Positions 1 to 64,000 of a DNA stretch of 64,000 bases are shown piece after piece (within the stretch, counting starts at the first letter, position 1; every line of letters begins with the position of its first letter). The position numbers were made by a program, and so were the translations under genes. Source of the stretch: Flavobacteriales bacterium. GTDB taxonomy: Bacteria; Bacteroidota; Bacteroidia; Flavobacteriales_C; GCA-002722245. The stretch lies in NCBI GenBank assembly GCA_947444925.1, contig CANFBW010000012.1, forward strand, positions 1-64,000. The letters are read 5' to 3'. The notes under the pieces were generated by a model that was not told where the DNA came from, ran no database searches, and saw only the letters and a list, made by a program, of their open reading frames with translations.

Positions 1-1505
1 GCCCTCTGTTTTTGTTCTTCTTTAAGTGCTTCTTTAATGGCTGATTTTGCTTTTGCAGTCACCACATAATTGAGCCATTCTTCTTTGGGTGTTTGTTTTT
101 TAGAAGTGATGATTTCAATTTGTGCACCGCTCTCCATTTCGAAGTTCAGCGGCACCAGTTTGTGGTTTACTTTAGCGCCGATACACTGGTCGCCTATGCG
201 CGAGTGAATTTCGTAAGCAAAGTCGAGCGCTGTTGCCCCTTTTGGCAAGGTTTTAATGTCTCCTGCAGGGGTGAAAACGTAGATTTCATCGGCAAAGAAG
301 TTGAGTTTGAAATCGTCGATAAACTCGAGTGCATTGCCCTCGGGAGCTTCGAGCATTTTGGTGATTTTGGCGATCCATTGGTCGAGGTGCGTTTCTTGCT
401 CTGCAGTCATCGACTTGTATTTCCAGTGGGCAGCCAATCCTTTTTCAGCGATGGCGTCCATGCGTTGTGTTCTGATTTGTACTTCAACCCACTTTCCATC
501 GAGTCCCATCACGGTGGTATGCAATGACTCGTAGCCGTTTCCTTTTGGTGTTGATATCCAGTCACGCAATCTGTCGGGACGCGGAGTGTAGTAGTCGGTG
601 ACGTGAGAATATACCTTCCAACAATCCGATTTTTCGTTTTCAGGAGCCGAGTTGAGAATGATGCGGATGGCAAAAATGTCGTACACTTCATCAAAAGTCA
701 CGCCTTTGTTTTTCATTTTTTGGGCGATGGAGAAAATGCTTTTGGTTCGTCCTTTGATGTCGAAACTAAAGCCTTTGTCGCTGAGTACATTGATGATGGG
801 CAAGCTGAATTTATTGATGTAGCGCGTTCTTTTTTTCTGGCTGGCGGCCAAATTTTCTTCTACTTGGCGGTAAAGTTCGGGTTCTGTGTAGCGAAGGCCG
901 AGGTCTTCGAGTTCGGTTTTAATGGCGTACAAACCCAATCGGTGTGCAAGTGGTGCGTAGATGTTTAAGGTTTCGTAGGCAATTTTCAACTGTTTATGGC
1001 GCGGCATGAATTCCATGGTGCGCATGTTGTGCAATCGGTCGGCAAGTTTTATGAGAATGACACGCACATCGTCAGAAAGTGTCAAAAGAATTCTTCTGAA
1101 ATTTTCTGCTTGGAGCGATTGCATGCTGTCTTCAGGATCGGCGAGAGACGAAATTTTGGTGAGACCGTCAACAATTTTCATCACCTTTTCACCGAACATA
1201 GAGTTGATGTCGTCGAGGGTAATGTAGGTGTCTTCAACAGTATCGTGTAAAAGCGCACAAACAATGGATGTGGTGCCCAAACCGATTTCATCGGCTACAA
1301 TTCGCGCGACTTCTATTGGGTGATAAATATAGGGTTCACCCGACTTTCGGCGCATCTCTTTGTGCGCATTGATCGCTACAGTGAGTGCTTTTCGAATGAG
1401 TTTTTTATCGTGATCGTCGCGTGTGCGCTTGCAGGCGCGCAGCAAACCGCGGTAGCGTTTTAAAATCTCTTGTTTTTCTTTTTCAATATCGATGACTACT
1501 TCCAT
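1..1505 (-). CDS. spoT: Bifunctional (p)ppGpp synthetase/hydrolase (RelA/SpoT family), 3' end beyond window
   Basis: Cytoplasmic alarmone enzyme of the stringent response. I translated the minus strand from the ATG at 1505-1503; the frame stays open to the window edge, so the C-terminal regulatory part is missing. The hydrolase HD domain looks intact (YHP at about residues 61-63, HD at 87-88 followed by ED at 91-92, then LADRLHNM). The synthetase domain follows (YDIFAIRI; PKGNGYESLH), then a TGS domain (ADEIYVFTPAGD, LPKGATALDFAYEIHS). With both catalytic halves preserved it is probably a bifunctional Rsh protein rather than a synthetase-only RelA. It starts about 100 nt beyond the terminator that ends the chitinase gene and is transcribed away from it. 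Family assignment is secure; bifunctionality is inferred from the motifs. Confidence 0.95.
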   Translation of the reverse strand, partial: MEVVIDIEKEKQEILKRYRGLLRACKRTRDDHDKKLIRKALTVAINAHKEMRRKSGEPYIYHPIEVARIVADEIGLGTTSIVCALLHDTVEDTYITLDDINSMFGEKVMKIVDGLTKISSLADPEDSMQSLQAENFRRILLTLSDDVRVILIKLADRLHNMRTMEFMPRHKQLKIAYETLNIYAPLAHRLGLYAIKTELEDLGLRYTEPELYRQVEENLAASQKKRTRYINKFSLPIINVLSDKGFSFDIKGRTKSIFSIAQKMKNKGVTFDEVYDIFAIRIILNSAPENEKSDCWKVYSHVTDYYTPRPDRLRDWISTPKGNGYESLHTTVMGLDGKWVEVQIRTQRMDAIAEKGLAAHWKYKSMTAEQETHLDQWIAKITKMLEAPEGNALEFIDDFKLNFFADEIYVFTPAGDIKTLPKGATALDFAYEIHSRIGDQCIGAKVNHKLVPLNFEMESGAQIEIITSKKQTPKEEWLNYVVTAKAKSAIKEALKEEQKQR

Positions 1506-1595
1506 TCCTGCTTCTATTTGTGAAGGTAAAAATAACGCATTTGCGCGATTGTTCTACTGCTAAATCAACTTAAAAGTTGCGCTGTTTTTGGGTAC

Positions 1596-1627
1596 AAAAA
1601 AAGGGGCGAATTTTTCGCCCCTTTTTT
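1596..1627. terminator. Bidirectional intrinsic terminator
   Basis: Perfect 8-bp stem GGGGCGAA (1603-1610), TTT loop, TTCGCCCC (1614-1621), with an A-run before and a T-run after, so it can work on either strand. It lies 16 nt past the stop of the minus-strand chitinase gene and most likely ends that transcript before the spoT promoter. Confidence 0.85.
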
Positions 1628-1642
1628 GAAAGTTTGTGGTTT

Positions 1643-4246
1643 CTATTTTACGATAGAAAAACTCTTGTTAAGAGATTGTCCGTCAAGCGTAACTTTAAGC
1701 AAGTAAGTTCCTGCAGCGAAGTTTTGCGCAGAAATAGTGCTTGTGTTTTTACCTGCATTCAACATTGAGTTTTCTGAGTAGATCGCTCTTCCGGCTAAGT
1801 CATATAATGCAAGTGAAGCAGCGCCACCGTTAGTTACATCTATAGCAATGTTCACATTGTCAGAAGCAGGGTTTGGGTACAGTTTCACATCGTTGAAAGA
1901 AAGTACTTCCACCGCACCAACACCTGAAGTAACCGTAAAGTTTTGTGGTTGGGTAGTGGTGTTGAGTAGGTTGTCTTTTGCAACTACTTTCAAAGTATAT
2001 TGCTTAGATGTGTAGTAGGTAGTCATTGTCCAAACTGCTGAGTATACTGAGCCTGATTGAATAGGACTGATGGTTTCTAATTTTGTAAGTCCATCCCAAA
2101 TTTCAAAAGACACTGAAGATACGCTCGTTTCGTCAACCACTGTTGCAGTTAATGTAACAGTGCTGTTGAGTACGAAAGGAAAATCTTGATTGCTAGTTGG
2201 CGCTGTGATAGTTACTGTTGGCGGGCCACAAGTGATAACAGTTGCTGTGGCAGGCGTTCTTCCGCAAGAAGCATTGGCACCCGTTTCAATAACGTAGTTG
2301 TACAATTGGCCAGCGTTTTTGTAGCTGTTCACGTCGCTTGTTTCGCTTTTCAAGAATCCGCTGCCGAAATTGGTGTGGCAGTGAATGCCAAGAGAGTAAA
2401 CGCCAGTTTCAGTTGTCACTGTACTCGCTGCAGGGTCGAATTTCATCGCCAGTGAACCTGCGGTAACGTTTGCTGTGATGAAATATTCGCCAGGCGTTAA
2501 AGTGATGCCAATATTGACATCTTTTAAAGTATATTCCCAAGATTGTTTAGTGCCATCAGCTGCAATGACGTTACTTGAGCTTTCAGACACAAGTGTATTG
2601 TCAATGGCTTTAAGCACCTTTATAGTGAATGTAGCGCCTGCTGGACCGTTGGCGAAAACACGAACGGACTTAATAGTAAGGTCTTTTACAACAGTCATGA
2701 AGTCAGCTCTTGCGTACACGCCAGCACCAGGTTTACCATTCCATGCATAGTTTGCCTGAACAAGCGCAGTAGAAGAAGTATATGTACTCACCCCAGCAGC
2801 TTTTTCTTCAACATACAAAGTGGTATTACTATTAAACACTTGAGAGTAGCTTGTGCCTGATCCTTTTTTGGTACCGCTCACAGCTTGGTCATACCAGTCA
2901 TATGTTTTTCCATTTGTTGGATTACTTACTGTTAAGCTTAAATTGTCTCCAACACAGCCGTTAGCACCTACCGTAATAAAAGGAGAACCTGCGACAACAG
3001 CGATTTCGTCAGATCTAGAGCAGCCAGCGCCTTGGTCAATTACTACTTTGTATGTTCCGGCAGCTGAAGCTGAATACGTTAAACCTGATTGGCCGTTGAT
3101 AATAGCATTGTCTTTGTACCAAGAAAAAGTTCTGCCACCTGCAGAAGCAACGCCTGGATCTAATGTTACGGCATTGGGTGCGCAAAATCCTTTGTCAGGA
3201 CCCAAATTGGGTTTAGGAATGTTACAAAGAGTGTATACGTAAGCATCAATACCATTCAACAATGAATACTGGTGAGAAGGTGCTAAGTCTTGGCCTAAGT
3301 CCCAAATTAAAATACCCATGGCAGCTTTGTTTACCGCTAAGTCGACTTTCGCTTTTAAGGTAACGATGCCATTGTATGAGTAGCCAGCATTAAGGTCAGC
3401 ATTGTAAATTATAGAGCTTGGTGTCCAGTCGTTGTATTTTATTTCGAGGTTTCGATTGTTAGTGCCTCTTCCGTAAAAAGGAACACCTAAAACCATTTTG
3501 TTGTAAGGAACCCCTTTGCCATTCCAGCCTTCTAAAGAAGTAGTGGCATTTGCCAAAGAAGAATGGTAAGTGCCGTCATAGTTGGTTGGGAAGTCGTAGG
3601 CCATGATGTGCCACTCGTCTACAAGATTTGCGTTTGACGAAAAGAAGCTTGCGTCAAGGTATTGTGCATGATTGATTTGACCTGTTGTTTCACCACCAAC
3701 AGCCATCGCTAATTTCAAATTAGGGTTTGATGAAGCAGCGATTTTGGTTCTCAACAACTGCATAAAAGCAAGGTGTGCTGCTTTGGCGCCGGCGTCGGTT
3801 GGAAATTCCCAGTCGATAGAGATGCCATAGCAGCTAGTTGTTGGCGCAGTAGCAAAAGCAATCAAGGCAGCTGCGTAAGTGTCTCTGTAACCAGAGTTTC
3901 CGCATACAGTAGCCAATCGTGCTGCTCTCAAGCCAGGTTGATCAGCGCCCCCTACGGCCAACCAAAGATTGGTTCCTTTAAGTGATGCGGCGTCGCGCAC
4001 AATGATATACTTGTTCATGTCGAAACCGAAGGTTGCATCACTAGCATTGCCTGTAATCAGCGTTCCATCAGTGTTTGAGTTGATGAAGGAAAAAATGATG
4101 TCGGTTAATTTTGAGCATTGCGCTGATACATCCGTTGTTGCTCGATAAGATGGGAAGTAGCCGATCACTCGGGTGTTGCCTGCGTAGGCACCTACGGTGG
4201 AGAGCAACAGTAGAAACGCAGCTACAAAGTAGTTGTTTTTTTTCAT
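1643..4246 (-). CDS. Secreted GH18 chitinase-like enzyme with Ig-like domains and T9SS type A tail
   Basis: 867 residues. Signal peptide at 1-22 (KKNN, hydrophobic core, AYA). Residues about 25-335 form a GH18 barrel: VIGYFPSY strand, LWLAVGG strand and the catalytic loop YGISIDWEF at 140-148 with the proton-donor Glu at 147. The usual DxxDxDxE reads YxxSxDxE here, so the first two Asp are replaced while the last Asp and the Glu remain. Then come two Ig/PKD-like modules (about 340-495), a domain I do not recognise (about 500-670), a bacterial Ig-like module (PTVTITAPT, about 680-775) and a C-terminal sorting tail (LYPNPASDNVNI ... GTYLLKV). It should be exported by the type IX system and act on chitin or a related GlcNAc polymer, either released or bound to the cell surface. 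Activity is not certain given the altered motif. Confidence 0.88.
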   Translation of the reverse strand: MKKNNYFVAAFLLLLSTVGAYAGNTRVIGYFPSYRATTDVSAQCSKLTDIIFSFINSNTDGTLITGNASDATFGFDMNKYIIVRDAASLKGTNLWLAVGGADQPGLRAARLATVCGNSGYRDTYAAALIAFATAPTTSCYGISIDWEFPTDAGAKAAHLAFMQLLRTKIAASSNPNLKLAMAVGGETTGQINHAQYLDASFFSSNANLVDEWHIMAYDFPTNYDGTYHSSLANATTSLEGWNGKGVPYNKMVLGVPFYGRGTNNRNLEIKYNDWTPSSIIYNADLNAGYSYNGIVTLKAKVDLAVNKAAMGILIWDLGQDLAPSHQYSLLNGIDAYVYTLCNIPKPNLGPDKGFCAPNAVTLDPGVASAGGRTFSWYKDNAIINGQSGLTYSASAAGTYKVVIDQGAGCSRSDEIAVVAGSPFITVGANGCVGDNLSLTVSNPTNGKTYDWYDQAVSGTKKGSGTSYSQVFNSNTTLYVEEKAAGVSTYTSSTALVQANYAWNGKPGAGVYARADFMTVVKDLTIKSVRVFANGPAGATFTIKVLKAIDNTLVSESSSNVIAADGTKQSWEYTLKDVNIGITLTPGEYFITANVTAGSLAMKFDPAASTVTTETGVYSLGIHCHTNFGSGFLKSETSDVNSYKNAGQLYNYVIETGANASCGRTPATATVITCGPPTVTITAPTSNQDFPFVLNSTVTLTATVVDETSVSSVSFEIWDGLTKLETISPIQSGSVYSAVWTMTTYYTSKQYTLKVVAKDNLLNTTTQPQNFTVTSGVGAVEVLSFNDVKLYPNPASDNVNIAIDVTNGGAASLALYDLAGRAIYSENSMLNAGKNTSTISAQNFAAGTYLLKVTLDGQSLNKSFSIVK

Positions 4247-4627
4247 GGGTAGTTTTTAAGTTAATTAATAGTTTTTCCTCTCGTAGTAGCAAAAGGAATC
4301 ACAAGATGGAAAAAATGAATGTAAAATCAAAATTAATTTTCACACAATTGTTTTGCTTTGACTTGAAAAATGAAAATCAATATGCAGTGGTTTTTATTTT
4401 TATATTTTACTGATTGTTAGTTGTTTACATAGTAATTGTGCAGTGTTTTGGCATTTGCTTGTCTATTGTTGAAAAAGAAATCCATGTACTTGATTGTATT
4501 TTTTTTTGTTTGCTGAATATGGTGTCGCAGTTCCTGTGATCGTTTTTTTTGTATGCAAGTAATTTGAAAAATGAAGCGAGTATGGCACGGTTTAACTGTA
4601 GCTTCGTCAAAAATTAAAAATAAGCAT
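4247..4627. other. Divergent intergenic region (381 nt), chitinase / SDR
   Basis: Very AT-rich region between two divergent genes, so it must hold the promoters of both. On the minus strand a TAATTTTG (plus-strand 4328-4335) fits the Bacteroidota -7 consensus TAnnTTTG, but no well-spaced TTG partner is visible. No gene, repeat or RNA is supported here. Confidence 0.4.
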
Positions 4628-5404
4628 ATGGCAACAGCACTGATTACAGGAGCGTCAAGTGGTATAGGAATGGAGTTGGCGCGCGTGCACGCAGCGACTG
4701 GAGGGGATTTGGTGTTGGTGGCTCGAAACAAGAGCAAGTTGGAGGAGCTTAAATTGGAATTCGAAACATCCTGCAGCGTGAAAGTGCTTGTGATTGAAAA
4801 AGATTTGTCATTGCCCAATGCGGCGCTGGAAGTGTATAATGAATTGAATAGTAAAAATGTTAGCATTGACTATTTGATCAACAACGCTGGTTTTGGTGAC
4901 TTTGGCTTTTTTGCCGAAAGTGATTGGTTGAAGAATGAGCAAATGATTCATTTGAATATCACAACACTCACTCAGTTTACCCAACTTTTTTTGCGCGATA
5001 TGCTGAAAAGAGGAAGTGGTAAAATAATGAATGTTGCTTCCGTTGCCGCTTTTTTACCCGGTCCGCTGATGGCTGTTTATTTCGCTACAAAGGCCTATGT
5101 GTTGAGTTTTTCGGAGGCTGTTGACAATGAAGTTAGATCCAAGGGGGTCAGTATTACTGTTTTGTGCCCGGGCGCCACCGAAAGTGCTTTTAAGGTCGCA
5201 GCCGCCGCTGAAAACAGCCGCCTATTTAAAGGCAGGAAATTAGCAAGTTCAAAGGAAGTTGCTATTTACGGTTACCGTGCTATGTTGCAAGGTAAAAGTG
5301 TTGCGATTCATGGCGTGATGAATTTTATTATGGCCAATTCAGTGCGCTTTACGCCGCGCAAATTAGTAACTAAATTAGTGCGAATGATGCAAAGTAAAGT
5401 GTAG
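4628..5404 (+). CDS. Short-chain dehydrogenase/reductase (SDR, DltE-like)
   Basis: 258 residues, a normal classical SDR length. The start is placed at ATG 4628 because the Rossmann motif TGASSGIG follows within eight residues; the frame is open further upstream but that part looks non-coding. Visible motifs: TGASSGIG cofactor site, LINNAGFG (NNAG), NVASVAAF with the catalytic Ser, and YFATK (YxxxK). A cytoplasmic NAD(P)H-dependent oxidoreductase; its substrate cannot be read from the sequence. It converges with the GH81 gene, whose stop lies only 6 nt away, with no terminator visible between them. Confidence 0.9.
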   Translation: MATALITGASSGIGMELARVHAATGGDLVLVARNKSKLEELKLEFETSCSVKVLVIEKDLSLPNAALEVYNELNSKNVSIDYLINNAGFGDFGFFAESDWLKNEQMIHLNITTLTQFTQLFLRDMLKRGSGKIMNVASVAAFLPGPLMAVYFATKAYVLSFSEAVDNEVRSKGVSITVLCPGATESAFKVAAAAENSRLFKGRKLASSKEVAIYGYRAMLQGKSVAIHGVMNFIMANSVRFTPRKLVTKLVRMMQSKV

Positions 5405-5410
5405 GTTTCT

Positions 5411-8400
5411 TTAGCGTATCAGTGACACTTTTCCGACACGATTGTGCTTTTGCAATTTTCCGTTTGCATTGATGAATTTAAAGTTCACTACATAAACATA
5501 CACGTCAATTTGCGCGAGATTTCCTTTTGCAGTTTTTCCATTCCAGCCCGATGACAGATCGTTCGATGAAAAAATTTGTTCGCCCCAGCGGTTGAAAATC
5601 AACATTTCGTATTGGTCAATATTAGCAGCTTTTGGCAAGAAAATGTCATTTTTATTATCGTCGTTGGGAGTAAATGAATTTGGTAAATAAAATATAAAAG
5701 GGCAATCGTCACTTAGCGCAATAGTGTCATTTGTACTGCATTTTCCTTCGCTAACTTTTACCCAGTAATTGCCTGCTTGTGTTGCAGTGAAAGTTGGTGA
5801 AGTGCTTTGGTCTTGCCACATATACGATCGGTTGATTGATCCGCCGTTCAAGGTGATTTTATCGTTTTCGCAAAGTAGAGTGTCTTCTCCTAAATTGATT
5901 TCGGGTGGGGTGAGTACAGTAATTTTCACACTTTGTGTATCGTTGTCACAAGTGCCGTTGGTTATAGACCAGTGCATTACAATAGTGCTTCCGGCACTTA
6001 AGTTTGAAATTGTGGCGTTTGGTGCTAAAACATCACTAATATTTGCATTGCCCGACACGAGTGTCCATGAGCCAGTGCCTATTAAAGGAGTGCTGGCCGT
6101 CATGGTATCAGTGCTTTTACAAGTGCTGTGGTCAACGCCTGCTAAAGCCATCGATGGTTTACGGTCAATTACAATGTTGACACTTGATGTTGTTGCAGTG
6201 CATAAGGCTTTGGATATGGTCCATACAAAAGTATTGGTGTCGGGAGACAGTTGGCTAACGGTCGATTTTGGATCAAATGGATTGCTAATTATTGCAGCAC
6301 CTTTTGTCACCGACCATTTACCTGTTCCGCTCGATGCAGCGTCAGCATCAAGCACAGAGTTGTTCAAGCACAGTTGTTGATTGTTGCCTGCAACAGCTAA
6401 GGATGGACCACTGGTGCTTGTAATGTTGATTTGACTTTTTGAATCGGTACAAGTGCCATTGGAAATCGTCCATTCGAAAGTATTTGTGCCTAAGGTAAGG
6501 CCATCGACTTTCGCGTCAGCTGCTGTATCATCGCTGAAAATTCCTGAGCCTGCAACAACAGTCCATTTTCCTTTTCCAATGATTGGTGTGTTTGCAGCTA
6601 AAGTATCTTTGTTGCCACATTTATTGTGATCGGCTCCAGCTATCGCCAACGAAGGGTTGTCATCGCGCACAATTTGCACACTGTCTCTTGATACGGCGCA
6701 ATCCCCTTTAGAAACAGTCCATACAAAAATATTGGTATCGATCGATAGATTGCTTACTGCTGTTTTTGGATCGAGTGAATCGGCGATAGCGGCGAGTCCT
6801 GACGTGAAAGTCCATTTGCCTGTTCCTGAAATGGGAGTTGTTGCGTTGAGCAATGTGCTGTTGGAACACAATGTTTGCGCAGTGCCAGCTACGGCAGGAG
6901 AAATAGGATTGTCTTTTGTGATGGTAACCGAAGCCGACGCAAGCGGACATGCGCCATTAATGATTGACCATACAAAGGTGTTTGCGCCAATGGAGAGTGC
7001 ACTCACGTTGGCTTTTGGGGCAGTGATGTTGTCAAAAATTGCGCTGCCCGCTGCGATGGTCCAAATGCCGGTTCCTGCTGTGGGGGTGTTGCCCTGTAGC
7101 GTGAAATTGCTTCCGCAAATGGTACTGTCGTTGCCTGCTTTGGCAATGACTAATTCGTCAACTAAAACACTGTCGACCTGACCGATTTTTGAAAGTTGCG
7201 CGGTGTCGTTGACACACGCAGGGTCTGGTGCATTGATCATTACTGTACGGTAATAGTTCCATCCTTTGGTGGATGGGGTGATGTTTACATTGTTGTCATT
7301 GTGAAAATTGCTAGGTCCAACGCGTTGTATTGTTGTCCAATTAATTTTATTGGTAGATTGTTGAAAGTCGACAATAGTGTCGCTGGTCATGATAATGAAT
7401 TTTGAGGTAGAAGCACTAATGCTATTGCCCATGCATATGCGATTGCTGCTGAGTTTTATGTTTCCAACTGTGTCGCAACCGCAACTCGATACAGTGACCA
7501 TGTCTTGCTCGCTCACATCGGCAGTGTCGTTACCGGGATGACAAATTAGATAGGGCTGTTTGAGGTATTCATTGAGCATTACCACGCGGTAGTAAAATTT
7601 CCCCGTGCTGGTAGGGGTAACATTAACCGTAAGGGAGTCTTCTCCCGAGCGCACATTGTAAAGCTTGCTCCAGTTGATGCCGTCAGTGGAAACCTGGTAT
7701 TCCATGGTAGTGTCTTTGTCGCACACTTTAAAGTTATGGTAATTCAGTTTGAAAGATTCGCCAATGCATATGCTGTGTTTGTCGGCAGTAACGGGACCGG
7801 TAGAGTCGGGGCCGAGCAAAGTGCAGGTAACCACGGTATCTTTAGGTAATTGCCAGCAAGTGCCATCGGTAAATTTCACTGTGCGCACAGGGTCACCAGG
7901 AGGATTGTACATCATATAATGTCGGTACCAAGTGTCGCAGGAATCTTTTTGAAAGATTCCGTAGCTGGTGATATTGGCATGTATTGCTGCGCCTACATAA
8001 ACGCCGCAACTGTCGAAGGTGTGCATCCAATGATAGGCGAAGGCGTAGCCATTGGGTGACCAGTTGCAGGAACCGCGGTAATTATTGAAAGCTGCAATGG
8101 CGCCTTGTGGATCAGTGATGGCTTGTAGAGGAACAATTTCTCCGCCCATTGGTTTGGTGCTTCCTGTTCCTGCAGCAATGGGGTAATTGGGGTAGTTCAA
8201 ACCCAGGTCGGCATAGTTGGCTGCTGAACCTGCGAAGTTGGTGCCACTCCAAATGGTAGAAGCTGACCACGGCAAGTAATCGATCCAGACGCCAGCGACT
8301 GGATTGCCGCCAAAATAGGTGTCGTGCGTGCCACCAGCATCACCTGTTCGGCACATGTGTCGCCATGCGTAGGAGGTGCAGTAGTTTCCGTTGCTGGTGT

Positions 8401-10291
8401 TAGCGCCATTGACTTCGCCGTCAACATCATACCAATACTGTCTTCCAGCTTCTCCTTCCGTGATATAGAGAAGGGCGCCAAGATCTCGTAAATTGTCGTC
8501 GTGAATGGTTTCTCCCCAAAGGAAAACGCCAGAGGCAAATTGCATGGCTTCAGATATGGATTCTTGTCCACCTCCATTAGCGCCAGCATGCGAAAATCCT
8601 GCGTAGGGGTCGAAATATTTGAGGTAGGGAAACCAAGGGCGCACGGCGCCATTGCTCCCTGGGTCAGTCATGTCCTTGCTATAATTATTGATGGATCGGA
8701 TCATGGTTTCAACCATTCCTTTGTATTGCGTTACGAAAGTGGCGTCGTAGCGTGCAAGTATGGCTGCCGCCATAATAAAATACCCAACGTGAAAGTGGCC
8801 GTCAACCATTGTTCCTGAAGAACCGAAGCCATTGGGATAGTGTGACATATGGTTGAATAGTGGGCTGTAGGCGAAGTACCTGTTGAAGCCAGTTTCTCCT
8901 GTGGGTGCAGTAAGCCAATCAATGAGGCGACTTTTTAATTCGGCAAGCATTTTATTTTTTGCTGTGAAATCATCAATTTGTTCTGCCAGTTGAATATGTG
9001 TCACGAGATCTCCAAATTGATCTTTGGCATAACCATCTGCTGCAGTGGGCATTGGATTAATTCCTGCAGCAAAATTATCAATAAAGGTTTTGAGTTGCGC
9101 TCTGCTGCCATTGTTCGCCCAACCGAGATTGGGTAATATTCCCTGGTTGTCCATTACTGTGGTGAAGGTGTTGGTGGCGAGCATTTTCATTCTGCCTCGG
9201 GGAGAAAAATATACTAAGTTGGTGTTGGCAGTGCTGCTGGCTTCTGGACTATAGAGCCATTGGTGTCTATACAATACTTGCAGTGTTCCGTTGTTGTTTC
9301 CGCCATAAACATTGCTGGTGGTGGTGGCGAAGCTTGTGGTTAGTTTTGCTTGTGTTTCGTCGTACGAATAAGTGTGGTTGGTGGCGGTGATAAAGTTGAA
9401 GGCGTGTTGCGCAAAAAGCGTGAGCGACGCTAGTGTTTTATCAGGCATCACGGCAACAGATAGGTAGTTGTTGCCATTGGGTATGTCAATGGTGAAGTTG
9501 TTGGATACGGTTCCGCCAACAGCAGGTAATGAGGCGAAAGGGGTGCCGTTAATTAAGCAACCTTTTGGCAAAAATATCGCCATGGTTTGATCGGTTAATG
9601 GGTCGCCTTGTGGACTTGAAGTATACATTAAAGCATCAACGGTACCATCGGAATATTTGGCATTAATTCTCGCTGGTCCTCCAGGGTAGCTAACGGTGAA
9701 ATCAGTGTTGCCTTGTCTTTGCAAAAACAAGTAGGGGCAACCCTTTGATGCTGTGGCGGTCAAAACATCACCATTCCATGCTTGTCTAAATACTGCATGC
9801 CAATCACCATATCCATCTACAGATGTTTCAGTAGCAGCTTGTCCGGTGAATCCAATGCGCATACCGGGGTTCCATGGGCCATTAAGAATGTCATTGGCGC
9901 CACTGGTTTGATTGGCGTTGCTTCTATATAAAAGGTCGTAGCCATAGCTTTTTGCTGTAATGAGCAAGGGATCAGCAGTCATCATTTTTGAATGCTTGTC
10001 ACCTCTGTAGGTTATTTCGCCGTCGGTTCCATCACCTCTATTTACATTCCAAAGGGCGGAAGTCCACCACTGATGTGATTGAAAAGGTCCAACATAATTT
10101 GGGCCTTTGGTAATAAAGCTAGCTCCAGCAATGCCGCCACCAATTTCGTCAAAAGTATTTCCGCCTTGGTAGTCGTCAGGTGGAAGAGTTAAGTTGTAGG
10201 AGCCCAAACCACTTTGAAACACTTCTTGAGCGACAATTGTATTAAAAATAGCCAGTATTAGTAAAAGTGTACTTGTTAATTTGGTTCTCAT
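5411..10291 (-). CDS. Secreted GH81 endo-beta-1,3-glucanase with five Ig-like repeats and T9SS type B tail
   Basis: 1626 residues. Signal peptide 1-21. Residues about 30-790 match family GH81: DGHFHVGYF (497-505) and GGGQESISEA (572-582), where Glu577 and Glu581 correspond to the paired catalytic Glu of GH81. The expected reaction is endo-hydrolysis of beta-1,3-glucan (laminarin, callose, fungal glucan). After the enzyme come two modules of about 90 residues, then five tandem repeats of about 83 residues (about 1052-1467), one more PKD-like module, and the gliding-motility C-terminal domain (NSFTPNDDNKND, EMLIFNRWGEQIF, DVYVYVV). That type B tail usually directs type IX secretion with cell-surface retention. 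The GH16 gene at 25956-28943 offers a second glucanase. Confidence 0.9.
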   Translation of the reverse strand: MRTKLTSTLLLILAIFNTIVAQEVFQSGLGSYNLTLPPDDYQGGNTFDEIGGGIAGASFITKGPNYVGPFQSHQWWTSALWNVNRGDGTDGEITYRGDKHSKMMTADPLLITAKSYGYDLLYRSNANQTSGANDILNGPWNPGMRIGFTGQAATETSVDGYGDWHAVFRQAWNGDVLTATASKGCPYLFLQRQGNTDFTVSYPGGPARINAKYSDGTVDALMYTSSPQGDPLTDQTMAIFLPKGCLINGTPFASLPAVGGTVSNNFTIDIPNGNNYLSVAVMPDKTLASLTLFAQHAFNFITATNHTYSYDETQAKLTTSFATTTSNVYGGNNNGTLQVLYRHQWLYSPEASSTANTNLVYFSPRGRMKMLATNTFTTVMDNQGILPNLGWANNGSRAQLKTFIDNFAAGINPMPTAADGYAKDQFGDLVTHIQLAEQIDDFTAKNKMLAELKSRLIDWLTAPTGETGFNRYFAYSPLFNHMSHYPNGFGSSGTMVDGHFHVGYFIMAAAILARYDATFVTQYKGMVETMIRSINNYSKDMTDPGSNGAVRPWFPYLKYFDPYAGFSHAGANGGGQESISEAMQFASGVFLWGETIHDDNLRDLGALLYITEGEAGRQYWYDVDGEVNGANTSNGNYCTSYAWRHMCRTGDAGGTHDTYFGGNPVAGVWIDYLPWSASTIWSGTNFAGSAANYADLGLNYPNYPIAAGTGSTKPMGGEIVPLQAITDPQGAIAAFNNYRGSCNWSPNGYAFAYHWMHTFDSCGVYVGAAIHANITSYGIFQKDSCDTWYRHYMMYNPPGDPVRTVKFTDGTCWQLPKDTVVTCTLLGPDSTGPVTADKHSICIGESFKLNYHNFKVCDKDTTMEYQVSTDGINWSKLYNVRSGEDSLTVNVTPTSTGKFYYRVVMLNEYLKQPYLICHPGNDTADVSEQDMVTVSSCGCDTVGNIKLSSNRICMGNSISASTSKFIIMTSDTIVDFQQSTNKINWTTIQRVGPSNFHNDNNVNITPSTKGWNYYRTVMINAPDPACVNDTAQLSKIGQVDSVLVDELVIAKAGNDSTICGSNFTLQGNTPTAGTGIWTIAAGSAIFDNITAPKANVSALSIGANTFVWSIINGACPLASASVTITKDNPISPAVAGTAQTLCSNSTLLNATTPISGTGKWTFTSGLAAIADSLDPKTAVSNLSIDTNIFVWTVSKGDCAVSRDSVQIVRDDNPSLAIAGADHNKCGNKDTLAANTPIIGKGKWTVVAGSGIFSDDTAADAKVDGLTLGTNTFEWTISNGTCTDSKSQINITSTSGPSLAVAGNNQQLCLNNSVLDADAASSGTGKWSVTKGAAIISNPFDPKSTVSQLSPDTNTFVWTISKALCTATTSSVNIVIDRKPSMALAGVDHSTCKSTDTMTASTPLIGTGSWTLVSGNANISDVLAPNATISNLSAGSTIVMHWSITNGTCDNDTQSVKITVLTPPEINLGEDTLLCENDKITLNGGSINRSYMWQDQSTSPTFTATQAGNYWVKVSEGKCSTNDTIALSDDCPFIFYLPNSFTPNDDNKNDIFLPKAANIDQYEMLIFNRWGEQIFSSNDLSSGWNGKTAKGNLAQIDVYVYVVNFKFINANGKLQKHNRVGKVSLIR
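5897..7138 (-). repeat. Five tandem ~83-residue Ig/PKD-like repeats within the GH81 protein
   Basis: Coding repeat block. Each unit follows the pattern AGxDxxxC, then a Leu and an Asn/Asp, GTGxW, a short hydrophobic strand, VSxL, TNxFVWxIxxGxC and a closing xVxI strand. Each unit has one Cys near its start and one near its end, compatible with an internal disulfide. The units probably act as a rigid spacer between the glucanase and the surface anchor. Confidence 0.75.
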
Positions 10292-10608
10292 CTAAGTCAT
10301 TAATGTGGCACATTTGTTAAGCGCCGATTATCTAAACTTACCGTTGAGAGTAAAACAACTAAAAAAAACAGAAAGTTACTATTTAAGTTGAAGCTTCGGA
10401 AACATGATTTTGCATTTAGCACACAATTTTCAGCTAACCTCATTACTTTAAATGCTTATGAATATTGATGTGTATTTAATCGTGTATATAATTAATTGCT
10501 GTTAGGTCGCAATAAATAGTACGCTGAAGTCAAATAAAAAAAATAGATACTGTGCAAAAATTAAGTTTATGTGCTTCGAACGCATTGTGTACGTGACGTA
10601 ATTTATTG
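10292..10608. other. AT-rich leader upstream of the GH81 gene (317 nt)
   Basis: Lies between the stop of the thioredoxin-like gene and the start of the GH81 gene, both on the minus strand, so it should hold the GH81 promoter. I found no convincing TTG/TAnnTTTG pair, no stem-loop with a T-run and no small gene. Confidence 0.35.
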
Positions 10609-11601
10609 TTAGCGCATCTCTTTAATGTAATCGGGAAATGTTTTTTCTAGGTATGCTTTCTTTTCAAAGTAACTCAAAAGTGCTGCTAAATGTTTTTCGG
10701 TCAGATATTGTTTGATGGGTGCCAAGACCAATGCGTCTTCGTTAATGATGACCACGCTTGGGAATCCAATTTGATTTTGAAGCAGTCCATAAGCAATTTG
10801 GTGAATGCCTTTTCCGGGTGTAGGATTAATGAAGATATTGTTTTGAAAGCGAATAGTGTCACCCGTTAAAACGTCTATTTCTACGCAGTAGTAGTTGTTT
10901 AAAGCGTTGATGACTTCGGCTGATTCAAAAGAAGATCCACTCATAACGCGATCGCTGACAAAGGCATTGTTTTTCAAATGAACAAAAATCTTTTTTGGAT
11001 TTTTCTTTTGAAAGACTACCGCTTCGTCTAGGGATATCCAATGAATTTTTGTGGAGTCGTTTCTTTTGCCTTCAAAAGCTTTTTTGAAATCGTTGTTGAA
11101 ATCATTGATGTTGCTATTTAGGTGGAGTTGTTCAGCGTGGTAGATCAAAAAAGGAAGGGTTTGATTTACATCTAAATAACCCGGAACTACTAGTGATGGC
11201 TGACTTTCGTTGTTGAGGTAAATGGTGGTGGGGTAGGATAGTTTTTCACCCATTAATACTGTGGCGAGTTCATGTGTAGATCGCGTTGCGTTTGGATTTC
11301 TATTGCGGTAAGTTTTACCTTGAAATAAAATACTGTCTCTACTTTCCGCATTGAATTTAATGGCGTAAAAATTTCTTGAAATGTAGCCGATAATATTTGG
11401 GTCGGCATAGGTAGTGGCATCGAGTCTTTTGCACCAACCGCACCAATCTGTGTATACGTCAATAATGACAGGGCGCTTTTCTTTTTTTTGCAAGACTTCC
11501 ATTTGTTCAAAACTCAGCCAGTTGATCTTGTTTTGTGCAACGCTGTATTTTATTGTTGTTAAGCAGAACAACAGAAGCAGAAGGGGTGTTGTTTTTTTCA
11601 C
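10609..11601 (-). CDS. Exported double thioredoxin-fold protein, second domain lacking CxxC
   Basis: 330 residues with a signal peptide (1-22, SVAQ). The start is a GTG at 11601; no in-frame ATG precedes it and the signal peptide begins there. The first half (about 26-160) is a thioredoxin_7/DUF255-like domain with redox site TDWCGWCKR (Cys54, Cys57) and a cis-Pro loop LSYPTTIY. The second half (about 185-325) repeats the same plan: INWLSFEQ becomes IHWISLDEA and LSYPTTIYLNNE becomes IGFPSVVIINED, but CGWC is replaced by residues without Cys. It probably reduces or isomerises disulfides in the periplasm, perhaps of the Cys-containing secreted modules nearby; the partner is unknown. Confidence 0.82.
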   Translation of the reverse strand: MKKTTPLLLLLFCLTTIKYSVAQNKINWLSFEQMEVLQKKEKRPVIIDVYTDWCGWCKRLDATTYADPNIIGYISRNFYAIKFNAESRDSILFQGKTYRNRNPNATRSTHELATVLMGEKLSYPTTIYLNNESQPSLVVPGYLDVNQTLPFLIYHAEQLHLNSNINDFNNDFKKAFEGKRNDSTKIHWISLDEAVVFQKKNPKKIFVHLKNNAFVSDRVMSGSSFESAEVINALNNYYCVEIDVLTGDTIRFQNNIFINPTPGKGIHQIAYGLLQNQIGFPSVVIINEDALVLAPIKQYLTEKHLAALLSYFEKKAYLEKTFPDYIKEMR

Positions 11602-11692
11602 TTTGAATGTATTGGTATTTAAATGTAAGAAAAAGTTCTAAAATATTGAAGGTTTGATTGCTGCAGGTGATTTACCGTAATTTAAATCTACG

Positions 11693-11710
11693 ATTTAGGC
11701 TTACCTAAAT
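11693..11710. promoter_or_regulatory. Perfect palindrome, candidate Crp/Fnr-type operator of the nirB operon
   Basis: ATTTAGG-CTTA-CCTAAAT: 7-bp perfect arms with a 4-nt spacer. The inner 5-4-5 layout equals that of an FNR box (TTGAT-N4-ATCAA), though the half-site differs. Its centre is about 62 bp before the start point inferred from the adjacent -7 element, a classic class I activator position. Two FNR-type regulators are encoded in the window. Binding is inference. Confidence 0.5.
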
Positions 11711-11726
11711 AAATTATTTAAAATCC

Positions 11727-11757
11727 TTTGTTTTGTATTTAATTAATTATAAATTTG
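11727..11757 (+). promoter_or_regulatory. Predicted Bacteroidota promoter of the nirB operon
   Basis: TTTG (11727-11730), then 19 nt, then TAAATTTG (11750-11757), matching the -33 TTTG / -7 TAnnTTTG consensus with normal spacing. It would give a leader of about 155 nt before nirB. Confidence 0.55.
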
Positions 11758-11918
11758 GATTAATCATAACTGTAATTTATTTGTTTTAAAGTTGTAAAAA
11801 TACAGTTTACAAATATTTAATTTTAAAAACAGGTGTTTAAATATTTTTGTTTTAATAATTAAAATTTAGTGAAGGCAATTGCAAGTTTTGAGACGTTGAA
11901 TTTGATTTATATAGAAAT

Positions 11919-14426
11919 ATGAAAAAAGTTAAAATTGTAGTTATTGGAAATGGAATGGTGGGCTATAAGTTTTGCGAAAAGCTGATGAGCAAAGCGAGTG
12001 CCGATCAATTTGAAGTGGTGGTATTTGGCGAAGAGGTCCGACCAGCCTACGATAGAGTTCATCTTAGTGAATTCTTCGCTGGAAAAACTGCCGATGATCT
12101 TTCGATGGCAGGAGTAGACTGGTACTTAAATCAAGGTATCAAGTTGCATTTGGGTGATCCAGTGCAACAAATTGACCGCAGCAATAAAACAATACATTCT
12201 TACAAAGGTATTACTGAGTCATATGATTATATTGTTTTGGCGACAGGTTCGGCGGCTTTTGTACCAGCCATACCTGGTGTTGAAAAAAATGGTGTTTTCG
12301 TATACCGTACGATTGAAGATTTAGAAATGATTCGCGCGTATGCGCCTCGTGCAAAAAAAGGAGCTGTTATTGGAGGTGGATTATTGGGATTGGAAGCCGC
12401 GAAAGCGATGCTTGACTTGGGTATAACAGACACCCATGTGATTGAGTTTGCACCTCGTTTGATGCCGCGACAAATTGATGAGGTTGGCTCAAAATTGTTG
12501 CAAGGTAAATTAGAGGCTTTAGGTCTTACTATTTTAACCAATACCAATACATTGGAAATCGCAGGTGAAGAGGCTATCACTAAAATGAAATTTGCCAATG
12601 ACACCAGTATTGATGTGGATATGTTGGTGATTTCAGCGGGTATTAAGCCTCGAGATGAAATTGCTAAGCTGTGCGGACTTGAAGTGGGACAACGCGGTGG
12701 AATTCAAGTGAATGAACAATTAGAAACAACTGATCCCTTTATTTTTGCCATTGGAGAATGTGCTTTGTATAAAGGAATGATCTATGGTTTAATTGCTCCA
12801 GGTTATGAAATGGCAGAGGTTGTTGCTGCAAATTTATGTGGAGGCAAAAAAGAGTTTACTGGCTTTGACATGAGTACAAAGTTGAAGTTAATAGGCATTG
12901 ATGTTGCAAGTTTTGGTGATCCATTTTCTCCGGCTTCTGAAGCGCGCGTTATTGTTTATGAAGACACAAACAAAGGAATCTACAAGCGCGTCAATATTTC
13001 TAAAGATGGCAAAGAATTACTGGGTGGGATATTGATTGGTGATGCAGAACAATACAACATGTTGCTGCAAACGTGCAAAAATAAAATTGTGCTAGCAGCG
13101 AATCCTGAAGACTTGATTTTGGGATCACGCGGTGGCGAAAGTGAGGGAGGAGCTGGTGTTACAGGTTTGCCTGATGATGCCATGATTTGTAGTTGCGAAA
13201 GCGTATCGAAAGGAGATATCTGCAATGCAGTGATTGATGGCGCTGAAACAGTGGATAAAATAAAATCTTGTACCAAAGCTGGAACGGGTTGTGGCGGTTG
13301 CGTGCCAATGGTGAAAGACCTAATGGTGCACACCATGAAGGCACAAGGGAAGTATGTGCGCAATGTGGTGTGTGAGCATTTTGCTTACAGCCGACAAGAA
13401 ATTTACGACTTAACGAAAATTGACAAACTGCAAACCTACAATGAGGTTTTAAACAAGCATGGAAAAGGAGATGGTTGCGAAATTTGCAAGCCAGTGGTTT
13501 CTTCTATTCTGGCGAGTTTGTGGAATGGAATGATTCTTCAAAAAGGAAACGATGTTGCGCAAGATTCTAACGATAGATTTTTAGCGAACATTCAAAAAGG
13601 AGGTACCTATTCTGTAGTGCCTCGAATACCAGGTGGTGAAATTACGCCTGATAAATTAATTGTTTTGGGGCAAGTTGCAAAGCAGTATAATTTATATACA
13701 AAGATCACTGGCGGACAACGAATTGATTTGTTTGGTGCGCACGTAAGTGATTTACCTGCGATATGGAAATTATTGGTTGATGCTGGTTTTGAAACCGGAC
13801 AAGCATACGGGAAATCGTTGCGTACTGTAAAAAGTTGCGTGGGTTCAACCTGGTGTCGCTTTGGATTGCACGACAGTGTTAGTTTTGCTATTGAAATAGA
13901 AGAAAGATATAGAGGTTTGAGATCTCCGCACAAATTGAAATCAGGTGTTTCAGGTTGTATTCGCGAATGTGCTGAAGCGCAATCAAAGGACTTTGGAATT
14001 ATTGCTACCGAAAAAGGTTGGAACCTTTATGTGTGTGGCAACGGTGGATCAAAACCGCAACATGCACATTTAATTGCCACAGATATCGACAGTGCGACAC
14101 TCATTAAATATTTGGATCGCTTCCTTGTTTTTTACATCAAAACAGCCGATCCTTTAACGCGAACGGCTACGTGGTTGAATAAAATGGAAGGCGGGATTGA
14201 GTACTTGAAAAACGTGGTGGTGAACGATAGTTTAGGTATCGCTGCTGAGTTGGAAAAAGAAATGCAAGCCTTGGTTGATGCCTATAAATGCGAGTGGAAG
14301 GAAGTGGTAGAGAGTCCTGAACTGCAAAAGAGATTCAATCATTTCGTCAACGCCCCGCAAGAAAATGATCCGAGTATTCAATTCGTTGAAATGCGCGATC
14401 AGAAAAAAGTGGCCGATTGGAAATAG
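11919..14426 (+). CDS. nirB: NAD(P)H-dependent nitrite reductase, large subunit
   Basis: 835 residues, the usual NirB length. It reduces nitrite to ammonium with six electrons from NAD(P)H. Order of domains: FAD/NAD-binding reductase (VVIGNGMVGYKF at the N-terminus; IGGGLLGLEAAKA for NAD(P); AIGECALY); BFD-type [2Fe-2S] domain (CSCESVSKGD at about 424 and CTKAGTGCGGC); sirohaem reductase half-domains; sirohaem/[4Fe-4S] ligands Cys640-x5-Cys646 (SCVGSTWCRFG) and Cys680-x3-Cys684 (SGCIRECAEA). First gene of a long plus-strand operon, 40 nt before nirD. No sirohaem synthase gene is in the window. Assignment is secure. Confidence 0.97.
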   Translation: MKKVKIVVIGNGMVGYKFCEKLMSKASADQFEVVVFGEEVRPAYDRVHLSEFFAGKTADDLSMAGVDWYLNQGIKLHLGDPVQQIDRSNKTIHSYKGITESYDYIVLATGSAAFVPAIPGVEKNGVFVYRTIEDLEMIRAYAPRAKKGAVIGGGLLGLEAAKAMLDLGITDTHVIEFAPRLMPRQIDEVGSKLLQGKLEALGLTILTNTNTLEIAGEEAITKMKFANDTSIDVDMLVISAGIKPRDEIAKLCGLEVGQRGGIQVNEQLETTDPFIFAIGECALYKGMIYGLIAPGYEMAEVVAANLCGGKKEFTGFDMSTKLKLIGIDVASFGDPFSPASEARVIVYEDTNKGIYKRVNISKDGKELLGGILIGDAEQYNMLLQTCKNKIVLAANPEDLILGSRGGESEGGAGVTGLPDDAMICSCESVSKGDICNAVIDGAETVDKIKSCTKAGTGCGGCVPMVKDLMVHTMKAQGKYVRNVVCEHFAYSRQEIYDLTKIDKLQTYNEVLNKHGKGDGCEICKPVVSSILASLWNGMILQKGNDVAQDSNDRFLANIQKGGTYSVVPRIPGGEITPDKLIVLGQVAKQYNLYTKITGGQRIDLFGAHVSDLPAIWKLLVDAGFETGQAYGKSLRTVKSCVGSTWCRFGLHDSVSFAIEIEERYRGLRSPHKLKSGVSGCIRECAEAQSKDFGIIATEKGWNLYVCGNGGSKPQHAHLIATDIDSATLIKYLDRFLVFYIKTADPLTRTATWLNKMEGGIEYLKNVVVNDSLGIAAELEKEMQALVDAYKCEWKEVVESPELQKRFNHFVNAPQENDPSIQFVEMRDQKKVADWK

Positions 14427-14466
14427 CATCGCTTAAAAAAAAGAGTTTCTAACAAAAAGAATAAAT

Positions 14467-14817
14467 ATGTCTGAATTAAAATCTACAAAAGTGAATTGGT
14501 TTTATGCTTGTGAAACCATTGATGTTCCAGAGGATGGCGGTGTTTGCGTAAAGCATGGAACAGATCAAATTGCGCTTTTTAATTTCACACGTCGCGGTGA
14601 GTGGTATGCCACTTCAAATATGTGTCCGCACCGCCAGCAAATGGCGATCAGCAGGGGAATGATAGGCAGTGTTGAAGACGAGCCAAAAGTAGCTTGTCCC
14701 TTTCATAAAAAAACATTTTCATTGAAGTCGGGTGCTTGCTTGAGTGGCGACGATTATCAGCTGAAAACATATCCGGTTAAAATAGAAGATGGAAAAGTGT
14801 ACATAGATGTAAAGTAA
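14467..14817 (+). CDS. nirD: Nitrite reductase small subunit (Rieske-type)
   Basis: 116 residues, the normal NirD size. Single Rieske fold with the C-x-H...C-x2-H pattern: Cys53-Pro-His55 and Cys77-Pro-Phe-His80. Many NirD proteins have lost these ligands; here all four are present, so a [2Fe-2S] Rieske cluster is plausible. Partner of NirB in cytoplasmic nitrite reduction. Only 2 nt separate it from the nitrate reductase gene, indicating tight co-expression. Confidence 0.95.
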   Translation: MSELKSTKVNWFYACETIDVPEDGGVCVKHGTDQIALFNFTRRGEWYATSNMCPHRQQMAISRGMIGSVEDEPKVACPFHKKTFSLKSGACLSGDDYQLKTYPVKIEDGKVYIDVK

Positions 14818-14819
14818 TT

Positions 14820-17800
14820 ATGAGCGAATCTTTTAAAACAACGTGCTGTTATTGTGGAGTAGGATGTGGAATTGTAGTTCATAAAGATCGACAAGGAAAA
14901 ATTTCCGTTGAAGGCGATAAAGACCATCCTGTCAACAAGGGCATGCTTTGTTCAAAAGGAATGAATTTGCATTATACTGTTGCAGATACGAGCGATAGAT
15001 TGTTGCATCCCGAAATGCGTTACAGTAAAAATGCGCCGCGTCAAAGGGTTTCGTGGGATCAAGCATTGGAACGCACCGCGGCTGTTTTTAAAACCATTAT
15101 CGATAAATATGGTCCTGATTCAGTTGCATTTTATGCTTCAGGACAATGCCTCACAGAAGAATATTACGTCATTAATAAATTAATTAAAGGATATATAGGC
15201 AGCAACAATCTGGATACCAATTCAAGGTTGTGCATGAGCAGTGCCGTTGTAGGGTATAAATTGGCTTTGGGTGAAGACAGCGTGCCCTTGAGCTACGATG
15301 ATTTAGAAATTGCCGATTGTATTTTTGTGGCAGGAGCCAATCCTGCTTGGTGTCATCCCATTATTTGGAGAAGAGTGGAGTTGGCGCGAGAGAAAAATCC
15401 GAACTTAAAAATTATAGTCAGTGATCCGCGCAAAACACAAACTTGTGCATATGCTGATGTTCATTTGCAGGTGAATCCGGGAACAGACATTACTTTACAC
15501 CACGCCATTGGAAGATGTTTGATTGAAGATGGAAAAATCGATACTAATTTTATTTTAGATCACGCTGAAGGATTCGACAAGTACAGCGCCACCGTTATGG
15601 AACGCACGCTGGCTGAAGCTGCAGAGATTTGTGGTGTATCGGTAGAAAATATTCGTTTGGCTGCATCTTACATTGGAAATGCCAAAGGATTTATCACCAT
15701 GTGGACGATGGGCTTGAACCAAAGTGTGATTGGTGTAAATAAAAATTTAAGTTTAATCAACCTCAATTTAATTACAGGGCACATTGGAAAACCAGGTTCT
15801 GGTCCGTTTTCATTAACAGGTCAGCCCAATGCGATGGGTGGACGTGAAGTTGGTGGAATGGCGAATTTATTGTCGGCACACCGCAACTTAGCGGATCCTG
15901 CGCACCGTGCTGAAGTAGCTGCTTTTTGGGGTGTTCCAAGCGTTCCTGAAAAACCAGGATACACCGCCACTGAAATGTTTCAGGCCTTGAACGACGGTAA
16001 ATTGAAAGCAGTGTGGATCGTATGCACCAATCCGCTCATCAGTTTACCCGATGTCCGCGTTGCGGAAGAAGGATTGAAAAAAGCCAAGTTTGTTGTCGTG
16101 CAAGATGTCTCCAATAAATTGGAAACTTTAAAATATGCCGACGTTGTTTTTCCGGCTGCAGCATGGACGGAGAAGGAAGGTACTATGACCAATGCAGAAC
16201 GCCGTATTGGTCATTTAGCTAAAATGATAGATGCGCCAGGTGAAGCTTTGCCCGATTCAGAAATCATTTGTCGTTTCGCAAAAAAAATGAAATTTGCTGG
16301 GTTCGATTTTAAAAATGCTGCTGAAATTTACGACGAACATTGCGCTTCTACGGCTGGAACCAATATTGATATTTCAGGATTGAGCTACGACATATTAAAG
16401 GAAAAAAGATCAGTGCAATGGCCTTATCCAAAAGGATCAACCGGGTTTGGAACCGCGCGTTTGTTTACCGATCAACAGTTTTTTACGCCATCAAAAAAAG
16501 CAATCATTCACAGTTTTTCCGATGAAAATCAGTCGGAAGCTTTGAGTGCCGATTTCCCGTTAGTGCTCACCAATGGTCGTATTCGCGATCAATGGCACAC
16601 AATGAGCAAAACTGGAAAAGTAAATAAGTTGAAACAACATATTTCGGAATCGTATGTTGAAATTCATCCTGAAGACGCAGCGGCGAGAGGTGTTGAAGAA
16701 AATACACTGGTAGATGTTGTTACAGTCAGAGGAAAAGTTAGGGTTAAAGCTAAGCTTTCGCTCGACATCAAAAGAGGCGTCGTGTTTATGCCAATGCATT
16801 GGGGGAAAGTGTTGACTAGCGATTTGAATCGCGTGAACAATCTCACCAATAATTTAGTGGATTCTCGATCAAAAGAACCCGATTTTAAATTCTCGGCTTC
16901 TCAAGTGTCGGTGTATAAAAAACACAAACAAAAAGTTATTGTAATTGGCGCTGGTGCCGGATCATACGGCTTTGTGAAATCGTATAGAGAATTAAATAAA
17001 GAAGATGAAATAGTAATTTTCAGCAAAGAAAATTTCCCTTTTTACAACCGGGTGATGTTGCCCGATTACATCAGTGGTGCTCAAAAATGGGAACAGTTGG
17101 TGAAGATGAACGATGACGAAGAGAAATCACACAACATTACTTTACACCGTGGTGTTGGTGTTGACACCATTGATCGTCAAATGAAAACCGTTACCGATAG
17201 TAAAGGTGATGTTCATCATTATGATGTTTTGCTGATGGCTACAGGCAGTAGAGCTGCGCTCTTAAGAGATATTCCGCCGATGAAAGGAATTTTTTCGATG
17301 CGCAGTAAAGTAGATGCCGATGATTTTAAAAATCATGTTGATCCTGCCAAAGGAACTGTGGTGATATTGGGTGGTGGTTTATTGGGAATTGAGTTGGCAG
17401 CATCTCTGCGAGAAGTAGGAGTTGAGGTGACGATAGTACAACGTATTTCGCGCTTGATGGATAGACAGTTGGATGCAATGGGCAGTCAATTGTTGTTTGA
17501 AGAGTTGCGCGACAAAGGCGTTGATTTTTATTTTAACGATGAAATTAGTAGATTCTTAGGTAGTGAAACGATAGAGGGTATTGATTTGAAGAGCGGTTTA
17601 ACTGTTCGCTGTCAAGCCATCGTCATCGCCATTGGTACTGTTCCAAATGTAGAAATTGCGAGAGCGGCAGGTATTGACGTTAAGCGAGGGGTAGTGGTAG
17701 ATGAGTATTTGAAAACTTCGGATCCTAATATTTTTGCCATCGGTGAAATCGCCGAATTTAAAGGTTTCTTGTATGGCATTACAGCCGCTGCTGAGCAACA

Positions 17801-18329
17801 GGCCGAAATTGTTGCACGCTATTTAAGTGGAGATATTTCAAAATATTACAGCGGTTCATTGCTGATGAATATTTTAAAAATGCACGGCACAGATCTTTGT
17901 TCATTAGGTGATGTGGAGTGCCCCGATGATCCGGCATACGAAGAAGTGGTGTTTTTAGACAAGGCGAAACGCTATTATAAAAAATGCATCATTCACAACG
18001 ACCGATTAATTGGAGCAATATTGATAGGTGATAAATCTGAGTTTTTAGAATTCCGTGAGTTGATTCAAAATAAAATGGAGTTGTCGGAAAAACGATTGAG
18101 CTTGCTGCGCTCAGGAAATAAGGTTGAACCTGTCGTTGGAAAATTGGTGTGCAGCTGTGGAAGTGTGGGTGAAGGAAATATTGAAAATAAAGTAAAAGAA
18201 GGTTGTCATGATTTTAAAAAGCTTTGTCAATTGGCAGGAGCGGGCATGGGTTGTGGTAGCTGTAAGCCTGAAGTGCAGGCTATTTTTGATAGGGCAATGA
18301 CAGAAATAACAGTGGAAGAAACGGTATAA
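14820..18329 (+). CDS. Assimilatory nitrate reductase fused to its FAD/NAD(P)H reductase and a [2Fe-2S] domain
   Basis: 1169 residues. N-terminal [4Fe-4S] site Cys9-x2-Cys12-x3-Cys16-x27-Cys44; molybdopterin oxidoreductase body with probable Mo-ligand Cys138 (SRLCMSS, as in Nas/Nap enzymes); MGD-binding C-terminal barrel to about residue 690. A short linker leads to a second enzyme at about 704: FAD site VIVIGAGAGSYGF, NAD(P) site VILGGGLLGIE, and AIGEIAEF. A BFD-type [2Fe-2S] domain follows from about 1110 (VCSCGSVGEGN; GMGCGSCKPEV). NasA/NasC-type catalytic and NasB/NirB-type reductase parts are thus on one chain, letting electrons pass from NAD(P)H to nitrate without a separate subunit. 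No signal peptide, so cytoplasmic. It needs the Moco made by the genes downstream. Confidence 0.93.
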   Translation: MSESFKTTCCYCGVGCGIVVHKDRQGKISVEGDKDHPVNKGMLCSKGMNLHYTVADTSDRLLHPEMRYSKNAPRQRVSWDQALERTAAVFKTIIDKYGPDSVAFYASGQCLTEEYYVINKLIKGYIGSNNLDTNSRLCMSSAVVGYKLALGEDSVPLSYDDLEIADCIFVAGANPAWCHPIIWRRVELAREKNPNLKIIVSDPRKTQTCAYADVHLQVNPGTDITLHHAIGRCLIEDGKIDTNFILDHAEGFDKYSATVMERTLAEAAEICGVSVENIRLAASYIGNAKGFITMWTMGLNQSVIGVNKNLSLINLNLITGHIGKPGSGPFSLTGQPNAMGGREVGGMANLLSAHRNLADPAHRAEVAAFWGVPSVPEKPGYTATEMFQALNDGKLKAVWIVCTNPLISLPDVRVAEEGLKKAKFVVVQDVSNKLETLKYADVVFPAAAWTEKEGTMTNAERRIGHLAKMIDAPGEALPDSEIICRFAKKMKFAGFDFKNAAEIYDEHCASTAGTNIDISGLSYDILKEKRSVQWPYPKGSTGFGTARLFTDQQFFTPSKKAIIHSFSDENQSEALSADFPLVLTNGRIRDQWHTMSKTGKVNKLKQHISESYVEIHPEDAAARGVEENTLVDVVTVRGKVRVKAKLSLDIKRGVVFMPMHWGKVLTSDLNRVNNLTNNLVDSRSKEPDFKFSASQVSVYKKHKQKVIVIGAGAGSYGFVKSYRELNKEDEIVIFSKENFPFYNRVMLPDYISGAQKWEQLVKMNDDEEKSHNITLHRGVGVDTIDRQMKTVTDSKGDVHHYDVLLMATGSRAALLRDIPPMKGIFSMRSKVDADDFKNHVDPAKGTVVILGGGLLGIELAASLREVGVEVTIVQRISRLMDRQLDAMGSQLLFEELRDKGVDFYFNDEISRFLGSETIEGIDLKSGLTVRCQAIVIAIGTVPNVEIARAAGIDVKRGVVVDEYLKTSDPNIFAIGEIAEFKGFLYGITAAAEQQAEIVARYLSGDISKYYSGSLLMNILKMHGTDLCSLGDVECPDDPAYEEVVFLDKAKRYYKKCIIHNDRLIGAILIGDKSEFLEFRELIQNKMELSEKRLSLLRSGNKVEPVVGKLVCSCGSVGEGNIENKVKEGCHDFKKLCQLAGAGMGCGSCKPEVQAIFDRAMTEITVEETV

Positions 18330-18333
18330 TAAA

Positions 18334-19827
18334 ATGGTAAAAAAAGGATTCATAAAAGTAAATTTTCTAGGAGGAATTATTTCTCCGGGTTCTTTGAAAA
18401 AGATTTTGCTTGCCGCTCAAAAAGGCAGAATTTCTCACGTTAGTTTTGGCTTGCGTCAGCAACTGATCATGGAAACTGGGGTAGATAATTATTTTGATTT
18501 GAGAAATACTTTGCAAGATTTAAATCTTCCATTTGAAGAAAATGAAGTGCGCTTTCCCAATATTGTCAGCTCGTACCCAGCCGTCGAAGCATTTATAAAT
18601 AAAACGTGGTTGAGTGAAGGTGTTTACAAAGATATTTTTGATTTGCTAGACTACATTCCAAAATTGAAAATTAACATCTCTGATAGTAATCAAAGTTTTA
18701 CACCCTTGTACACCGGTAACATCAATTGGGTGGCTTCCAGTAGTATGCATTTTTGGCATGTTTTTGTGCGCTTTCCCAAAACAAATGTTATTTACGAATG
18801 GCCAGAAACGGTGTACACGAATGATGTTGTGGCAGTGTCAAAAAAATTAGAAGAAATTATATTTGACAAAGCATCGTTGTTTGTGAAGAACGATGAAGCG
18901 AGTGGTGAATTGCTTTTTAAAATGTTGATGGAAACCGGGCATTACAATACCAAACCATCGGAGACAATGGTGCAGCCCTTGGAGTTTCGATTGCCGTATT
19001 ACGAAGGATTCAATCGCTACAACAACAATTTCTTTTGGTTGGGAATATACCGTCGCGATGAATTGTTCGATATTGATTTCTTGTTGGAGATATGTGATTT
19101 GTGTTTGCATACAAAAGTTGGTCAGTTGTGTTCAACACCTTGGAAATCGCTGATGATTAAAGGTATTGAAGACAAGGATAGAGCGCTGTGGGATGTGATT
19201 TTAGCAAAGTATTTGATCAACGTTCGACATGCTGCAAATGAATTGAATTTTCAAGTGGAGGATTTTAGTGCCAATGCATTAAAGCTGAAACAATACATTG
19301 TGAAGCATTTTAGCAAAGATGACATTAGAACTTTTGCTATCTGCTTTGGAATTAAAATACAAACCAAGAGTGAGATTTTTTCAAGTATTTTGATTAAAAG
19401 AAAAGCCTTACTCAAACTTGGACAGCGCGAGTTTTTCTTCGTGTACGATATATTGTGCGCGCAAGATTTTAATCCGAATGAAAGAACAGGTTATGTGTTT
19501 CGGAAAAATATTTTAAAAATGTTTTTGCCTAGAGAATTGAAAAAAGCAGCGCAAGAGTTTTATCAATTTAAAGCCAAAAATTCCGATGAAATAGTTTTTG
19601 CACCAAAAAAAGAAAAGGAAGTGGAGGAAACAATTGTTGTATTAGTGCATCAATGTCCTAATTGCTTATCAGTATATGATGCAAGTGTTGGGGATGCTGA
19701 GAGCGACGTAGAAATAGGTGTTTCGTTTGCTTTGTTGCCAGTTAATTATTGCTGTGCTTTATGTGGAACAGAAAAAAACTACTTTAAGGAAATATCAAAA
19801 TCGAGTCTTGGAGTGCACATAAGTTAA
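18334..19827 (+). CDS. Degenerate sirohaem-reductase-like protein with C-terminal rubredoxin
   Basis: 497 residues, 4 nt after the nitrate reductase. The N-terminus (GGIISPGSLKKILLAA, then GLRQQLIME) looks like the ferredoxin-like half-domain of nitrite/sulfite reductases. Around 110-134, LKINISDSNQSF then NINWVAS lines up with the cluster motif KxxxSGCxxxCx(n)DIGF, but both ligand Cys are replaced by Ser and Phe. A second half-domain-like stretch follows at about 215-265 (FFWLGIYRRDE; STPWKSLMIKGI). The C-terminus from about 436 is a rubredoxin: CPNC (441, 444) and CCALCG (474, 477). I infer an electron carrier or assembly partner for the nitrate or nitrite reductase that no longer binds sirohaem. 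The fold match to the reductase family is by eye; the rubredoxin is clearer. Confidence 0.7.
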   Translation: MVKKGFIKVNFLGGIISPGSLKKILLAAQKGRISHVSFGLRQQLIMETGVDNYFDLRNTLQDLNLPFEENEVRFPNIVSSYPAVEAFINKTWLSEGVYKDIFDLLDYIPKLKINISDSNQSFTPLYTGNINWVASSSMHFWHVFVRFPKTNVIYEWPETVYTNDVVAVSKKLEEIIFDKASLFVKNDEASGELLFKMLMETGHYNTKPSETMVQPLEFRLPYYEGFNRYNNNFFWLGIYRRDELFDIDFLLEICDLCLHTKVGQLCSTPWKSLMIKGIEDKDRALWDVILAKYLINVRHAANELNFQVEDFSANALKLKQYIVKHFSKDDIRTFAICFGIKIQTKSEIFSSILIKRKALLKLGQREFFFVYDILCAQDFNPNERTGYVFRKNILKMFLPRELKKAAQEFYQFKAKNSDEIVFAPKKEKEVEETIVVLVHQCPNCLSVYDASVGDAESDVEIGVSFALLPVNYCCALCGTEKNYFKEISKSSLGVHIS

Positions 19828-19864
19828 TTATGAATTGTAAATTACACTTCTATAAACCATTTGA

Positions 19865-20845
19865 ATGCTGATAGACAACCATCATAGAGTTCACAATTAT
19901 TTGCGAGTATCACTCACGAACAACTGTAACTTGAGATGCTTCTACTGCATGCCCAACGAAGAGCTGCCTTATACTCCCCCCGCTAGTTTGATGCAGGTGG
20001 ATGAAATTGAGGTTATCGCCAAAACATTTGTTGATTTGGGAGTTACTAAAATTAGGCTGACTGGAGGCGAACCTCTGGTGCGCAAAGATGCGGCCGAAAT
20101 TATAGAGCGTTTGTCAAAATATCCTGTGGAATTAACGATTACGACCAATGCTGTGCGTTTGCACGATTTTTTCGATTTGTTCATTAAGACAGGAATACGA
20201 TCGCTAAATATTAGTTTAGATACCTTGCAGTCTCAAAGATTTAAGGACATCACAAAAAGAGATAATTTTCAATTGGTGTATGATAATTTGCTGCGTGCGG
20301 TAGAATTGGGATTCTCTGTAAAAGTAAATGTAGTGACCATGAAAGGCGTCAATGACGACGAGATTTTGCAATTTGTGGAGCTTACCAAAAACCTGCGTTT
20401 GCATATCCGATTTATAGAATTCATGCCCTTTAGCGGCAATCAATGGAAGAATGAAAATGTAATAGGTTGGCAGGAAATATTGAAAATTGTTGGTGATGCT
20501 TACGACATGGTTCCGCTTGTTCGCAACGCGCACGACACTGCAAAAAAATACAAAGTTATTGGGCACGAAGGTACATTTGCCGTGATCAGTACGATGACTT
20601 CTCCATTCTGCGGCGACTGCAATCGCATGCGTTTGACGGCCGATGGTAAAATGAAAAACTGTTTGTTTTCAAAAGGTGAAAACGATTTGCTTGCTGCTTT
20701 GCGTCGTGGTGATGATATTCAACCGTTGATTCTACAAAACATTAAAAGTAAAGCGGCTGAGCGTGGTGGTCAAATCACAAAAGATTTTAAAACAGCAGAT
20801 GCTTTCACAATGGAAAATCGAAGCATGATAAATATAGGAGGATAG
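19865..20845 (+). CDS. moaA: GTP 3',8-cyclase (molybdenum cofactor step 1)
   Basis: 326 residues, the standard length. Radical SAM enzyme that, with MoaC, turns GTP into cyclic pyranopterin monophosphate. N-terminal SAM cluster Cys21-x3-Cys25-x2-Cys28 (CNLRCFYC), GGEPL, and the C-terminal second-cluster motif CGDCNRMRLT...C. The chain ends in the conserved Gly-Gly (MINIGG). The start at 19865 fits the family N-terminus (MLID...RVHNYLRVSLT). moeA begins at the base right after its stop codon. Secure. Confidence 0.97.
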   Translation: MLIDNHHRVHNYLRVSLTNNCNLRCFYCMPNEELPYTPPASLMQVDEIEVIAKTFVDLGVTKIRLTGGEPLVRKDAAEIIERLSKYPVELTITTNAVRLHDFFDLFIKTGIRSLNISLDTLQSQRFKDITKRDNFQLVYDNLLRAVELGFSVKVNVVTMKGVNDDEILQFVELTKNLRLHIRFIEFMPFSGNQWKNENVIGWQEILKIVGDAYDMVPLVRNAHDTAKKYKVIGHEGTFAVISTMTSPFCGDCNRMRLTADGKMKNCLFSKGENDLLAALRRGDDIQPLILQNIKSKAAERGGQITKDFKTADAFTMENRSMINIGG

Positions 20846-22030
20846 ATGATTGATGTAAAAACAGCCCGAGATTTAATTCAGCAGCATACACAAGCTTTAC
20901 CAGCTGTTCGTATGGCATTGCATGAAAGTTTAGGCTTTGTTTTGGCTGAAGATGTTGTGGCGCCAATTCATACACCCCCTTTTGATCAATCGGCGATGGA
21001 TGGTTATGCTTTTTGCTTTGCCGATTGGCAAGAGGGAAAAGCATTGCGTGTTGCTGGAATCGTTGCTGCTGGTGACAGCGGAGAAAGTGCCTTGGTGCAT
21101 GGCACTGCATGCCGAATCTTCACAGGTGCTCCTGTTCCTTGTGGCGCCGATACTGTGGTGATGCAAGAAAAAGTAACCTTAAGCGAAAATGGTTTACTGA
21201 TTTTAGATCAAGCAATTCAAAAGGCGGCCAATGTTCGTCCTTTGGGTTCTGAAACAAATAAAGGTGATGTTGCGATGCTTAGCCATACGCAATTGACACC
21301 TGCTGCAATTGGCTATTTGGCTAATTTAGGAATAACAGAACTTCTTGTTTTTGCACATCCACGCATCAGTATTATTATTACTGGTAAAGAGCTGAGTCAG
21401 CCGGGAGATTTTTTGTTGCCAGGAAAAGTATATGAAAGTAATTCTTTTAGTCTTAGTGCGGCATTGCAGCAGCAACAACTTGATCGACCAACTATTTTAT
21501 TTGTAGACGACGACAAAGACGCTACAAAATTGATCATTGAGAAAGCACTTATGGAATGCGATTTATTGCTGTTAACTGGAGGGATTTCTGTTGGTGATTA
21601 CGACTATGTTGGCGAATCTTTGTTGGCGTGTGGTGTAGAACAAGTCTTTCATAAAATAAAACAAAAGCCTGGAAAACCTTTGTATTTTGGTAAAAAAGGA
21701 AATCTCCCTGTTTTTGCCTTGCCTGGAAATCCCGCTGCTGTGCTTACTTGCTTTTATGAATATGTATTGCCTTGCATCAAATTGTTGCAAGGAAATACGA
21801 ATGCTCCTTTGACTTTGTATTTGCCATTGTTAAAGGCCTACCACAAGAAAAAAGGACTCACTCATTTCTTAAAAGGAAGGGTGGAAGGTCGGGGCGTTTT
21901 GCCTCTGTCTGCGCAAGAGTCCTATAAATTGAATTCGTTTTCATTGGCCAACAGCATCATTGAACTGGATGAAGAAAAGGAAAATTTTATGGAAGGCGAA
22001 TTGGTTAAAGTTAGTATGATATGGAATTAA
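20846..22030 (+). CDS. moeA: Molybdopterin molybdenumtransferase
   Basis: 394 residues, typical for MoeA, which inserts molybdate into adenylated molybdopterin. Motifs: PFDQSAMDGYAF near residue 48, TGAPVPCGADTVV, IIITGKEL, LLLTGGISVGDYD, KPGKPLYFG and LPGNPAAVL. The ATG directly follows the moaA stop and has an unusually good Shine-Dalgarno (AGGAGG, seven to twelve bases upstream), rare in this phylum and useful for re-initiation. It overlaps the TSUP gene by 10 nt. Secure. Confidence 0.96.
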   Translation: MIDVKTARDLIQQHTQALPAVRMALHESLGFVLAEDVVAPIHTPPFDQSAMDGYAFCFADWQEGKALRVAGIVAAGDSGESALVHGTACRIFTGAPVPCGADTVVMQEKVTLSENGLLILDQAIQKAANVRPLGSETNKGDVAMLSHTQLTPAAIGYLANLGITELLVFAHPRISIIITGKELSQPGDFLLPGKVYESNSFSLSAALQQQQLDRPTILFVDDDKDATKLIIEKALMECDLLLLTGGISVGDYDYVGESLLACGVEQVFHKIKQKPGKPLYFGKKGNLPVFALPGNPAAVLTCFYEYVLPCIKLLQGNTNAPLTLYLPLLKAYHKKKGLTHFLKGRVEGRGVLPLSAQESYKLNSFSLANSIIELDEEKENFMEGELVKVSMIWN

Positions 22031-22752
22031 ATATTTTGTTTTTTGTGTTGCTGTTGCTTGTCGCGTTTTTGTACTCCTCGGTGGGGCATGGCGGTGCCAG
22101 TGGCTATTTAGCATTAATGGCATTGTTTAGTTTTAGTCCCGACGTGATGAAGCCTACAGCGCTGCTGCTAAATGTTTTTGTGTCGGCCATTGCTTTTTTT
22201 CAATTTTACAGAGCCAAGCATTTCAATTGGAAAATGTTTGCTCCATTAGCGATCACCTCTATTCCTGCTGCTTTTATAGGTGGTTTGATGGTGATAGAGG
22301 GCAGCGTGTACAAGCAGATTTTAGGAGTGCTGCTTCTTTTGCCAGTGCTTCGTTTTGTTTTTTTTAGCAAGATCAACGTTGAATATAAAAAACCGTTTTC
22401 GGTAAAAGGATTGTTGCTTTTAGGAGGGAGTATTGGTTTGCTTTCAGGCATGATAGGAATTGGTGGAGGGATTATTTTGTCGCCAATATTGTTGCTGTTG
22501 CATTGGTCTGATCAAAAACAAACTGCGGCCATTAGTGCCTTGTTTATTTTTGTGAATTCGTTCGCAGGTTTAAGTGGCCAAATTGCAAAAGGAATTTCAT
22601 TCAGCGCTGAAATGTATGCTTTTGTTGGTGTGGCGGTGATTGGTGGAGTGATGGGGGCTTATTTAGGCGCCATGCGTTTTGATCAAAAAATATTGATGCG
22701 TATTTTAGCGAGCGTGTTATTGATTGCATCTGTAAAATTGCTATTGGTATGA
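22021..22752 (+). CDS. TSUP/TauE-SafE family inner-membrane anion transporter
   Basis: 243 residues, mostly hydrophobic, with about seven or eight predicted membrane segments. Family hallmarks: SSVGHGGASGYLALMALF at the N-terminus and the internal copy GMIGIGGGIILSPILLLL. Start at ATG 22021 inside moeA (10-nt overlap); its stop overlaps the moaD ATG (ATGA). TSUP proteins move sulfite, sulfoacetate and related anions or sulfur compounds. Its place among Moco genes hints at molybdate, a sulfur species or nitrite as cargo, but nothing in the sequence decides this. Confidence 0.88.
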   Translation: MELNILFFVLLLLVAFLYSSVGHGGASGYLALMALFSFSPDVMKPTALLLNVFVSAIAFFQFYRAKHFNWKMFAPLAITSIPAAFIGGLMVIEGSVYKQILGVLLLLPVLRFVFFSKINVEYKKPFSVKGLLLLGGSIGLLSGMIGIGGGIILSPILLLLHWSDQKQTAAISALFIFVNSFAGLSGQIAKGISFSAEMYAFVGVAVIGGVMGAYLGAMRFDQKILMRILASVLLIASVKLLLV

Positions 22753-22988
22753 GTTCTTCAATTAATATAATTGCCTTCGGTAGAATTGCTGAAATCATAG
22801 GAACTTCATCTCGTAGTTTTCCACATGTAGCAACAACAAATGAGTTAAAGGAATTTTTAAATGTGAAATTTCCTGAATTGAAAAAAGTGAAATACGCTAT
22901 TGCGCTAAATAAGAAATTAATTACTACAGATGCTGCTATTGAAGTATCTGCAAACATTGCTTTATTGCCACCGTTTTCGGGAGGATAG
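22749..22988 (+). CDS. moaD: Molybdopterin synthase sulfur-carrier subunit
   Basis: 79 residues, ubiquitin-like. It ends in the required Gly-Gly (LLPPFSGG), the site that is adenylated and thiocarboxylated before sulfur is passed to the MoaE-bound precursor. The start overlaps the TSUP stop by 4 nt and moaE starts 5 nt after its stop. No MoeB/ThiF-type activating enzyme is encoded in the window, so that step must come from elsewhere. Confidence 0.92.
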   Translation: MSSSINIIAFGRIAEIIGTSSRSFPHVATTNELKEFLNVKFPELKKVKYAIALNKKLITTDAAIEVSANIALLPPFSGG

Positions 22989-22993
22989 CTATT

Positions 22994-23440
22994 ATGGAAA
23001 AAAAGAAAGTTAAAAATATTTTTGTTGAAGGACCTATCTCCGCCGCATTCATTGGGGAGTCGATAGCCAAGCACAGCAGCAATACGAATATTGGTGCGCA
23101 CAGTATTTTTTTAGGTCAAGTGCGTAGTGATGTACTGGGTGAAAATGTGGTTCAATCTATTGAATACACCACTTATGCAGATATGGCATTGGAGAAGATG
23201 GCGGAAATTCGCGAAGAGATTTTTGCCAAACATGCGCTTACTTGTATGCACATTCACCATAGTTTGGGAATTATTTCTGCAGGAGAAATTTGCCTGTTTG
23301 TATTTACTTCTTCAAAACGAAGAAGAGCTGCAGTGGACGCCTGCACGGAAGTAGTCGAAAGAATAAAAAATGAACTGCCTGTTTGGGGAAAAGAAATTTT
23401 TGCCGACAAAACCCACCAATGGAAAGAAAATACATTATGA
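22994..23440 (+). CDS. moaE: Molybdopterin synthase catalytic subunit
   Basis: 148 residues, normal MoaE size. Visible family features: GAHSIFLGQVRSD, VQSIEYTTYADMA, MHIHHSLGIISAGE and SSKRRRAA (the conserved Arg/Lys-rich active-site stretch). It forms the heterotetramer with MoaD that makes molybdopterin from cPMP. A GGAGG lies about a dozen bases before its ATG. Its last codon overlaps the moaCB start (ATGA at 23437-23440). Confidence 0.95.
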   Translation: MEKKKVKNIFVEGPISAAFIGESIAKHSSNTNIGAHSIFLGQVRSDVLGENVVQSIEYTTYADMALEKMAEIREEIFAKHALTCMHIHHSLGIISAGEICLFVFTSSKRRRAAVDACTEVVERIKNELPVWGKEIFADKTHQWKENTL

Positions 23441-24351
23441 ATGACATTACCTTTAAAATAAGTAGTTTAAGAAAAGCCACTGCTACTGCCATTGTTAGGG
23501 TTTCAAAACCCGAAACCATTGAAGCGGTGAAAAACAAGATGGTTCCGAAGGGTGATGTTTTTGAATTTTCACGAGCTGCCGGTTTGCTGGGGATTAAAAA
23601 AACCAGTGATTTAATTCCCGACTGTCATCCGCTTCCCATTGAGTTTGCAAAAATTCAACACAGTGTGGATGGTCTGAATATTGTCATTACAGTGGAAGTG
23701 CACACTATTTACAAAACGGGAGTAGAAGTGGAGGCGATGCACGGAGCATCAATAGTAGCGCTTACGATATATGATATGCTGAAGCCTATTGATAAAGGAG
23801 TTGAAATTCAAAACATTAAATTACTGCATAAAAAAGGAGGGAAATCGGATTTTGCCGATCGACCAATGAAGACTTTGAAAACAGCAGTGATTGTTTGTTC
23901 CGACAGTATTTCGGCGGGGAGCAAGCAGGATTTCGCAGGAAAAGCAGTGATTGAGCGCTTGCAAAAAAACAATATCCATGGTGTTGCCTACGAAATCATT
24001 CCTGATGAAGAAATTGAAATTCAAAGTAAAGTGAAACAGCTGTGCGCGGCTAATTTTGATTTAATTTTATTTTGTGGTGGAACAGGTCTGTCGCCGCGCG
24101 ATGTTACACCTGAAGCCATTAAGCCATTGATAGAACGCGATATTCCGGGGATTATGGAAGCAGCAAGATCTTATGGTCAGGATAGAACACCGTATGCGAT
24201 GCTCTCTCGAGGGGTAGCTGGTTTTATTGGTGCTTCGTTGATTATCACGTTGCCAGGTTCCACCAAAGGTGCTGCAGAAACGATGGATGCATTGTTTCCT
24301 GCAGTGTTGCATATTTTTAAAGTTGCTGAAGGTGCAAGACATGATCAATAA
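23437..24351 (+). CDS. moaCB: MoaC-MoaB/MogA fusion (cPMP synthase and molybdopterin adenylyltransferase)
   Basis: 304 residues from the ATG at 23437, which overlaps the moaE stop; a reading further upstream would only re-read moaE sequence. Residues about 1-140 are MoaC: KGDVFEFSRAAG, SDLIPDCHPL, GVEVEAMHGAS, LTIYDMLK and LLHKKGGKS, so the known catalytic Lys, His, Glu and Asp positions look kept. Residues about 148-304 are MoaB/MogA: VIVCSDSISAG, FCGGTGLSPRDVTPEA, and ITLPGSTKGAAE. The fusion joins the second and the adenylating steps of Moco synthesis. No separate moaB is present. Confidence 0.93.
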   Translation: MNDITFKISSLRKATATAIVRVSKPETIEAVKNKMVPKGDVFEFSRAAGLLGIKKTSDLIPDCHPLPIEFAKIQHSVDGLNIVITVEVHTIYKTGVEVEAMHGASIVALTIYDMLKPIDKGVEIQNIKLLHKKGGKSDFADRPMKTLKTAVIVCSDSISAGSKQDFAGKAVIERLQKNNIHGVAYEIIPDEEIEIQSKVKQLCAANFDLILFCGGTGLSPRDVTPEAIKPLIERDIPGIMEAARSYGQDRTPYAMLSRGVAGFIGASLIITLPGSTKGAAETMDALFPAVLHIFKVAEGARHDQ

Positions 24352-24931
24352 AACAAATATATTGGGTTTGGTGCTGTGTGGCGGGCAAAGCACGCGCATG
24401 GGAAAAGACAAAGGTATGCTCAAAAAAGGAGACCGCACTTGGGCTGAAATTGCTCGCGAAAAATTATTGGCCTTGAAGATACCTGCCGTTGTGTCGGTGA
24501 ACGATGATCAAGTGGATGAATACGAAAAGGTGTTTTCTATTTCTGATTTGGTGATTGACGAAGAGTTTGAAGTAGGTGGACCTTTGCTTGGTTTACTGAG
24601 TGCGCACCATCGCTTTCCCGACAAAGATATTTTTGTATTGGCATGTGATATCGTAGAAATGAAAACCGAAGTGATGGAGCATTTAGTAGATCGATATGCA
24701 GCGCCAGCGACAGTTTTTAAAAATGAATATTTTGCTGAACCACTTTGCGGAATATATTCGCACGAGGCCTTGGCTATTGTTTTGGAAGCACTCCAAAATT
24801 ACGAATTGAGAAGCCACAGCATGATGAATATTTTGAAGTTGATTTCGGCAAATACTATAGAAATCGATAAAAGTTGGTACCAACTTTTCAATAATTTCAA
24901 TACGCCCATAGAAGTAAAAGGAATAATATAG
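24341..24931 (+). CDS. mobA: Molybdenum cofactor guanylyltransferase
   Basis: 196 residues from ATG 24341, which lies 11 nt inside the moaCB end and just before the nucleotide-binding motif LVLCGGQSTRMGKDKGML. Later motifs: VGGPLLGLLSA and FVLACDIVEM (Asp of the metal site). It adds GMP to Moco to give MGD, the form used by Nas-type nitrate reductases, which fits the Mo enzyme encoded upstream. Eight bases separate its stop from the regulator gene. Confidence 0.9.
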   Translation: MINKTNILGLVLCGGQSTRMGKDKGMLKKGDRTWAEIAREKLLALKIPAVVSVNDDQVDEYEKVFSISDLVIDEEFEVGGPLLGLLSAHHRFPDKDIFVLACDIVEMKTEVMEHLVDRYAAPATVFKNEYFAEPLCGIYSHEALAIVLEALQNYELRSHSMMNILKLISANTIEIDKSWYQLFNNFNTPIEVKGII

Positions 24932-24938
24932 TAAAGGA

Positions 24939-25643
24939 ATGAAAAAAGAAGCCGCAGGAAATTGTTCGACTTGTAGAAATCAGTCGTGTTTAATCAAGAA
25001 AAATTACGGCGCCCACAACTATGATGTGGTGCAAGAAAATCACATTGTTATCGAATGCAAAAAAGGACAATCCTTTATCATTGAAGGTGCTCCTGTTCAC
25101 GGAATGTATTTTGTTTATTCTGGAAAGGCCAAAGTCACGAAATCTGGCTACCACGGCAAAGAACAAATTCTGCGCTTGGCTGCAGAGGGAGATATCATTG
25201 GTTTGCGCGGTTACAATCACCGCAAGGTATATCCAATTGCAGCAACTGCTTGGGAAGCAACTACCTTGTGCTACTTTCCAAATAAATTTTTCACGCAAGA
25301 GTTGCAAACGCACCATACTTTGGCTTATGAGTTGATGCTTTTTTACGCTGAGGAATTGGATAAAACAGAAGAACGCGTGAAGAAATTTGCGCAAATGACT
25401 GTTCGTGAAAAGGTAGTGGACGCATTGCTCAATATTTACGATCGTTTTGGACAAGATGAAGTAGGTTTGAAATTATTGCTTTCGCGCAGTGATCTTGCCA
25501 ACCTTGCCGGTACCAACAGCGAACAGGTGATTAGGGTATTGATGACTTTGAAAAATGAAAAAAATATCAACTGTGAAGGCAAAAATATTTTTCTCGATAA
25601 AATTGACGTCTTGCGTAAAGAAGTGAGAGAGTATAATTATTAA
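24939..25643 (+). CDS. Crp/Fnr-family regulator with FNR-like cysteines (copy 1)
   Basis: 234 residues; last gene of the nitrate/Moco operon. Cyclic-nucleotide-type beta-roll (GQSFIIEGAPVHGMYFVYSG, then GDIIG), long dimer helix, and C-terminal winged helix (SRSDLANLAGTNSEQVIRVL; the E-x3-R of the FNR recognition helix is kept). The N-terminus carries Cys9-x2-Cys12-x4-Cys17, and Cys111 (TTLCYFPNKFF) sits where E. coli FNR has Cys122 (MVCEIPFETL). That is a plausible [4Fe-4S] oxygen- or NO-sensing set. Cys40 is also shared with copy 2. It probably controls the nitrate operons; the ligand and targets are inferred. A 213-bp element is inserted immediately after its stop codon. Confidence 0.88.
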   Translation: MKKEAAGNCSTCRNQSCLIKKNYGAHNYDVVQENHIVIECKKGQSFIIEGAPVHGMYFVYSGKAKVTKSGYHGKEQILRLAAEGDIIGLRGYNHRKVYPIAATAWEATTLCYFPNKFFTQELQTHHTLAYELMLFYAEELDKTEERVKKFAQMTVREKVVDALLNIYDRFGQDEVGLKLLLSRSDLANLAGTNSEQVIRVLMTLKNEKNINCEGKNIFLDKIDVLRKEVREYNY

Positions 25644-25856
25644 ATGATTATCCGCAATTGTACCAGACTTGTGACAGAAGTGGCGCTAGATCCTTCAAAG
25701 ACCGAAACTTCGTTTCTCCTCTTAATCTCAAATCTCAGGAAGACAATCATTCTCGAAAAACCTATGTGGAAAATCGTTTGCATTTGTCCTCCTGAGGTAC
25801 TCCGAAGGATCTATCGCCCTAAACATAAATCTACTGGTACGATTCCGGATAATCAT
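25644..25856 (+). mobile_element. 213-bp nested-palindrome insertion element (MITE-like), copy 1
   Basis: Begins ATGATTATCCG and ends CGGATAATCAT, with 23-bp imperfect terminal inverted repeats (21/23 matching). Perfect 8-bp direct repeats ATTATTAA flank it (25636-25643 and 25857-25864), as expected of a target-site duplication; the left one contains the TAA stop of the upstream regulator gene. Inside are a second inverted repeat ending GATCCTTC / GAAGGATC and a third, CAGGAAGAC / GTCCTCCTG, around a core of about 60 nt. No transposase is encoded. Most of the 312-nt gap up to the GH16 gene is this element. Confidence 0.85.
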
Positions 25857-25905
25857 ATTATTAATATTCTTCCTGTATTGATGTAATTGTGCTGATTGGT
25901 GTAAA

Positions 25906-25938
25906 CAAAAAAACCTGTCGTTTTCGACAGGTTTTTTT
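25906..25938. terminator. Bidirectional terminator between converging operons
   Basis: Stem AACCTGTCG (25912-25920), TTTT loop, CGACAGGTT (25925-25933), with A-run and T-run flanks. It can end both the plus-strand nitrate/Moco operon and the minus-strand GH16 gene. Confidence 0.88.
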
Positions 25939-25955
25939 GTTTGTCACAACTTTTT

Positions 25956-28943
25956 TTATTCAATTTTCACGATGCGTATATTGCTTTTTTGATCGAGGTA
26001 TTGTGCTTCAACGAAATACATTCCCTGCGCTAAATTTTTTCCAAATACAATATTTTCATTGCTATTGAAATCATTGCCCTCAAAAACAAGAGCACCTTTG
26101 TAGTCGTAGATCTTGATCGCTACTTTTTCGTTTTGCGCATGCTCGAATCGCAAAATTGTTTCGTTGTAAAAAGGATTTGGAAAAGCGCTGGCCGGTGTGT
26201 TGCTATTTACTTCAATGATGCGGTCGTGATACAGCGCCGAACAATTATTGCCGATGCCTATCCAGTCTATGGTCACTGAGCCTGCAAAGGAGCTGTTGTA
26301 CACCGCGTTTTTTCCAGTGATTGGATAGGTGTGGTAGCCGGGATTTAAATTAAATAGTAGTTTGCTAACATTACTGCTGTCCACTGATCCAGATGGATTG
26401 CCATTTGTGTTTTTAAAATGCTTGCTGAAATCTATGGTGAATGTTTGGTAGCTGGTTGTGAGTTCTAAATCAAGTGCTGTGTAATTGTCAGCAGCCATGT
26501 TGGCGCCATCTTGCATGGTCATACGCAATAATACATTAGACGAAGCTTTGGCTGTTATTTTTGCAATCGCGGCATACGACGAACATGAAAAATCAATTGG
26601 CATGGCAGTGCTTCCGTCGTTTAGGCTATAGCTAAAGCTGTCCCATTCTTGATGGCCGTTAGCAGATACTTTCCATGAATGATTGCTTTCTGTATGCGTA
26701 AATGCACTTGGCGTGGGAGACATCCATTTAACGCTGTTGTCGCTGAATTCGTCGCTAAACAAACACGAGGTAGGTTGAGGTCCAACGGTAACGTAGTTGA
26801 TTTTTGTTTTGCTGCTGTTTGGACTGCTTCCGCCGATGGTAAGTGAAATGGTTTTACTGCCACTAGCACTGTATTGCACTTGCACAGGTCCAGCGCTTGT
26901 TGAGCTTGCTGGATTTGCACCTGCACCAAAATTCCATAGGTAGGTTTCGCCGCCCAATTTACCGGCGGTTAAATCGGTGAAGGTGATGGACGAGTTTAAA
27001 CAAGTATTGATTTTGTTGGCTGAGAAATCAACTGTCAATGGGCAATTTCCACTCAGTGAAATTGCCAATGTTTTGGTGCTGCCTGAACACAATGCGCCAT
27101 TGATTTCTGTAACAGTGATATCGCCACTATTAATAACAAAGTCGACTGTAATGGCTTTGCTTCCTTGCCCAGAAACAATGGTGGCACCCGCTGGAACCGT
27201 CCATGTAAAAGTAGATCCTGTTGAGCCTGTTACTGAATATGCTGCGCCTTTTAAGTTAAGGCATGTACTTGCTGGTCCACTGATGGCTGAAGTGGCAGGC
27301 GTGCTACCTTGTGCTTTAAGATTATCAAAATAATATTGATGGTTGGTATAACTGTTTGGATTAAATAGCATTTGCATTTTGTCAACATCGCTGCCGTTTA
27401 AAGTCGGGTCAGGTGTTGCCAACCAACTAAAAGTAAGTGTTGTCCAGGTATTGCTTGCTCCAGTTTTTGCAGTGTATTGACTGTGTATGCCGTTGGGATA
27501 GCCCTGTGGTGATTTTGCACTGTTGAGAAATTCAATGGTGATTGATGTTCCTGACGGCGCGCTACTGCGCACATCCATTGTGAATTTGCGCACGCCGGTT
27601 TTAAAATCGTCAGGATTTCCTACTTTAAATGAGGTGAAGGAAAGTACGTCGTATTGCACACCTGCATTGCGCGAATAGGATGCACAGGTAGCAGAGGAAT
27701 TGCTTCCGCCTGCACCTGGATTATTGCTATTGTTGCTGTATGAACCATCTGAATTGTTGCTGCCCAGATTACTGTTGTTTTCAAAATCACTGATGATTAG
27801 CGAGCAGGTATTGGTGATTGCTTTTACTGGGAATGAAACGTTTACTGGACTGCATGCATTGGCATTGCCATTGCCATCGGCATCAATGATCACCGATACA
27901 TTTGCTGACAATGGAGCGTTGTATGCTACGCTGATTGTTTTGCTTCCTTGTCCGCTTAAAATACTTGCGCCTATTGGTACCGACCAAGAATAAGTAGCGC
28001 TAGGTCCGGCATCGCTTGCGCTGTAGCTTTGTGTTTCGCCAACAAAAGAAATTTTTGGTCCTGTTACAGAAAGTGGGGAGCCGTTGCTGTACACGCGAAC
28101 ATAATCCACATACATTGAAACAGGGTAGTCGGCATTTACAGGCACAGCATTTCCGGTGTATGATCCACCGACAGCGAGGTTTAAAATCAAGAAGAAATCT
28201 TTTGCATCAAAAGGCCAGTCACTGGATTTCGCACCGGTGGAGCCTATGGTGGTAGGTGTGTGGGTTGCTGTGACAACACCATCTACAGAGAAAATAATTT
28301 TTGCGGGTGACCAATCTACGGCATATACATGATAGTCGAGTGACCAGTCGGTGCCTGTATTGTAACTGTTGTAGTTGTATTGGTGATTGCCACAAGGGGT
28401 ACAGTAATAATGCACCGTTTGCGTTGCGTTTTTTGGTGTTTTGTTTTGGGTTTCCATAACATCGATTTCACCGCCGTAAGGCCAAGTGCCACTTGTAGGT
28501 AGCATCCAGAAGGCTGGCCAAATGGCAGAGGTGGATGGTACTTTGATGCGTGCTTCATAGCGCCCATATTTCCAAGATTGTTTGCCAACGGTTTCGATTT
28601 TACCCGATGTGAAGTCGCTGCCTGAATTGTTGTAATTCACTTGTCGACGTGCAGTGAGTACTAAATTGCCGCCAGTGACATTTACATTGTTGGTGCTGTT
28701 GGTATAATATTGTCTTTCTCCGTTTCCAAATCCGCATCCCGATGAACCGTTGCAACCATTGCCTATTACATAGGACCAGTTGTTGGTGTTGAGTACTGAT
28801 CCGTCAAATTCATCTGACCATACAAGGTTGTTGCATTGTGAAAATGATTGATGAGAAAGGAGTGTTAGCAAAGTAAAAGAAAATGTTTTGCACCATTTTT
28901 TTGTACTTTCTAAGTTGATTTTGTTGAGTACTTGTTCTTTCAT
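25956..28943 (-). CDS. Secreted GH16 beta-glucanase (laminarinase-like) with PKD and binding modules and T9SS type A tail
   Basis: 995 residues. Long n-region then a hydrophobic signal segment ending SFSQ at about 36. Residues about 40-290 form a GH16 jelly roll: WSDEFDG, SGKIETVGKQSWKYG, WPAFWMLP and the catalytic EIDVME (Glu159, Asp161, Glu164). The bulged ExDxxE form is that of laminarinases, so beta-1,3- or mixed-linkage glucan is the likely substrate. Next are a PKD-like module, a carbohydrate-binding-like beta-sandwich (about 385-555), further PKD modules (TYLWNFGAGANP), another beta-sandwich, and a type A tail (ASAFPNPFYNETILRFEH ... GMYFVEA). It lies between the two nitrate operons and is not obviously related to them. 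Confidence 0.9.
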   Translation of the reverse strand: MKEQVLNKINLESTKKWCKTFSFTLLTLLSHQSFSQCNNLVWSDEFDGSVLNTNNWSYVIGNGCNGSSGCGFGNGERQYYTNSTNNVNVTGGNLVLTARRQVNYNNSGSDFTSGKIETVGKQSWKYGRYEARIKVPSTSAIWPAFWMLPTSGTWPYGGEIDVMETQNKTPKNATQTVHYYCTPCGNHQYNYNSYNTGTDWSLDYHVYAVDWSPAKIIFSVDGVVTATHTPTTIGSTGAKSSDWPFDAKDFFLILNLAVGGSYTGNAVPVNADYPVSMYVDYVRVYSNGSPLSVTGPKISFVGETQSYSASDAGPSATYSWSVPIGASILSGQGSKTISVAYNAPLSANVSVIIDADGNGNANACSPVNVSFPVKAITNTCSLIISDFENNSNLGSNNSDGSYSNNSNNPGAGGSNSSATCASYSRNAGVQYDVLSFTSFKVGNPDDFKTGVRKFTMDVRSSAPSGTSITIEFLNSAKSPQGYPNGIHSQYTAKTGASNTWTTLTFSWLATPDPTLNGSDVDKMQMLFNPNSYTNHQYYFDNLKAQGSTPATSAISGPASTCLNLKGAAYSVTGSTGSTFTWTVPAGATIVSGQGSKAITVDFVINSGDITVTEINGALCSGSTKTLAISLSGNCPLTVDFSANKINTCLNSSITFTDLTAGKLGGETYLWNFGAGANPASSTSAGPVQVQYSASGSKTISLTIGGSSPNSSKTKINYVTVGPQPTSCLFSDEFSDNSVKWMSPTPSAFTHTESNHSWKVSANGHQEWDSFSYSLNDGSTAMPIDFSCSSYAAIAKITAKASSNVLLRMTMQDGANMAADNYTALDLELTTSYQTFTIDFSKHFKNTNGNPSGSVDSSNVSKLLFNLNPGYHTYPITGKNAVYNSSFAGSVTIDWIGIGNNCSALYHDRIIEVNSNTPASAFPNPFYNETILRFEHAQNEKVAIKIYDYKGALVFEGNDFNSNENIVFGKNLAQGMYFVEAQYLDQKSNIRIVKIE

Positions 28944-29384
28944 AGCAGGGGTATTGGTTTGGGGTTTTATTTTGGGTTTGTGAATTTAAATTGCGTTTTG
29001 ATCTCAATAGTGTGAACGTATAAAATTCTTGTTTTCAATGTGTTGGCGTAATTGGAAAAAATCGTACACGCGCTTGCGTAGCACTTTAATTATTTGCACA
29101 ATAGAATTTGTATCTGATATTTTCATATCAATTTGCTTTAGTGCCATCAAACATGGCGGTTAATAAAAGTATTTGTGAATTGTGTTTTTGCGGGAAATCA
29201 ATGTATGTGTAAAGCGAAGTTTTGCTGACTTTACATTTTGATGTTCCTGAGTCGAGGACTTAAGGTGGGAATTATTTTTGAATAGGCAAAATAAAAACGC
29301 ACTGAAAGCAGTGCGTTTTATTTTTTTGATGTATGCTTTTATTTGATAGATTTTTTTTTGCAAACAGCTGCTGTAGAAATGCAG
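28944..29384. other. Intergenic region (441 nt) upstream of the GH16 gene
   Basis: Holds the GH16 promoter on the minus strand and, at 29294-29319, the terminator of the next minus-strand gene. I found no credible small gene or promoter pair in the rest of this AT-rich sequence. Confidence 0.4.
29294..29319 (-). terminator. Intrinsic terminator of the beta-barrel protein gene
   Basis: Stem AAAACGCACTG (29294-29304), AAAG loop, CAGTGCGTTTT (29309-29319). On the minus strand a T-rich run follows. It lies 66 nt beyond the stop of the gene at 29385-29972. Confidence 0.85.
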
Positions 29385-29972
29385 TTATTTCGTTTCTTCT
29401 TTTTTAGTGGTTTCTGTACTGAATTTGTAAACGACGCTAAATGCTAAGCCACTTGTTGAGAAACCAGAGCTGATACCTGCTAAAGTTTTACCTGAAAGAG
29501 CTCCCACAGATGCACTGATGCTTGGTATTGCCTCAAGGTTAATGTACATTTTAGGTGAAAGGTCATATTGCAAACCCAGCACATAGCCGAGTCCGAGCAT
29601 AAAGGTTGCATTGCTGTTTAAAGAGTAGGCCATCAATGAAAAAGCAGGTTCGAAACCGTGGATGAATTGCAGATTGGGAGCAATATTTTTTCTTTTTTCT
29701 GTACCAATGGCAAATTGAGCGTTGAACTGACCCTGTGTAGAGCCTCCTAATGTTGATAATCCAATATTCGCAGCGCCCAAGCGGTATCTTCTGAATTTAT
29801 TTTCGGCTTTTTGTGTTTTGTACACGAAGTCAAATGAACTAAGGTCAGAGAAGCGCACACCTACTTCTCTGTTTTGAACTTGTGCATTGCTGTTTGTTGC
29901 CATAAATAAAGAAAGTGCTAAGCTCCATTTTGTCATTGCACGAAGTCTTGTAAAAAATGTTTTTGATTTCAT
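29385..29972 (-). CDS. Predicted outer-membrane beta-barrel protein, function unknown
   Basis: 195 residues. Signal peptide 1-30 (RLRAMTKWSLALSLFMATNSNAQ). The mature part alternates aromatic and small residues in short amphipathic strands (EVGVRFSDLSSFDFVYK; MLGLGYVLGLQYDL; GLAFSVVYKFS), as in small outer-membrane barrels of this phylum, and ends in charged residues (TETTKKEETK). I do not recognise a specific family. It is divergent from the nitrate porin gene, with about 300 nt between them. Confidence 0.7.
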   Translation of the reverse strand: MKSKTFFTRLRAMTKWSLALSLFMATNSNAQVQNREVGVRFSDLSSFDFVYKTQKAENKFRRYRLGAANIGLSTLGGSTQGQFNAQFAIGTEKRKNIAPNLQFIHGFEPAFSLMAYSLNSNATFMLGLGYVLGLQYDLSPKMYINLEAIPSISASVGALSGKTLAGISSGFSTSGLAFSVVYKFSTETTKKEETK

Positions 29973-30104
29973 TTGTTCGTTTCAATTTAAGTTTAGGTTT
30001 ATTGATGCTTTGTGCACCAAATTTTTTCAACTGCTGTTTGTAGCAAAGAGCTTGTTATTATGGTTTGTAGCTAATAAATAGACTAAATTATTTAAGGATA
30101 ATAT

Positions 30105-30118
30105 CTGCCATTTGGCAG
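30105..30118. promoter_or_regulatory. Palindrome upstream of the nitrate porin operon
   Basis: CTGCC-ATTT-GGCAG: perfect arms in the 5-4-5 layout of Crp/Fnr sites, though the half-site differs from the nirB palindrome. It lies about 66 bp upstream of the -33 element, further than usual for an activator. Low certainty. Confidence 0.3.
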
Positions 30119-30183
30119 TTAAATTCACTTCAAATGCAGTCTTTTATTTTGTGAATTAACATTCTGTATACTGCATCCTGTCA

Positions 30184-30214
30184 TTGAATTCGCGTGCCTC
30201 TCCTCATAACTTTG
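30184..30214 (+). promoter_or_regulatory. Predicted Bacteroidota promoter of the porin-nrt operon
   Basis: TTG (30184-30186), 20 nt, then TAACTTTG (30207-30214), a good match to the phylum consensus. It would give a leader of about 48 nt before the porin ATG at 30269. Confidence 0.6.
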
Positions 30215-30268
30215 TTTCATCAAATCGATCGAAAGTAAAGTACCTATTATAAACTAAAACCGAAGAAG

Positions 30269-31657
30269 ATGAAAAAAAGATTACTGATTTTAGCCACGGC
30301 TTGGTTGAGCATTGTTTCAACTGCGACAGTGCAAGCGCAATTGACAGCTGGTGCACAAATTCGAACAAGAGGTGAATACCGCAACGGACAAGGGACGTTG
30401 TTGAGTAAAAATGCAAACATTTATCCCGATTATTTTATTTCGCAACGAACACGAATGTTTGCTGGATACACAGGATATCGTTTTAAAACTTACGCTTCGA
30501 TTCAAGATGTGAGGGTTTGGGGACAAGATTCATCAACCATAAACAGAACCACATCGGGATTGCTGAATGGCATTTTAGTAAATGAGGCTTGGGGTGAGAT
30601 CATGTTAAATGACACTGCGCCGAAAAGTAAAATTGAAAATTTGTCACTAAAAATTGGTCGACAAGAAATTGCTTACGATGACCAAAAAATTCTAGGATCG
30701 TTGGATTGGTTGCAGCAAGCGCGTAGGCATGATGCAGCGGTGCTGAAATTCTCAAACAAAGGATGGACCGCTGATTTGGGGGCGGCCTACAATCAAAATG
30801 CAGAAAGCGGCAAGGATATTTCCTACAATGGAAGTCCCTCTTCATACGCTGCCGGCACAAATGCCATTGGCACCATGTACAAATCAATGCAGTATTTGTA
30901 TTTAGGTAAAAAGTTTTTCTTTGGTGATGCCTCTTTACTTTGTTTTAAAGATGACTTTAGTAAATATACCAAACCTAGTGCGGCGTCTCCAATAAAAAAT
31001 TACGGTAATGCCGTATGGAGCAGAATCACCACAGGTGCATATATCAACGCTACTATTAAAAGAAGATTGTTGGTGACAGCTTCGTATTATCACCAAATGG
31101 GACAAGACAAAGATGGTGTGACAATGGATGCAAACTTGGTATCGATCACCACTTCCATGCAACTTGGAAGAAAATTGTTTGTTGGACCAGGAGTGGATTA
31201 TTTATCTGGAAACGACGGCACAAAAGCACTTACGGCAAGTTCTACCAATCAACGTTTTGACCCCTTGTATGGCACGCCTCACAAATTTTGGGGAACGATG
31301 GATTATTTCTACGTAGCTAGCGGTTCAGGCAAACAAGGTTTGGTAGATATGTTTTTTAAAATCAAATACAATCTTAAAGACAATCTGACTTTGTTGCTCG
31401 ATGTGCATGGATTTGAAGTGGCCAATACTTTGTCGAATGGTAAAGGAGGAGCACAAAATCCTTACTTGGGAACCGAAGTTGATTTCACACTAAAATACAA
31501 TATGACAAAAATCATCAATATAGAAGCAGGTTACTCGTACATGGCGGCAACAAATTCAATGGCGTCAGCGCAAGTTAAAAATGTTGCAAACCCTAATTTG
31601 AGTGCGTCTTGGGCCTATGTTATGGTGTCAATCAAACCTAATTTTTTAGCGAAATAA
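30269..31657 (+). CDS. Outer-membrane porin of the alginate-export family, probable nitrate porin
   Basis: 462 residues. Signal peptide 1-23 (TATVQAQ). The body has the features of the alginate_exp beta-barrel family: QIRTRGEYRNGQG at the start, YFISQRTRMFAGY, LSLKIGRQEIAYDDQKILG, WLQQARRHDAAVLKF, and repeated amphipathic strands to the end. It is the first gene of a plus-strand group with nrtA, nrtB and nrtD, 27 nt before nrtA. That context suggests it lets nitrate or nitrite across the outer membrane; the alginate name is only the family label. Confidence 0.82.
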   Translation: MKKRLLILATAWLSIVSTATVQAQLTAGAQIRTRGEYRNGQGTLLSKNANIYPDYFISQRTRMFAGYTGYRFKTYASIQDVRVWGQDSSTINRTTSGLLNGILVNEAWGEIMLNDTAPKSKIENLSLKIGRQEIAYDDQKILGSLDWLQQARRHDAAVLKFSNKGWTADLGAAYNQNAESGKDISYNGSPSSYAAGTNAIGTMYKSMQYLYLGKKFFFGDASLLCFKDDFSKYTKPSAASPIKNYGNAVWSRITTGAYINATIKRRLLVTASYYHQMGQDKDGVTMDANLVSITTSMQLGRKLFVGPGVDYLSGNDGTKALTASSTNQRFDPLYGTPHKFWGTMDYFYVASGSGKQGLVDMFFKIKYNLKDNLTLLLDVHGFEVANTLSNGKGGAQNPYLGTEVDFTLKYNMTKIINIEAGYSYMAATNSMASAQVKNVANPNLSASWAYVMVSIKPNFLAK

Positions 31658-31684
31658 TAGATCAGCTCATCAACAATTAATCTT

Positions 31685-32914
31685 ATGAAAATGAAAAAAA
31701 TAGTAAATAAAATAAAAGCAAAAATCACCACCAAGGCGTGGGCGTTAATGCTGCTAACAACAAGTGCTTTATCTGTAGAAGCATCCGAACCTGTTAAGTT
31801 GGGATTTATTCCGCTCACCGACTGTTCGCCAATTGTGATGGCAAAAGAATTGGGCCTGTTTAAAAAATATGGTGTTGAAGTGATTGTTACGAAAGAAGCT
31901 TCGTGGGCCAATGTGCGTGATAAAATATTAACTGGTGAATTGGATGGCGCACACTGTTTGTTCTCTATGCCTTTCTCAGTGTACACAGGTGTTGGAGGTA
32001 AAGCCGGATCTGAAATGAAAATTGCAATGATGCTCAATGTAAACGGTCAGGCAATTACTTTGTCAAATGACTTTTGCGGCAAAGTAGGATTTCGTCAAAT
32101 GAACAAAGTAGCACCGGTGGTAGCTGCTAAATTGAAAGCTGAAAGAGAAGTGACTTTTGCGATGACTTTTCCTGGTGGAACGCATGATTTGTGGTTGCGC
32201 AACTGGATGGCGATTGCAGGTGTGAGCCAAAAAACATCAAAAATTATCACCATTCCACCACCGCAAATGGTAGCGAATATGAAAGTTGGAAACATGGATG
32301 GATATTGCGTTGGTGAACCATGGGGAGGTGTAGCGGTGAAGCAAGGAATTGGATTTACACAAATTGCTTCTCAAGACATTTGGAAAGATCATCCTGAAAA
32401 AGCACTCGTGGTAAACAAAGACTTTAGCGTGCAACGCAGAGAAGATTTGAAGAAAGTAATGATGGCTATTTTAGAGGCATGTATTTGGTTAGACAATCCT
32501 GCCAATCGTAAAAAAGCAGCGGCCATCATAGGTAAAGCGCCTTATGTTAACGCTCCTGCCGATGTTATTGAATCTCGTTTGATGGGTAATTATGATTTGG
32601 GATGCAGTCAAGGGATTCAGGTTTATGCAAAAGATTACATGTTGTTTCACAAAGGCGGCATGGTGAATTTTCCTCGTAAATCATATGGCATTTGGGCGAT
32701 GGCACAATACGTAAGATTCGGAATGCTAGATGAAATTCCGAATTACAAAGCGATAGCAGATAAATTGATTTTACAGGACTTGTACAAAGAGGTTGCTGCA
32801 GCAATGAAGGTGAAAGTACCAGACGACGATATGAAGCCTTTCGCACTCACTTTGGATAAAACGGTTTTTGATCCACTGAATCCAGCTGCGTATTTGAAAG
32901 TAGCTACTAAATAG
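31685..32914 (+). CDS. nrtA: Nitrate ABC transporter substrate-binding protein
   Basis: 409 residues with a signal sequence (AWALMLLTTSALSVEA). NrtA/CmpA-type binding protein: VKLGFIPLTDCSPIVMAKELGLFKKYG at its start, DGAHCLFSMPF, TFPGGTHDLWLRNW, and GYCVGEPWG, all family hallmarks. There is no lipobox Cys at the cleavage site, so it is probably free in the periplasm (or in the intermembrane space) rather than lipid-anchored as in cyanobacteria. Binds nitrate/nitrite and delivers it to NrtB. Confidence 0.92.
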   Translation: MKMKKIVNKIKAKITTKAWALMLLTTSALSVEASEPVKLGFIPLTDCSPIVMAKELGLFKKYGVEVIVTKEASWANVRDKILTGELDGAHCLFSMPFSVYTGVGGKAGSEMKIAMMLNVNGQAITLSNDFCGKVGFRQMNKVAPVVAAKLKAEREVTFAMTFPGGTHDLWLRNWMAIAGVSQKTSKIITIPPPQMVANMKVGNMDGYCVGEPWGGVAVKQGIGFTQIASQDIWKDHPEKALVVNKDFSVQRREDLKKVMMAILEACIWLDNPANRKKAAAIIGKAPYVNAPADVIESRLMGNYDLGCSQGIQVYAKDYMLFHKGGMVNFPRKSYGIWAMAQYVRFGMLDEIPNYKAIADKLILQDLYKEVAAAMKVKVPDDDMKPFALTLDKTVFDPLNPAAYLKVATK

Positions 32915-32942
32915 AAAAAAAATAATGCTTACATAAAAGGAG

Positions 32943-32973
32943 GGTGGTGCAAAAGGATGGAGGTGGCGCCACC
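32943..32973 (+). promoter_or_regulatory. GC-rich stem-loop between nrtA and nrtB
   Basis: Contains the perfect 12-bp palindrome GGTGGCGCCACC (32962-32973). GGTGGTGC (32943-32950) can also pair with GCGCCACC (32966-32973), with one G-U pair, so two folds compete. It stands out in an AT-rich operon. It may protect the 3' end of the nrtA message or attenuate read-through, giving more binding protein than membrane parts. A T-rich stretch follows at 32976. Confidence 0.5.
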
Positions 32974-33018
32974 ACTTTTTACAAAAGAAAAATAGTCAAC
33001 ACATTAAATTTAGATGAA

Positions 33019-33900
33019 ATGTCAGAAACTGAAACATTAACAATGACGGAAAGCGAAAACGTAGAAAGTGCAATTCCATTAAAAGAAGAAACACAAAAAG
33101 AGAATAAGATGAAATATTATTTATCTATAGTTATTGATAAAAGTAAATCGCTCTTCTTTGCCTGTATTGGTTTGTTGCTCTTTGGCGGGTTTTGGAGTTT
33201 TATGAGTAGCTATACTGAAAATGAATTGCCTGGACCAGTTGCCACATTAACAGTGATGCAAGAAATGTTGAGTGATCCGTTTTACGATTATGGACCTAAC
33301 GACAAAGGCATTGGGTTGTTGTTGGTGGCCTCTGTAGGTACCGTTCTTTCAGGGTTTTTAATCGGATCGGTAGTGGCGATCCCCTTGGGTATACTGATGG
33401 GTGCAAGCAAAACATTCAAACAGATTTTATATCCCTTGGTACAATTGCTAAAACCAGTTTCTCCTTTGGCATGGTTTCCAATTGGACTCGTAGTTTTTAA
33501 AGATACGGGCATGGCGACAATTTTTATCGTTTTTATTACTTCGCTATGGTCAACAGTAATCAATACTTCTTTTGGTATTGGTTCTATTCCGCAAGATCAC
33601 AAAAACGTAGCGAAGGCTTTTGGTTTTTCAAAATGGCGCTATCTCACTAAAATATTAATTCCGTTTAGTTTACCGCACATCATCACAGGTTTGCGCTTGA
33701 GTATTGGCGTAGCGTGGCTGGTGATTGTGGCAGGTGAAATGCTTTCAGGTGCATCTGGTATAGGTTTCTTTGTTTGGGACAGTTGGAATGCGTTGAGTTT
33801 AGAAAAGGTGATTTCTGCCATTCTGATTATCGGTATAGTGGGTTTGCTTTTTGACAAGCTCTTTACATTTATCGAAAACAAAGTTTCTTACAAAGCCTAA
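33019..33900 (+). CDS. nrtB: Nitrate ABC transporter permease
   Basis: 293 residues from the ATG at 33019, chosen because the stretch before it covers the intergenic stem-loop. A hydrophilic N-terminal extension of about 35 residues (Glu/Thr-rich) comes before the first membrane helix. Six or so membrane segments follow, with the EAA-loop-like sequence NVAKAFGFSKWRYLTKILIP that docks the ATPase. Family: NrtB/SsuC-type (binding-protein-dependent transport, inner membrane). Imports nitrate/nitrite with NrtA and NrtD. Confidence 0.9.
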   Translation: MSETETLTMTESENVESAIPLKEETQKENKMKYYLSIVIDKSKSLFFACIGLLLFGGFWSFMSSYTENELPGPVATLTVMQEMLSDPFYDYGPNDKGIGLLLVASVGTVLSGFLIGSVVAIPLGILMGASKTFKQILYPLVQLLKPVSPLAWFPIGLVVFKDTGMATIFIVFITSLWSTVINTSFGIGSIPQDHKNVAKAFGFSKWRYLTKILIPFSLPHIITGLRLSIGVAWLVIVAGEMLSGASGIGFFVWDSWNALSLEKVISAILIIGIVGLLFDKLFTFIENKVSYKA

Positions 33901-33921
33901 AAAAACATTTAAAAAATTATT

Positions 33922-34728
33922 ATGAGCTATTTAGAAATTAAGGATTTGGAAATTTCTTTTCCAACACCAGAAGGAAAATACGTTGCGGTGCGCGACATCA
34001 ATCTGTCGATTGAAAAGGGAGAAATTATTTCTATCATCGGACACTCTGGGTGCGGTAAATCAACCATTATGAATGCCATTGGAGGAATGACTATTCCAAC
34101 AGGTGGTTCTGTAGAATTGGCTGGTAAAAAAATTAAAGGTCCCGGTCCAGACAGAGGTATCGTATTTCAGAATTATTCTCTTTTACCGTGGTTGACGGTT
34201 TATCAAAATATCTTTCAAGCTGTTGATGCGGTAATGGATTGTTCTAAAAAAGAAAAGCAAGAAATTGTGACGAACAATTTGAGCATGGTGAGCTTGTTGC
34301 AGCACAAAGACAAGTTGCCAGGACAGTTGTCTGGTGGTATGAAGCAACGCGTTGCCATCGCAAGAGCTTTTGCGATTAATCCGGGAGTGCTTTTACTTGA
34401 TGAGCCCTTTGGTGCTTTGGATGCACTCACTAAAGGTACAATGCAATTGGAATTACTTAAGCTTTGGAATTTAAGCGGTCGTGATAAAACAATTGTGATG
34501 ATCACACACGATATTGAAGAAGCTATATTTTTATCGGATAGGATTGTGGTGTTGAACAACGGACCAGCGTCTACCATCAGAGAGATTGAGAATGTTCATT
34601 TACCGCGCCCGCGCAACAAAATTGAAATTGTGAAAATGCCTGAATACCTTGAAATAAGAGACCGATTGTTGCATTTGCTTACCGATAAGTTTTCGGTTGA
34701 AGACATGGGTGTGGTTTATAAAAAATAG
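33922..34728 (+). CDS. nrtD: Nitrate ABC transporter ATP-binding protein
   Basis: 268 residues. Walker A GHSGCGKS (40-47), Q-loop VFQNYSLLPW, signature LSGGMKQR, Walker B VLLLDEPFGALD and switch His (MITHD). Clear NrtD/SsuB/TauB-type ATPase. Only this single ATPase is present; the NrtC fusion subunit found in cyanobacteria is absent, so a homodimer is expected to drive NrtB. Confidence 0.93.
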   Translation: MSYLEIKDLEISFPTPEGKYVAVRDINLSIEKGEIISIIGHSGCGKSTIMNAIGGMTIPTGGSVELAGKKIKGPGPDRGIVFQNYSLLPWLTVYQNIFQAVDAVMDCSKKEKQEIVTNNLSMVSLLQHKDKLPGQLSGGMKQRVAIARAFAINPGVLLLDEPFGALDALTKGTMQLELLKLWNLSGRDKTIVMITHDIEEAIFLSDRIVVLNNGPASTIREIENVHLPRPRNKIEIVKMPEYLEIRDRLLHLLTDKFSVEDMGVVYKK

Positions 34729-34732
34729 AGAG

Positions 34733-34915
34733 ATGAAGCAATTTGTAATCATTGGTGCTGCTTGTATGACTTTGGCATCGGCAATTCAATTGAAAGCAGA
34801 ATTTTCTGCGCCCAGCGCTATTGAAACTGGAACAGAAATGAGAAAGGGAAAGCGATTGGCAAAGTCAAAGTTGCGATCTCTTCTTTTTTTAAGTACTTCA
34901 AAAGGCACTAAATAA
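34733..34915 (+). CDS. Small exported or membrane peptide in the nitrate transport operon
   Basis: 60 residues from ATG 34733, 4 nt after the nrtD stop. Hydrophobic N-terminus (MKQFVIIGAACMTLASAIQL, ending near KAEFSAP) that could be a signal peptide or single anchor, then a basic tail (RKGKRLAKSKLRSLLF). No family recognised. The reading is supported by tight spacing on both sides (6 nt to the next gene) and a plausible signal sequence, not by homology. It may be a local accessory of the transporter, or noise. Confidence 0.5.
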   Translation: MKQFVIIGAACMTLASAIQLKAEFSAPSAIETGTEMRKGKRLAKSKLRSLLFLSTSKGTK

Positions 34916-34921
34916 ATTACT

Positions 34922-35611
34922 ATGGGAGATTGTTTTTCATGTCAAAATAGCAATTGCTTTATGAAGAAGAATTATGATGCGCATTCCTATGGCGAAGTGG
35001 TTAAGAATAGATTTTTATTGGATTGTAAAAAAGGACAGTCTTTTATAATTGAAGGCAGTCCAGTGCAAGGGATTTACTTTGTTTATTCGGGTCGGGCAAA
35101 AGTTACCCGCACTGGATCTAATGGAAAGGAGCAGGTGATTCGATTGGCAACTGATGGAGATATTATTGGTCACCGTGGTTTTAATCGTGGAACCGTTTAT
35201 CCTATCGCGGCAACTGCGCTTGAAAACACTAAGCTTTGTTATTTTCATAACAAATATTTCACTGAAGAATTGCAAACGCATAGTACGTTAACTTATGACA
35301 TGATGTTGTTTTATGCCGATGAGCTGGATAAGAGTGAAGCGCGTTCAAAAAAATATGCGCAAATGAGTGTGCGTGAAAAGGTAATAGATACGCTCTTGGA
35401 TATTTACGATCGTTTTGGACAAGACAGTAAAGGCTTGACTTTTGTGTTGTCACGCACTGAATTGGCAAATGTTGCAGGTACAAAAAGCGAACAAACCATT
35501 CGTGTGCTCACTGCTCTTAAAAATGAAGGATTAATTCAATGTGAAAGCAAATATATTTTCATGCTTAATACAGTGGCATTGCGTGCTGAAATTGAAAAGT
35601 TTAATTTATGA
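34922..35611 (+). CDS. Crp/Fnr-family regulator with FNR-like cysteines (copy 2)
   Basis: 229 residues, clear paralog of the regulator at 24939-25643 along its whole length. Cys4-x2-Cys7-x4-Cys12, Cys35 and Cys106 (KLCYFHNKYF) are at exactly the same spacings as in copy 1. The winged helix (SRTELANVAGTKSEQTIRVL) is also similar. Last gene of the nrt operon, so each nitrate operon ends with its own regulator. The stop codon TGA is made by the first bases of an inserted 213-bp element; without the insert the gene would read one residue differently (Phe for Leu) and stop at TAA. Confidence 0.87.
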   Translation: MGDCFSCQNSNCFMKKNYDAHSYGEVVKNRFLLDCKKGQSFIIEGSPVQGIYFVYSGRAKVTRTGSNGKEQVIRLATDGDIIGHRGFNRGTVYPIAATALENTKLCYFHNKYFTEELQTHSTLTYDMMLFYADELDKSEARSKKYAQMSVREKVIDTLLDIYDRFGQDSKGLTFVLSRTELANVAGTKSEQTIRVLTALKNEGLIQCESKYIFMLNTVALRAEIEKFNL

Positions 35612-35820
35612 TTATCCGGAATCGTACCAGTAGATTCATGTATAGGGCGATAGATCCTTCAAAGACCGAAACTTCGTTTCTCCTCTTAATATCAAATCTC
35701 AGGAGGACAAATGCGAACAATTTTCTACATAGGTTTTTCGAGAATGATTGTCTTCCTGAGGTACTCCGAAGGATCTATCGCCACTTCTGTCACAAGACTG
35801 GTATAATTACGGATAATCAT
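35608..35820 (-). mobile_element. 213-bp nested-palindrome insertion element (MITE-like), copy 2
   Basis: Same length and ends as the copy at 25644-25856. Flanked by perfect 8-bp direct repeats TTTAATTT (35600-35607 and 35821-35828), different from those of copy 1, so the two insertions were independent. The outer arms and the core match copy 1 only when reverse-complemented, whereas the segment after GATCCTTC (AAAGACCGAAACTTCGTTTC and onward) is in the same orientation in both copies. No coding capacity. Confidence 0.85.
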
Positions 35821-35840
35821 TTTAATTTTTAAAATTACAG

Positions 35841-35945
35841 TGCACCTTTCCCGTATGGTGCATTTTGAAGGTCAAAGTTTAGCGGATACCGCTGCCAAGC
35901 GGCGAAGTATACCCTATGCGTTCCGCAACTTTGGCCTTTTTCTAT
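35841..35945 (+). terminator. Hairpin plus Y-shaped structured element after the nrt operon
   Basis: First a hairpin, TGCACC (35841-35846) with GGTGCA (35857-35862). Then a long outer stem, AAGGTCAAAGTT (35868-35879) with AACTTTGGCCTT (35927-35938), extended by GCGGA/TCCGC (35882-35886, 35922-35926), enclosing hairpins CCGCT-GCCA-AGCGG (35889-35902) and GTATA-CCC-TATGC (35907-35919). A T-run follows. It is placed to end transcription of the nrt operon, but is far more elaborate than the other terminators here. Confidence 0.55.
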
Positions 35946-35968
35946 AAATGTTCATGGTATTAAATTAA

Positions 35969-35997
35969 AAATGCGCACAGCCTCGCTGTGCGCATTT
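35969..35997 (-). terminator. Intrinsic terminator of the first metalloprotease gene
   Basis: Stem AAATGCGCACAGC (35969-35981), CTC loop, GCTGTGCGCATTT (35985-35997). Nearly the same stem ends the paralogous gene at 38839-38868. Confidence 0.88.
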
Positions 35998-36034
35998 CTA
36001 TTTATTTATAAGCGACGATTTTACTTTACATCGA

Positions 36035-38464
36035 TTATTTTTGAATTGTGATTTGTTTTACTACATCACTGCTTCCGCTTTTTATATGCAAGAAGTAGAG
36101 ACCATTGTCAATATCACTAACATTTAATTCAAGAATGTTAGATACATTGTTTTTTTGTTCATGTAAAACTACTCTGTTGAATATGTCTGTTATTTCAACA
36201 GTTACCATTCCTTCTAAAGGCAAACTAAATTGTAAATTCAATTGACCTTGAGTTGGATTTGGATATACGATAATGTTTTGCGATGCAACTGTTGCAATGC
36301 TAGAGGATGCTTCAGCATATTGAACGGTAATACTTCCGCTATTAGTAGTGGTAGTTGCAGCTACAGGTGCATTTGTTCCGCAGTTCCCTACGATGAACGA
36401 ATGAGGTGCATTGCTTGAGTTACGCTCAATACCAGTATTTCCAACACGATAAGTAAAGTAGAAAGTCACTGTTGATCCAGTTCCTATCGCAATTGATTTA
36501 GTGAAGTTGCTTCCTGATGGATCCATGTACATTCCAATAATTCCGCCATTGTCTATTTTATAGTAAATCAACGCCATTGTGCATCCAGCAATTGGAGCTC
36601 CCGGAATAAATTTGAAAGTACTCACTCCGCTTTGTGATGATACTTCATAAGTATAATCTCCGTTAGCTGCCGCACCCGTGCATCCTGTAGGATTATTGAT
36701 TATACCTTCGCAGTTACCCATGATAAATGAATGGGGTGAAGCGCTGGAGTTTCTTTCTATACCTGTGTTTCCAACTCGGTATGTGAAGTAAAAAGTAACG
36801 GTTGATCCTACAGGAGCAGATATAGTTTTAATGAAATTACTTCCTGATGCGTCCATGTACGTGCCGAAGATTGCACCGTTGTTGATTTTATAGTAAATCA
36901 ATGCCATGCTGCATCCGGCGATTGGCGCACTTGGAATAAATTTGATCACAGTTGATCCATTTAATTTGCCCACTTCATAAGTGTAATCTCCGTTTGCTGC
37001 ACTACCAGTACATACACCACCCGCAGGCGGAACATTACCTGATAATACGTAGTTGCCCATAGATCCGTAGTCAGAATATCCAGTTGTAGATACCGTTGGT
37101 CTTCCTGCGCCATCAACATAAACGTAGTAATCCCCTGCAGGTATACTCGGAAAATCTATTACTGCCGAAAGAACCGCATCTGGATTTACGGTTTGAATTG
37201 GAATACCGTTGACATCTGTTAATGTTAATGCGATATCTAAATCGGGTTGCGAAGATGCTGGACTTGCTTGCAGATGTAGCGGACCTCCTATGGTATGAAA
37301 GCGGAAAACATCTCTGTCAGCTGCAGTTGTTACTACGCCATTTACAAGAACGATACCATCGTTGTTTGGGTCAATATTTGCTGCAGAACCATCAAGATTA
37401 TTGCTGTAGTCATCAGTGCGGAAAGTGAATCCATTAGTGGTGCCAATGACGTTGATGTCATTTTCTAAGTTATTGGCTGAAGGGTATTCGCCTTTGCTGA
37501 ATTGAACCATATTTACATAGTAACCCACACCCATAATCGGTGCCCAGTTGCCATTGCCTTGGTAGTATGATTCAGGAGGACTGATTCTGCCGTCGTGGCC
37601 CAAACCTAAAGTGTGTCCTGCTTCATGAGAACCAGCCTCGCCAGCTCCTTTTAAGCCACCATTGAAAACCCAACAAGGTGTTTCATTGCCCCATGTGAAA
37701 CTGCCAATATATGCTACACCACCTGATCCCGGTGCTGCAGTATTTGTTGGTGTGAAAATCACGCGCATACGACGGTTGATTGGGGCAGCATTGTAAACAC
37801 TTTCATTGGTAGTGACATTCAGGTTGAAAGGGCGATAATCTTCGCTCATCATTTCCCAAATTTGTTGTACCAATAAATCGCTAAATCCAGATGGCGCTGC
37901 ATTTATTGTGACTCCGCCATTCCAGTAAATACTTGTCACCACTTGTCCGTCAAAGTCAAGCAATAATGTAGCGGGCGCTGATGGCCAACTTTGCAGGTTG
38001 GATACATCTATTGAAGCAAGGGTGTTGTTGCCTTTTACTACACTCGGTTTTTCATGGTGCTCATTTAATTCAATACACAACAATTTATTAATGTCAGTAG
38101 CATCGATGTGTGCATTGCCATTTGCATCAGTTGTTAGTGAATAAGCCTGTTTTTGGTCTTTCAAAATAAAGGCTCCGCTTAAGTTTTTAGCATTGCCTTG
38201 CAAATAGAAAGAGGAATTGGGTGTGTTGGCAATAGAGCCACTGATGGAGGCGGCACCGTTATTCAATTTACTGACATTGATGTTCAGTTCAAAGCTTTGA
38301 TTTGCCGAAATTTGAATTTGCTGTGAATTCGAGGTTTTTCCCGAACTCGTTAGTTTGCCTAAAATAGAGGCGCTTGATTCAGTAGAATACGACTGTGCGT
38401 AGCCAGCTGAAATTTGCAGTATTAAAGTGCATAGCACTAAAAAACTACGTTTGATTTGTTTCAT
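36035..38464 (-). CDS. Secreted metzincin metalloprotease with two ~105-residue repeats and T9SS type A tail (paralog 1)
   Basis: 809 residues. Signal peptide 1-23. An N-terminal region of about 150 residues precedes the protease. Zinc motif HEAGHTLGLGHD (His280, Glu281, His284, His290) with Met-turn IMGVGYY marks a metzincin of the reprolysin-like type. Then a beta-sandwich of the bacterial pre-peptidase type (about 350-475), two tandem modules of about 105 residues starting CTGxAANGDYTYE and ending HSFIxGNC, and a tail IVYPNPTQGQLNLQF ... GLYFLHI. The repeats resemble glucan-binding CBM56-type modules (FYFTYRVGNTGIERNSS), a tentative call. It should digest protein outside the cell, perhaps in glucan-rich matrix. 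Confidence 0.85.
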   Translation of the reverse strand: MKQIKRSFLVLCTLILQISAGYAQSYSTESSASILGKLTSSGKTSNSQQIQISANQSFELNINVSKLNNGAASISGSIANTPNSSFYLQGNAKNLSGAFILKDQKQAYSLTTDANGNAHIDATDINKLLCIELNEHHEKPSVVKGNNTLASIDVSNLQSWPSAPATLLLDFDGQVVTSIYWNGGVTINAAPSGFSDLLVQQIWEMMSEDYRPFNLNVTTNESVYNAAPINRRMRVIFTPTNTAAPGSGGVAYIGSFTWGNETPCWVFNGGLKGAGEAGSHEAGHTLGLGHDGRISPPESYYQGNGNWAPIMGVGYYVNMVQFSKGEYPSANNLENDINVIGTTNGFTFRTDDYSNNLDGSAANIDPNNDGIVLVNGVVTTAADRDVFRFHTIGGPLHLQASPASSQPDLDIALTLTDVNGIPIQTVNPDAVLSAVIDFPSIPAGDYYVYVDGAGRPTVSTTGYSDYGSMGNYVLSGNVPPAGGVCTGSAANGDYTYEVGKLNGSTVIKFIPSAPIAGCSMALIYYKINNGAIFGTYMDASGSNFIKTISAPVGSTVTFYFTYRVGNTGIERNSSASPHSFIMGNCEGIINNPTGCTGAAANGDYTYEVSSQSGVSTFKFIPGAPIAGCTMALIYYKIDNGGIIGMYMDPSGSNFTKSIAIGTGSTVTFYFTYRVGNTGIERNSSNAPHSFIVGNCGTNAPVAATTTTNSGSITVQYAEASSSIATVASQNIIVYPNPTQGQLNLQFSLPLEGMVTVEITDIFNRVVLHEQKNNVSNILELNVSDIDNGLYFLHIKSGSSDVVKQITIQK
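36380..37015 (-). repeat. Two tandem ~105-residue modules in metalloprotease paralog 1
   Basis: Two coding units sharing GDYTYEV, KFIPxAPIAGC, ALIYYKI, FxKxI and VTFYFTYRVGNTGIERNSS, each bounded by Cys near start and end. The same pair occurs in the neighbouring gene, giving four copies in 5 kb. Confidence 0.8.
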
Positions 38465-38892
38465 TTTTGTAAAAATTTATAGGTTAATAAATGAATTGAG
38501 AATGCTATCTATTTGTTTCCGCGATCACCGATACAATGCCCGTTTTTGTATTGATGAATTAAAAAGAAGTTTAAATAAATAGCACTCTTTTTTTAGTTGC
38601 TTCAATATTAAATTCTTTAGCTTGATGCACTAGTGATCTTGTCATGCTTTTCTTTTGATCTGCGTCACTCAGACAATATTCATCTCCGTAGTTTTGGGAT
38701 AAGTCTCAAAGAAATTCTACTGAAGATTTATTTGTGCTTGAAAGGCGTCTTTTTGGGAAATACTTAGCGCACGAAAGGGGGATATTAAGAGGTGGCTATT
38801 TGTCGGGACGTGTTGCCCATGGTTTTGTTGTAAATAATAAATGCGCACAGTGTTCACTGTGCGCATTTAGATTAAAGAAAAGTGAAAATCGC
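38465..38892. other. Intergenic region (428 nt) between the two metalloprotease genes
   Basis: Holds the promoter of the first paralog (minus strand) and the terminator of the second (38839-38868). A plus-strand reading frame running from here into the neighbour is antisense to coding sequence and looks artefactual. No other feature seen. Confidence 0.4.
38839..38868 (-). terminator. Intrinsic terminator of the second metalloprotease gene
   Basis: Stem AAATGCGCACAGTG (38839-38852), TT loop, CACTGTGCGCATTT (38855-38868). Shares AAATGCGCACAG with the terminator of the paralog, so the terminator was probably duplicated with the gene. Confidence 0.88.
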
Positions 38893-41583
38893 TTATTTTT
38901 GAATAACGATTTGTTTCACGATATCGCTGCTTCCATTGCTAATGTGAAGGAAGTAGAGTCCATTGTCGAGTGTAGTTGTATTGATTTCAACTGTACTAGA
39001 AATGTATTTTTGTTCGTTATGCAATACAACTCTATTGAAAATATCAGACATTTCAATAGTGATTTTCCCTTCAGTAGGATTGCTAAATTGTACGTTCAAC
39101 TGATTTTGTGTTGGATTAGGATAAACTGCAATGTTTTGCGCTGCAATATTTTCAACATTGGTAGCTTCTCCTGCTTGTGCATTGGCTCCGCAATTTCCAA
39201 CAACAAATGAATGTGGCGCTGCACTTGAGTTTCTCTCGGCGCCAGTTGTTCCAACGCGATAAGTGAAGTAGAAGGTAAGTGTAGAGCCGGTGGCAACACT
39301 AATTGATTTGGTGAAATTTGCTCCTGATGGATCCATGTAGGTGCCGATAATTCCGCCATTGTCAATTTTGTAATAAATCAATGCCATGTTGCATCCCGCG
39401 ATTGGCGCTCCAGGGATAAATTTGATGCTACTCACTCCGCTTTGTGAATTGGCTTCATAGGTGTAGTCACCATTGGCTGCAGAACCAGTGCATCCTGGTG
39501 GATTGTTGATTACGCCGTCACAATTTCCAACAGTAAATGAATGTGGGGTAAGGCTTGAATTTCTTTCAATTCCAGTGTTTCCTGCTCGGTACGTGAAGTA
39601 GAAAGTAACTATAGATCCCGCAGGAGCAGAGAAGGTTTTGATGAAATTGCTTCCTGATGCTTCCATGTAAGCTCCTATGATGGCTCCATTGTCAATTTTG
39701 TAATAGATCAATGCTGCTGTACATCCAGCGATTGGTGTTCCAGGAATAAATTTTATTTCTGTTGAACCATTTGATTTTCCTGCTTCGTAAGTATAGTCGC
39801 CGTTCGCTGCAGAGCCAGTGCAAACACCAGAACTAATTGGGTCTATATATATTACTACAGGGGCTGATACTGTGAATAATTGAGGTGCTCCATTGTCGTA
39901 AGCAATTGCGCTTAAACGGTGTGAGCCAACTGTGTTAGAAGAAAAATTGATGCTGTATGGAGCAGCAGTCAGTGTTGCCAATAAAGTGCTGTTGTCAAAA
40001 ATTTCAACTTTTACAACACTGCCGTCAACATCGTTTGCAGTAACGTTAATTGGTATGTTGGCATTAGCGGCAAAATGTTGTGCTGCTATAGGATTCGTAA
40101 TCACCACAGTTGGGGCTTGGTTAGTAGCGGAATAAGGAGGCACAGTGCCTTCTATTATGAAACTTCCAATTGATGCGTAATCTGAATAACCATATGTGTT
40201 TACACTTGGTTTTCCAACGCCATCAATATAAACATAGTACGTTCCAGCAGGTAAATTTGGAAAAATTAAAGTTGCTGAAAGAATGTCGTCAGGACTAATG
40301 GTTTGCAATATTGTGCCATTGGCTGTTGTAAGTGTGAGTGCAATGTCCAAATTGGGTTGCGCAGAAGCTGTATGTGCATATAAATTTAATGAGCCTCCAC
40401 TGGTTTGAAAAGAAAATACATCTTGATCAGATTGTTTTTCAATTACACCGTTGATCAACACCGATCCATTGTGGTCCGGATCAATAGCAGTTGCACTGCT
40501 TGGGAAATTGGAGTAGTCGTCGCTGCGGAAAGTAAATCCGTTTCCATTGCTAATGATGGCAATATCGTCTTCTTGATTATTGGCAGCTGGGTATTCGCCT
40601 TTGCTGAATTGAACCATATTGACGTAGTAACCCACACCCATAATAGGTGCCCAGTTGCCATTTCCACCGTAGTATTGTTCAGCAGGACTATTTCTGCCAT
40701 CGTGGCGCAAACCAACTGTGTGACCAAGTTCATGAGAGCCGGCTTCTCCAGCACCTTTCAATCCGCCATTGAAAACCCAGCAAGGCGTTTCGTTACCCCA
40801 AGAGAAACTACCAATATATGCTACGCCTCCTGATCCAGGTGCAGCGGTATTTGTTGGCGTAAATATGATGCGCATGCGTTGATTAGCAGGCGCGGCGTTG
40901 TAAACACTTTCACTGGTTGTGATGTTTAGGTTGAAAGGACGATAATCTTCGCTCATCATTTCCCAAATCTGTTGAATAAGCACATCGCTAAATCCCGATG
41001 GAGCAGCATTGATTGTGCTGCCATTGTTCCAGTAAATGCTATTTACCACTTGACCGTCGAAGTCTAGCAATACTGTAGCTGATGCTGATGGCCAGCTTTG
41101 TAAGTTTGAAATATCAGTACCTGCAAGTGTATTGTTTCCTCTAACTATGCTGTTTTTTTCATGATGTTCCTGCAATTCTGTACATAACAATTTATTGATG
41201 TCACTTGCTGCAATATGCGCATTTCCATAAGCATCTGTTGTCAATGTATAAGCTTGTTTTTGGTCTCTCAAAATGAAGGCGCCATTTAAATTTTTAGCGT
41301 TGCCTTGCAAATAAAATGAAGAGTTGGACTTGTTTGCAATTGCACCGCTGATGTTGGCGCTTCCATTGTTTAATTTGCTGATATTGATGTTGAGTTCAAA
41401 GCTTTGGTTCGCCGAGATTTGAATGTGTTGTGATGTTGAGGTTTTTCCTGAGCTAATTAGTTGGCCTAATATGGACGCACTCGATCCAATCGAGTAGTCT
41501 TGTGCTTGAGCGCAAACTGAATACACTATCCCTAGGGAGAGCGTAATTCCGCGCAGTAAATTTTGGAAACGATTTGTTTTCAT
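38893..41583 (-). CDS. Secreted metzincin metalloprotease with extra Ig-like domain and T9SS type A tail (paralog 2)
   Basis: 896 residues, collinear with the gene at 36035-38464 and very similar from end to end. Signal peptide ends near residue 27. Zinc motif HELGHTVGLRHD (His284, Glu285, His288, His294), Met-turn IMGVGYY. It differs by one bacterial Ig-like domain of about 90 residues (APTVVITNPI ... VIYIDP) inserted between the pre-peptidase-like sandwich and the two 105-residue modules. Tail: AVYPNPTQNQLNVQF ... GLYFLHI. The pair arose by tandem duplication. Substrate unknown. Confidence 0.85.
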   Translation of the reverse strand: MKTNRFQNLLRGITLSLGIVYSVCAQAQDYSIGSSASILGQLISSGKTSTSQHIQISANQSFELNINISKLNNGSANISGAIANKSNSSFYLQGNAKNLNGAFILRDQKQAYTLTTDAYGNAHIAASDINKLLCTELQEHHEKNSIVRGNNTLAGTDISNLQSWPSASATVLLDFDGQVVNSIYWNNGSTINAAPSGFSDVLIQQIWEMMSEDYRPFNLNITTSESVYNAAPANQRMRIIFTPTNTAAPGSGGVAYIGSFSWGNETPCWVFNGGLKGAGEAGSHELGHTVGLRHDGRNSPAEQYYGGNGNWAPIMGVGYYVNMVQFSKGEYPAANNQEDDIAIISNGNGFTFRSDDYSNFPSSATAIDPDHNGSVLINGVIEKQSDQDVFSFQTSGGSLNLYAHTASAQPNLDIALTLTTANGTILQTISPDDILSATLIFPNLPAGTYYVYIDGVGKPSVNTYGYSDYASIGSFIIEGTVPPYSATNQAPTVVITNPIAAQHFAANANIPINVTANDVDGSVVKVEIFDNSTLLATLTAAPYSINFSSNTVGSHRLSAIAYDNGAPQLFTVSAPVVIYIDPISSGVCTGSAANGDYTYEAGKSNGSTEIKFIPGTPIAGCTAALIYYKIDNGAIIGAYMEASGSNFIKTFSAPAGSIVTFYFTYRAGNTGIERNSSLTPHSFTVGNCDGVINNPPGCTGSAANGDYTYEANSQSGVSSIKFIPGAPIAGCNMALIYYKIDNGGIIGTYMDPSGANFTKSISVATGSTLTFYFTYRVGTTGAERNSSAAPHSFVVGNCGANAQAGEATNVENIAAQNIAVYPNPTQNQLNVQFSNPTEGKITIEMSDIFNRVVLHNEQKYISSTVEINTTTLDNGLYFLHISNGSSDIVKQIVIQK
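39190..39825 (-). repeat. Two tandem ~105-residue modules in metalloprotease paralog 2
   Basis: Units beginning CTGSAANGDYTYE and ending HSFxVGNC, matching those of the neighbouring paralog, with KFIPGxPIAGC, YYKIDNG and VTFYFTYR or LTFYFTYR as shared core. Confidence 0.8.
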
Positions 41584-42386
41584 GCAATAGGTTTAGGTTT
41601 GTGATTAGATAATTGAAAGCGATATTTTCTTTCATTTTTGTGCAATGATAAGTACTGCATCTTTAGTTGGCAAGAAAAAACAAATAAATATTTTTATTTA
41701 AGTACCTGTTAATCAGTTATTTAAGTGTAATTTATTTGCGCTTTATAAGCAATTTGCACTTTAGCTAAAGAGTTGATACGTAACACTTTTGACATGTGCC
41801 TCTATGTTTTCTTTTACACGTAAGAAACAATTATTGCATTATGAATGGAAACATTAGTAGGAAATGGATGTGTTTGTGTAAGATGCGAAGAAGGGGGGGG
41901 GTGTGTAGAAAGTTAAGTTTTCTGTCTTTTTATTGAGTGTCGTTCTATTGATTTTTTCTACGCTAAAAATTGATCAGCATAATCTTATTGGTGCAAAATC
42001 ATAAATGCCAGCCATCATTGGATCTGGCAATAGGTTAGCTGTTAACTTGTCCTTGTACGGAGTTAACAAGGGGTAGCGCGTTTGATGTTGTGTAGATATT
42101 TTTTAGCACGCGCGGCTTCGTCAGTTAATTTTAGAGGACTGTTTTCATTTTGTTGCTTATGTAGCAATACATGTGCATAACCATCAAATTAAATAATATT
42201 TTTGGGAATTTGGCGGGTCGTTGAAATTCAAATAATTGGGTATGCTCCTTTGGCAACGACAAGGAGCTTAATTTAAGTAGCATAACTTCTTTCATTAATT
42301 GCCATGGTATCGGTTCGATTTTTTTAATTTGCTCTCGATCAATAGATCGTTAGCTTTTGTTGCTGCAATGCCTCTGCTATCAATGC
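41584..42386. other. Long intergenic region (803 nt) without a clear gene
   Basis: Between xylA and the second metalloprotease gene, both on the minus strand. It includes a run of nine G at about 41893 and several short frames. One minus-strand stretch near 42070-42190 reads like protein for about 40 residues (HKQQNENSPLKLTDEAARAK) but is bounded by stops, so it may be a relic or chance. It also must hold the protease promoter. No supported gene, RNA or repeat. Confidence 0.35.
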
Positions 42387-43745
42387 TTAAATGTATTGAT
42401 TGATGATGTTTTCGAAGAGCTCTTGTTTTCCGCTTTTTAATAAAGGTTCTGGACTATTGGCGGCAATGTTTCTTAAGTCCTCAAAATTCAACTCTCCTTT
42501 TTCAAATCGGGCGCCATCGCCTCTGTCAAATGAAGCATATCTGTCGCTTCGCATTTTTTTGTAATCAGAATCTTCCAATATGTTGTTGGCGACCAGCAAT
42601 GCTCGGGCAAATATGTCCATACCTCCAATGTGAGCAATGAATAGGTCGTTTAAGTCTGTTGAATTTCGTTGTGTTTTCGCATTAAAATTGATTCCGCCAC
42701 CTTGAATCCCTCCATTTTCTAACAGTATCAGCATGGCTTCCGTGACCTCGCCGATATTGTTAGGGAATTGATTCGTGTCCCATCCATTTTGATAGTCGCC
42801 TCTGTTTGCATTTATGCTGCCTAATAAACAATGATCAGCCGCTATTTGTAATTCATGAGAGAAGGTATGTGAAGCCAACGTAGCATGGTTTGCCTCAATA
42901 TTTAGTTTGAAGTCATTTAGTAAATTGAATTCTCTCAAAAACCCAATCACTGTTGCGCTATCAAAGTCATATTGGTGTTTAGATGGCGCCATTGGTTTTG
43001 GTTCAATAAGAAAAGACCCTTCAAAACCAATGCTTCTTCCATAGTCTCTAGCCATTTGTAAAAAACGAGCCATGTGTTCAAGTTCTCGCTTGGTATTTGT
43101 GTTCAAAAGCGACATGTATCCTTCTCTGCCGCCCCAAAAAACATAGTTTTTCCCACCCAAAGCGACTGTGGCGTCAAGCGCTGCTTTTACTTGCGCAGCG
43201 GCAAAAGACAGCACTGAAAAATCGGGATTTGTTGAAGCGCCATTCATATAGCGCGGATTTGAAAAGCAGTTGGCGGTTCCCCACAACAATTTAATTCCAG
43301 AAGCGGCCTGTTTTTGTTTAGCGTACTCCACCATTGTTGCTAAATTTTTTTCTGACTCAGAAACTGATTTTCCTTCTGGTGCTAAGTCAAAGTCGTGCCA
43401 GCAATAATACGGAACACCCAGTTTTGTCATAAATTCAAATGCAGCATCCATTTTGTTTTTTGCCATTTGAATTGGATTTCCTTTTTGCGTCCAGGGAAAT
43501 TGTTTGGTGGCACAACCAAAAGAATCTCCACCTGCTTCACATAATGTTTGCCAGTAAGCTACTGAAAAACGCAAATGTTCTCTCATTGTTTTTCCAGCAA
43601 CTACTCTGTTTGCATAGTAGTATTTAAAAGCCAATGGATTTCTTGAATCTTTGCCTTCGTAATGAATTTGATTGACTCCAGGGAAATATTCGTTGTCGCC
43701 AAGAATTACTCTAGAGGATCTTGTTTTAGTTTTAGTAAGTGGCAT
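42387..43745 (-). CDS. xylA: Xylose isomerase
   Basis: 452 residues, typical of class II xylose isomerases. Converts D-xylose to D-xylulose (and glucose to fructose) in the cytoplasm with two divalent metals. Motifs: [13 protein letters not shown] with the catalytic His, [15 protein letters not shown] and [11 protein letters not shown] (metal-binding Glu and His), then [10 protein letters not shown]. No xylulokinase, transporter or regulator gene is adjacent, so it stands alone here. The start at 43745 fits family N-termini; the region upstream is non-coding. Confidence 0.97.
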
Positions 43746-44236
43746 AAAGAAACAATTATAGACTTAGAGAATTAGGTTTAGGCTTAAAGTTTAGGTTCTT
43801 GCTCGATTGCTATAAAAAACTGAGAGTCGTTGTTTCGGTATTTTTTTGTAATAATAAGCACTGATTTTTAGCTTATCAAAGAAAAACGAATATTTTTTAC
43901 ATCTAAATTACTGCTTGTCAGTTAGTTGCGGTGCTTTGGTTTGCGGGTACGTAACATGAATGCGAAGTTTAAAAACAGCGTCAAATATGATTTTTTTTGA
44001 CTTAATTTCAAGTTGTTTTTACGTCTAAGAAACAAGTGGCGCCACATTAAAAAATAATACGAGTGAAATTTGGGGAATCAGCATGTTGCATGCAAAAAAA
44101 GATGCTGAAAAATTGAGGAAATAGATTGTTTTGCTATGATAATTGTTTGTTCCTTAAACGAAAATGGAGAAATTATTCAGTTTTAAGGTGAAAGAGTAAA
44201 TGCAATGTTGTTTGCTTGAAGTATTAGAATTGTTTA
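43746..44236. other. Intergenic region (491 nt) upstream of xylA
   Basis: AT-rich region between xylA and an outer-membrane protein gene, both on the minus strand. It should hold the xylA promoter. The only notable motif is a perfect 10-bp palindrome GTGGCGCCAC at 44036-44045, whose core also occurs between nrtA and nrtB. No gene seen. Confidence 0.35.
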
Positions 44237-45121
44237 TTAATTAGGAATTCTCCAAGAGACTCCAGCAGAAACAAAATAATTGGGTGAAATTTCACTTATT
44301 CCAATTCCGCCTTCTAAATCGAGTTGCAAGTTGCTTTGCAATAAATAGACAAAACCAGCATCGCAGCGAAAATCGTTGGTGAAATTGCCATTGGCACTGG
44401 CGACTCCATTTTCAATGAAAAACCCATAAATTTCGCCATAGACGGAAAGTGGACCTGCAATTTTTTGAGTCAAAGAAACAGCATAAAAATAACTCACGTT
44501 GGCGGAATATCCTCCCCAGTCTGGACCAAAATTGTATTCTAATTCGGTGTTTTTCCCCAATTCATGTTCGCACAAGAGGCGCAGTGTTCCTCCTGTATAA
44601 TTGGGTCTGAAGTCTTTTCTGCCAAAGTAAGGCAGATAAATTTCGGCCATCAAACTAATTTTAGGCAAAAAAACAGATCCTTTATACAAAAACTTTTTTC
44701 CGCCAAAAGAGAGACCAGAAAACCCGTTAAGTTTATTGATTAAGGTGTCTCTTCTGTAAGATTTATTGCTGAGGTAGTCAAAGTTAACGCGCAAATCCAT
44801 GCCGCTTCCAATGCCATATTTTAGTAACAATGAATTGTAAGCGATATTTTCTTCTTTAATAATTCCGCTTCTGTCCACCTCAAAAGAAAATCCACTTTCT
44901 ACTTGAAAGTGTTTGTAGGGAACTATTTCGGCAGTTTCAGTTTGGTGGGGTCGATCTGTAAAAATATCAACGTTATTCGAACGGATGTCTTTAGAAGGGA
45001 AGTAGTACTTCAGTACGTCGTTATAATCTTTTTTAGAGATGGTGACAGTGGTGTCGTTTTGCGCATGCAATACTGCAGAGGAGAGTGTTAGCGCCACGAG
45101 TGCATAAAAACGATTGAACAT
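44237..45121 (-). CDS. Outer-membrane transporter-like beta-barrel protein (phenol MetA-type family)
   Basis: 294 residues. Signal peptide 1-20 (SSAVLHAQ). The stretch VDIFTDRPHQTETAEIVPYKHFQVESGF is the hallmark of the widespread family labelled 'MetA pathway of phenol degradation / transporter', here split as FTDRPHQTE and HFQVESGF. The rest is a series of amphipathic strands ending in an aromatic-rich strand (SAGVSWRIPN). Probably an outer-membrane barrel. Cargo unknown; no informative neighbours. Confidence 0.72.
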   Translation of the reverse strand: MFNRFYALVALTLSSAVLHAQNDTTVTISKKDYNDVLKYYFPSKDIRSNNVDIFTDRPHQTETAEIVPYKHFQVESGFSFEVDRSGIIKEENIAYNSLLLKYGIGSGMDLRVNFDYLSNKSYRRDTLINKLNGFSGLSFGGKKFLYKGSVFLPKISLMAEIYLPYFGRKDFRPNYTGGTLRLLCEHELGKNTELEYNFGPDWGGYSANVSYFYAVSLTQKIAGPLSVYGEIYGFFIENGVASANGNFTNDFRCDAGFVYLLQSNLQLDLEGGIGISEISPNYFVSAGVSWRIPN

Positions 45122-45410
45122 TATTTTTATTTTATGATTTGTCGCAAGATAAAATAATTTATTAAGTACTAGATTGCCTTCAAGTTATAAAATCAATAGT
45201 TGTGGTATGCTTGCTAGTAAAGTACTATAGCAGGACGCTAAGAATGATAGAAAAAAAAATATACTAATGGGTATAATTGCGAATAATTATCGTTGTTTTT
45301 AAAGGTATTTCTTTATCAAGTGGGATCTGACTAAGAATTTAGTACATATTGTCACTCAATAAAGAAGCTGCATTTTACTTTAAATGCAAGCCGTTTGGGT
45401 GAAGTTTCAT
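45122..45410. other. Intergenic region (289 nt)
   Basis: AT-rich sequence between two minus-strand genes; it should contain the promoter of the outer-membrane protein gene. I see no terminator, RNA or small gene. Confidence 0.3.
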
Positions 45411-46973
45411 TTAAAACAAAGAATTCTTTTTTCGTCTTGTTGCGCTTCTTTTAGGACTTCCAAACAACACGCCAAACAAACCTCTTGTCAGCTCTCTTAC
45501 TATGGTTTTGGTGATGCTGCTGCCGGCAACCGCTTTTATGGTGTCGCTGATACTAGAGGAAGTTTCATTTGGTTTTTCCTCTACTATTTTTTCTTCTTGT
45601 TCGGGCATTTCTTCTTGCGCCGCGGAGAGTTTTCCTTTCAGAATTTCATAGGCGCTTTGTCGGTCGATGACCTCGTTGTATTCACTTGCAATAGCAGAAG
45701 CTGCAATGATTTCGTCTTGCTCTTTTGAGCTGAGCACGTCCATGCGCGATTGTGGTGCGCACATCATCGTGTGCACCAGTGGAGTAGGAATTCCTTTTTC
45801 GCTAAGCACCGTTACCAATGCTTCACCAATTCCGAGTTCAGTAATCAGTTCGTCGGTTTTGTAGAAGTCGCTTGACGGAAAATTTTCGGCAACCAGTTTG
45901 ATGTCTTTTCGGTCTTTTGCTGTAAAGGCGCGTAGTGCATGTTGTACTTTGGCGCCGAGTTGACTCAAAATAACATCTGGAATATCGGCGGGTGATTGCG
46001 TACAAAAGAAAATGCCAACACCTTTGCTTCGAATCAGCTTGATGATGGTTTCCAATTGCTGCATTAAACTTTTTGACGCTTCTTTAAATATCAAGTGCGC
46101 TTCGTCGATGAAGATCACCAACTTGGGTTCGCCCTTGTCGCCAATTTCGGGAAACTTGTTGTAGATCTCCGCCAGTAAGCAAAGCATAAAGGTGGAGAAC
46201 AATTTCGGACGGTCTTGAATATCTGTCAAACGCAAGATATTGATGAAAGCGACACCTCTATCGTCTTTTTGCAAAAGATCTTCCACCTCAAAAGATTTTT
46301 CACCAAAAAACTGATCGCCCCCTTGCATTTCAAGCTCAAGTAATTTACGCATGATCACGCCTGATGAAGCAGTAGAAATGGCACCGTAGCTTTCGCTGAT
46401 TTCTTTTTTGCCATCACCATCAGTAAGGTGTTGCAACGCAGCGCGAAAATCTTTGATGTCGAGAAGTGGTAACTTTTTGTCGTCGCAGTATTTAAAAATA
46501 ATAGCAACAGCGCCTTCTTGACTTTCGTTGAGCTCCAATACTTTTGAAAAAAGAACAGGTCCGAATTCCGAAATAGTGGCACGCATGCGTACGCCCCTCT
46601 CTTTTGAAATCGTCATGAGTTCTGTAGGATATTCACGGGGCGACCATGCGGCGCCAATGCTATCCATTCGCTCTTTAATTTTTGAATTGTCACTACCTGC
46701 TTTTGAAATCCCACTAATGTCACCTTTGATGTCCATCAACAAAACATTCACGCCTTGTTCTGACAGTGCTTCGGCAATGCGCTGAATGGATTTTGTTTTT
46801 CCAGTGCCGGTTGCGCCAGCAATTAGTCCGTGGCGATTGATCGTAGAAAGTGGTATTTTGACTTGCAGACCTTTAATATTTTTTTTGTCAAAGGCAGCAC
46901 CACCTACTAAAATACTTTTGCCTGAAAATTGGAAGGCGGTGCTAATTTCTTCTGTAAATTGTTCAATGCTCAT
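45411..46973 (-). CDS. HerA-like ATPase, DUF853/YjgR family
   Basis: 520 residues. HerA/FtsK-type P-loop ATPase: Walker A GATGTGKT (53-60), then LLMDIKGDISG, RGVAFINILRL, Walker B LVIFIDEAHLIF, and FFCTQSPADIPD with the sensor region. This matches the DUF853 family of cytoplasmic HerA-like proteins, whose job is unsettled. The C-terminus from about 440 is Glu/Lys-rich and ends in a basic patch (KRSATRRKKNSLF), which could bind nucleic acid. No NurA-like partner is next to it. It is 17 nt past the stop of the membrane protein gene upstream, so the two are probably co-transcribed. Confidence 0.85.
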   Translation of the reverse strand: MSIEQFTEEISTAFQFSGKSILVGGAAFDKKNIKGLQVKIPLSTINRHGLIAGATGTGKTKSIQRIAEALSEQGVNVLLMDIKGDISGISKAGSDNSKIKERMDSIGAAWSPREYPTELMTISKERGVRMRATISEFGPVLFSKVLELNESQEGAVAIIFKYCDDKKLPLLDIKDFRAALQHLTDGDGKKEISESYGAISTASSGVIMRKLLELEMQGGDQFFGEKSFEVEDLLQKDDRGVAFINILRLTDIQDRPKLFSTFMLCLLAEIYNKFPEIGDKGEPKLVIFIDEAHLIFKEASKSLMQQLETIIKLIRSKGVGIFFCTQSPADIPDVILSQLGAKVQHALRAFTAKDRKDIKLVAENFPSSDFYKTDELITELGIGEALVTVLSEKGIPTPLVHTMMCAPQSRMDVLSSKEQDEIIAASAIASEYNEVIDRQSAYEILKGKLSAAQEEMPEQEEKIVEEKPNETSSSISDTIKAVAGSSITKTIVRELTRGLFGVLFGSPKRSATRRKKNSLF

Positions 46974-46990
46974 GTAGAAAAGTATAAGTT

Positions 46991-47419
46991 TTATTCAGAA
47001 ATGGTGGCGTCAGCAAATTCTTTTCTGGCCTTCCTTTTGTCAATGTATTCAAAAGCGCGGCGGGTAAGAAAAAGGGCTGTGAGTCCCATTGCGGCACAAA
47101 TGTAGAGATAGCCCCATTCAAAAATATTAAAGATCAATGAAATAATAAAATAGATGTTTACGTGCAATACGATGCCCAGTAGCAATTGCAAATACAAGCG
47201 CGTTTTAAAACTTTTTTCAGTAATTAAGCGTTCTTCTTCAAGCTCATTTTGGGTGTTAAGGTCTTTAGCGATAGCAAATTGAATTGCAAAATGGCGTTTA
47301 ATTTTCTTGTAAACACGGAAGCTGATCGACGTCAAAATAAAATAACCAAGGGCAACGACAATAGCAAGCCCAATGAGCCACCACAAATTGCTGCGATCCG
47401 TAGTTAGTGTCAAATACAT
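46991..47419 (-). CDS. Small membrane protein, function unknown
   Basis: 142 residues with one N-terminal membrane helix (LWWLIGLAIVVALGYFIL), a charged middle part of about 45 residues (KDLNTQNELEEERLITEK), and two further helices (about 75-118). Highly charged C-terminus (DKRKARKEFADATISE). No family recognised. It sits just upstream of the HerA-like ATPase gene on the same strand. Confidence 0.75.
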   Translation of the reverse strand: MYLTLTTDRSNLWWLIGLAIVVALGYFILTSISFRVYKKIKRHFAIQFAIAKDLNTQNELEEERLITEKSFKTRLYLQLLLGIVLHVNIYFIISLIFNIFEWGYLYICAAMGLTALFLTRRAFEYIDKRKARKEFADATISE

Positions 47420-47528
47420 CTTTCCTAAATCAATTTTAATAGTAACTTAAACTATAATATAGCGGGAAGATACTGAAAATTGAAAAAAAAAATCGAATTT
47501 CATATAGACGAACATTTAAAAACACACG

Positions 47529-49019
47529 ATGTTAACAAAAGACATACAAACAATATTGATTGCAAATCGTGGCGAAATAGCGCTGCGTGTGATTCGCTCT
47601 GCAAAGGAGATGGGTATTCGCACGGTAGCCATTTATTCTGATGTTGATAAAAATATGCCTTTTGTGAAATTGGCCGACAGGGCTGTGGCTATTGGTGGAC
47701 AAACATCAAGGGAATCTTATCTCGATATTGATAAAATTATAAAAGTATGCAAAGAGCAGCAAGTAGATGCGGTGCATCCAGGCTACGGTTTTTTGTCGGA
47801 AAACCCAATTTTTGCTGAGCGATTGGAGGCGGAGAACATTAGACTGATAGGGCCTTCAGCTCATTCAATGAAAATAATGGGCGATAAATTGTCGTCAAAA
47901 GATGCGGTGCGCGAATTTGCAGTGCCTGTAATTCCGGGTTCAGCTGGTGCAATTAGCGACTACAAAGCGCTCTTGGAAATCGCACAAAAAATTGGTTATC
48001 CACTGTTGATCAAAGCATCGGCAGGCGGTGGCGGAAAAGGGATGCGCGTGGTTTCTAGTGACGACGAATTGCAGTCGTCTTTTGAACGAGCTACGAGTGA
48101 GGCGGAGGCGTCGTTTGGCAATGGTGCTGTTTTCGTTGAAAAGTATGTCATCAATCCAAAGCACATTGAGTTTCAAATAATGGCCGATATGCATGGCAAT
48201 GTATTGCATTTGTTTGAGCGCGATTGTTCGGTGCAGCGTCGACACCAAAAGGTAGTGGAGGAAGCACCATCACTGATTTTGAATGCTGATTTGCGACAAA
48301 AAATGGGAGCATGTGCGGTGAATGTAGCGAAGTCATGCAATTATGTGGGAGCAGGAACAGTTGAGTTTATTGTGGATGAACAAAAGAATTTTTACTTCCT
48401 TGAAATGAATACCCGCTTGCAAGTAGAGCATCCGGTGACGGAAATGATTACAGGTTTGGATTTGGTGAAGGAGCAAATTAAGGTCGCGCGAGGGGAAGCG
48501 CTTTCTTTCAAACAAAGTGATTTAACTATAAATGGGCATGCCATTGAGGTTCGCGTATATGCTGAAGATGTGGCCAATGACTTTGCGCCAGATAGCGGCA
48601 CTTTGAAGCATTATCGTGTTCCCAATGGATCAGGTGTGCGCGTTGACGATGGTTTTGAGCAGGGTGGTGAAGTATCTGTGTTTTACGATTCAATGATTGC
48701 CAAATTGATTACGCATGGCACCACACGTGCTGAAGCTATTGCAAAAATGAAATTGGCCATCACCGAATACCGCGTCAGCGGTGTGAAAACTACCTTGGGT
48801 TTTGCACTCATGGTGCTTGATCATGACGACTTTGTAAGTGGGCGCTACGGCACTTCTTTTATTGCCAATAATTTCACCAAGGATTCAATGGAAAGTGCTG
48901 AAAATAGAGATGTTGTAGCATTGTTTGCCGCCTTATGGCAACAAAAAAATACGGTCGAGGTAAAAAAATATTCGACTTTGACAGACCAAAATGCGTGGCA
49001 GCAACGTAGTCGTGAATAA
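47529..49019 (+). CDS. accC: Biotin carboxylase subunit of acetyl-CoA (or related acyl-CoA) carboxylase
   Basis: 496 residues. ATP-grasp enzyme that carboxylates biotin: ILIANRGEIALRVIRSA at the N-terminus, HPGYGFLSEN, KASAGGGGKGMR, CSVQRRHQKVVEEAPS and LEMNTRLQVEHPVTE. About 45 residues longer than E. coli AccC, the extra lying at the C-terminus. No biotin carrier (accB) or carboxyltransferase gene is adjacent, so it could serve acetyl-CoA or propionyl-CoA carboxylase; the sequence alone does not decide. Confidence 0.93.
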   Translation: MLTKDIQTILIANRGEIALRVIRSAKEMGIRTVAIYSDVDKNMPFVKLADRAVAIGGQTSRESYLDIDKIIKVCKEQQVDAVHPGYGFLSENPIFAERLEAENIRLIGPSAHSMKIMGDKLSSKDAVREFAVPVIPGSAGAISDYKALLEIAQKIGYPLLIKASAGGGGKGMRVVSSDDELQSSFERATSEAEASFGNGAVFVEKYVINPKHIEFQIMADMHGNVLHLFERDCSVQRRHQKVVEEAPSLILNADLRQKMGACAVNVAKSCNYVGAGTVEFIVDEQKNFYFLEMNTRLQVEHPVTEMITGLDLVKEQIKVARGEALSFKQSDLTINGHAIEVRVYAEDVANDFAPDSGTLKHYRVPNGSGVRVDDGFEQGGEVSVFYDSMIAKLITHGTTRAEAIAKMKLAITEYRVSGVKTTLGFALMVLDHDDFVSGRYGTSFIANNFTKDSMESAENRDVVALFAALWQQKNTVEVKKYSTLTDQNAWQQRSRE

Positions 49020-49063
49020 TAGGAGTTGCACGGTGTTTGCTTGAGCTAGTTGAATCAAAGTGT

Positions 49064-49666
49064 ATGCGTTGTAAAATGATTTTAGTGGTGATGACGTTTA
49101 TCGGCATTTTTGCCGCTGGCTCTTGCTTTGGCCAGATCATGGGTGAAAACGGATACATGCAATGGGAAATTCGCTCTGGTGACACCGTGTTGGTGACCTA
49201 TCTTAAAGAAATTCACATTCGTATTGCTAAAAAAGGTGCGCTTAAAATTAAGCCTCAATACCGCGAATATTTGCGCTTGCAAAGATATGTGAAGAAGGTG
49301 TATCCATATGCGCTTTTGGCTGCGAGTAAATTGAAAGAATACCAAGTTGAGTTAGATGCTTCAACATCAGATTCAGAGCGCCGACGCGTTATGAAGAAGG
49401 TTGAAAAAGCTTTGGTTGACAAATACGGCGCTGAAATGAAGAACTTAACCATCAATCAGGGACAAATTCTGCTGAAACTCATCGATCGAGAAACAGGGCG
49501 CTCGTCGTACGAACTGCTCAGCGAAATGCGCGGCGCTTTTCCGGCTGTGATTTGGCAGGGTTTGGCTTCCATCTTTGGACAGAATTTAAAAAGCACATTT
49601 GATGCGAAGGGCGAGGACAAAGACATTGAGGAAATCATTTTGAAGATTCAGCGTGGTTTGATTTAA
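49064..49666 (+). CDS. DUF4294-family exported protein
   Basis: 200 residues from ATG 49064, chosen because it gives a normal signal peptide (MRCKMILVVMTFIGIFAAGS, then CFGQ). The mature part (YLKEIHIRIAKKG, LRLQRYVKKVYPYALLAASKL, LTINQGQILLKLIDRETGRS, AFPAVIWQGLASIFGQNLKS) fits the Bacteroidota family DUF4294, of unknown function. It is charged, mostly helical and probably periplasmic. It starts 44 nt after accC and may be co-transcribed. Confidence 0.8.
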   Translation: MRCKMILVVMTFIGIFAAGSCFGQIMGENGYMQWEIRSGDTVLVTYLKEIHIRIAKKGALKIKPQYREYLRLQRYVKKVYPYALLAASKLKEYQVELDASTSDSERRRVMKKVEKALVDKYGAEMKNLTINQGQILLKLIDRETGRSSYELLSEMRGAFPAVIWQGLASIFGQNLKSTFDAKGEDKDIEEIILKIQRGLI

Positions 49667-49745
49667 GGATTAATTGCGCCAAGTTTTTAACAACATTCTA
49701 TTAGAGGAAGATAAATTTATATTTTAGCGCCATAAATAAAAAAAG

Positions 49746-50945
49746 ATGGCTAAAATTTTAATTATCGGAGCGGGAGGCGTAAGTAACGTTGTTACTAAAA
49801 AGTGTGCCCGCATGACTGACGTTTTTACGGAAATTGTATTGGCGAGCAGAACAAAATCTAAATGCGACGCAATTGCTGCTGAAATTGGCGGTAACCGTAT
49901 TAAAACAGAACAAGTTGACGCCGATTACGCTGAAAATGTAATTGCCCTGATTCAAAAATACACTCCAGATATCGTTTTGAATATAGCGCTTCCTTACCAG
50001 GATTTGGCGATCATGGATGCTTGTTTGGCTACAAAAACACATTATTTGGATACGGCCAATTACGAACCTAAAGACGTGGCTAAGTTCGAATACAGCTGGC
50101 AGTGGGCTTATAAAAAGCGTTTTGAAGATGCTGGTATCATGGCTCTTTTGGGTTGTGGTTTTGACCCAGGGGTAACAGGTGTTTTTACAGCCTATGCTGC
50201 AAAACATTATTTTGATGAAATTCACTATTTAGATATTATCGACTGCAATGCAGGTGATCACGGTAAAGCTTTTGCAACAAACTTTAATCCTGAAATCAAT
50301 ATTCGTGAAATCACACAGAGGGGAAAATATTGGGAGAATGGAGAGTGGAAAGAAACTGATCCACTAACGGTGCACAAAGCGGTGAATTACCCAGAAGTTG
50401 GTCCGAAAGAAAGTTACTTGCTCTTTCATGAAGAGTTGGAATCGTTGGTGAAAAATTTCCCTACTTTGAAAAGAGCACGTTTCTGGATGACTTTTGGTCA
50501 AGAATACCTTACGCATTTGCGCGTGATGGAAAACATTGGAATTACGAGCATTAAGCCCATCAAATTTCAAGGTCACGATATAGTGCCTATTGAATTTTTA
50601 AAAGCCTTGTTGCCTGAGCCAGGATCATTGGGTGAAAACTACACGGGTCAAACTTCTATCGGTTGTCAAATTCGTGGCGTGAAAGACGGCAAAGAAGCGA
50701 CGTACTTTATTTGGAACAATTGCAAACATCAAGATGCATACAATGACGTTCAAGGGCAAGGTGTTGCTTATACTACAGGTGTTCCTGCAATGATTGGAGC
50801 CTTGTTGATGGCTACCGGAAAATGGATGAAACCAGGGGTGTGGAACGTAGAAGATTTCAATCCAGATCCTTTCTTGGAGGTTTTGGGACAATACGGTTTG
50901 CCTTGGCACGAAGCGGTGAATCAGCCCTTGGAATTTGAAAAATAG
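49746..50945 (+). CDS. Carboxynorspermidine/carboxyspermidine dehydrogenase (saccharopine dehydrogenase family)
   Basis: 399 residues. Rossmann N-terminus ILIIGAGGVSNVV, then NIALPYQDLAIMDACL, HYLDTANYEP and LLGCGFDPGVTG, all typical of the carboxynorspermidine-dehydrogenase group rather than lysine-pathway saccharopine dehydrogenases. It condenses putrescine (or diaminopropane) with aspartate semialdehyde using NADPH, giving carboxyspermidine (or carboxynorspermidine). The next gene, nspC, decarboxylates that product, which strongly supports the call. Confidence 0.93.
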   Translation: MAKILIIGAGGVSNVVTKKCARMTDVFTEIVLASRTKSKCDAIAAEIGGNRIKTEQVDADYAENVIALIQKYTPDIVLNIALPYQDLAIMDACLATKTHYLDTANYEPKDVAKFEYSWQWAYKKRFEDAGIMALLGCGFDPGVTGVFTAYAAKHYFDEIHYLDIIDCNAGDHGKAFATNFNPEINIREITQRGKYWENGEWKETDPLTVHKAVNYPEVGPKESYLLFHEELESLVKNFPTLKRARFWMTFGQEYLTHLRVMENIGITSIKPIKFQGHDIVPIEFLKALLPEPGSLGENYTGQTSIGCQIRGVKDGKEATYFIWNNCKHQDAYNDVQGQGVAYTTGVPAMIGALLMATGKWMKPGVWNVEDFNPDPFLEVLGQYGLPWHEAVNQPLEFEK

Positions 50946-51025
50946 AATTCAGGATGTAAGCTGCGCAATGAGCAATTGCGCGGATTTACGTGGAATTTGA
51001 GTAGTATAACTTTAAGTATTGAACA

Positions 51026-52165
51026 TTGAGCGTTGATTTAACTAAATTGCCTAACCCCTGCTACGTTTTAGATGAAGTGAAATTCATTCAAAACATGGAG
51101 AAATTAAAATACGTGCAAGATGCAAGTGGAGCTAAAATTCTATGTGCATTGAAGGGCTTTGCCATGTGGAGTACTTTTCCTATAATGAAGAAATATCTAT
51201 CAGGATGCACCGCCAGTTCTCTTTTTGAAAGTCGATTGTGTTTTGAAGAAATGGGGCGCGACTCGCACGCTTGCGCCGTGATTTATCAAGAAAATGAAAT
51301 CAACGACTATATCAAATACAACTCACATCTCACGTTCAATTCTATTTCTCAATGGGATGCCTTGAAGGGTAAAGTATTGAAAAATAAGAAAAAAGTAAAA
51401 TGTGCTTTGCGCATCAATCCTGAATATTCAGATGTAGATACCGCAATATACAATCCTTGTGCGCCCGGTTCGCGCTTGGGTATTACGGCTGAGCACATGC
51501 CAAAGCATTTGCCAAAAGGCATTACTGGTTTGCATTTTCATGCGCTGTGCGAAAGCAATTCTGATTCTTTGGAAAGAGTGCTGGAGGCAGTTGAAGCAAA
51601 ATTTGGTCACTTGCTGCATGAAGCGGATTGGGTTAATTTTGGAGGTGGGCACCACATTACCCGCGAAGATTACGATACTGATTTATTGATTGAACTGATT
51701 CGAAATTTCAAGGAAAATTATAAAGTGGAGGTCTTTCTTGAGCCAGGTGAAGCCATTGGGTGGAAGACAGGTTTTTTGTTGGCTAAGGTCGACGATATCG
51801 TGGAAGCGAACAAGGAAAAAACGGTGATTATGAATGTGTCGTTTACTTGCCATATGCCCGATTGTTTGGAAATGCCTTATAAACCGGCTGTTCGTGGCGC
51901 TTCAATCGCTAAAAAAGCCAAGCATGTGTATACTTTTGGGGGACCTACCTGCTTGTCGGGTGATTTTATCAAAGGTTTTGGTTTTGACAATGCCTTGAAG
52001 GTGGGCGATACTTTGATTTTTGAAGACATGATGCACTATACCTTTGTGAAAACAACCATGTTTAATGGCGTGAATCACCCGGCCATTGGCATTTTAAAAA
52101 GCAATGGTAAATTCAAGTCGGTACGCTCTTTTGGCTACGAAGACTATAAGGGGCGAATGTCGTAG
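51026..52165 (+). CDS. nspC: Carboxynorspermidine/carboxyspermidine decarboxylase
   Basis: 379 residues. Alanine-racemase-fold, PLP-dependent enzyme that makes spermidine or norspermidine from the product of the preceding gene. Motifs: NPCYVLDE at the N-terminus, LCALKGFAMWSTFP with the PLP Lys, LRINPEYS, GLHFHALCE, NFGGGHHITRE, and FLEPGEAIG. The start is TTG at 51026: an in-frame stop lies two codons upstream and the conserved PCYVLDE begins 11 residues later, so no ATG start is possible without losing it. Confidence 0.93.
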   Translation: MSVDLTKLPNPCYVLDEVKFIQNMEKLKYVQDASGAKILCALKGFAMWSTFPIMKKYLSGCTASSLFESRLCFEEMGRDSHACAVIYQENEINDYIKYNSHLTFNSISQWDALKGKVLKNKKKVKCALRINPEYSDVDTAIYNPCAPGSRLGITAEHMPKHLPKGITGLHFHALCESNSDSLERVLEAVEAKFGHLLHEADWVNFGGGHHITREDYDTDLLIELIRNFKENYKVEVFLEPGEAIGWKTGFLLAKVDDIVEANKEKTVIMNVSFTCHMPDCLEMPYKPAVRGASIAKKAKHVYTFGGPTCLSGDFIKGFGFDNALKVGDTLIFEDMMHYTFVKTTMFNGVNHPAIGILKSNGKFKSVRSFGYEDYKGRMS

Positions 52166-52362
52166 TTTGAGTTATTGCACAATTATTTGTTGTGTTGTAA
52201 CTTTTACTTTCTTACATTGTTCCACATAAGTGGCATCCTAGATGCAACTATGAAAAACTACTACTAATTGCTATTGTAAAAGAATTGCTTTTTCTCTAAA
52301 GCACTTTTTTTCCTTAGTTGACGACGCTACTGTTATTGTTGAATTTTACTTACTGTATCGCA

Positions 52363-55300
52363 ATGGGGGACACAAATTTCTTTTTAAGAAGGTTAAGAAT
52401 AGTATCTATATTCTTTTTTTTATCTATTCATTCTTTTTCATTATTTTCTGCTGACATCACCTTGAATTTTTGTCCCGTCACTAAAATACAAGCTGCAAAG
52501 GATTGGTCTGCAACTTTTACAATTCAAAACAATACAGCGGTAGTTTTGGATTTTGCCACTAATAAATTCTCAATGGTATGGCCCAGTTTGGTGACATTGC
52601 CATATCCTTTTAGTCACGGTGTTCAATCCGATATCACTTGGAGTTTTAATATCGATGGTGTTTACGATTGGCAGTCGAAGTTGCCTGTTGGAGCAACTTA
52701 TTCGAAGGCCTTCACTGGAGGGAAGTTTTCTGGCGTATTGCAGTTTCCTACATCAGGCACCTTTACGCAAGGTGGTATTACTTATACTGTTGAGGTTAAA
52801 AATTGTAATCAAACGCAGAATTTTGAGTTGTACGATGCAACATTTAAATTTAAAAGAGAGTGTTTCATATACTCTCCTGCTAAATTGTGTTTGGGTCAAG
52901 GTGCAACAGAAATTTGGCGAGGTGAAGGGGTTTTTGATGCAATGATTCCCACAGACCGACCTAGTTGGGCTATTGCAGATATGGTCGCCCACCGTTTGTT
53001 TACCAATTTAGTGGGGCAAGATATAGTGTCGCCCAATTTTTGGATGGCGACCGCAATGAATGAATCACGAATGACCTGTGACCCTACCATAGTGCCAAAC
53101 GCGACTGGAGGGCACTGCAAAATCAATTCAATGGCCAATACTTGTGTAGGTATTTCAAATACCACCAACAATTGTTTTCAAGTACTCAACATAGGTTATT
53201 CTCAAATTTCAAACAATCAGCCGGATTTATTCTCTCAAACAAATACTTACGGCACTGCATCTTTTTCTAATGTAATCGACAATGGTAATTGGGAAACTGG
53301 AGCACTTGCAGTGGCTTATTATCATTATCAGGATATTCGCTACTGGGATCAAATCTATTGCTTTAATATTCCCAAAACATGGAAGGATGCTAAGGACCCT
53401 TATGCCATTGAGAAAATATTTTACCACGCTTATCATGATGGTCCTAATGCGGGTATTTCCCTATTGAATGACATTAAGGCCAATTATGCGGCCGCAACAA
53501 GTGCAACGAATATGAATACTGTGATCGGTACTGGAGGAACTTGGAGTCAGATTCTTTCAGGCGGAAGCAGTCAGAAAGTTGGAAATTTCACCTCTTTGCT
53601 CGACGGCGGAAGTGCCACTTTGTACCCGACAAGTAAAGTTGATAATACTACTCAATATCTAGGATGTTACAATGCACCAACCAAGTGGACTGATGTTTTG
53701 TACTATCTTGACCGCATTAAAATTTTATATCCTCAAGTAAAAACTCCAGCTATTGAAGCAACTATAAAAGCAGTTTACGACGGAATTAACGGCGGAGCAA
53801 CAGTGAATTTTGAAGACCTTGGACCTGTTATTGACGAGATAGTGATACAGATGGGTGGACATGATCCTTCAAAATACATTGCCACACAATTCAGTGCATC
53901 AAAAACGTGTCCGGTAAATGCTTTAGGTATTTCTCTTCGTACCAATGATACTATTTGTCCAGGAACAACAGGTACTTTGCAAGTGTGGTTGTCGGGGGAT
54001 AAAAATTTTAAAGTGATTTTAAAATATCCCGATAATTCTCTCCACACCTTTTCAAATATTGATTATTCTCCATACAACATTCCCATAACGCAGCCTGGTG
54101 CCTATGAAGTGACTTATTTCGAGGACAATGCTACAGTGGGCAATCCAAATTGCTTATTTAGTAAACTCACAGTACAAAGTAAAAATGGAAATGTGGTCAC
54201 CTGGGACAAAACAAAGGTAACAGGGACTGGTAACTCCAAATGTGCAACAGGAGATTTGATCTTAAAAAATACGGGCCCTTCTGCCGTAACAATTACTTAT
54301 AAGAAGGATGGTGGAGCTCCGAAAACAGTAAATATTGGGGCTGGTGTGCTGTCAAAAACCGTTCTTTCACCGGCAACTGCTGGACAGTACATAATTACTG
54401 CAATGACACCTAACTCTTGTGGGACACCCATTAATGATACGATTAATATTTGCGGATCATGTATTAAGCCTTCAGCGGTAATATCAGGTGGAGCAGCAAT
54501 TTGTCCGGGCGATAGCGTTAGGCTTAGTGTTGAATTAACTGGTGCTCCAAATTGGAAATTAAGAATTAAAAATGGCGCAAGTATCATTAAGGTTACGAAT
54601 ATTACGAGCAGTCCTTATCAATTTTATGCAAAAAGCGCGGGTACTTATTTGATTGATACCGTATGGGATGCTAATTGCGACACATTGGGAAAAGGAATTG
54701 GAACGACGGTTTCTTTGAAATCGATTCCTACAGCAACTATTAGCGGTACGGCAACGATTTGTCAGGGAGACAGCACACAATTGAGTGTCGCATTGACTGG
54801 TGCTGCAAACTGGAAATTAAAGATCAAATCTGGAACTAATGTGTATTCTACTGTAAGTGGAATTTCAGCGATTCCCTATTCTTTTTGGGTGAAAACAGCG
54901 GGTATTTACAAGGTGGATTCTGTGTGGGATAATGTTTGTCGAAATGCAGGCGATGTCGCAACAGCTGTTGTAACTGTAAATCCATTGCCAACGATAGTGG
55001 TCAGCGGAGATACCAGTATTTGTCCGAAAGACACAGCGAAACTTACTTTGACACTAACTGGAACTGCACCTTACAATATCAAAGCTTCTTTAGGGTTAAT
55101 ATCGCTGAATTTAACTTCTGCAACAAACACCTATTTGGTGCCGTTGACGGAATTAGGAACCTACACTTTACTCGTTACTGATGCCAAAGGATGTAAAAAG
55201 AGTAAGCAAGTTAGCATCATCGCACATACGCCGCCCACTGTTAGCATTGGCGATACTATTAAGTATTGTACTGGCGGTAGTACTTTGGTCACTGCTACGG

Positions 55301-57285
55301 CGGGCTTTAGTTCTTATTTGTGGTCTACAGGATCTGTACTTAACACACAAACGGTGAATGGCGCAACTGCATCTCCATTGTGGCTACAGGTAACAGACGC
55401 CAATGGTTGCAAGGCGCGCGATAGCGCAGTGACGAAGCAGGCACAACTGTCGGTGAATATTGGTCCAGCCGATACCACTTTGTGTTTTGGCGCAAGTGTG
55501 ACGCTGGATCCAGGTACAACATTCAATACTTATTCGTGGACGGGTGTTAAAGTAGCCGGCACCAAAAGTATTGTTGCATCTTCGGCTGGATATCACAAGT
55601 TAAAAGTTACTGATATTGCCGGCTGCAGCGCTGTTGACAGTATTAACGTAATCATCAATCCTCAGCTCACGATTAGTTTGGGCACGTCAGATACCTTGTA
55701 CATTTGTCCGGGAGGATCGGTGACCATCACTCCGGTGGTGTCGCCAGGAGTTTTGACTTATGCCTGGTCTAATAAAGCCAGTGGTACTGCAAGTTTTTAC
55801 AATGCAACACTTGTTGGTTGGCATACCGTTAAAATCAGCGACGCTTTGACTTGCAGCAACAAAGACAGTGTGTACGTGAAAGAGAATGGTAAGCTGCTTT
55901 TTTCAATGCCCAATAAAACAATTTGTGTGGGTGATAGCACGGTATTGAATCCCGGATATTCGGGGGCAGGGTATACCTTTGCTTGGAATACGGGAGATGT
56001 CACGCCAACGAAAACAATTAAAACCAATGGTGTATATGGCGTAGTGGTGACGTACAACGGAACTTGTTCGGGAAGTGATTCTATGACTTTGACTTCATTT
56101 CCGGTTGCCGACGTTGATTTGGGCGCCGACAGTATTAAGATTTGTGCTGGTACCACAACCTCTATCGACGCCGGCGGGGCGTTTGTGTCCTATGTATGGT
56201 CGAGCACTGAAAACACCAAGATAATTAACAATAAGGGCGCTGGGAAATACATTGTGAATGTAATTGACAACAATGGCTGTAGAGACAAAGACTCTGTGAT
56301 CGTTGATGTACGCGCCTTGCCAACAGTCGCGTTAGGTCGCGATATCGATACGTGTGCGGGTGTAACGATTGTGCTCCCCAATTTATCTTCGCAAAATGGA
56401 GTGACTTATTCATGGACTAAATTAAGTGGGGGTGCTGCAGTTTCAACCCCAACTTTGAATATCTCCACCAGCGATACGTACATATTAATGGTGACCGATC
56501 TAAATTTGTGTAGTAAAAAAGACAGTGTTGTCGCTAATTTTAGAGCAGTGCCAATTGCTGATCTCGGTTTTGCAAACGATACGACAACAGTTTGTGTTGG
56601 TGATGTGCTGACACTCGACGCGAAAAACCCGGGCATGACCTATCTCTGGAATGATGGCACAAAGAACCCAACATTGAGCAGTGATGGTGAAGGCTTGTAC
56701 TTTGTTGAGGTGCGCAACGGAATGTGCCATGATGCCGATTCAATTTATATCAAAGAGATTACTTTGCCTCATGACGTATTGAATGATACTTTAAATGCGG
56801 TGTCTGTGAATTACTGTTTTGCAGAAGAGACAGCCCACCTTTCGGCGGCGAGTATCGACGGGGTTACCTATGATTATTTGTGGAGTACCGGATCAAGCGC
56901 TCAGTCAATTGACGCTAAGGCTGAAGGTGTTTACGATGTTACGATATCGGCCAACAGCTGTTCTACGCGCAGTGAGTGGACCTTCATTGATTATTGTCCA
57001 ACTACTTTTTATGTGCCCAATTCATTTACGCCTAACGGCGATGCGCACAACGAAACATTTGCCGTGGTTGGTTTGAATATGGAAGAATTTGAAATGCTGA
57101 TCTTCAATAGGTGGGGAGAGTTGATTTACAAAAGCAACAATCCGCAGGAGGCCTGGGATGGAAATGTAAATGGCAGAAAAGTGCAGCAAGACGTTTATGT
57201 TTGGCGCATACATTACGGCGTGAATTTGCCAAGCGGTAAAATACAGAATCGCGAAAGAATTGGTCACGTTACTGTGCTGTATTGA
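52363..57285 (+). CDS. Giant secreted protein: lysozyme-like N-terminal region, many Ig-like domains, T9SS type B tail
   Basis: 1640 residues from ATG 52363, which opens a good signal peptide (RRLRIVSIFFFLSIHSFSLF). A first beta-sandwich domain (about 30-150) precedes a region with lysozyme/transglycosylase-like features: FWMATAMNESRM, with a Glu placed like the catalytic Glu of GH23-type enzymes, GYSQISNNQPDLF, and FYHAYHDGPNAG. Then about eleven Ig/PKD-like modules of 70-90 residues (typical start IC-x-GDS, typical end VWDxxC or VTDxxGC), and the gliding-motility C-terminal domain (NSFTPNGDAHNE, EMLIFNRWGELIY, DVYVWRI). A surface adhesin or wall-active enzyme; the enzymatic call is tentative. 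Confidence 0.8.
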   Translation: MGDTNFFLRRLRIVSIFFFLSIHSFSLFSADITLNFCPVTKIQAAKDWSATFTIQNNTAVVLDFATNKFSMVWPSLVTLPYPFSHGVQSDITWSFNIDGVYDWQSKLPVGATYSKAFTGGKFSGVLQFPTSGTFTQGGITYTVEVKNCNQTQNFELYDATFKFKRECFIYSPAKLCLGQGATEIWRGEGVFDAMIPTDRPSWAIADMVAHRLFTNLVGQDIVSPNFWMATAMNESRMTCDPTIVPNATGGHCKINSMANTCVGISNTTNNCFQVLNIGYSQISNNQPDLFSQTNTYGTASFSNVIDNGNWETGALAVAYYHYQDIRYWDQIYCFNIPKTWKDAKDPYAIEKIFYHAYHDGPNAGISLLNDIKANYAAATSATNMNTVIGTGGTWSQILSGGSSQKVGNFTSLLDGGSATLYPTSKVDNTTQYLGCYNAPTKWTDVLYYLDRIKILYPQVKTPAIEATIKAVYDGINGGATVNFEDLGPVIDEIVIQMGGHDPSKYIATQFSASKTCPVNALGISLRTNDTICPGTTGTLQVWLSGDKNFKVILKYPDNSLHTFSNIDYSPYNIPITQPGAYEVTYFEDNATVGNPNCLFSKLTVQSKNGNVVTWDKTKVTGTGNSKCATGDLILKNTGPSAVTITYKKDGGAPKTVNIGAGVLSKTVLSPATAGQYIITAMTPNSCGTPINDTINICGSCIKPSAVISGGAAICPGDSVRLSVELTGAPNWKLRIKNGASIIKVTNITSSPYQFYAKSAGTYLIDTVWDANCDTLGKGIGTTVSLKSIPTATISGTATICQGDSTQLSVALTGAANWKLKIKSGTNVYSTVSGISAIPYSFWVKTAGIYKVDSVWDNVCRNAGDVATAVVTVNPLPTIVVSGDTSICPKDTAKLTLTLTGTAPYNIKASLGLISLNLTSATNTYLVPLTELGTYTLLVTDAKGCKKSKQVSIIAHTPPTVSIGDTIKYCTGGSTLVTATAGFSSYLWSTGSVLNTQTVNGATASPLWLQVTDANGCKARDSAVTKQAQLSVNIGPADTTLCFGASVTLDPGTTFNTYSWTGVKVAGTKSIVASSAGYHKLKVTDIAGCSAVDSINVIINPQLTISLGTSDTLYICPGGSVTITPVVSPGVLTYAWSNKASGTASFYNATLVGWHTVKISDALTCSNKDSVYVKENGKLLFSMPNKTICVGDSTVLNPGYSGAGYTFAWNTGDVTPTKTIKTNGVYGVVVTYNGTCSGSDSMTLTSFPVADVDLGADSIKICAGTTTSIDAGGAFVSYVWSSTENTKIINNKGAGKYIVNVIDNNGCRDKDSVIVDVRALPTVALGRDIDTCAGVTIVLPNLSSQNGVTYSWTKLSGGAAVSTPTLNISTSDTYILMVTDLNLCSKKDSVVANFRAVPIADLGFANDTTTVCVGDVLTLDAKNPGMTYLWNDGTKNPTLSSDGEGLYFVEVRNGMCHDADSIYIKEITLPHDVLNDTLNAVSVNYCFAEETAHLSAASIDGVTYDYLWSTGSSAQSIDAKAEGVYDVTISANSCSTRSEWTFIDYCPTTFYVPNSFTPNGDAHNETFAVVGLNMEEFEMLIFNRWGELIYKSNNPQEAWDGNVNGRKVQQDVYVWRIHYGVNLPSGKIQNRERIGHVTVLY

Positions 57286-57302
57286 ATTCAATAAGTAAAA
57301 GG

Positions 57303-57332
57303 AAAGCCAAAAAGAAAATTCTTTTTGGCTTT
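57303..57332 (+). terminator. Intrinsic terminator of the giant surface protein gene
   Basis: Stem AAAGCCAAAAAGAA (57303-57316), AA loop, TTCTTTTTGGCTTT (57319-57332), then more T. It starts 18 nt after the stop codon. Confidence 0.9.
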
Positions 57333-57424
57333 TTTTTGCAACATCTGCTGCAGTGACCGCGCAAAATAGTAGAATATCCAAAATTGCTCGCGCTTTGTTG
57401 TTATTTTAGCTGCAAATTTCACAG

Positions 57425-58306
57425 ATGTTTCGGGCCGTAATAGTATTGTTTGTTTTGTTTTCTCCTGCTTTAAATGCGCAGCAGAACAGCCTTTTGTGGG
57501 AGGTTTCGGGCAATGGTCTCACCCAGTCGTCATATCTTTTCGGAACCATTCATTTGCAAGATAAGCGCGTATTTTGTTTTCCCGATTCGCTAGCAAACGC
57601 GATGGACAGTGTAAAAGTTGTTGCGCTGGAAATAGTGGTGAATTTCGACGATCCAAAGGCTTTGCTTGATAAAATAATATTGAAGGATGAAGGGAAGTCG
57701 CTGAAGAAAATACTGACCAAACAGGAATATAAAAAAGTAAAAAAAGCAGTGGCGGCCAATTGTGCTTTGTCGATGACTTTGATGATGGACAAGGTTTTAC
57801 CTGTACTTGTGGCTGCTGAGCTGATGTCGTCGCAAACCCATAAGGATGAAAAATATCCGATGGATTTATACCTCCAAAAAAGAGCGGAGAAAAAAGGCAA
57901 GACTTTGCTTTCATTGGAAAGTATTGAATCGCAATTTTCTGTTTTAGACCGCATTCCAATTGAAAAGCAAAAAGAAGAATTATTGGCAGTGGTCGACAGT
58001 TTGGAGTATTACAAAATTTTGACCGACAGCATGATTTCACTTTATCAGCAGCAAAATGTACAAGCACTTTTTACGATGAGTGATGATTACAATTCGGCCT
58101 TCGATGCGGCATGGCAAGTAGATCTGCTTGACAATAGAAATTTAGCGATGGCAGAAAAAATAATAGCGCAAATGCCTTTGGCCAATATGCTGGTAGCTGT
58201 TGGTGCGGCCCATTTGCCTGGGCCAAAAGGCTTGGTCAAACTATTGCAACAAGCAGGTTATACTGTTCGTCCTTTGTATTCTCTTTGTTCAAATCAAGAA
58301 AAATGA
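57425..58306 (+). CDS. TraB/GumN family protein
   Basis: 293 residues. Signal peptide 1-18 (FSPALNAQ). Family marks: SYLFGTIHLQD near the start (GTIH motif), a second conserved site in the middle (LLSLESIESQF), and VAVGAAHLPGPKGLVKLLQ near the end (GxxHLPG). These motifs form the predicted metal-dependent active site of the Tiki/TraB/GumN clan, possibly a peptidase. Probably periplasmic. Its stop overlaps the start of prmC. Confidence 0.88.
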   Translation: MFRAVIVLFVLFSPALNAQQNSLLWEVSGNGLTQSSYLFGTIHLQDKRVFCFPDSLANAMDSVKVVALEIVVNFDDPKALLDKIILKDEGKSLKKILTKQEYKKVKKAVAANCALSMTLMMDKVLPVLVAAELMSSQTHKDEKYPMDLYLQKRAEKKGKTLLSLESIESQFSVLDRIPIEKQKEELLAVVDSLEYYKILTDSMISLYQQQNVQALFTMSDDYNSAFDAAWQVDLLDNRNLAMAEKIIAQMPLANMLVAVGAAHLPGPKGLVKLLQQAGYTVRPLYSLCSNQEK

Positions 58307-59166
58307 AAATTGCCGACAACACGATTGCTGCTGCTGAGCAGTATTTGCTGAACAATTTACAAGATGTTTACGGTGTGCGTGAAATTGCATCGTTCACTGA
58401 TTTGCTTTTTGAAGATCTCCTGTCGTTGAGCAAAACAGATCGTTTTTTGTCACCTGAAAAACGATTGTCTGAATCAGAGCTTCTTCAAATTATTTATGCT
58501 TGCAAGGATTTAAAAAAGCAGGTTCCCGTTCAGCATATAACTGGTAAGGTACTTTTTAGAAATCTGTGGCTCAAGGTGAATAAGCACGTGTTGATTCCGC
58601 GACCCGAAACAGAAGAATTGCTGAGTAACATCATTCGTGATCATAAAAATATTGCAAGTGCTGTTGATTGTTGCACAGGTAGCGGATGCATTGCGTTGGC
58701 GCTGAAAAGCGCATTTCCATTGGCGTCAGTTGTTGCTGTTGATGTGTCACAAGAGGCGCTGAACGTGGCACAGCAAAATGCTGCGCTGAATAATTTGCAT
58801 GTTGATTTTATGCTGCAGGATGTGCTTTCGAATGAAATGCCATTTGCGGCTGAAAGTATTGATCTTATTGTTTCTAATCCTCCCTATGTTTTAGAAAGTG
58901 ACAAGCAAAAGATGTCGCTTAACGTGCTGCAATACGAACCGCATTTGGCATTGTTTGTTCCTGATGAAGACGCCCTTAAGTTTTATGCAGTGCTCACTAA
59001 AAATGCACAATTTTCCTTAAAAAAAGGAGGGATGCTGTATTTTGAAATTCACGAAGAAAAAGGAAAAGATGTGCGCGATTTAATGCTAGCCTGCGGATTT
59101 ATTGAGGTTCAAATTACAAAAGACATGTACGACAAAGAAAGGTTTGTGCACGGCAAAAAAGCATAA
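58303..59166 (+). CDS. prmC: Release factor glutamine methyltransferase
   Basis: 287 residues from ATG 58303, which overlaps the preceding stop (ATGA). SAM-dependent enzyme that methylates the Gln of the GGQ motif in RF1/RF2. Visible: VQHITGKVLFRNL, VLIPRPETEELL, DCCTGSGCIALAL (SAM site) and VSNPPYVLESD with the catalytic NPPY. Normal length and complete. Secure. Confidence 0.95.
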   Translation: MKIADNTIAAAEQYLLNNLQDVYGVREIASFTDLLFEDLLSLSKTDRFLSPEKRLSESELLQIIYACKDLKKQVPVQHITGKVLFRNLWLKVNKHVLIPRPETEELLSNIIRDHKNIASAVDCCTGSGCIALALKSAFPLASVVAVDVSQEALNVAQQNAALNNLHVDFMLQDVLSNEMPFAAESIDLIVSNPPYVLESDKQKMSLNVLQYEPHLALFVPDEDALKFYAVLTKNAQFSLKKGGMLYFEIHEEKGKDVRDLMLACGFIEVQITKDMYDKERFVHGKKA

Positions 59167-59182
59167 GCGCAAAAGCTCTTTG

Positions 59183-60949
59183 TTACATTCGCTCTACCAT
59201 TTCAATTCCAAGTATTTTCATGCCTTGCGCCAATGTGTCTCCAACGGTTTTCGATAAGGCGATGCGAAAGTTTCTAACGTTTTGATCTTCTGATTTCAAA
59301 ATTTGGTGGTCGGCCCAAAACGCACTGTATTCGCGCGCCAACTCGTAACAGTAGTTGGCGATGATGGCCGGACTGTAAAGTTTTGCTGCTTCTAACACAA
59401 CGTTGTGAAAATCGCCTGTTTTCTTGATCAATTCTTTTTCTTTAGCACTGATTTCGCTGATGGTGTAGTGTAAGTCTTCACCTGCCGTTTTGCGCAGCAA
59501 AGAACGGGTGCGCACATAAATGTATTGAATGAAAGGTCCCGTGTTTCCATTGAAGTCAATGGATTCTTCAGGATTGAAAAGCATGCTTTTTTTAGGGTCG
59601 ACTTTCAGCATAAAATACTTCAAGGCGCCAATGGCTATTTTGCGTACCACTTCGCTTTTTTCGGTACTGTTGAGTTCGCTTAATTTGCCTTTTTCTTCAG
59701 TGGCTTGGCCCGCCGTGGCGATCATTTCTTCAATCAAGTCATCGGCATCAACTACCGTTCCTTCGCGTGTTTTCATGCGGCCGGTAGGCAATTCCACCAT
59801 GCCGTATGACAAATGAAACAGTCCTTCCCAAAAAGAATAGCCCATTTTTTGCAGCACTAAAAACAATACTTTGAAATGGTAGTCTTGTTCGTTTGCAACG
59901 GTATAAATAATGCCGTCTACTTGAAAATCTTTGTAGCGGTCAACGGCAGTTCCAATGTCTTGCGTGATATACACCGCAGTGCCGTCAGAGCGCAGCAGGA
60001 GTTTTTCGTCAAGACCTTCGGCCGTCAAATCTATCCATACAGAACTGTCTTCACGTTGGTAAAAAACACCTTTTGCCAAGCCTTCTTCAATGATTTTCTT
60101 GCCCAGTAAATAGGTTTGCGACTCGAAATAGATTTTATCGAAATCAACGCCAAATTTTTTGTAAGTTTCTTCAAATCCTTCGTAAACCCAACTGTTCATG
60201 GTTTTCCAAAGCGCTACTGTTTGCTGATCGCCGGCTTCCCATTGGCGCAATAAATTTGAAGCTTCTTGAAATAGAGGCGCTTTTGTTTTGGCATCTTTTT
60301 CAGACACTCCTTGTGCGATCAATGCTTGTTGTTCTTTTTTGTAATTTTGCTCAAACAACACGTAGTAGCGGCCCACAAAGTGGTCTCCTTTTTCTTGGGT
60401 TGATGCAGGTGTTTCTCCATTGCCCCAAGTCATCCATGCATACATTGACTTGCAAATATGGATGCCTCGGTCATTGATGATTTGAGTTTTAATGACTTTG
60501 TTTCCAGCGGCTTCTAAGATGTTGGCAACGGCATAGCCCAAGAAATTATTTCTAACGTGACCCAAGTGCAGTGGTTTGTTGGTGTTGGGCGATGAATATT
60601 CCACCATCAGTTTTTTGGCGTGGTCGTTTTGCAGCGGCAAACTGTTGTTTAATTCTGAAAAAGATTTGATCCAATATTCTTCGCTGATAGAAAGGTTCAA
60701 AAAACCTTTCACCACGTTAAAGGTCGAAACCTCTGCTGTTGCTGCCTGAATGGCTGCGCCCAAATCTTTGGCGGTTTCTTCGGGTGTTTTTTTTGAGATT
60801 TTCAACAATGGAAAAACAACTATCGTCAGGTCACCTTCAAACTCAGGTTTTGTGCTTTGCAGCTGAATTTGCTGCGCAGTGAGCGCTGTGTTGTAAAGAT
60901 TTTGCACGGCTTGTAAAGCTGCTGATGTTAGTATGGATTCAATGCTCAT
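59183..60949 (-). CDS. argS: Arginyl-tRNA synthetase
   Basis: 588 residues. Class I synthetase charging tRNA-Arg: N-terminal additional domain, HIGH-type motif NKPLHLGHVRNN, then GRMKTREGTVVDADDLI as the divergent KMSKS region typical of bacterial ArgRS, and the C-terminal anticodon-binding DALR domain ending LGIEMVERM. Converges with prmC, 16 nt apart, and is divergent from the CAP-domain gene. Complete. Confidence 0.97.
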   Translation of the reverse strand: MSIESILTSAALQAVQNLYNTALTAQQIQLQSTKPEFEGDLTIVVFPLLKISKKTPEETAKDLGAAIQAATAEVSTFNVVKGFLNLSISEEYWIKSFSELNNSLPLQNDHAKKLMVEYSSPNTNKPLHLGHVRNNFLGYAVANILEAAGNKVIKTQIINDRGIHICKSMYAWMTWGNGETPASTQEKGDHFVGRYYVLFEQNYKKEQQALIAQGVSEKDAKTKAPLFQEASNLLRQWEAGDQQTVALWKTMNSWVYEGFEETYKKFGVDFDKIYFESQTYLLGKKIIEEGLAKGVFYQREDSSVWIDLTAEGLDEKLLLRSDGTAVYITQDIGTAVDRYKDFQVDGIIYTVANEQDYHFKVLFLVLQKMGYSFWEGLFHLSYGMVELPTGRMKTREGTVVDADDLIEEMIATAGQATEEKGKLSELNSTEKSEVVRKIAIGALKYFMLKVDPKKSMLFNPEESIDFNGNTGPFIQYIYVRTRSLLRKTAGEDLHYTISEISAKEKELIKKTGDFHNVVLEAAKLYSPAIIANYCYELAREYSAFWADHQILKSEDQNVRNFRIALSKTVGDTLAQGMKILGIEMVERM

Positions 60950-61015
60950 TGTCTTATATTTGAAGCGCTAAGTTAGTAAACGAAATAAAATACACTATTT
61001 TACTGTTTTATTATT

Positions 61016-61960
61016 GTGCTGCGATTTCTTCTCTTTTATGGTATGGTGTTCTTGCAACAAGCTATTGTGGCGCAGGTTGATTCGTCTTTTCTGAAATACA
61101 AAACGTTAAACGATAACGAGTACCGTTTGCTTGATTATAAGGATTCAGACGATGATCTGTTGTTGAAAATTAAACAATTGGAGTTTATCAATAGGAGTCG
61201 CAGGCAGTATAAAATGTCACCAGTACAATTGGATATTTTGGCCTGTCGTCTCGCCAACCAAAACAGTAAGGAAGCGGCACTCTATAAATACTTAGGTCAT
61301 TATAATTTAGCGGGAGCGAAGCCCTACCAGCGCTACGCGGCCATTGGCGGTAAAGACCATATCACCGAAAATACTGCGGGGTACTGGTCGAGCGAACAAA
61401 TTCCTAAGGACAGTGCTGCTACTTCGCGTAAAATAGCTGAAATGCACCGCTCGTTTATGACTGAACTGCCTCCAAACGATGGACACAAAAAAACCTGCAT
61501 CGATCCAGCGCACAATTATGTAGGCATCGGATTTTTTAATAGTGGAAACGACTTTCGCTACTATGAGGAATACATTGATCGTTATCTCGTTTTTGTGAAC
61601 GCACCCGACACTGTGTCTATTGGAGAGGAATTTAAGTTGTTGGTTAAGCCGGCTGCAAAGCAGTATTTGTATGCCATGCTGGTGTATTGGGAAAAAACAC
61701 CCAGGCCGATGACGGCAGCCGCAATAAGCAAAATAAAGACATATGCTGATTTCTCTCCAAATATTGAGAATGAGCTGTGGACCAATGAAATGGCACAGTT
61801 TAGAAAGGGGGAGGTGTATGAAATTCCACTGCGATTTGCGAAGGCTGGAATGTACTACGTTCATCTGTATCAGGACAACAAAGAATATCTGCAGGCACCG
61901 AAGCGTGCTTCAACGAAGGACAAGCTGCAAGCCAGCGGTCTCTTGATTGTTGTACGTTAG
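61016..61960 (+). CDS. Exported CAP-domain protein
   Basis: 314 residues from a GTG at 61016; the first in-frame ATG would remove the positively charged start of the signal peptide (MLRFLLFYGMVFLQQAIVAQ). Residues about 50-185 form a CAP/SCP-like domain: EFINRSRRQYKMSPVQLD, LACRLANQNSKEAA, HITENTAGYW, MHRSFM and NDGHKKTCIDPAHNYVGIGF. The His and Glu of the usual CAP cleft look present. The rest (about 190-314) is a beta-rich domain. Function of bacterial CAP proteins is mostly unknown; lipid or polymer binding is a guess. Confidence 0.78.
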   Translation: MLRFLLFYGMVFLQQAIVAQVDSSFLKYKTLNDNEYRLLDYKDSDDDLLLKIKQLEFINRSRRQYKMSPVQLDILACRLANQNSKEAALYKYLGHYNLAGAKPYQRYAAIGGKDHITENTAGYWSSEQIPKDSAATSRKIAEMHRSFMTELPPNDGHKKTCIDPAHNYVGIGFFNSGNDFRYYEEYIDRYLVFVNAPDTVSIGEEFKLLVKPAAKQYLYAMLVYWEKTPRPMTAAAISKIKTYADFSPNIENELWTNEMAQFRKGEVYEIPLRFAKAGMYYVHLYQDNKEYLQAPKRASTKDKLQASGLLIVVR

Positions 61961-62033
61961 CGCAAATATTTTAGAGGCTTCATAGCCAATAAGCAGCCGA
62001 CTTTTTGTATTTTAGCGCCTTCAATTTTGTATT

Positions 62034-63365
62034 ATGTTCGATAGTTTATCAGATAAGTTAGATAGGGCGCTGAAAGTGCTGAAAGGACAAGGGAAAATCA
62101 CCGATATCAATGTCGCTGAAACCTTGAAAGAAGTGCGCAAAGCATTGTTGGATGCCGACGTTAGTTTTAAGGTCGCCAAGGATTTTGCGGAACGCGTGAA
62201 AGAAAAGGCTTTGGGTCAAAACGTTTTGACGGCAGTAAGTCCAAGTCAATTGTTGGTGAAGATTGTGCACGATGAACTTACTGAATTGATGGGGGGTACG
62301 GAAACCGACATCAATCTGAAAGGTCATCCGGCCATCATACTCATAGCTGGATTACAGGGTTCGGGTAAAACTACTTTTACAGGGAAATTTGCAAATTATT
62401 TAAAAACCAAGAAGGGTAAAAATCCATTGCTTGTTGCAGCCGACGTATACCGTCCTGCAGCGATTGACCAATTAGAAGTGCTTGGAGGGCAAATAGGATG
62501 TAAAGTATTTACCAATCGCGACAGCAAAGACCCTGTTGCCATTGCCAAAGCTGCTGTTGAGTTCGCTAAACAAAACAACCACAACGTAGTGATTATTGAT
62601 ACCGCGGGACGATTGGCGGTGGACGAAAAAATGATGGACGAAATTGCCAATGTAAAAAGTGCAATCAATCCTGGTGAGATTTTGTTTGTTGTTGATTCAA
62701 TGACAGGTCAAGATGCCGTGAATACAGCGAAAGCTTTCAACGATCGATTGAATTTTGACGGTGTTGTATTGACAAAATTAGATGGTGATACACGCGGTGG
62801 TGCTGCTTTGTCTATTAGAGAAGTGGTGAACAAACCGATTAAGTTTGTGGGAACTGGCGAAAAGATGGAGGCGCTTGATGTGTTTTACCCAAAACGTATG
62901 GCCGACCGTATTTTAGGAATGGGCGATATCGTGAGTTTGGTGGAGCGTGCACAAGAACAATTCGACGAAGATGCAGCGCGGAAATTGCAAAAGAAAATTC
63001 ACAAAAATGAATTCAATTTCAATGACTTTATAGAACAAATTCAGCAAATCAAAAAGATGGGTAACATCAAAGATTTGATGGGCATGATTCCAGGAATAGG
63101 AAAAGCGATGAAAGGCGTTGAAATCAATGACGACGCTTTCAAAGGAATTGAGGCAATCATTCAAAGTATGACGCCGGAAGAACGTGAAAATCCGACTTTA
63201 CTGAATGGCAATAGAAAGAAGAGAATCGCCAGTGGAAGCGGACAAAATATTCAAGAGGTAAACAAACTCATCAAGCAATTTGAAGATACATCGAAGATGA
63301 TGAAGATGATGTCGAACAAATCGAACATGATGAAAATGATGAAGAATTTTCCTGGAATGGGATAA
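62034..63365 (+). CDS. ffh: Signal recognition particle protein Ffh
   Basis: 443 residues. SRP54 GTPase that brings ribosomes making membrane and secreted proteins to FtsY. N domain (FDSLSDKLDRALKVLKGQG), G domain with P-loop AGLQGSGKTTF, DTAGRLAVDEKM and LTKLDGDTRGGAAL, and a Met-rich M domain (SGSGQNIQEVNKLIKQFE, MKMMSNKSNMMKMMKNF) that binds the SRP RNA. Complete. No SRP RNA gene is visible nearby. folD follows 68 nt downstream. Confidence 0.98.
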   Translation: MFDSLSDKLDRALKVLKGQGKITDINVAETLKEVRKALLDADVSFKVAKDFAERVKEKALGQNVLTAVSPSQLLVKIVHDELTELMGGTETDINLKGHPAIILIAGLQGSGKTTFTGKFANYLKTKKGKNPLLVAADVYRPAAIDQLEVLGGQIGCKVFTNRDSKDPVAIAKAAVEFAKQNNHNVVIIDTAGRLAVDEKMMDEIANVKSAINPGEILFVVDSMTGQDAVNTAKAFNDRLNFDGVVLTKLDGDTRGGAALSIREVVNKPIKFVGTGEKMEALDVFYPKRMADRILGMGDIVSLVERAQEQFDEDAARKLQKKIHKNEFNFNDFIEQIQQIKKMGNIKDLMGMIPGIGKAMKGVEINDDAFKGIEAIIQSMTPEERENPTLLNGNRKKRIASGSGQNIQEVNKLIKQFEDTSKMMKMMSNKSNMMKMMKNFPGMG

Positions 63366-63433
63366 TGCTGGTTCAAAGTTTTAAAGTTGGCAGATCTGAA
63401 AAGGCTGGCAATGAAATCACTTAAAATAGAAAT

Positions 63434-64000
63434 ATGATTTTATTAGATGGCAAAAAAATATCGGCTGAAGTCAAGGCTGAAATCAAAATTGAGGTGGATC
63501 AATTGCGCGCGAGCGGAGGTAAAATTCCGCATTTGGCCGCTGTTTTAGTGGGTACCGATGGCGCAAGTGAAACGTATGTTGGCAGCAAAGTGCGCTCTTG
63601 TGAAGAGGTGGGTTTTCGCTCTACCTTAATCAGAATGGAAGCTTCGACAACGGAAGATGAATTAATGCAGGTGATTGAGGGCCTTAATAACGATATTGAT
63701 GTCGATGGATTTATTGTACAATTGCCTTTGCCCAAGCATATCAATGAAGAAAAAGTAACGCAAGCTATTTTACCCAATAAGGATGTAGATGGATTTCATC
63801 CGGTAAACGTTGGGCGAATGACCTTGGGACAACCTTCTTATATTTCTGCAACGCCCTATGGCATTGTTCAAATGTTGGAAAAATACAACATTGAAACAGC
63901 AGGAAAACACTGTGTTGTAGTGGGAAGAAGCAATATTGTTGGACGACCAATGAGTATTTTAATGTCGCAAACTACTGCATTTTCCAATTGCACAGTTACT
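63434..64000 (+). CDS. folD: Methylenetetrahydrofolate dehydrogenase/cyclohydrolase, 3' end beyond window
   Basis: I translated 189 residues from ATG 63434 to the window end, where the frame is still open. Family motifs: [29 protein letters not shown] with the catalytic Lys after [44 protein letters not shown], and [13 protein letters not shown] starting the NADP-binding site. It interconverts methylene- and formyl-tetrahydrofolate in one-carbon metabolism. About two thirds of the protein is present. Confidence 0.96.

Follow-up and report, generated by a model that had tools for sequence, protein, structure and literature searches.

Non-autonomous elements with IS1595-type ends have been described before. 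Members of the IS1595 family usually generate an 8-bp target-site duplication (TSD) and carry a single transposase gene with an N-terminal zinc finger, except in the IS1016 group (PMC8101967), and A/T-rich direct repeats of eight bases are typical of the family (PMC12561309, PMC8101967). An IS1595-family MITE from Haloquadratum walsbyi, related to ISHwa6, is tabulated as 165 bp long and present in seven copies, with inverted repeats of 25 bp and direct repeats of 8 bp (PMC3852290). The elements described here resemble it in having inverted repeats of ≈25 bp, 8-bp direct repeats and IS1595-family ends, but differ in host, size and copy number, and its table entry mentions neither a palindromic captured core nor reassorted modules (PMC3852290). 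ISApl4 and other IS1016/IS1595-family IS likewise have 8-bp, preferably A/T-rich direct repeats and are found mostly in non-coding DNA, but these are autonomous elements with a transposase, and their 14-bp terminal inverted repeats (TIRs) have a different sequence (PMC12561309). MITECca01 of Cardinium, which also belongs to the Bacteroidota, is a lineage-specific MITE of ≈240 bp whose parent IS has the same inverted repeats; in contrast to the present case, that parent is of the IS982 family and intact parents are found in the same genome (PMC9769881). MITEs of the IS1595 family that have 8-bp repeats are not new, and the insertions reported below are an ordinary MITE burst. What is unusual is the reshuffled, captured hairpin core.

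Two inserts at the ends of FNR-type genes

The window, that is, the whole 64,000-nucleotide stretch of DNA that was analysed, contains two inserts of exactly 213 bp. Each is bounded by 23-bp imperfect TIRs, which match at 21/23 positions in copy 1 and 20/23 in copy 2, and is flanked by a perfect 8-bp duplication that differs between the copies (Table 1). Both are located at the stop codons of FNR/CRP-type regulator genes, in which the Pfam domains cNMP_binding and HTH_Crp_2 were found. The length, the terminal repeats, the duplications and the location at the stop codons of FNR-type genes had been reported in the first-pass annotation and were confirmed. When one mismatch was allowed, the end motif ATGATTATCCG was present in the window only at the four element ends, compared to a chance expectation of ≈0.9 matches; four matches were reached in 0 of 100 shuffles.

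The TAA of the first regulator gene directly precedes the start of copy 1. At the second gene, the first bases of the element, ATGA, supply a TGA stop, and the C-terminus of the regulator (FNR2) is thereby changed from KFNF-stop to KFNL-stop. The two copies had been described as lying in opposite orientations, which was true of the loop and of both outer arms. A 37-bp cassette, in contrast, points in the same direction in both copies because the inner parts are inverted relative to the ends.

Table 1. Positions of the two elements, their parts and their host genes in the window.
Feature	Position	Strand	Remarks
FNR/CRP-type regulator 1, host of copy 1	24939..25643	+	TAA stop inside target duplication; ORF, Pfam
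Target duplication ATTATTAA, left	25636..25643	.	
MITE copy 1, 213 bp	25644..25856	+	
Copy 1 left TIR, 23 bp	25644..25666	+	
Copy 1 cassette C (AAAGACCGAAACTTCGTTTCTCCTCTTAATCTCAAAT), left stem arm	25697..25733	+	
Copy 1 inner stem CTCAGGAAGACA, left arm	25734..25745	+	
Copy 1 invertible loop	25746..25784	+	
Copy 1 intact right stem arm S (GATCCTTCGGAGTACCTCAGGAGGACA on - strand)	25785..25811	-	Same family as the arms bracketing GIY-YIG genes
Copy 1 right TIR	25834..25856	-	
Target duplication ATTATTAA, right	25857..25864	.	
Terminator-like hairpin AAAAAAACCTGTCGTTTTCGACAGGTTTTTTTG beyond copy 1	25906..25939	.	Found by eye; absent from terminator scan output
FNR/CRP-type regulator 2, host of copy 2	34922..35611	+	TGA stop from element (ATGA); ORF, Pfam
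Target duplication TTTAATTT, left	35600..35607	.	
MITE copy 2, 213 bp	35608..35820	-	Compared to copy 1, outer arms and loop are inverted; cassette C on +
Copy 2 cassette C	35661..35697	+	
Copy 2 loop	35710..35748	-	
Copy 2 intact right stem arm S	35749..35775	-	
Target duplication TTTAATTT, right	35821..35828	.	

The element family and its parent IS

The genome to which the window belongs is a 3.24 Mb draft assembly of 123 contigs. With copy 1 as the query, 102 matches were obtained in it, and the 23-bp TIR pattern had 54 matches with ≤3 mismatches, compared to none for a reversed control. When the two sets of matches were merged by eye, the family amounted to ≈45–50 copies and fragments. The TIR pattern had no match in viral contigs. 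In 21 of the 26 TIR-bounded copies, the TSDs matched at ≥7 of 8 bases when a shift of one base was allowed, whereas re-pairing of the left and right flanks as a control gave 1.3 such copies on average and never more than 6; ten of the 26 had an exact TSD without any shift. AT content is 84.6% in the 8-bp flanks on the left and 59% in the window. Copy 2 and a copy on contig C43 differ at only 2/213 positions and yet have different TSDs, which shows that movement was recent. Some other copies have decayed at the TSDs and ends. The elements are thus short, bounded by TIRs, without a transposase gene and inserted at many unrelated sites with TSDs. The expectation that a genome-wide search would reveal further copies with 8-bp duplications was borne out for most of the TIR-bounded copies and, together with the full-length IS described below, the size of the family upholds the earlier suggestion of a non-autonomous MITE.

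We scanned the TIR pattern over GTDB contigs. Exact matches were found at both ends of a 1004-bp IS (L137) in the congener G004, whose record corresponds to a Lake Pavin Bacteroidetes MAG (transposase 100% identical). The IS contains a single intact ORF of 307 aa that encodes an IS1595-family transposase, identified by NCBIfam NF033547 (IS1595; 5.9e-60, 202.8 bits versus a cut-off of 75) and Pfam PF12762 (DDE_Tnp_IS1595; 2.1e-24), with a CKKC...CSKC motif close to the N-terminus. It is flanked by the 8-bp repeat ATTAGTTA, and one additional base is present at either side. In its transposase domain, 8-bp TSD, single gene and N-terminal zinc finger, the IS conforms to the IS1595 family, one of the three families that had been named as candidates when a search for a full-length IS sharing these termini was proposed. 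Four IS of 1040 bp in Algoriphagus, Rhodonellum and Belliella have the same type of TIR and a transposase that is ≈51% identical, and small elements of 149–167 bp with these ends are also found in Algoriphagus and Cyclobacteriaceae. The Algoriphagus copies have direct repeats of 8–10 bp; at the Algoriphagus/Belliella elements L125, L122 and L145, the repeats are exact over 10 bp, while those of the others are 8–9 bp.

The 123-contig draft of the own genome yielded no intact IS1595 transposase associated with this TIR, and its unpaired TIRs led only to relics. A transposase relic with several stops is located at C15:33195-33583, and contig C73 retains the final 75 bp of the IS, TIR included, at 91% identity. 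An intact transposase may be missing from the draft assembly; alternatively, the element may have become stranded. The MITE and the 1004-bp IS have no sequence in common outside the TIRs, and the MITE was therefore assembled around foreign DNA, rather than being a simple internal deletion. Having the same termini as an IS1595-type IS, the elements are MITEs that would be mobilised in trans by a transposase of that family.

The hairpin core and the palindromes of the genus

Inside the TIRs lies a nested palindrome with two differing outer arms, the stem S, formed by GATCCTTCGGAGTACCTCAGGAGGACA together with its complement, and a loop of ≈40 bp. The 213-bp copies have the 37-bp cassette, denoted C, in place of the GGAGTAC of one S arm; this cassette is missing in a copy of 183 bp. 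Among 24 cassette-bearing copies, all four combinations of cassette side and loop orientation, both judged against the outer arms, are represented (8, 8, 5 and 3 copies). Copy 1 and the copy on C73 are 97.7% identical in the outer arms and loop, but carry the cassette on opposite arms. The cassette changed sides at least eight times on a tree of the copies that is itself poorly resolved (3/19 branches starred).

An orthologous S hairpin in two congeners, G004 and G002, is inverted in place: a 106-bp segment is 97% identical only when one copy is read in reverse, whereas the flanks are 86% identical, so that the hairpin is better conserved than its surroundings. Most of the genomes are draft MAGs and palindromes are hard for assemblers, but this flip was observed by comparing two separate assemblies. 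The two hairpins, at L090:1508-1613 in G004 and L094:904-1009 in G002, are an intergenic pair. Recombination between the short repeats of the stem, or template switching between them, probably caused the inversions.

Correia elements, as cited in a review (PMC10969869), offer a precedent for short mobile DNA that inverts across its own inverted repeats, and Wolbachia IS are inverted by recombination between their TIRs (PMC3004938). In those cases, it is the whole element or IS between the TIRs that inverts, whereas here nested inner segments are inverted independently of the ends (PMC10969869, PMC3004938). Short hairpin loops in chloroplast spacers also flip between related taxa, but this is plastid DNA and not a transposable element (e.g., PMC2903610). 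In the present family, ≈50 copies, some of them near-identical, contain nested hairpin segments that inverted independently of the ends. Together with the orthologous hairpin flipped in place, this makes it possible to measure how often, and by what mechanism, hairpins drive inversion in a bacterial chromosome.

Cassette C is a genus-wide repeat in its own right. Besides its two places in the window, it was found at 25 further places in the same genome (G000) and at 27 in G001–G004, and was absent from five sister-genus genomes. Constant flanks (AGACC ... CTCTTAATATCAAA) surround a variable hairpin tip, whose variants show compensating changes, e.g., GAAACTTCGTTTC, GGAAGTTCCTTCC and AAAGCCATTACCTATGGCTTT.

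Congeners as well as the own genome also contain palindromes of the S type without these TIRs; in the own genome, arms of this type, 34 bp long and 100% identical, bracket a small GIY-YIG gene on contig C63. In the genus, 9/12 small GIY-YIG genes lie inside tight inverted repeats, and in a Bacteroidota-wide sample inverted repeats bracket 5/30, compared to 3/400 and 0/390 random windows in the controls. Four GIY-YIG units in four species are similar to each other, while their surroundings are unrelated. Other MITEs with IS1595 ends in the genus contain other palindromes, GGCCTCATCC... in G001 and those of the GTCATTGCGA... and AACCACGGAG... types in G004; thus, on several occasions IS1595 ends were combined with different palindromes. 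The brackets in the genus (L109:1396-1836 on C63, L111, L112, L113, L114, L116, L117, L119 and L120) have arms of 28–60 bp that are 95–100% identical and belong to common palindromic families, and the inverted repeats around the bracketed genes from the Bacteroidota-wide sample (L183, L194, L196, L202 and L205) are mostly of the CATTGCGAGG...GAAGCAATC type.

A tentative and rather speculative interpretation is that the stem palindromes are themselves mobile but non-autonomous and derive from a unit in which long inverted arms enclose a small GIY-YIG nuclease gene, similar in logic to RAYT and REP, and that they have been captured repeatedly by IS1595 ends in this genus, giving two-layer composites with hairpins that flip in place. 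The finding connects IS1595 ends with widespread palindromic repeats located on both sides of small GIY-YIG genes; we found no description of this connection in the open-access literature searched.

Taken as a whole, the element is in all probability a MITE moved in trans by an IS1595-family transposase, with a captured and repeatedly inverted hairpin core and with survival at gene ends. The transposase would recognise the 23-bp ends, move the element and duplicate an AT-rich 8-bp target. Between these ends is a hairpin captured from a family of palindromic repeats that resides in the genus, with the 37-bp hairpin cassette occupying one arm of the stem. The cassette arm and the loop have repeatedly changed orientation across the stem repeats that flank them, probably through recombination or through template switching inside the hairpin. 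Copies persist mostly between genes, including beside stop codons, presumably because insertions at such places cause little damage.

Placement at gene ends and alternative explanations

Since the two host genes are paralogs ≈10 kb apart, we considered the possibility that one segmental duplication had copied an FNR gene together with its 3' insert. However, the TSDs are different and in a different register, nothing is shared beyond the element, and copy 2 is closer to the C43 copy than to copy 1. Furthermore, the orthologs of both genes lack the element in G004, where that of the first (FNR1) ends in TATCATTATTAG. The site of copy 2 is unoccupied in both G004 and G002 (TTTAATTTTTAA), and the FNR2 orthologs end in AAATTTAATTTTTAATATATGG and AAATTTAATTTTTAAAAAATGG, respectively, the exact sequence that preceded the insertion of copy 2. 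The unoccupied orthologous sites and the distinct TSDs exclude a segmental duplication for practical purposes, and comparison with related genomes, which the first-pass annotation had recommended as a check for an ancestral duplication, instead supports its claim of two independent insertions. The elements are also palindromic, intergenic and multi-copy, with variable hairpin tips, as in a REP/BIME-type repeat moved by a RAYT, a single-strand Y1 transposase, in place of a DDE enzyme. For the outer element, this origin is highly implausible and largely refuted by the clear TIRs, the 8-bp TSDs and the matching DDE-type IS; to our knowledge, IS200/IS605-type enzymes produce no TSD.

Eleven of the 26 copies lie ≤20 bp from a stop codon, compared to 6.3 expected if copies were placed at random within the same intergenic intervals (P = 0.004; for distances of 10 and 30 bp, P = 0.02 and 0.03, respectively), which is modest evidence of enrichment because the gene models are simple ORF calls. 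The other 15 are further away, and five copies lie between divergent genes. This distribution fits AT-rich targeting combined with tolerance at gene ends, where selection may be the cause of the positions. A preference for AT-rich 3' ends of genes, as suggested earlier, was consistent with the AT content of the flanks and with the copies near stops, but most copies are not at stops. The alternative suggestion of a feature common to the two FNR genes found no counterpart beyond their AT-rich ends. The AT-rich final codons of both paralogs (YNY-stop and FNF-stop) suffice to explain both insertions; the double hit on two paralogs is otherwise unexplained, and the coincidence was noticed after the fact.

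Both elements fold far more stably than shuffled sequences (z = -7.0 and -8.6), with copy 2 as RNA reaching -83.8 kcal/mol (z = -8.6). This stability, the enrichment near stops and the presence of another palindrome after the same FNR1 stop in G002 could mean that the element is kept as a functional terminator or a stabilising mRNA 3' structure, with its position at the stop codon under selection. Such a role, raised in the first-pass annotation, is nevertheless improbable: the elements have no T-tract, a terminator scan found none inside either of them, and terminator-like hairpins persist downstream of both, at 25906–25939 (by eye) and 35969–35997 (scan). In addition, most copies are not near stops, some lie between divergent genes, and copies decay at the TSDs and ends. 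An Rfam scan around copy 1 gave no match at the gathering score, and its weak matches centre on the downstream hairpin. The only ORF of the MITE is 80 aa long. A 71-aa frame that starts at the terminal ATG is open in all 11 aligned 213-bp copies, for which the neutral expectation is 0.04, and in three copies it overlaps the upstream stop (ATGA), as if it were selected and coupled to the preceding gene. However, differences between copies are spread equally over the codon positions (37, 47 and 36), so that there is no coding signature, and both longer and shorter copies are frameshifted, which makes a selected reading frame very unlikely.

In G002, the FNR1 ortholog ends in TATAATTATTAA and is followed directly by a different long palindrome (L161:1330-1500), at the same position as copy 1 in the window. 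The FNR-type genes themselves are located amid molybdenum-cofactor-like and nitrate-type ABC transporter-like genes (window positions 19865–35611), a setting that suggests a nitrate/molybdenum cluster, as judged from the ORF translations. Beyond copy 2, two adjacent paralogous genes for large secreted-protease-like proteins with similar C-terminal ends occupy positions 36035–38464 and 38893–41583 on the - strand.
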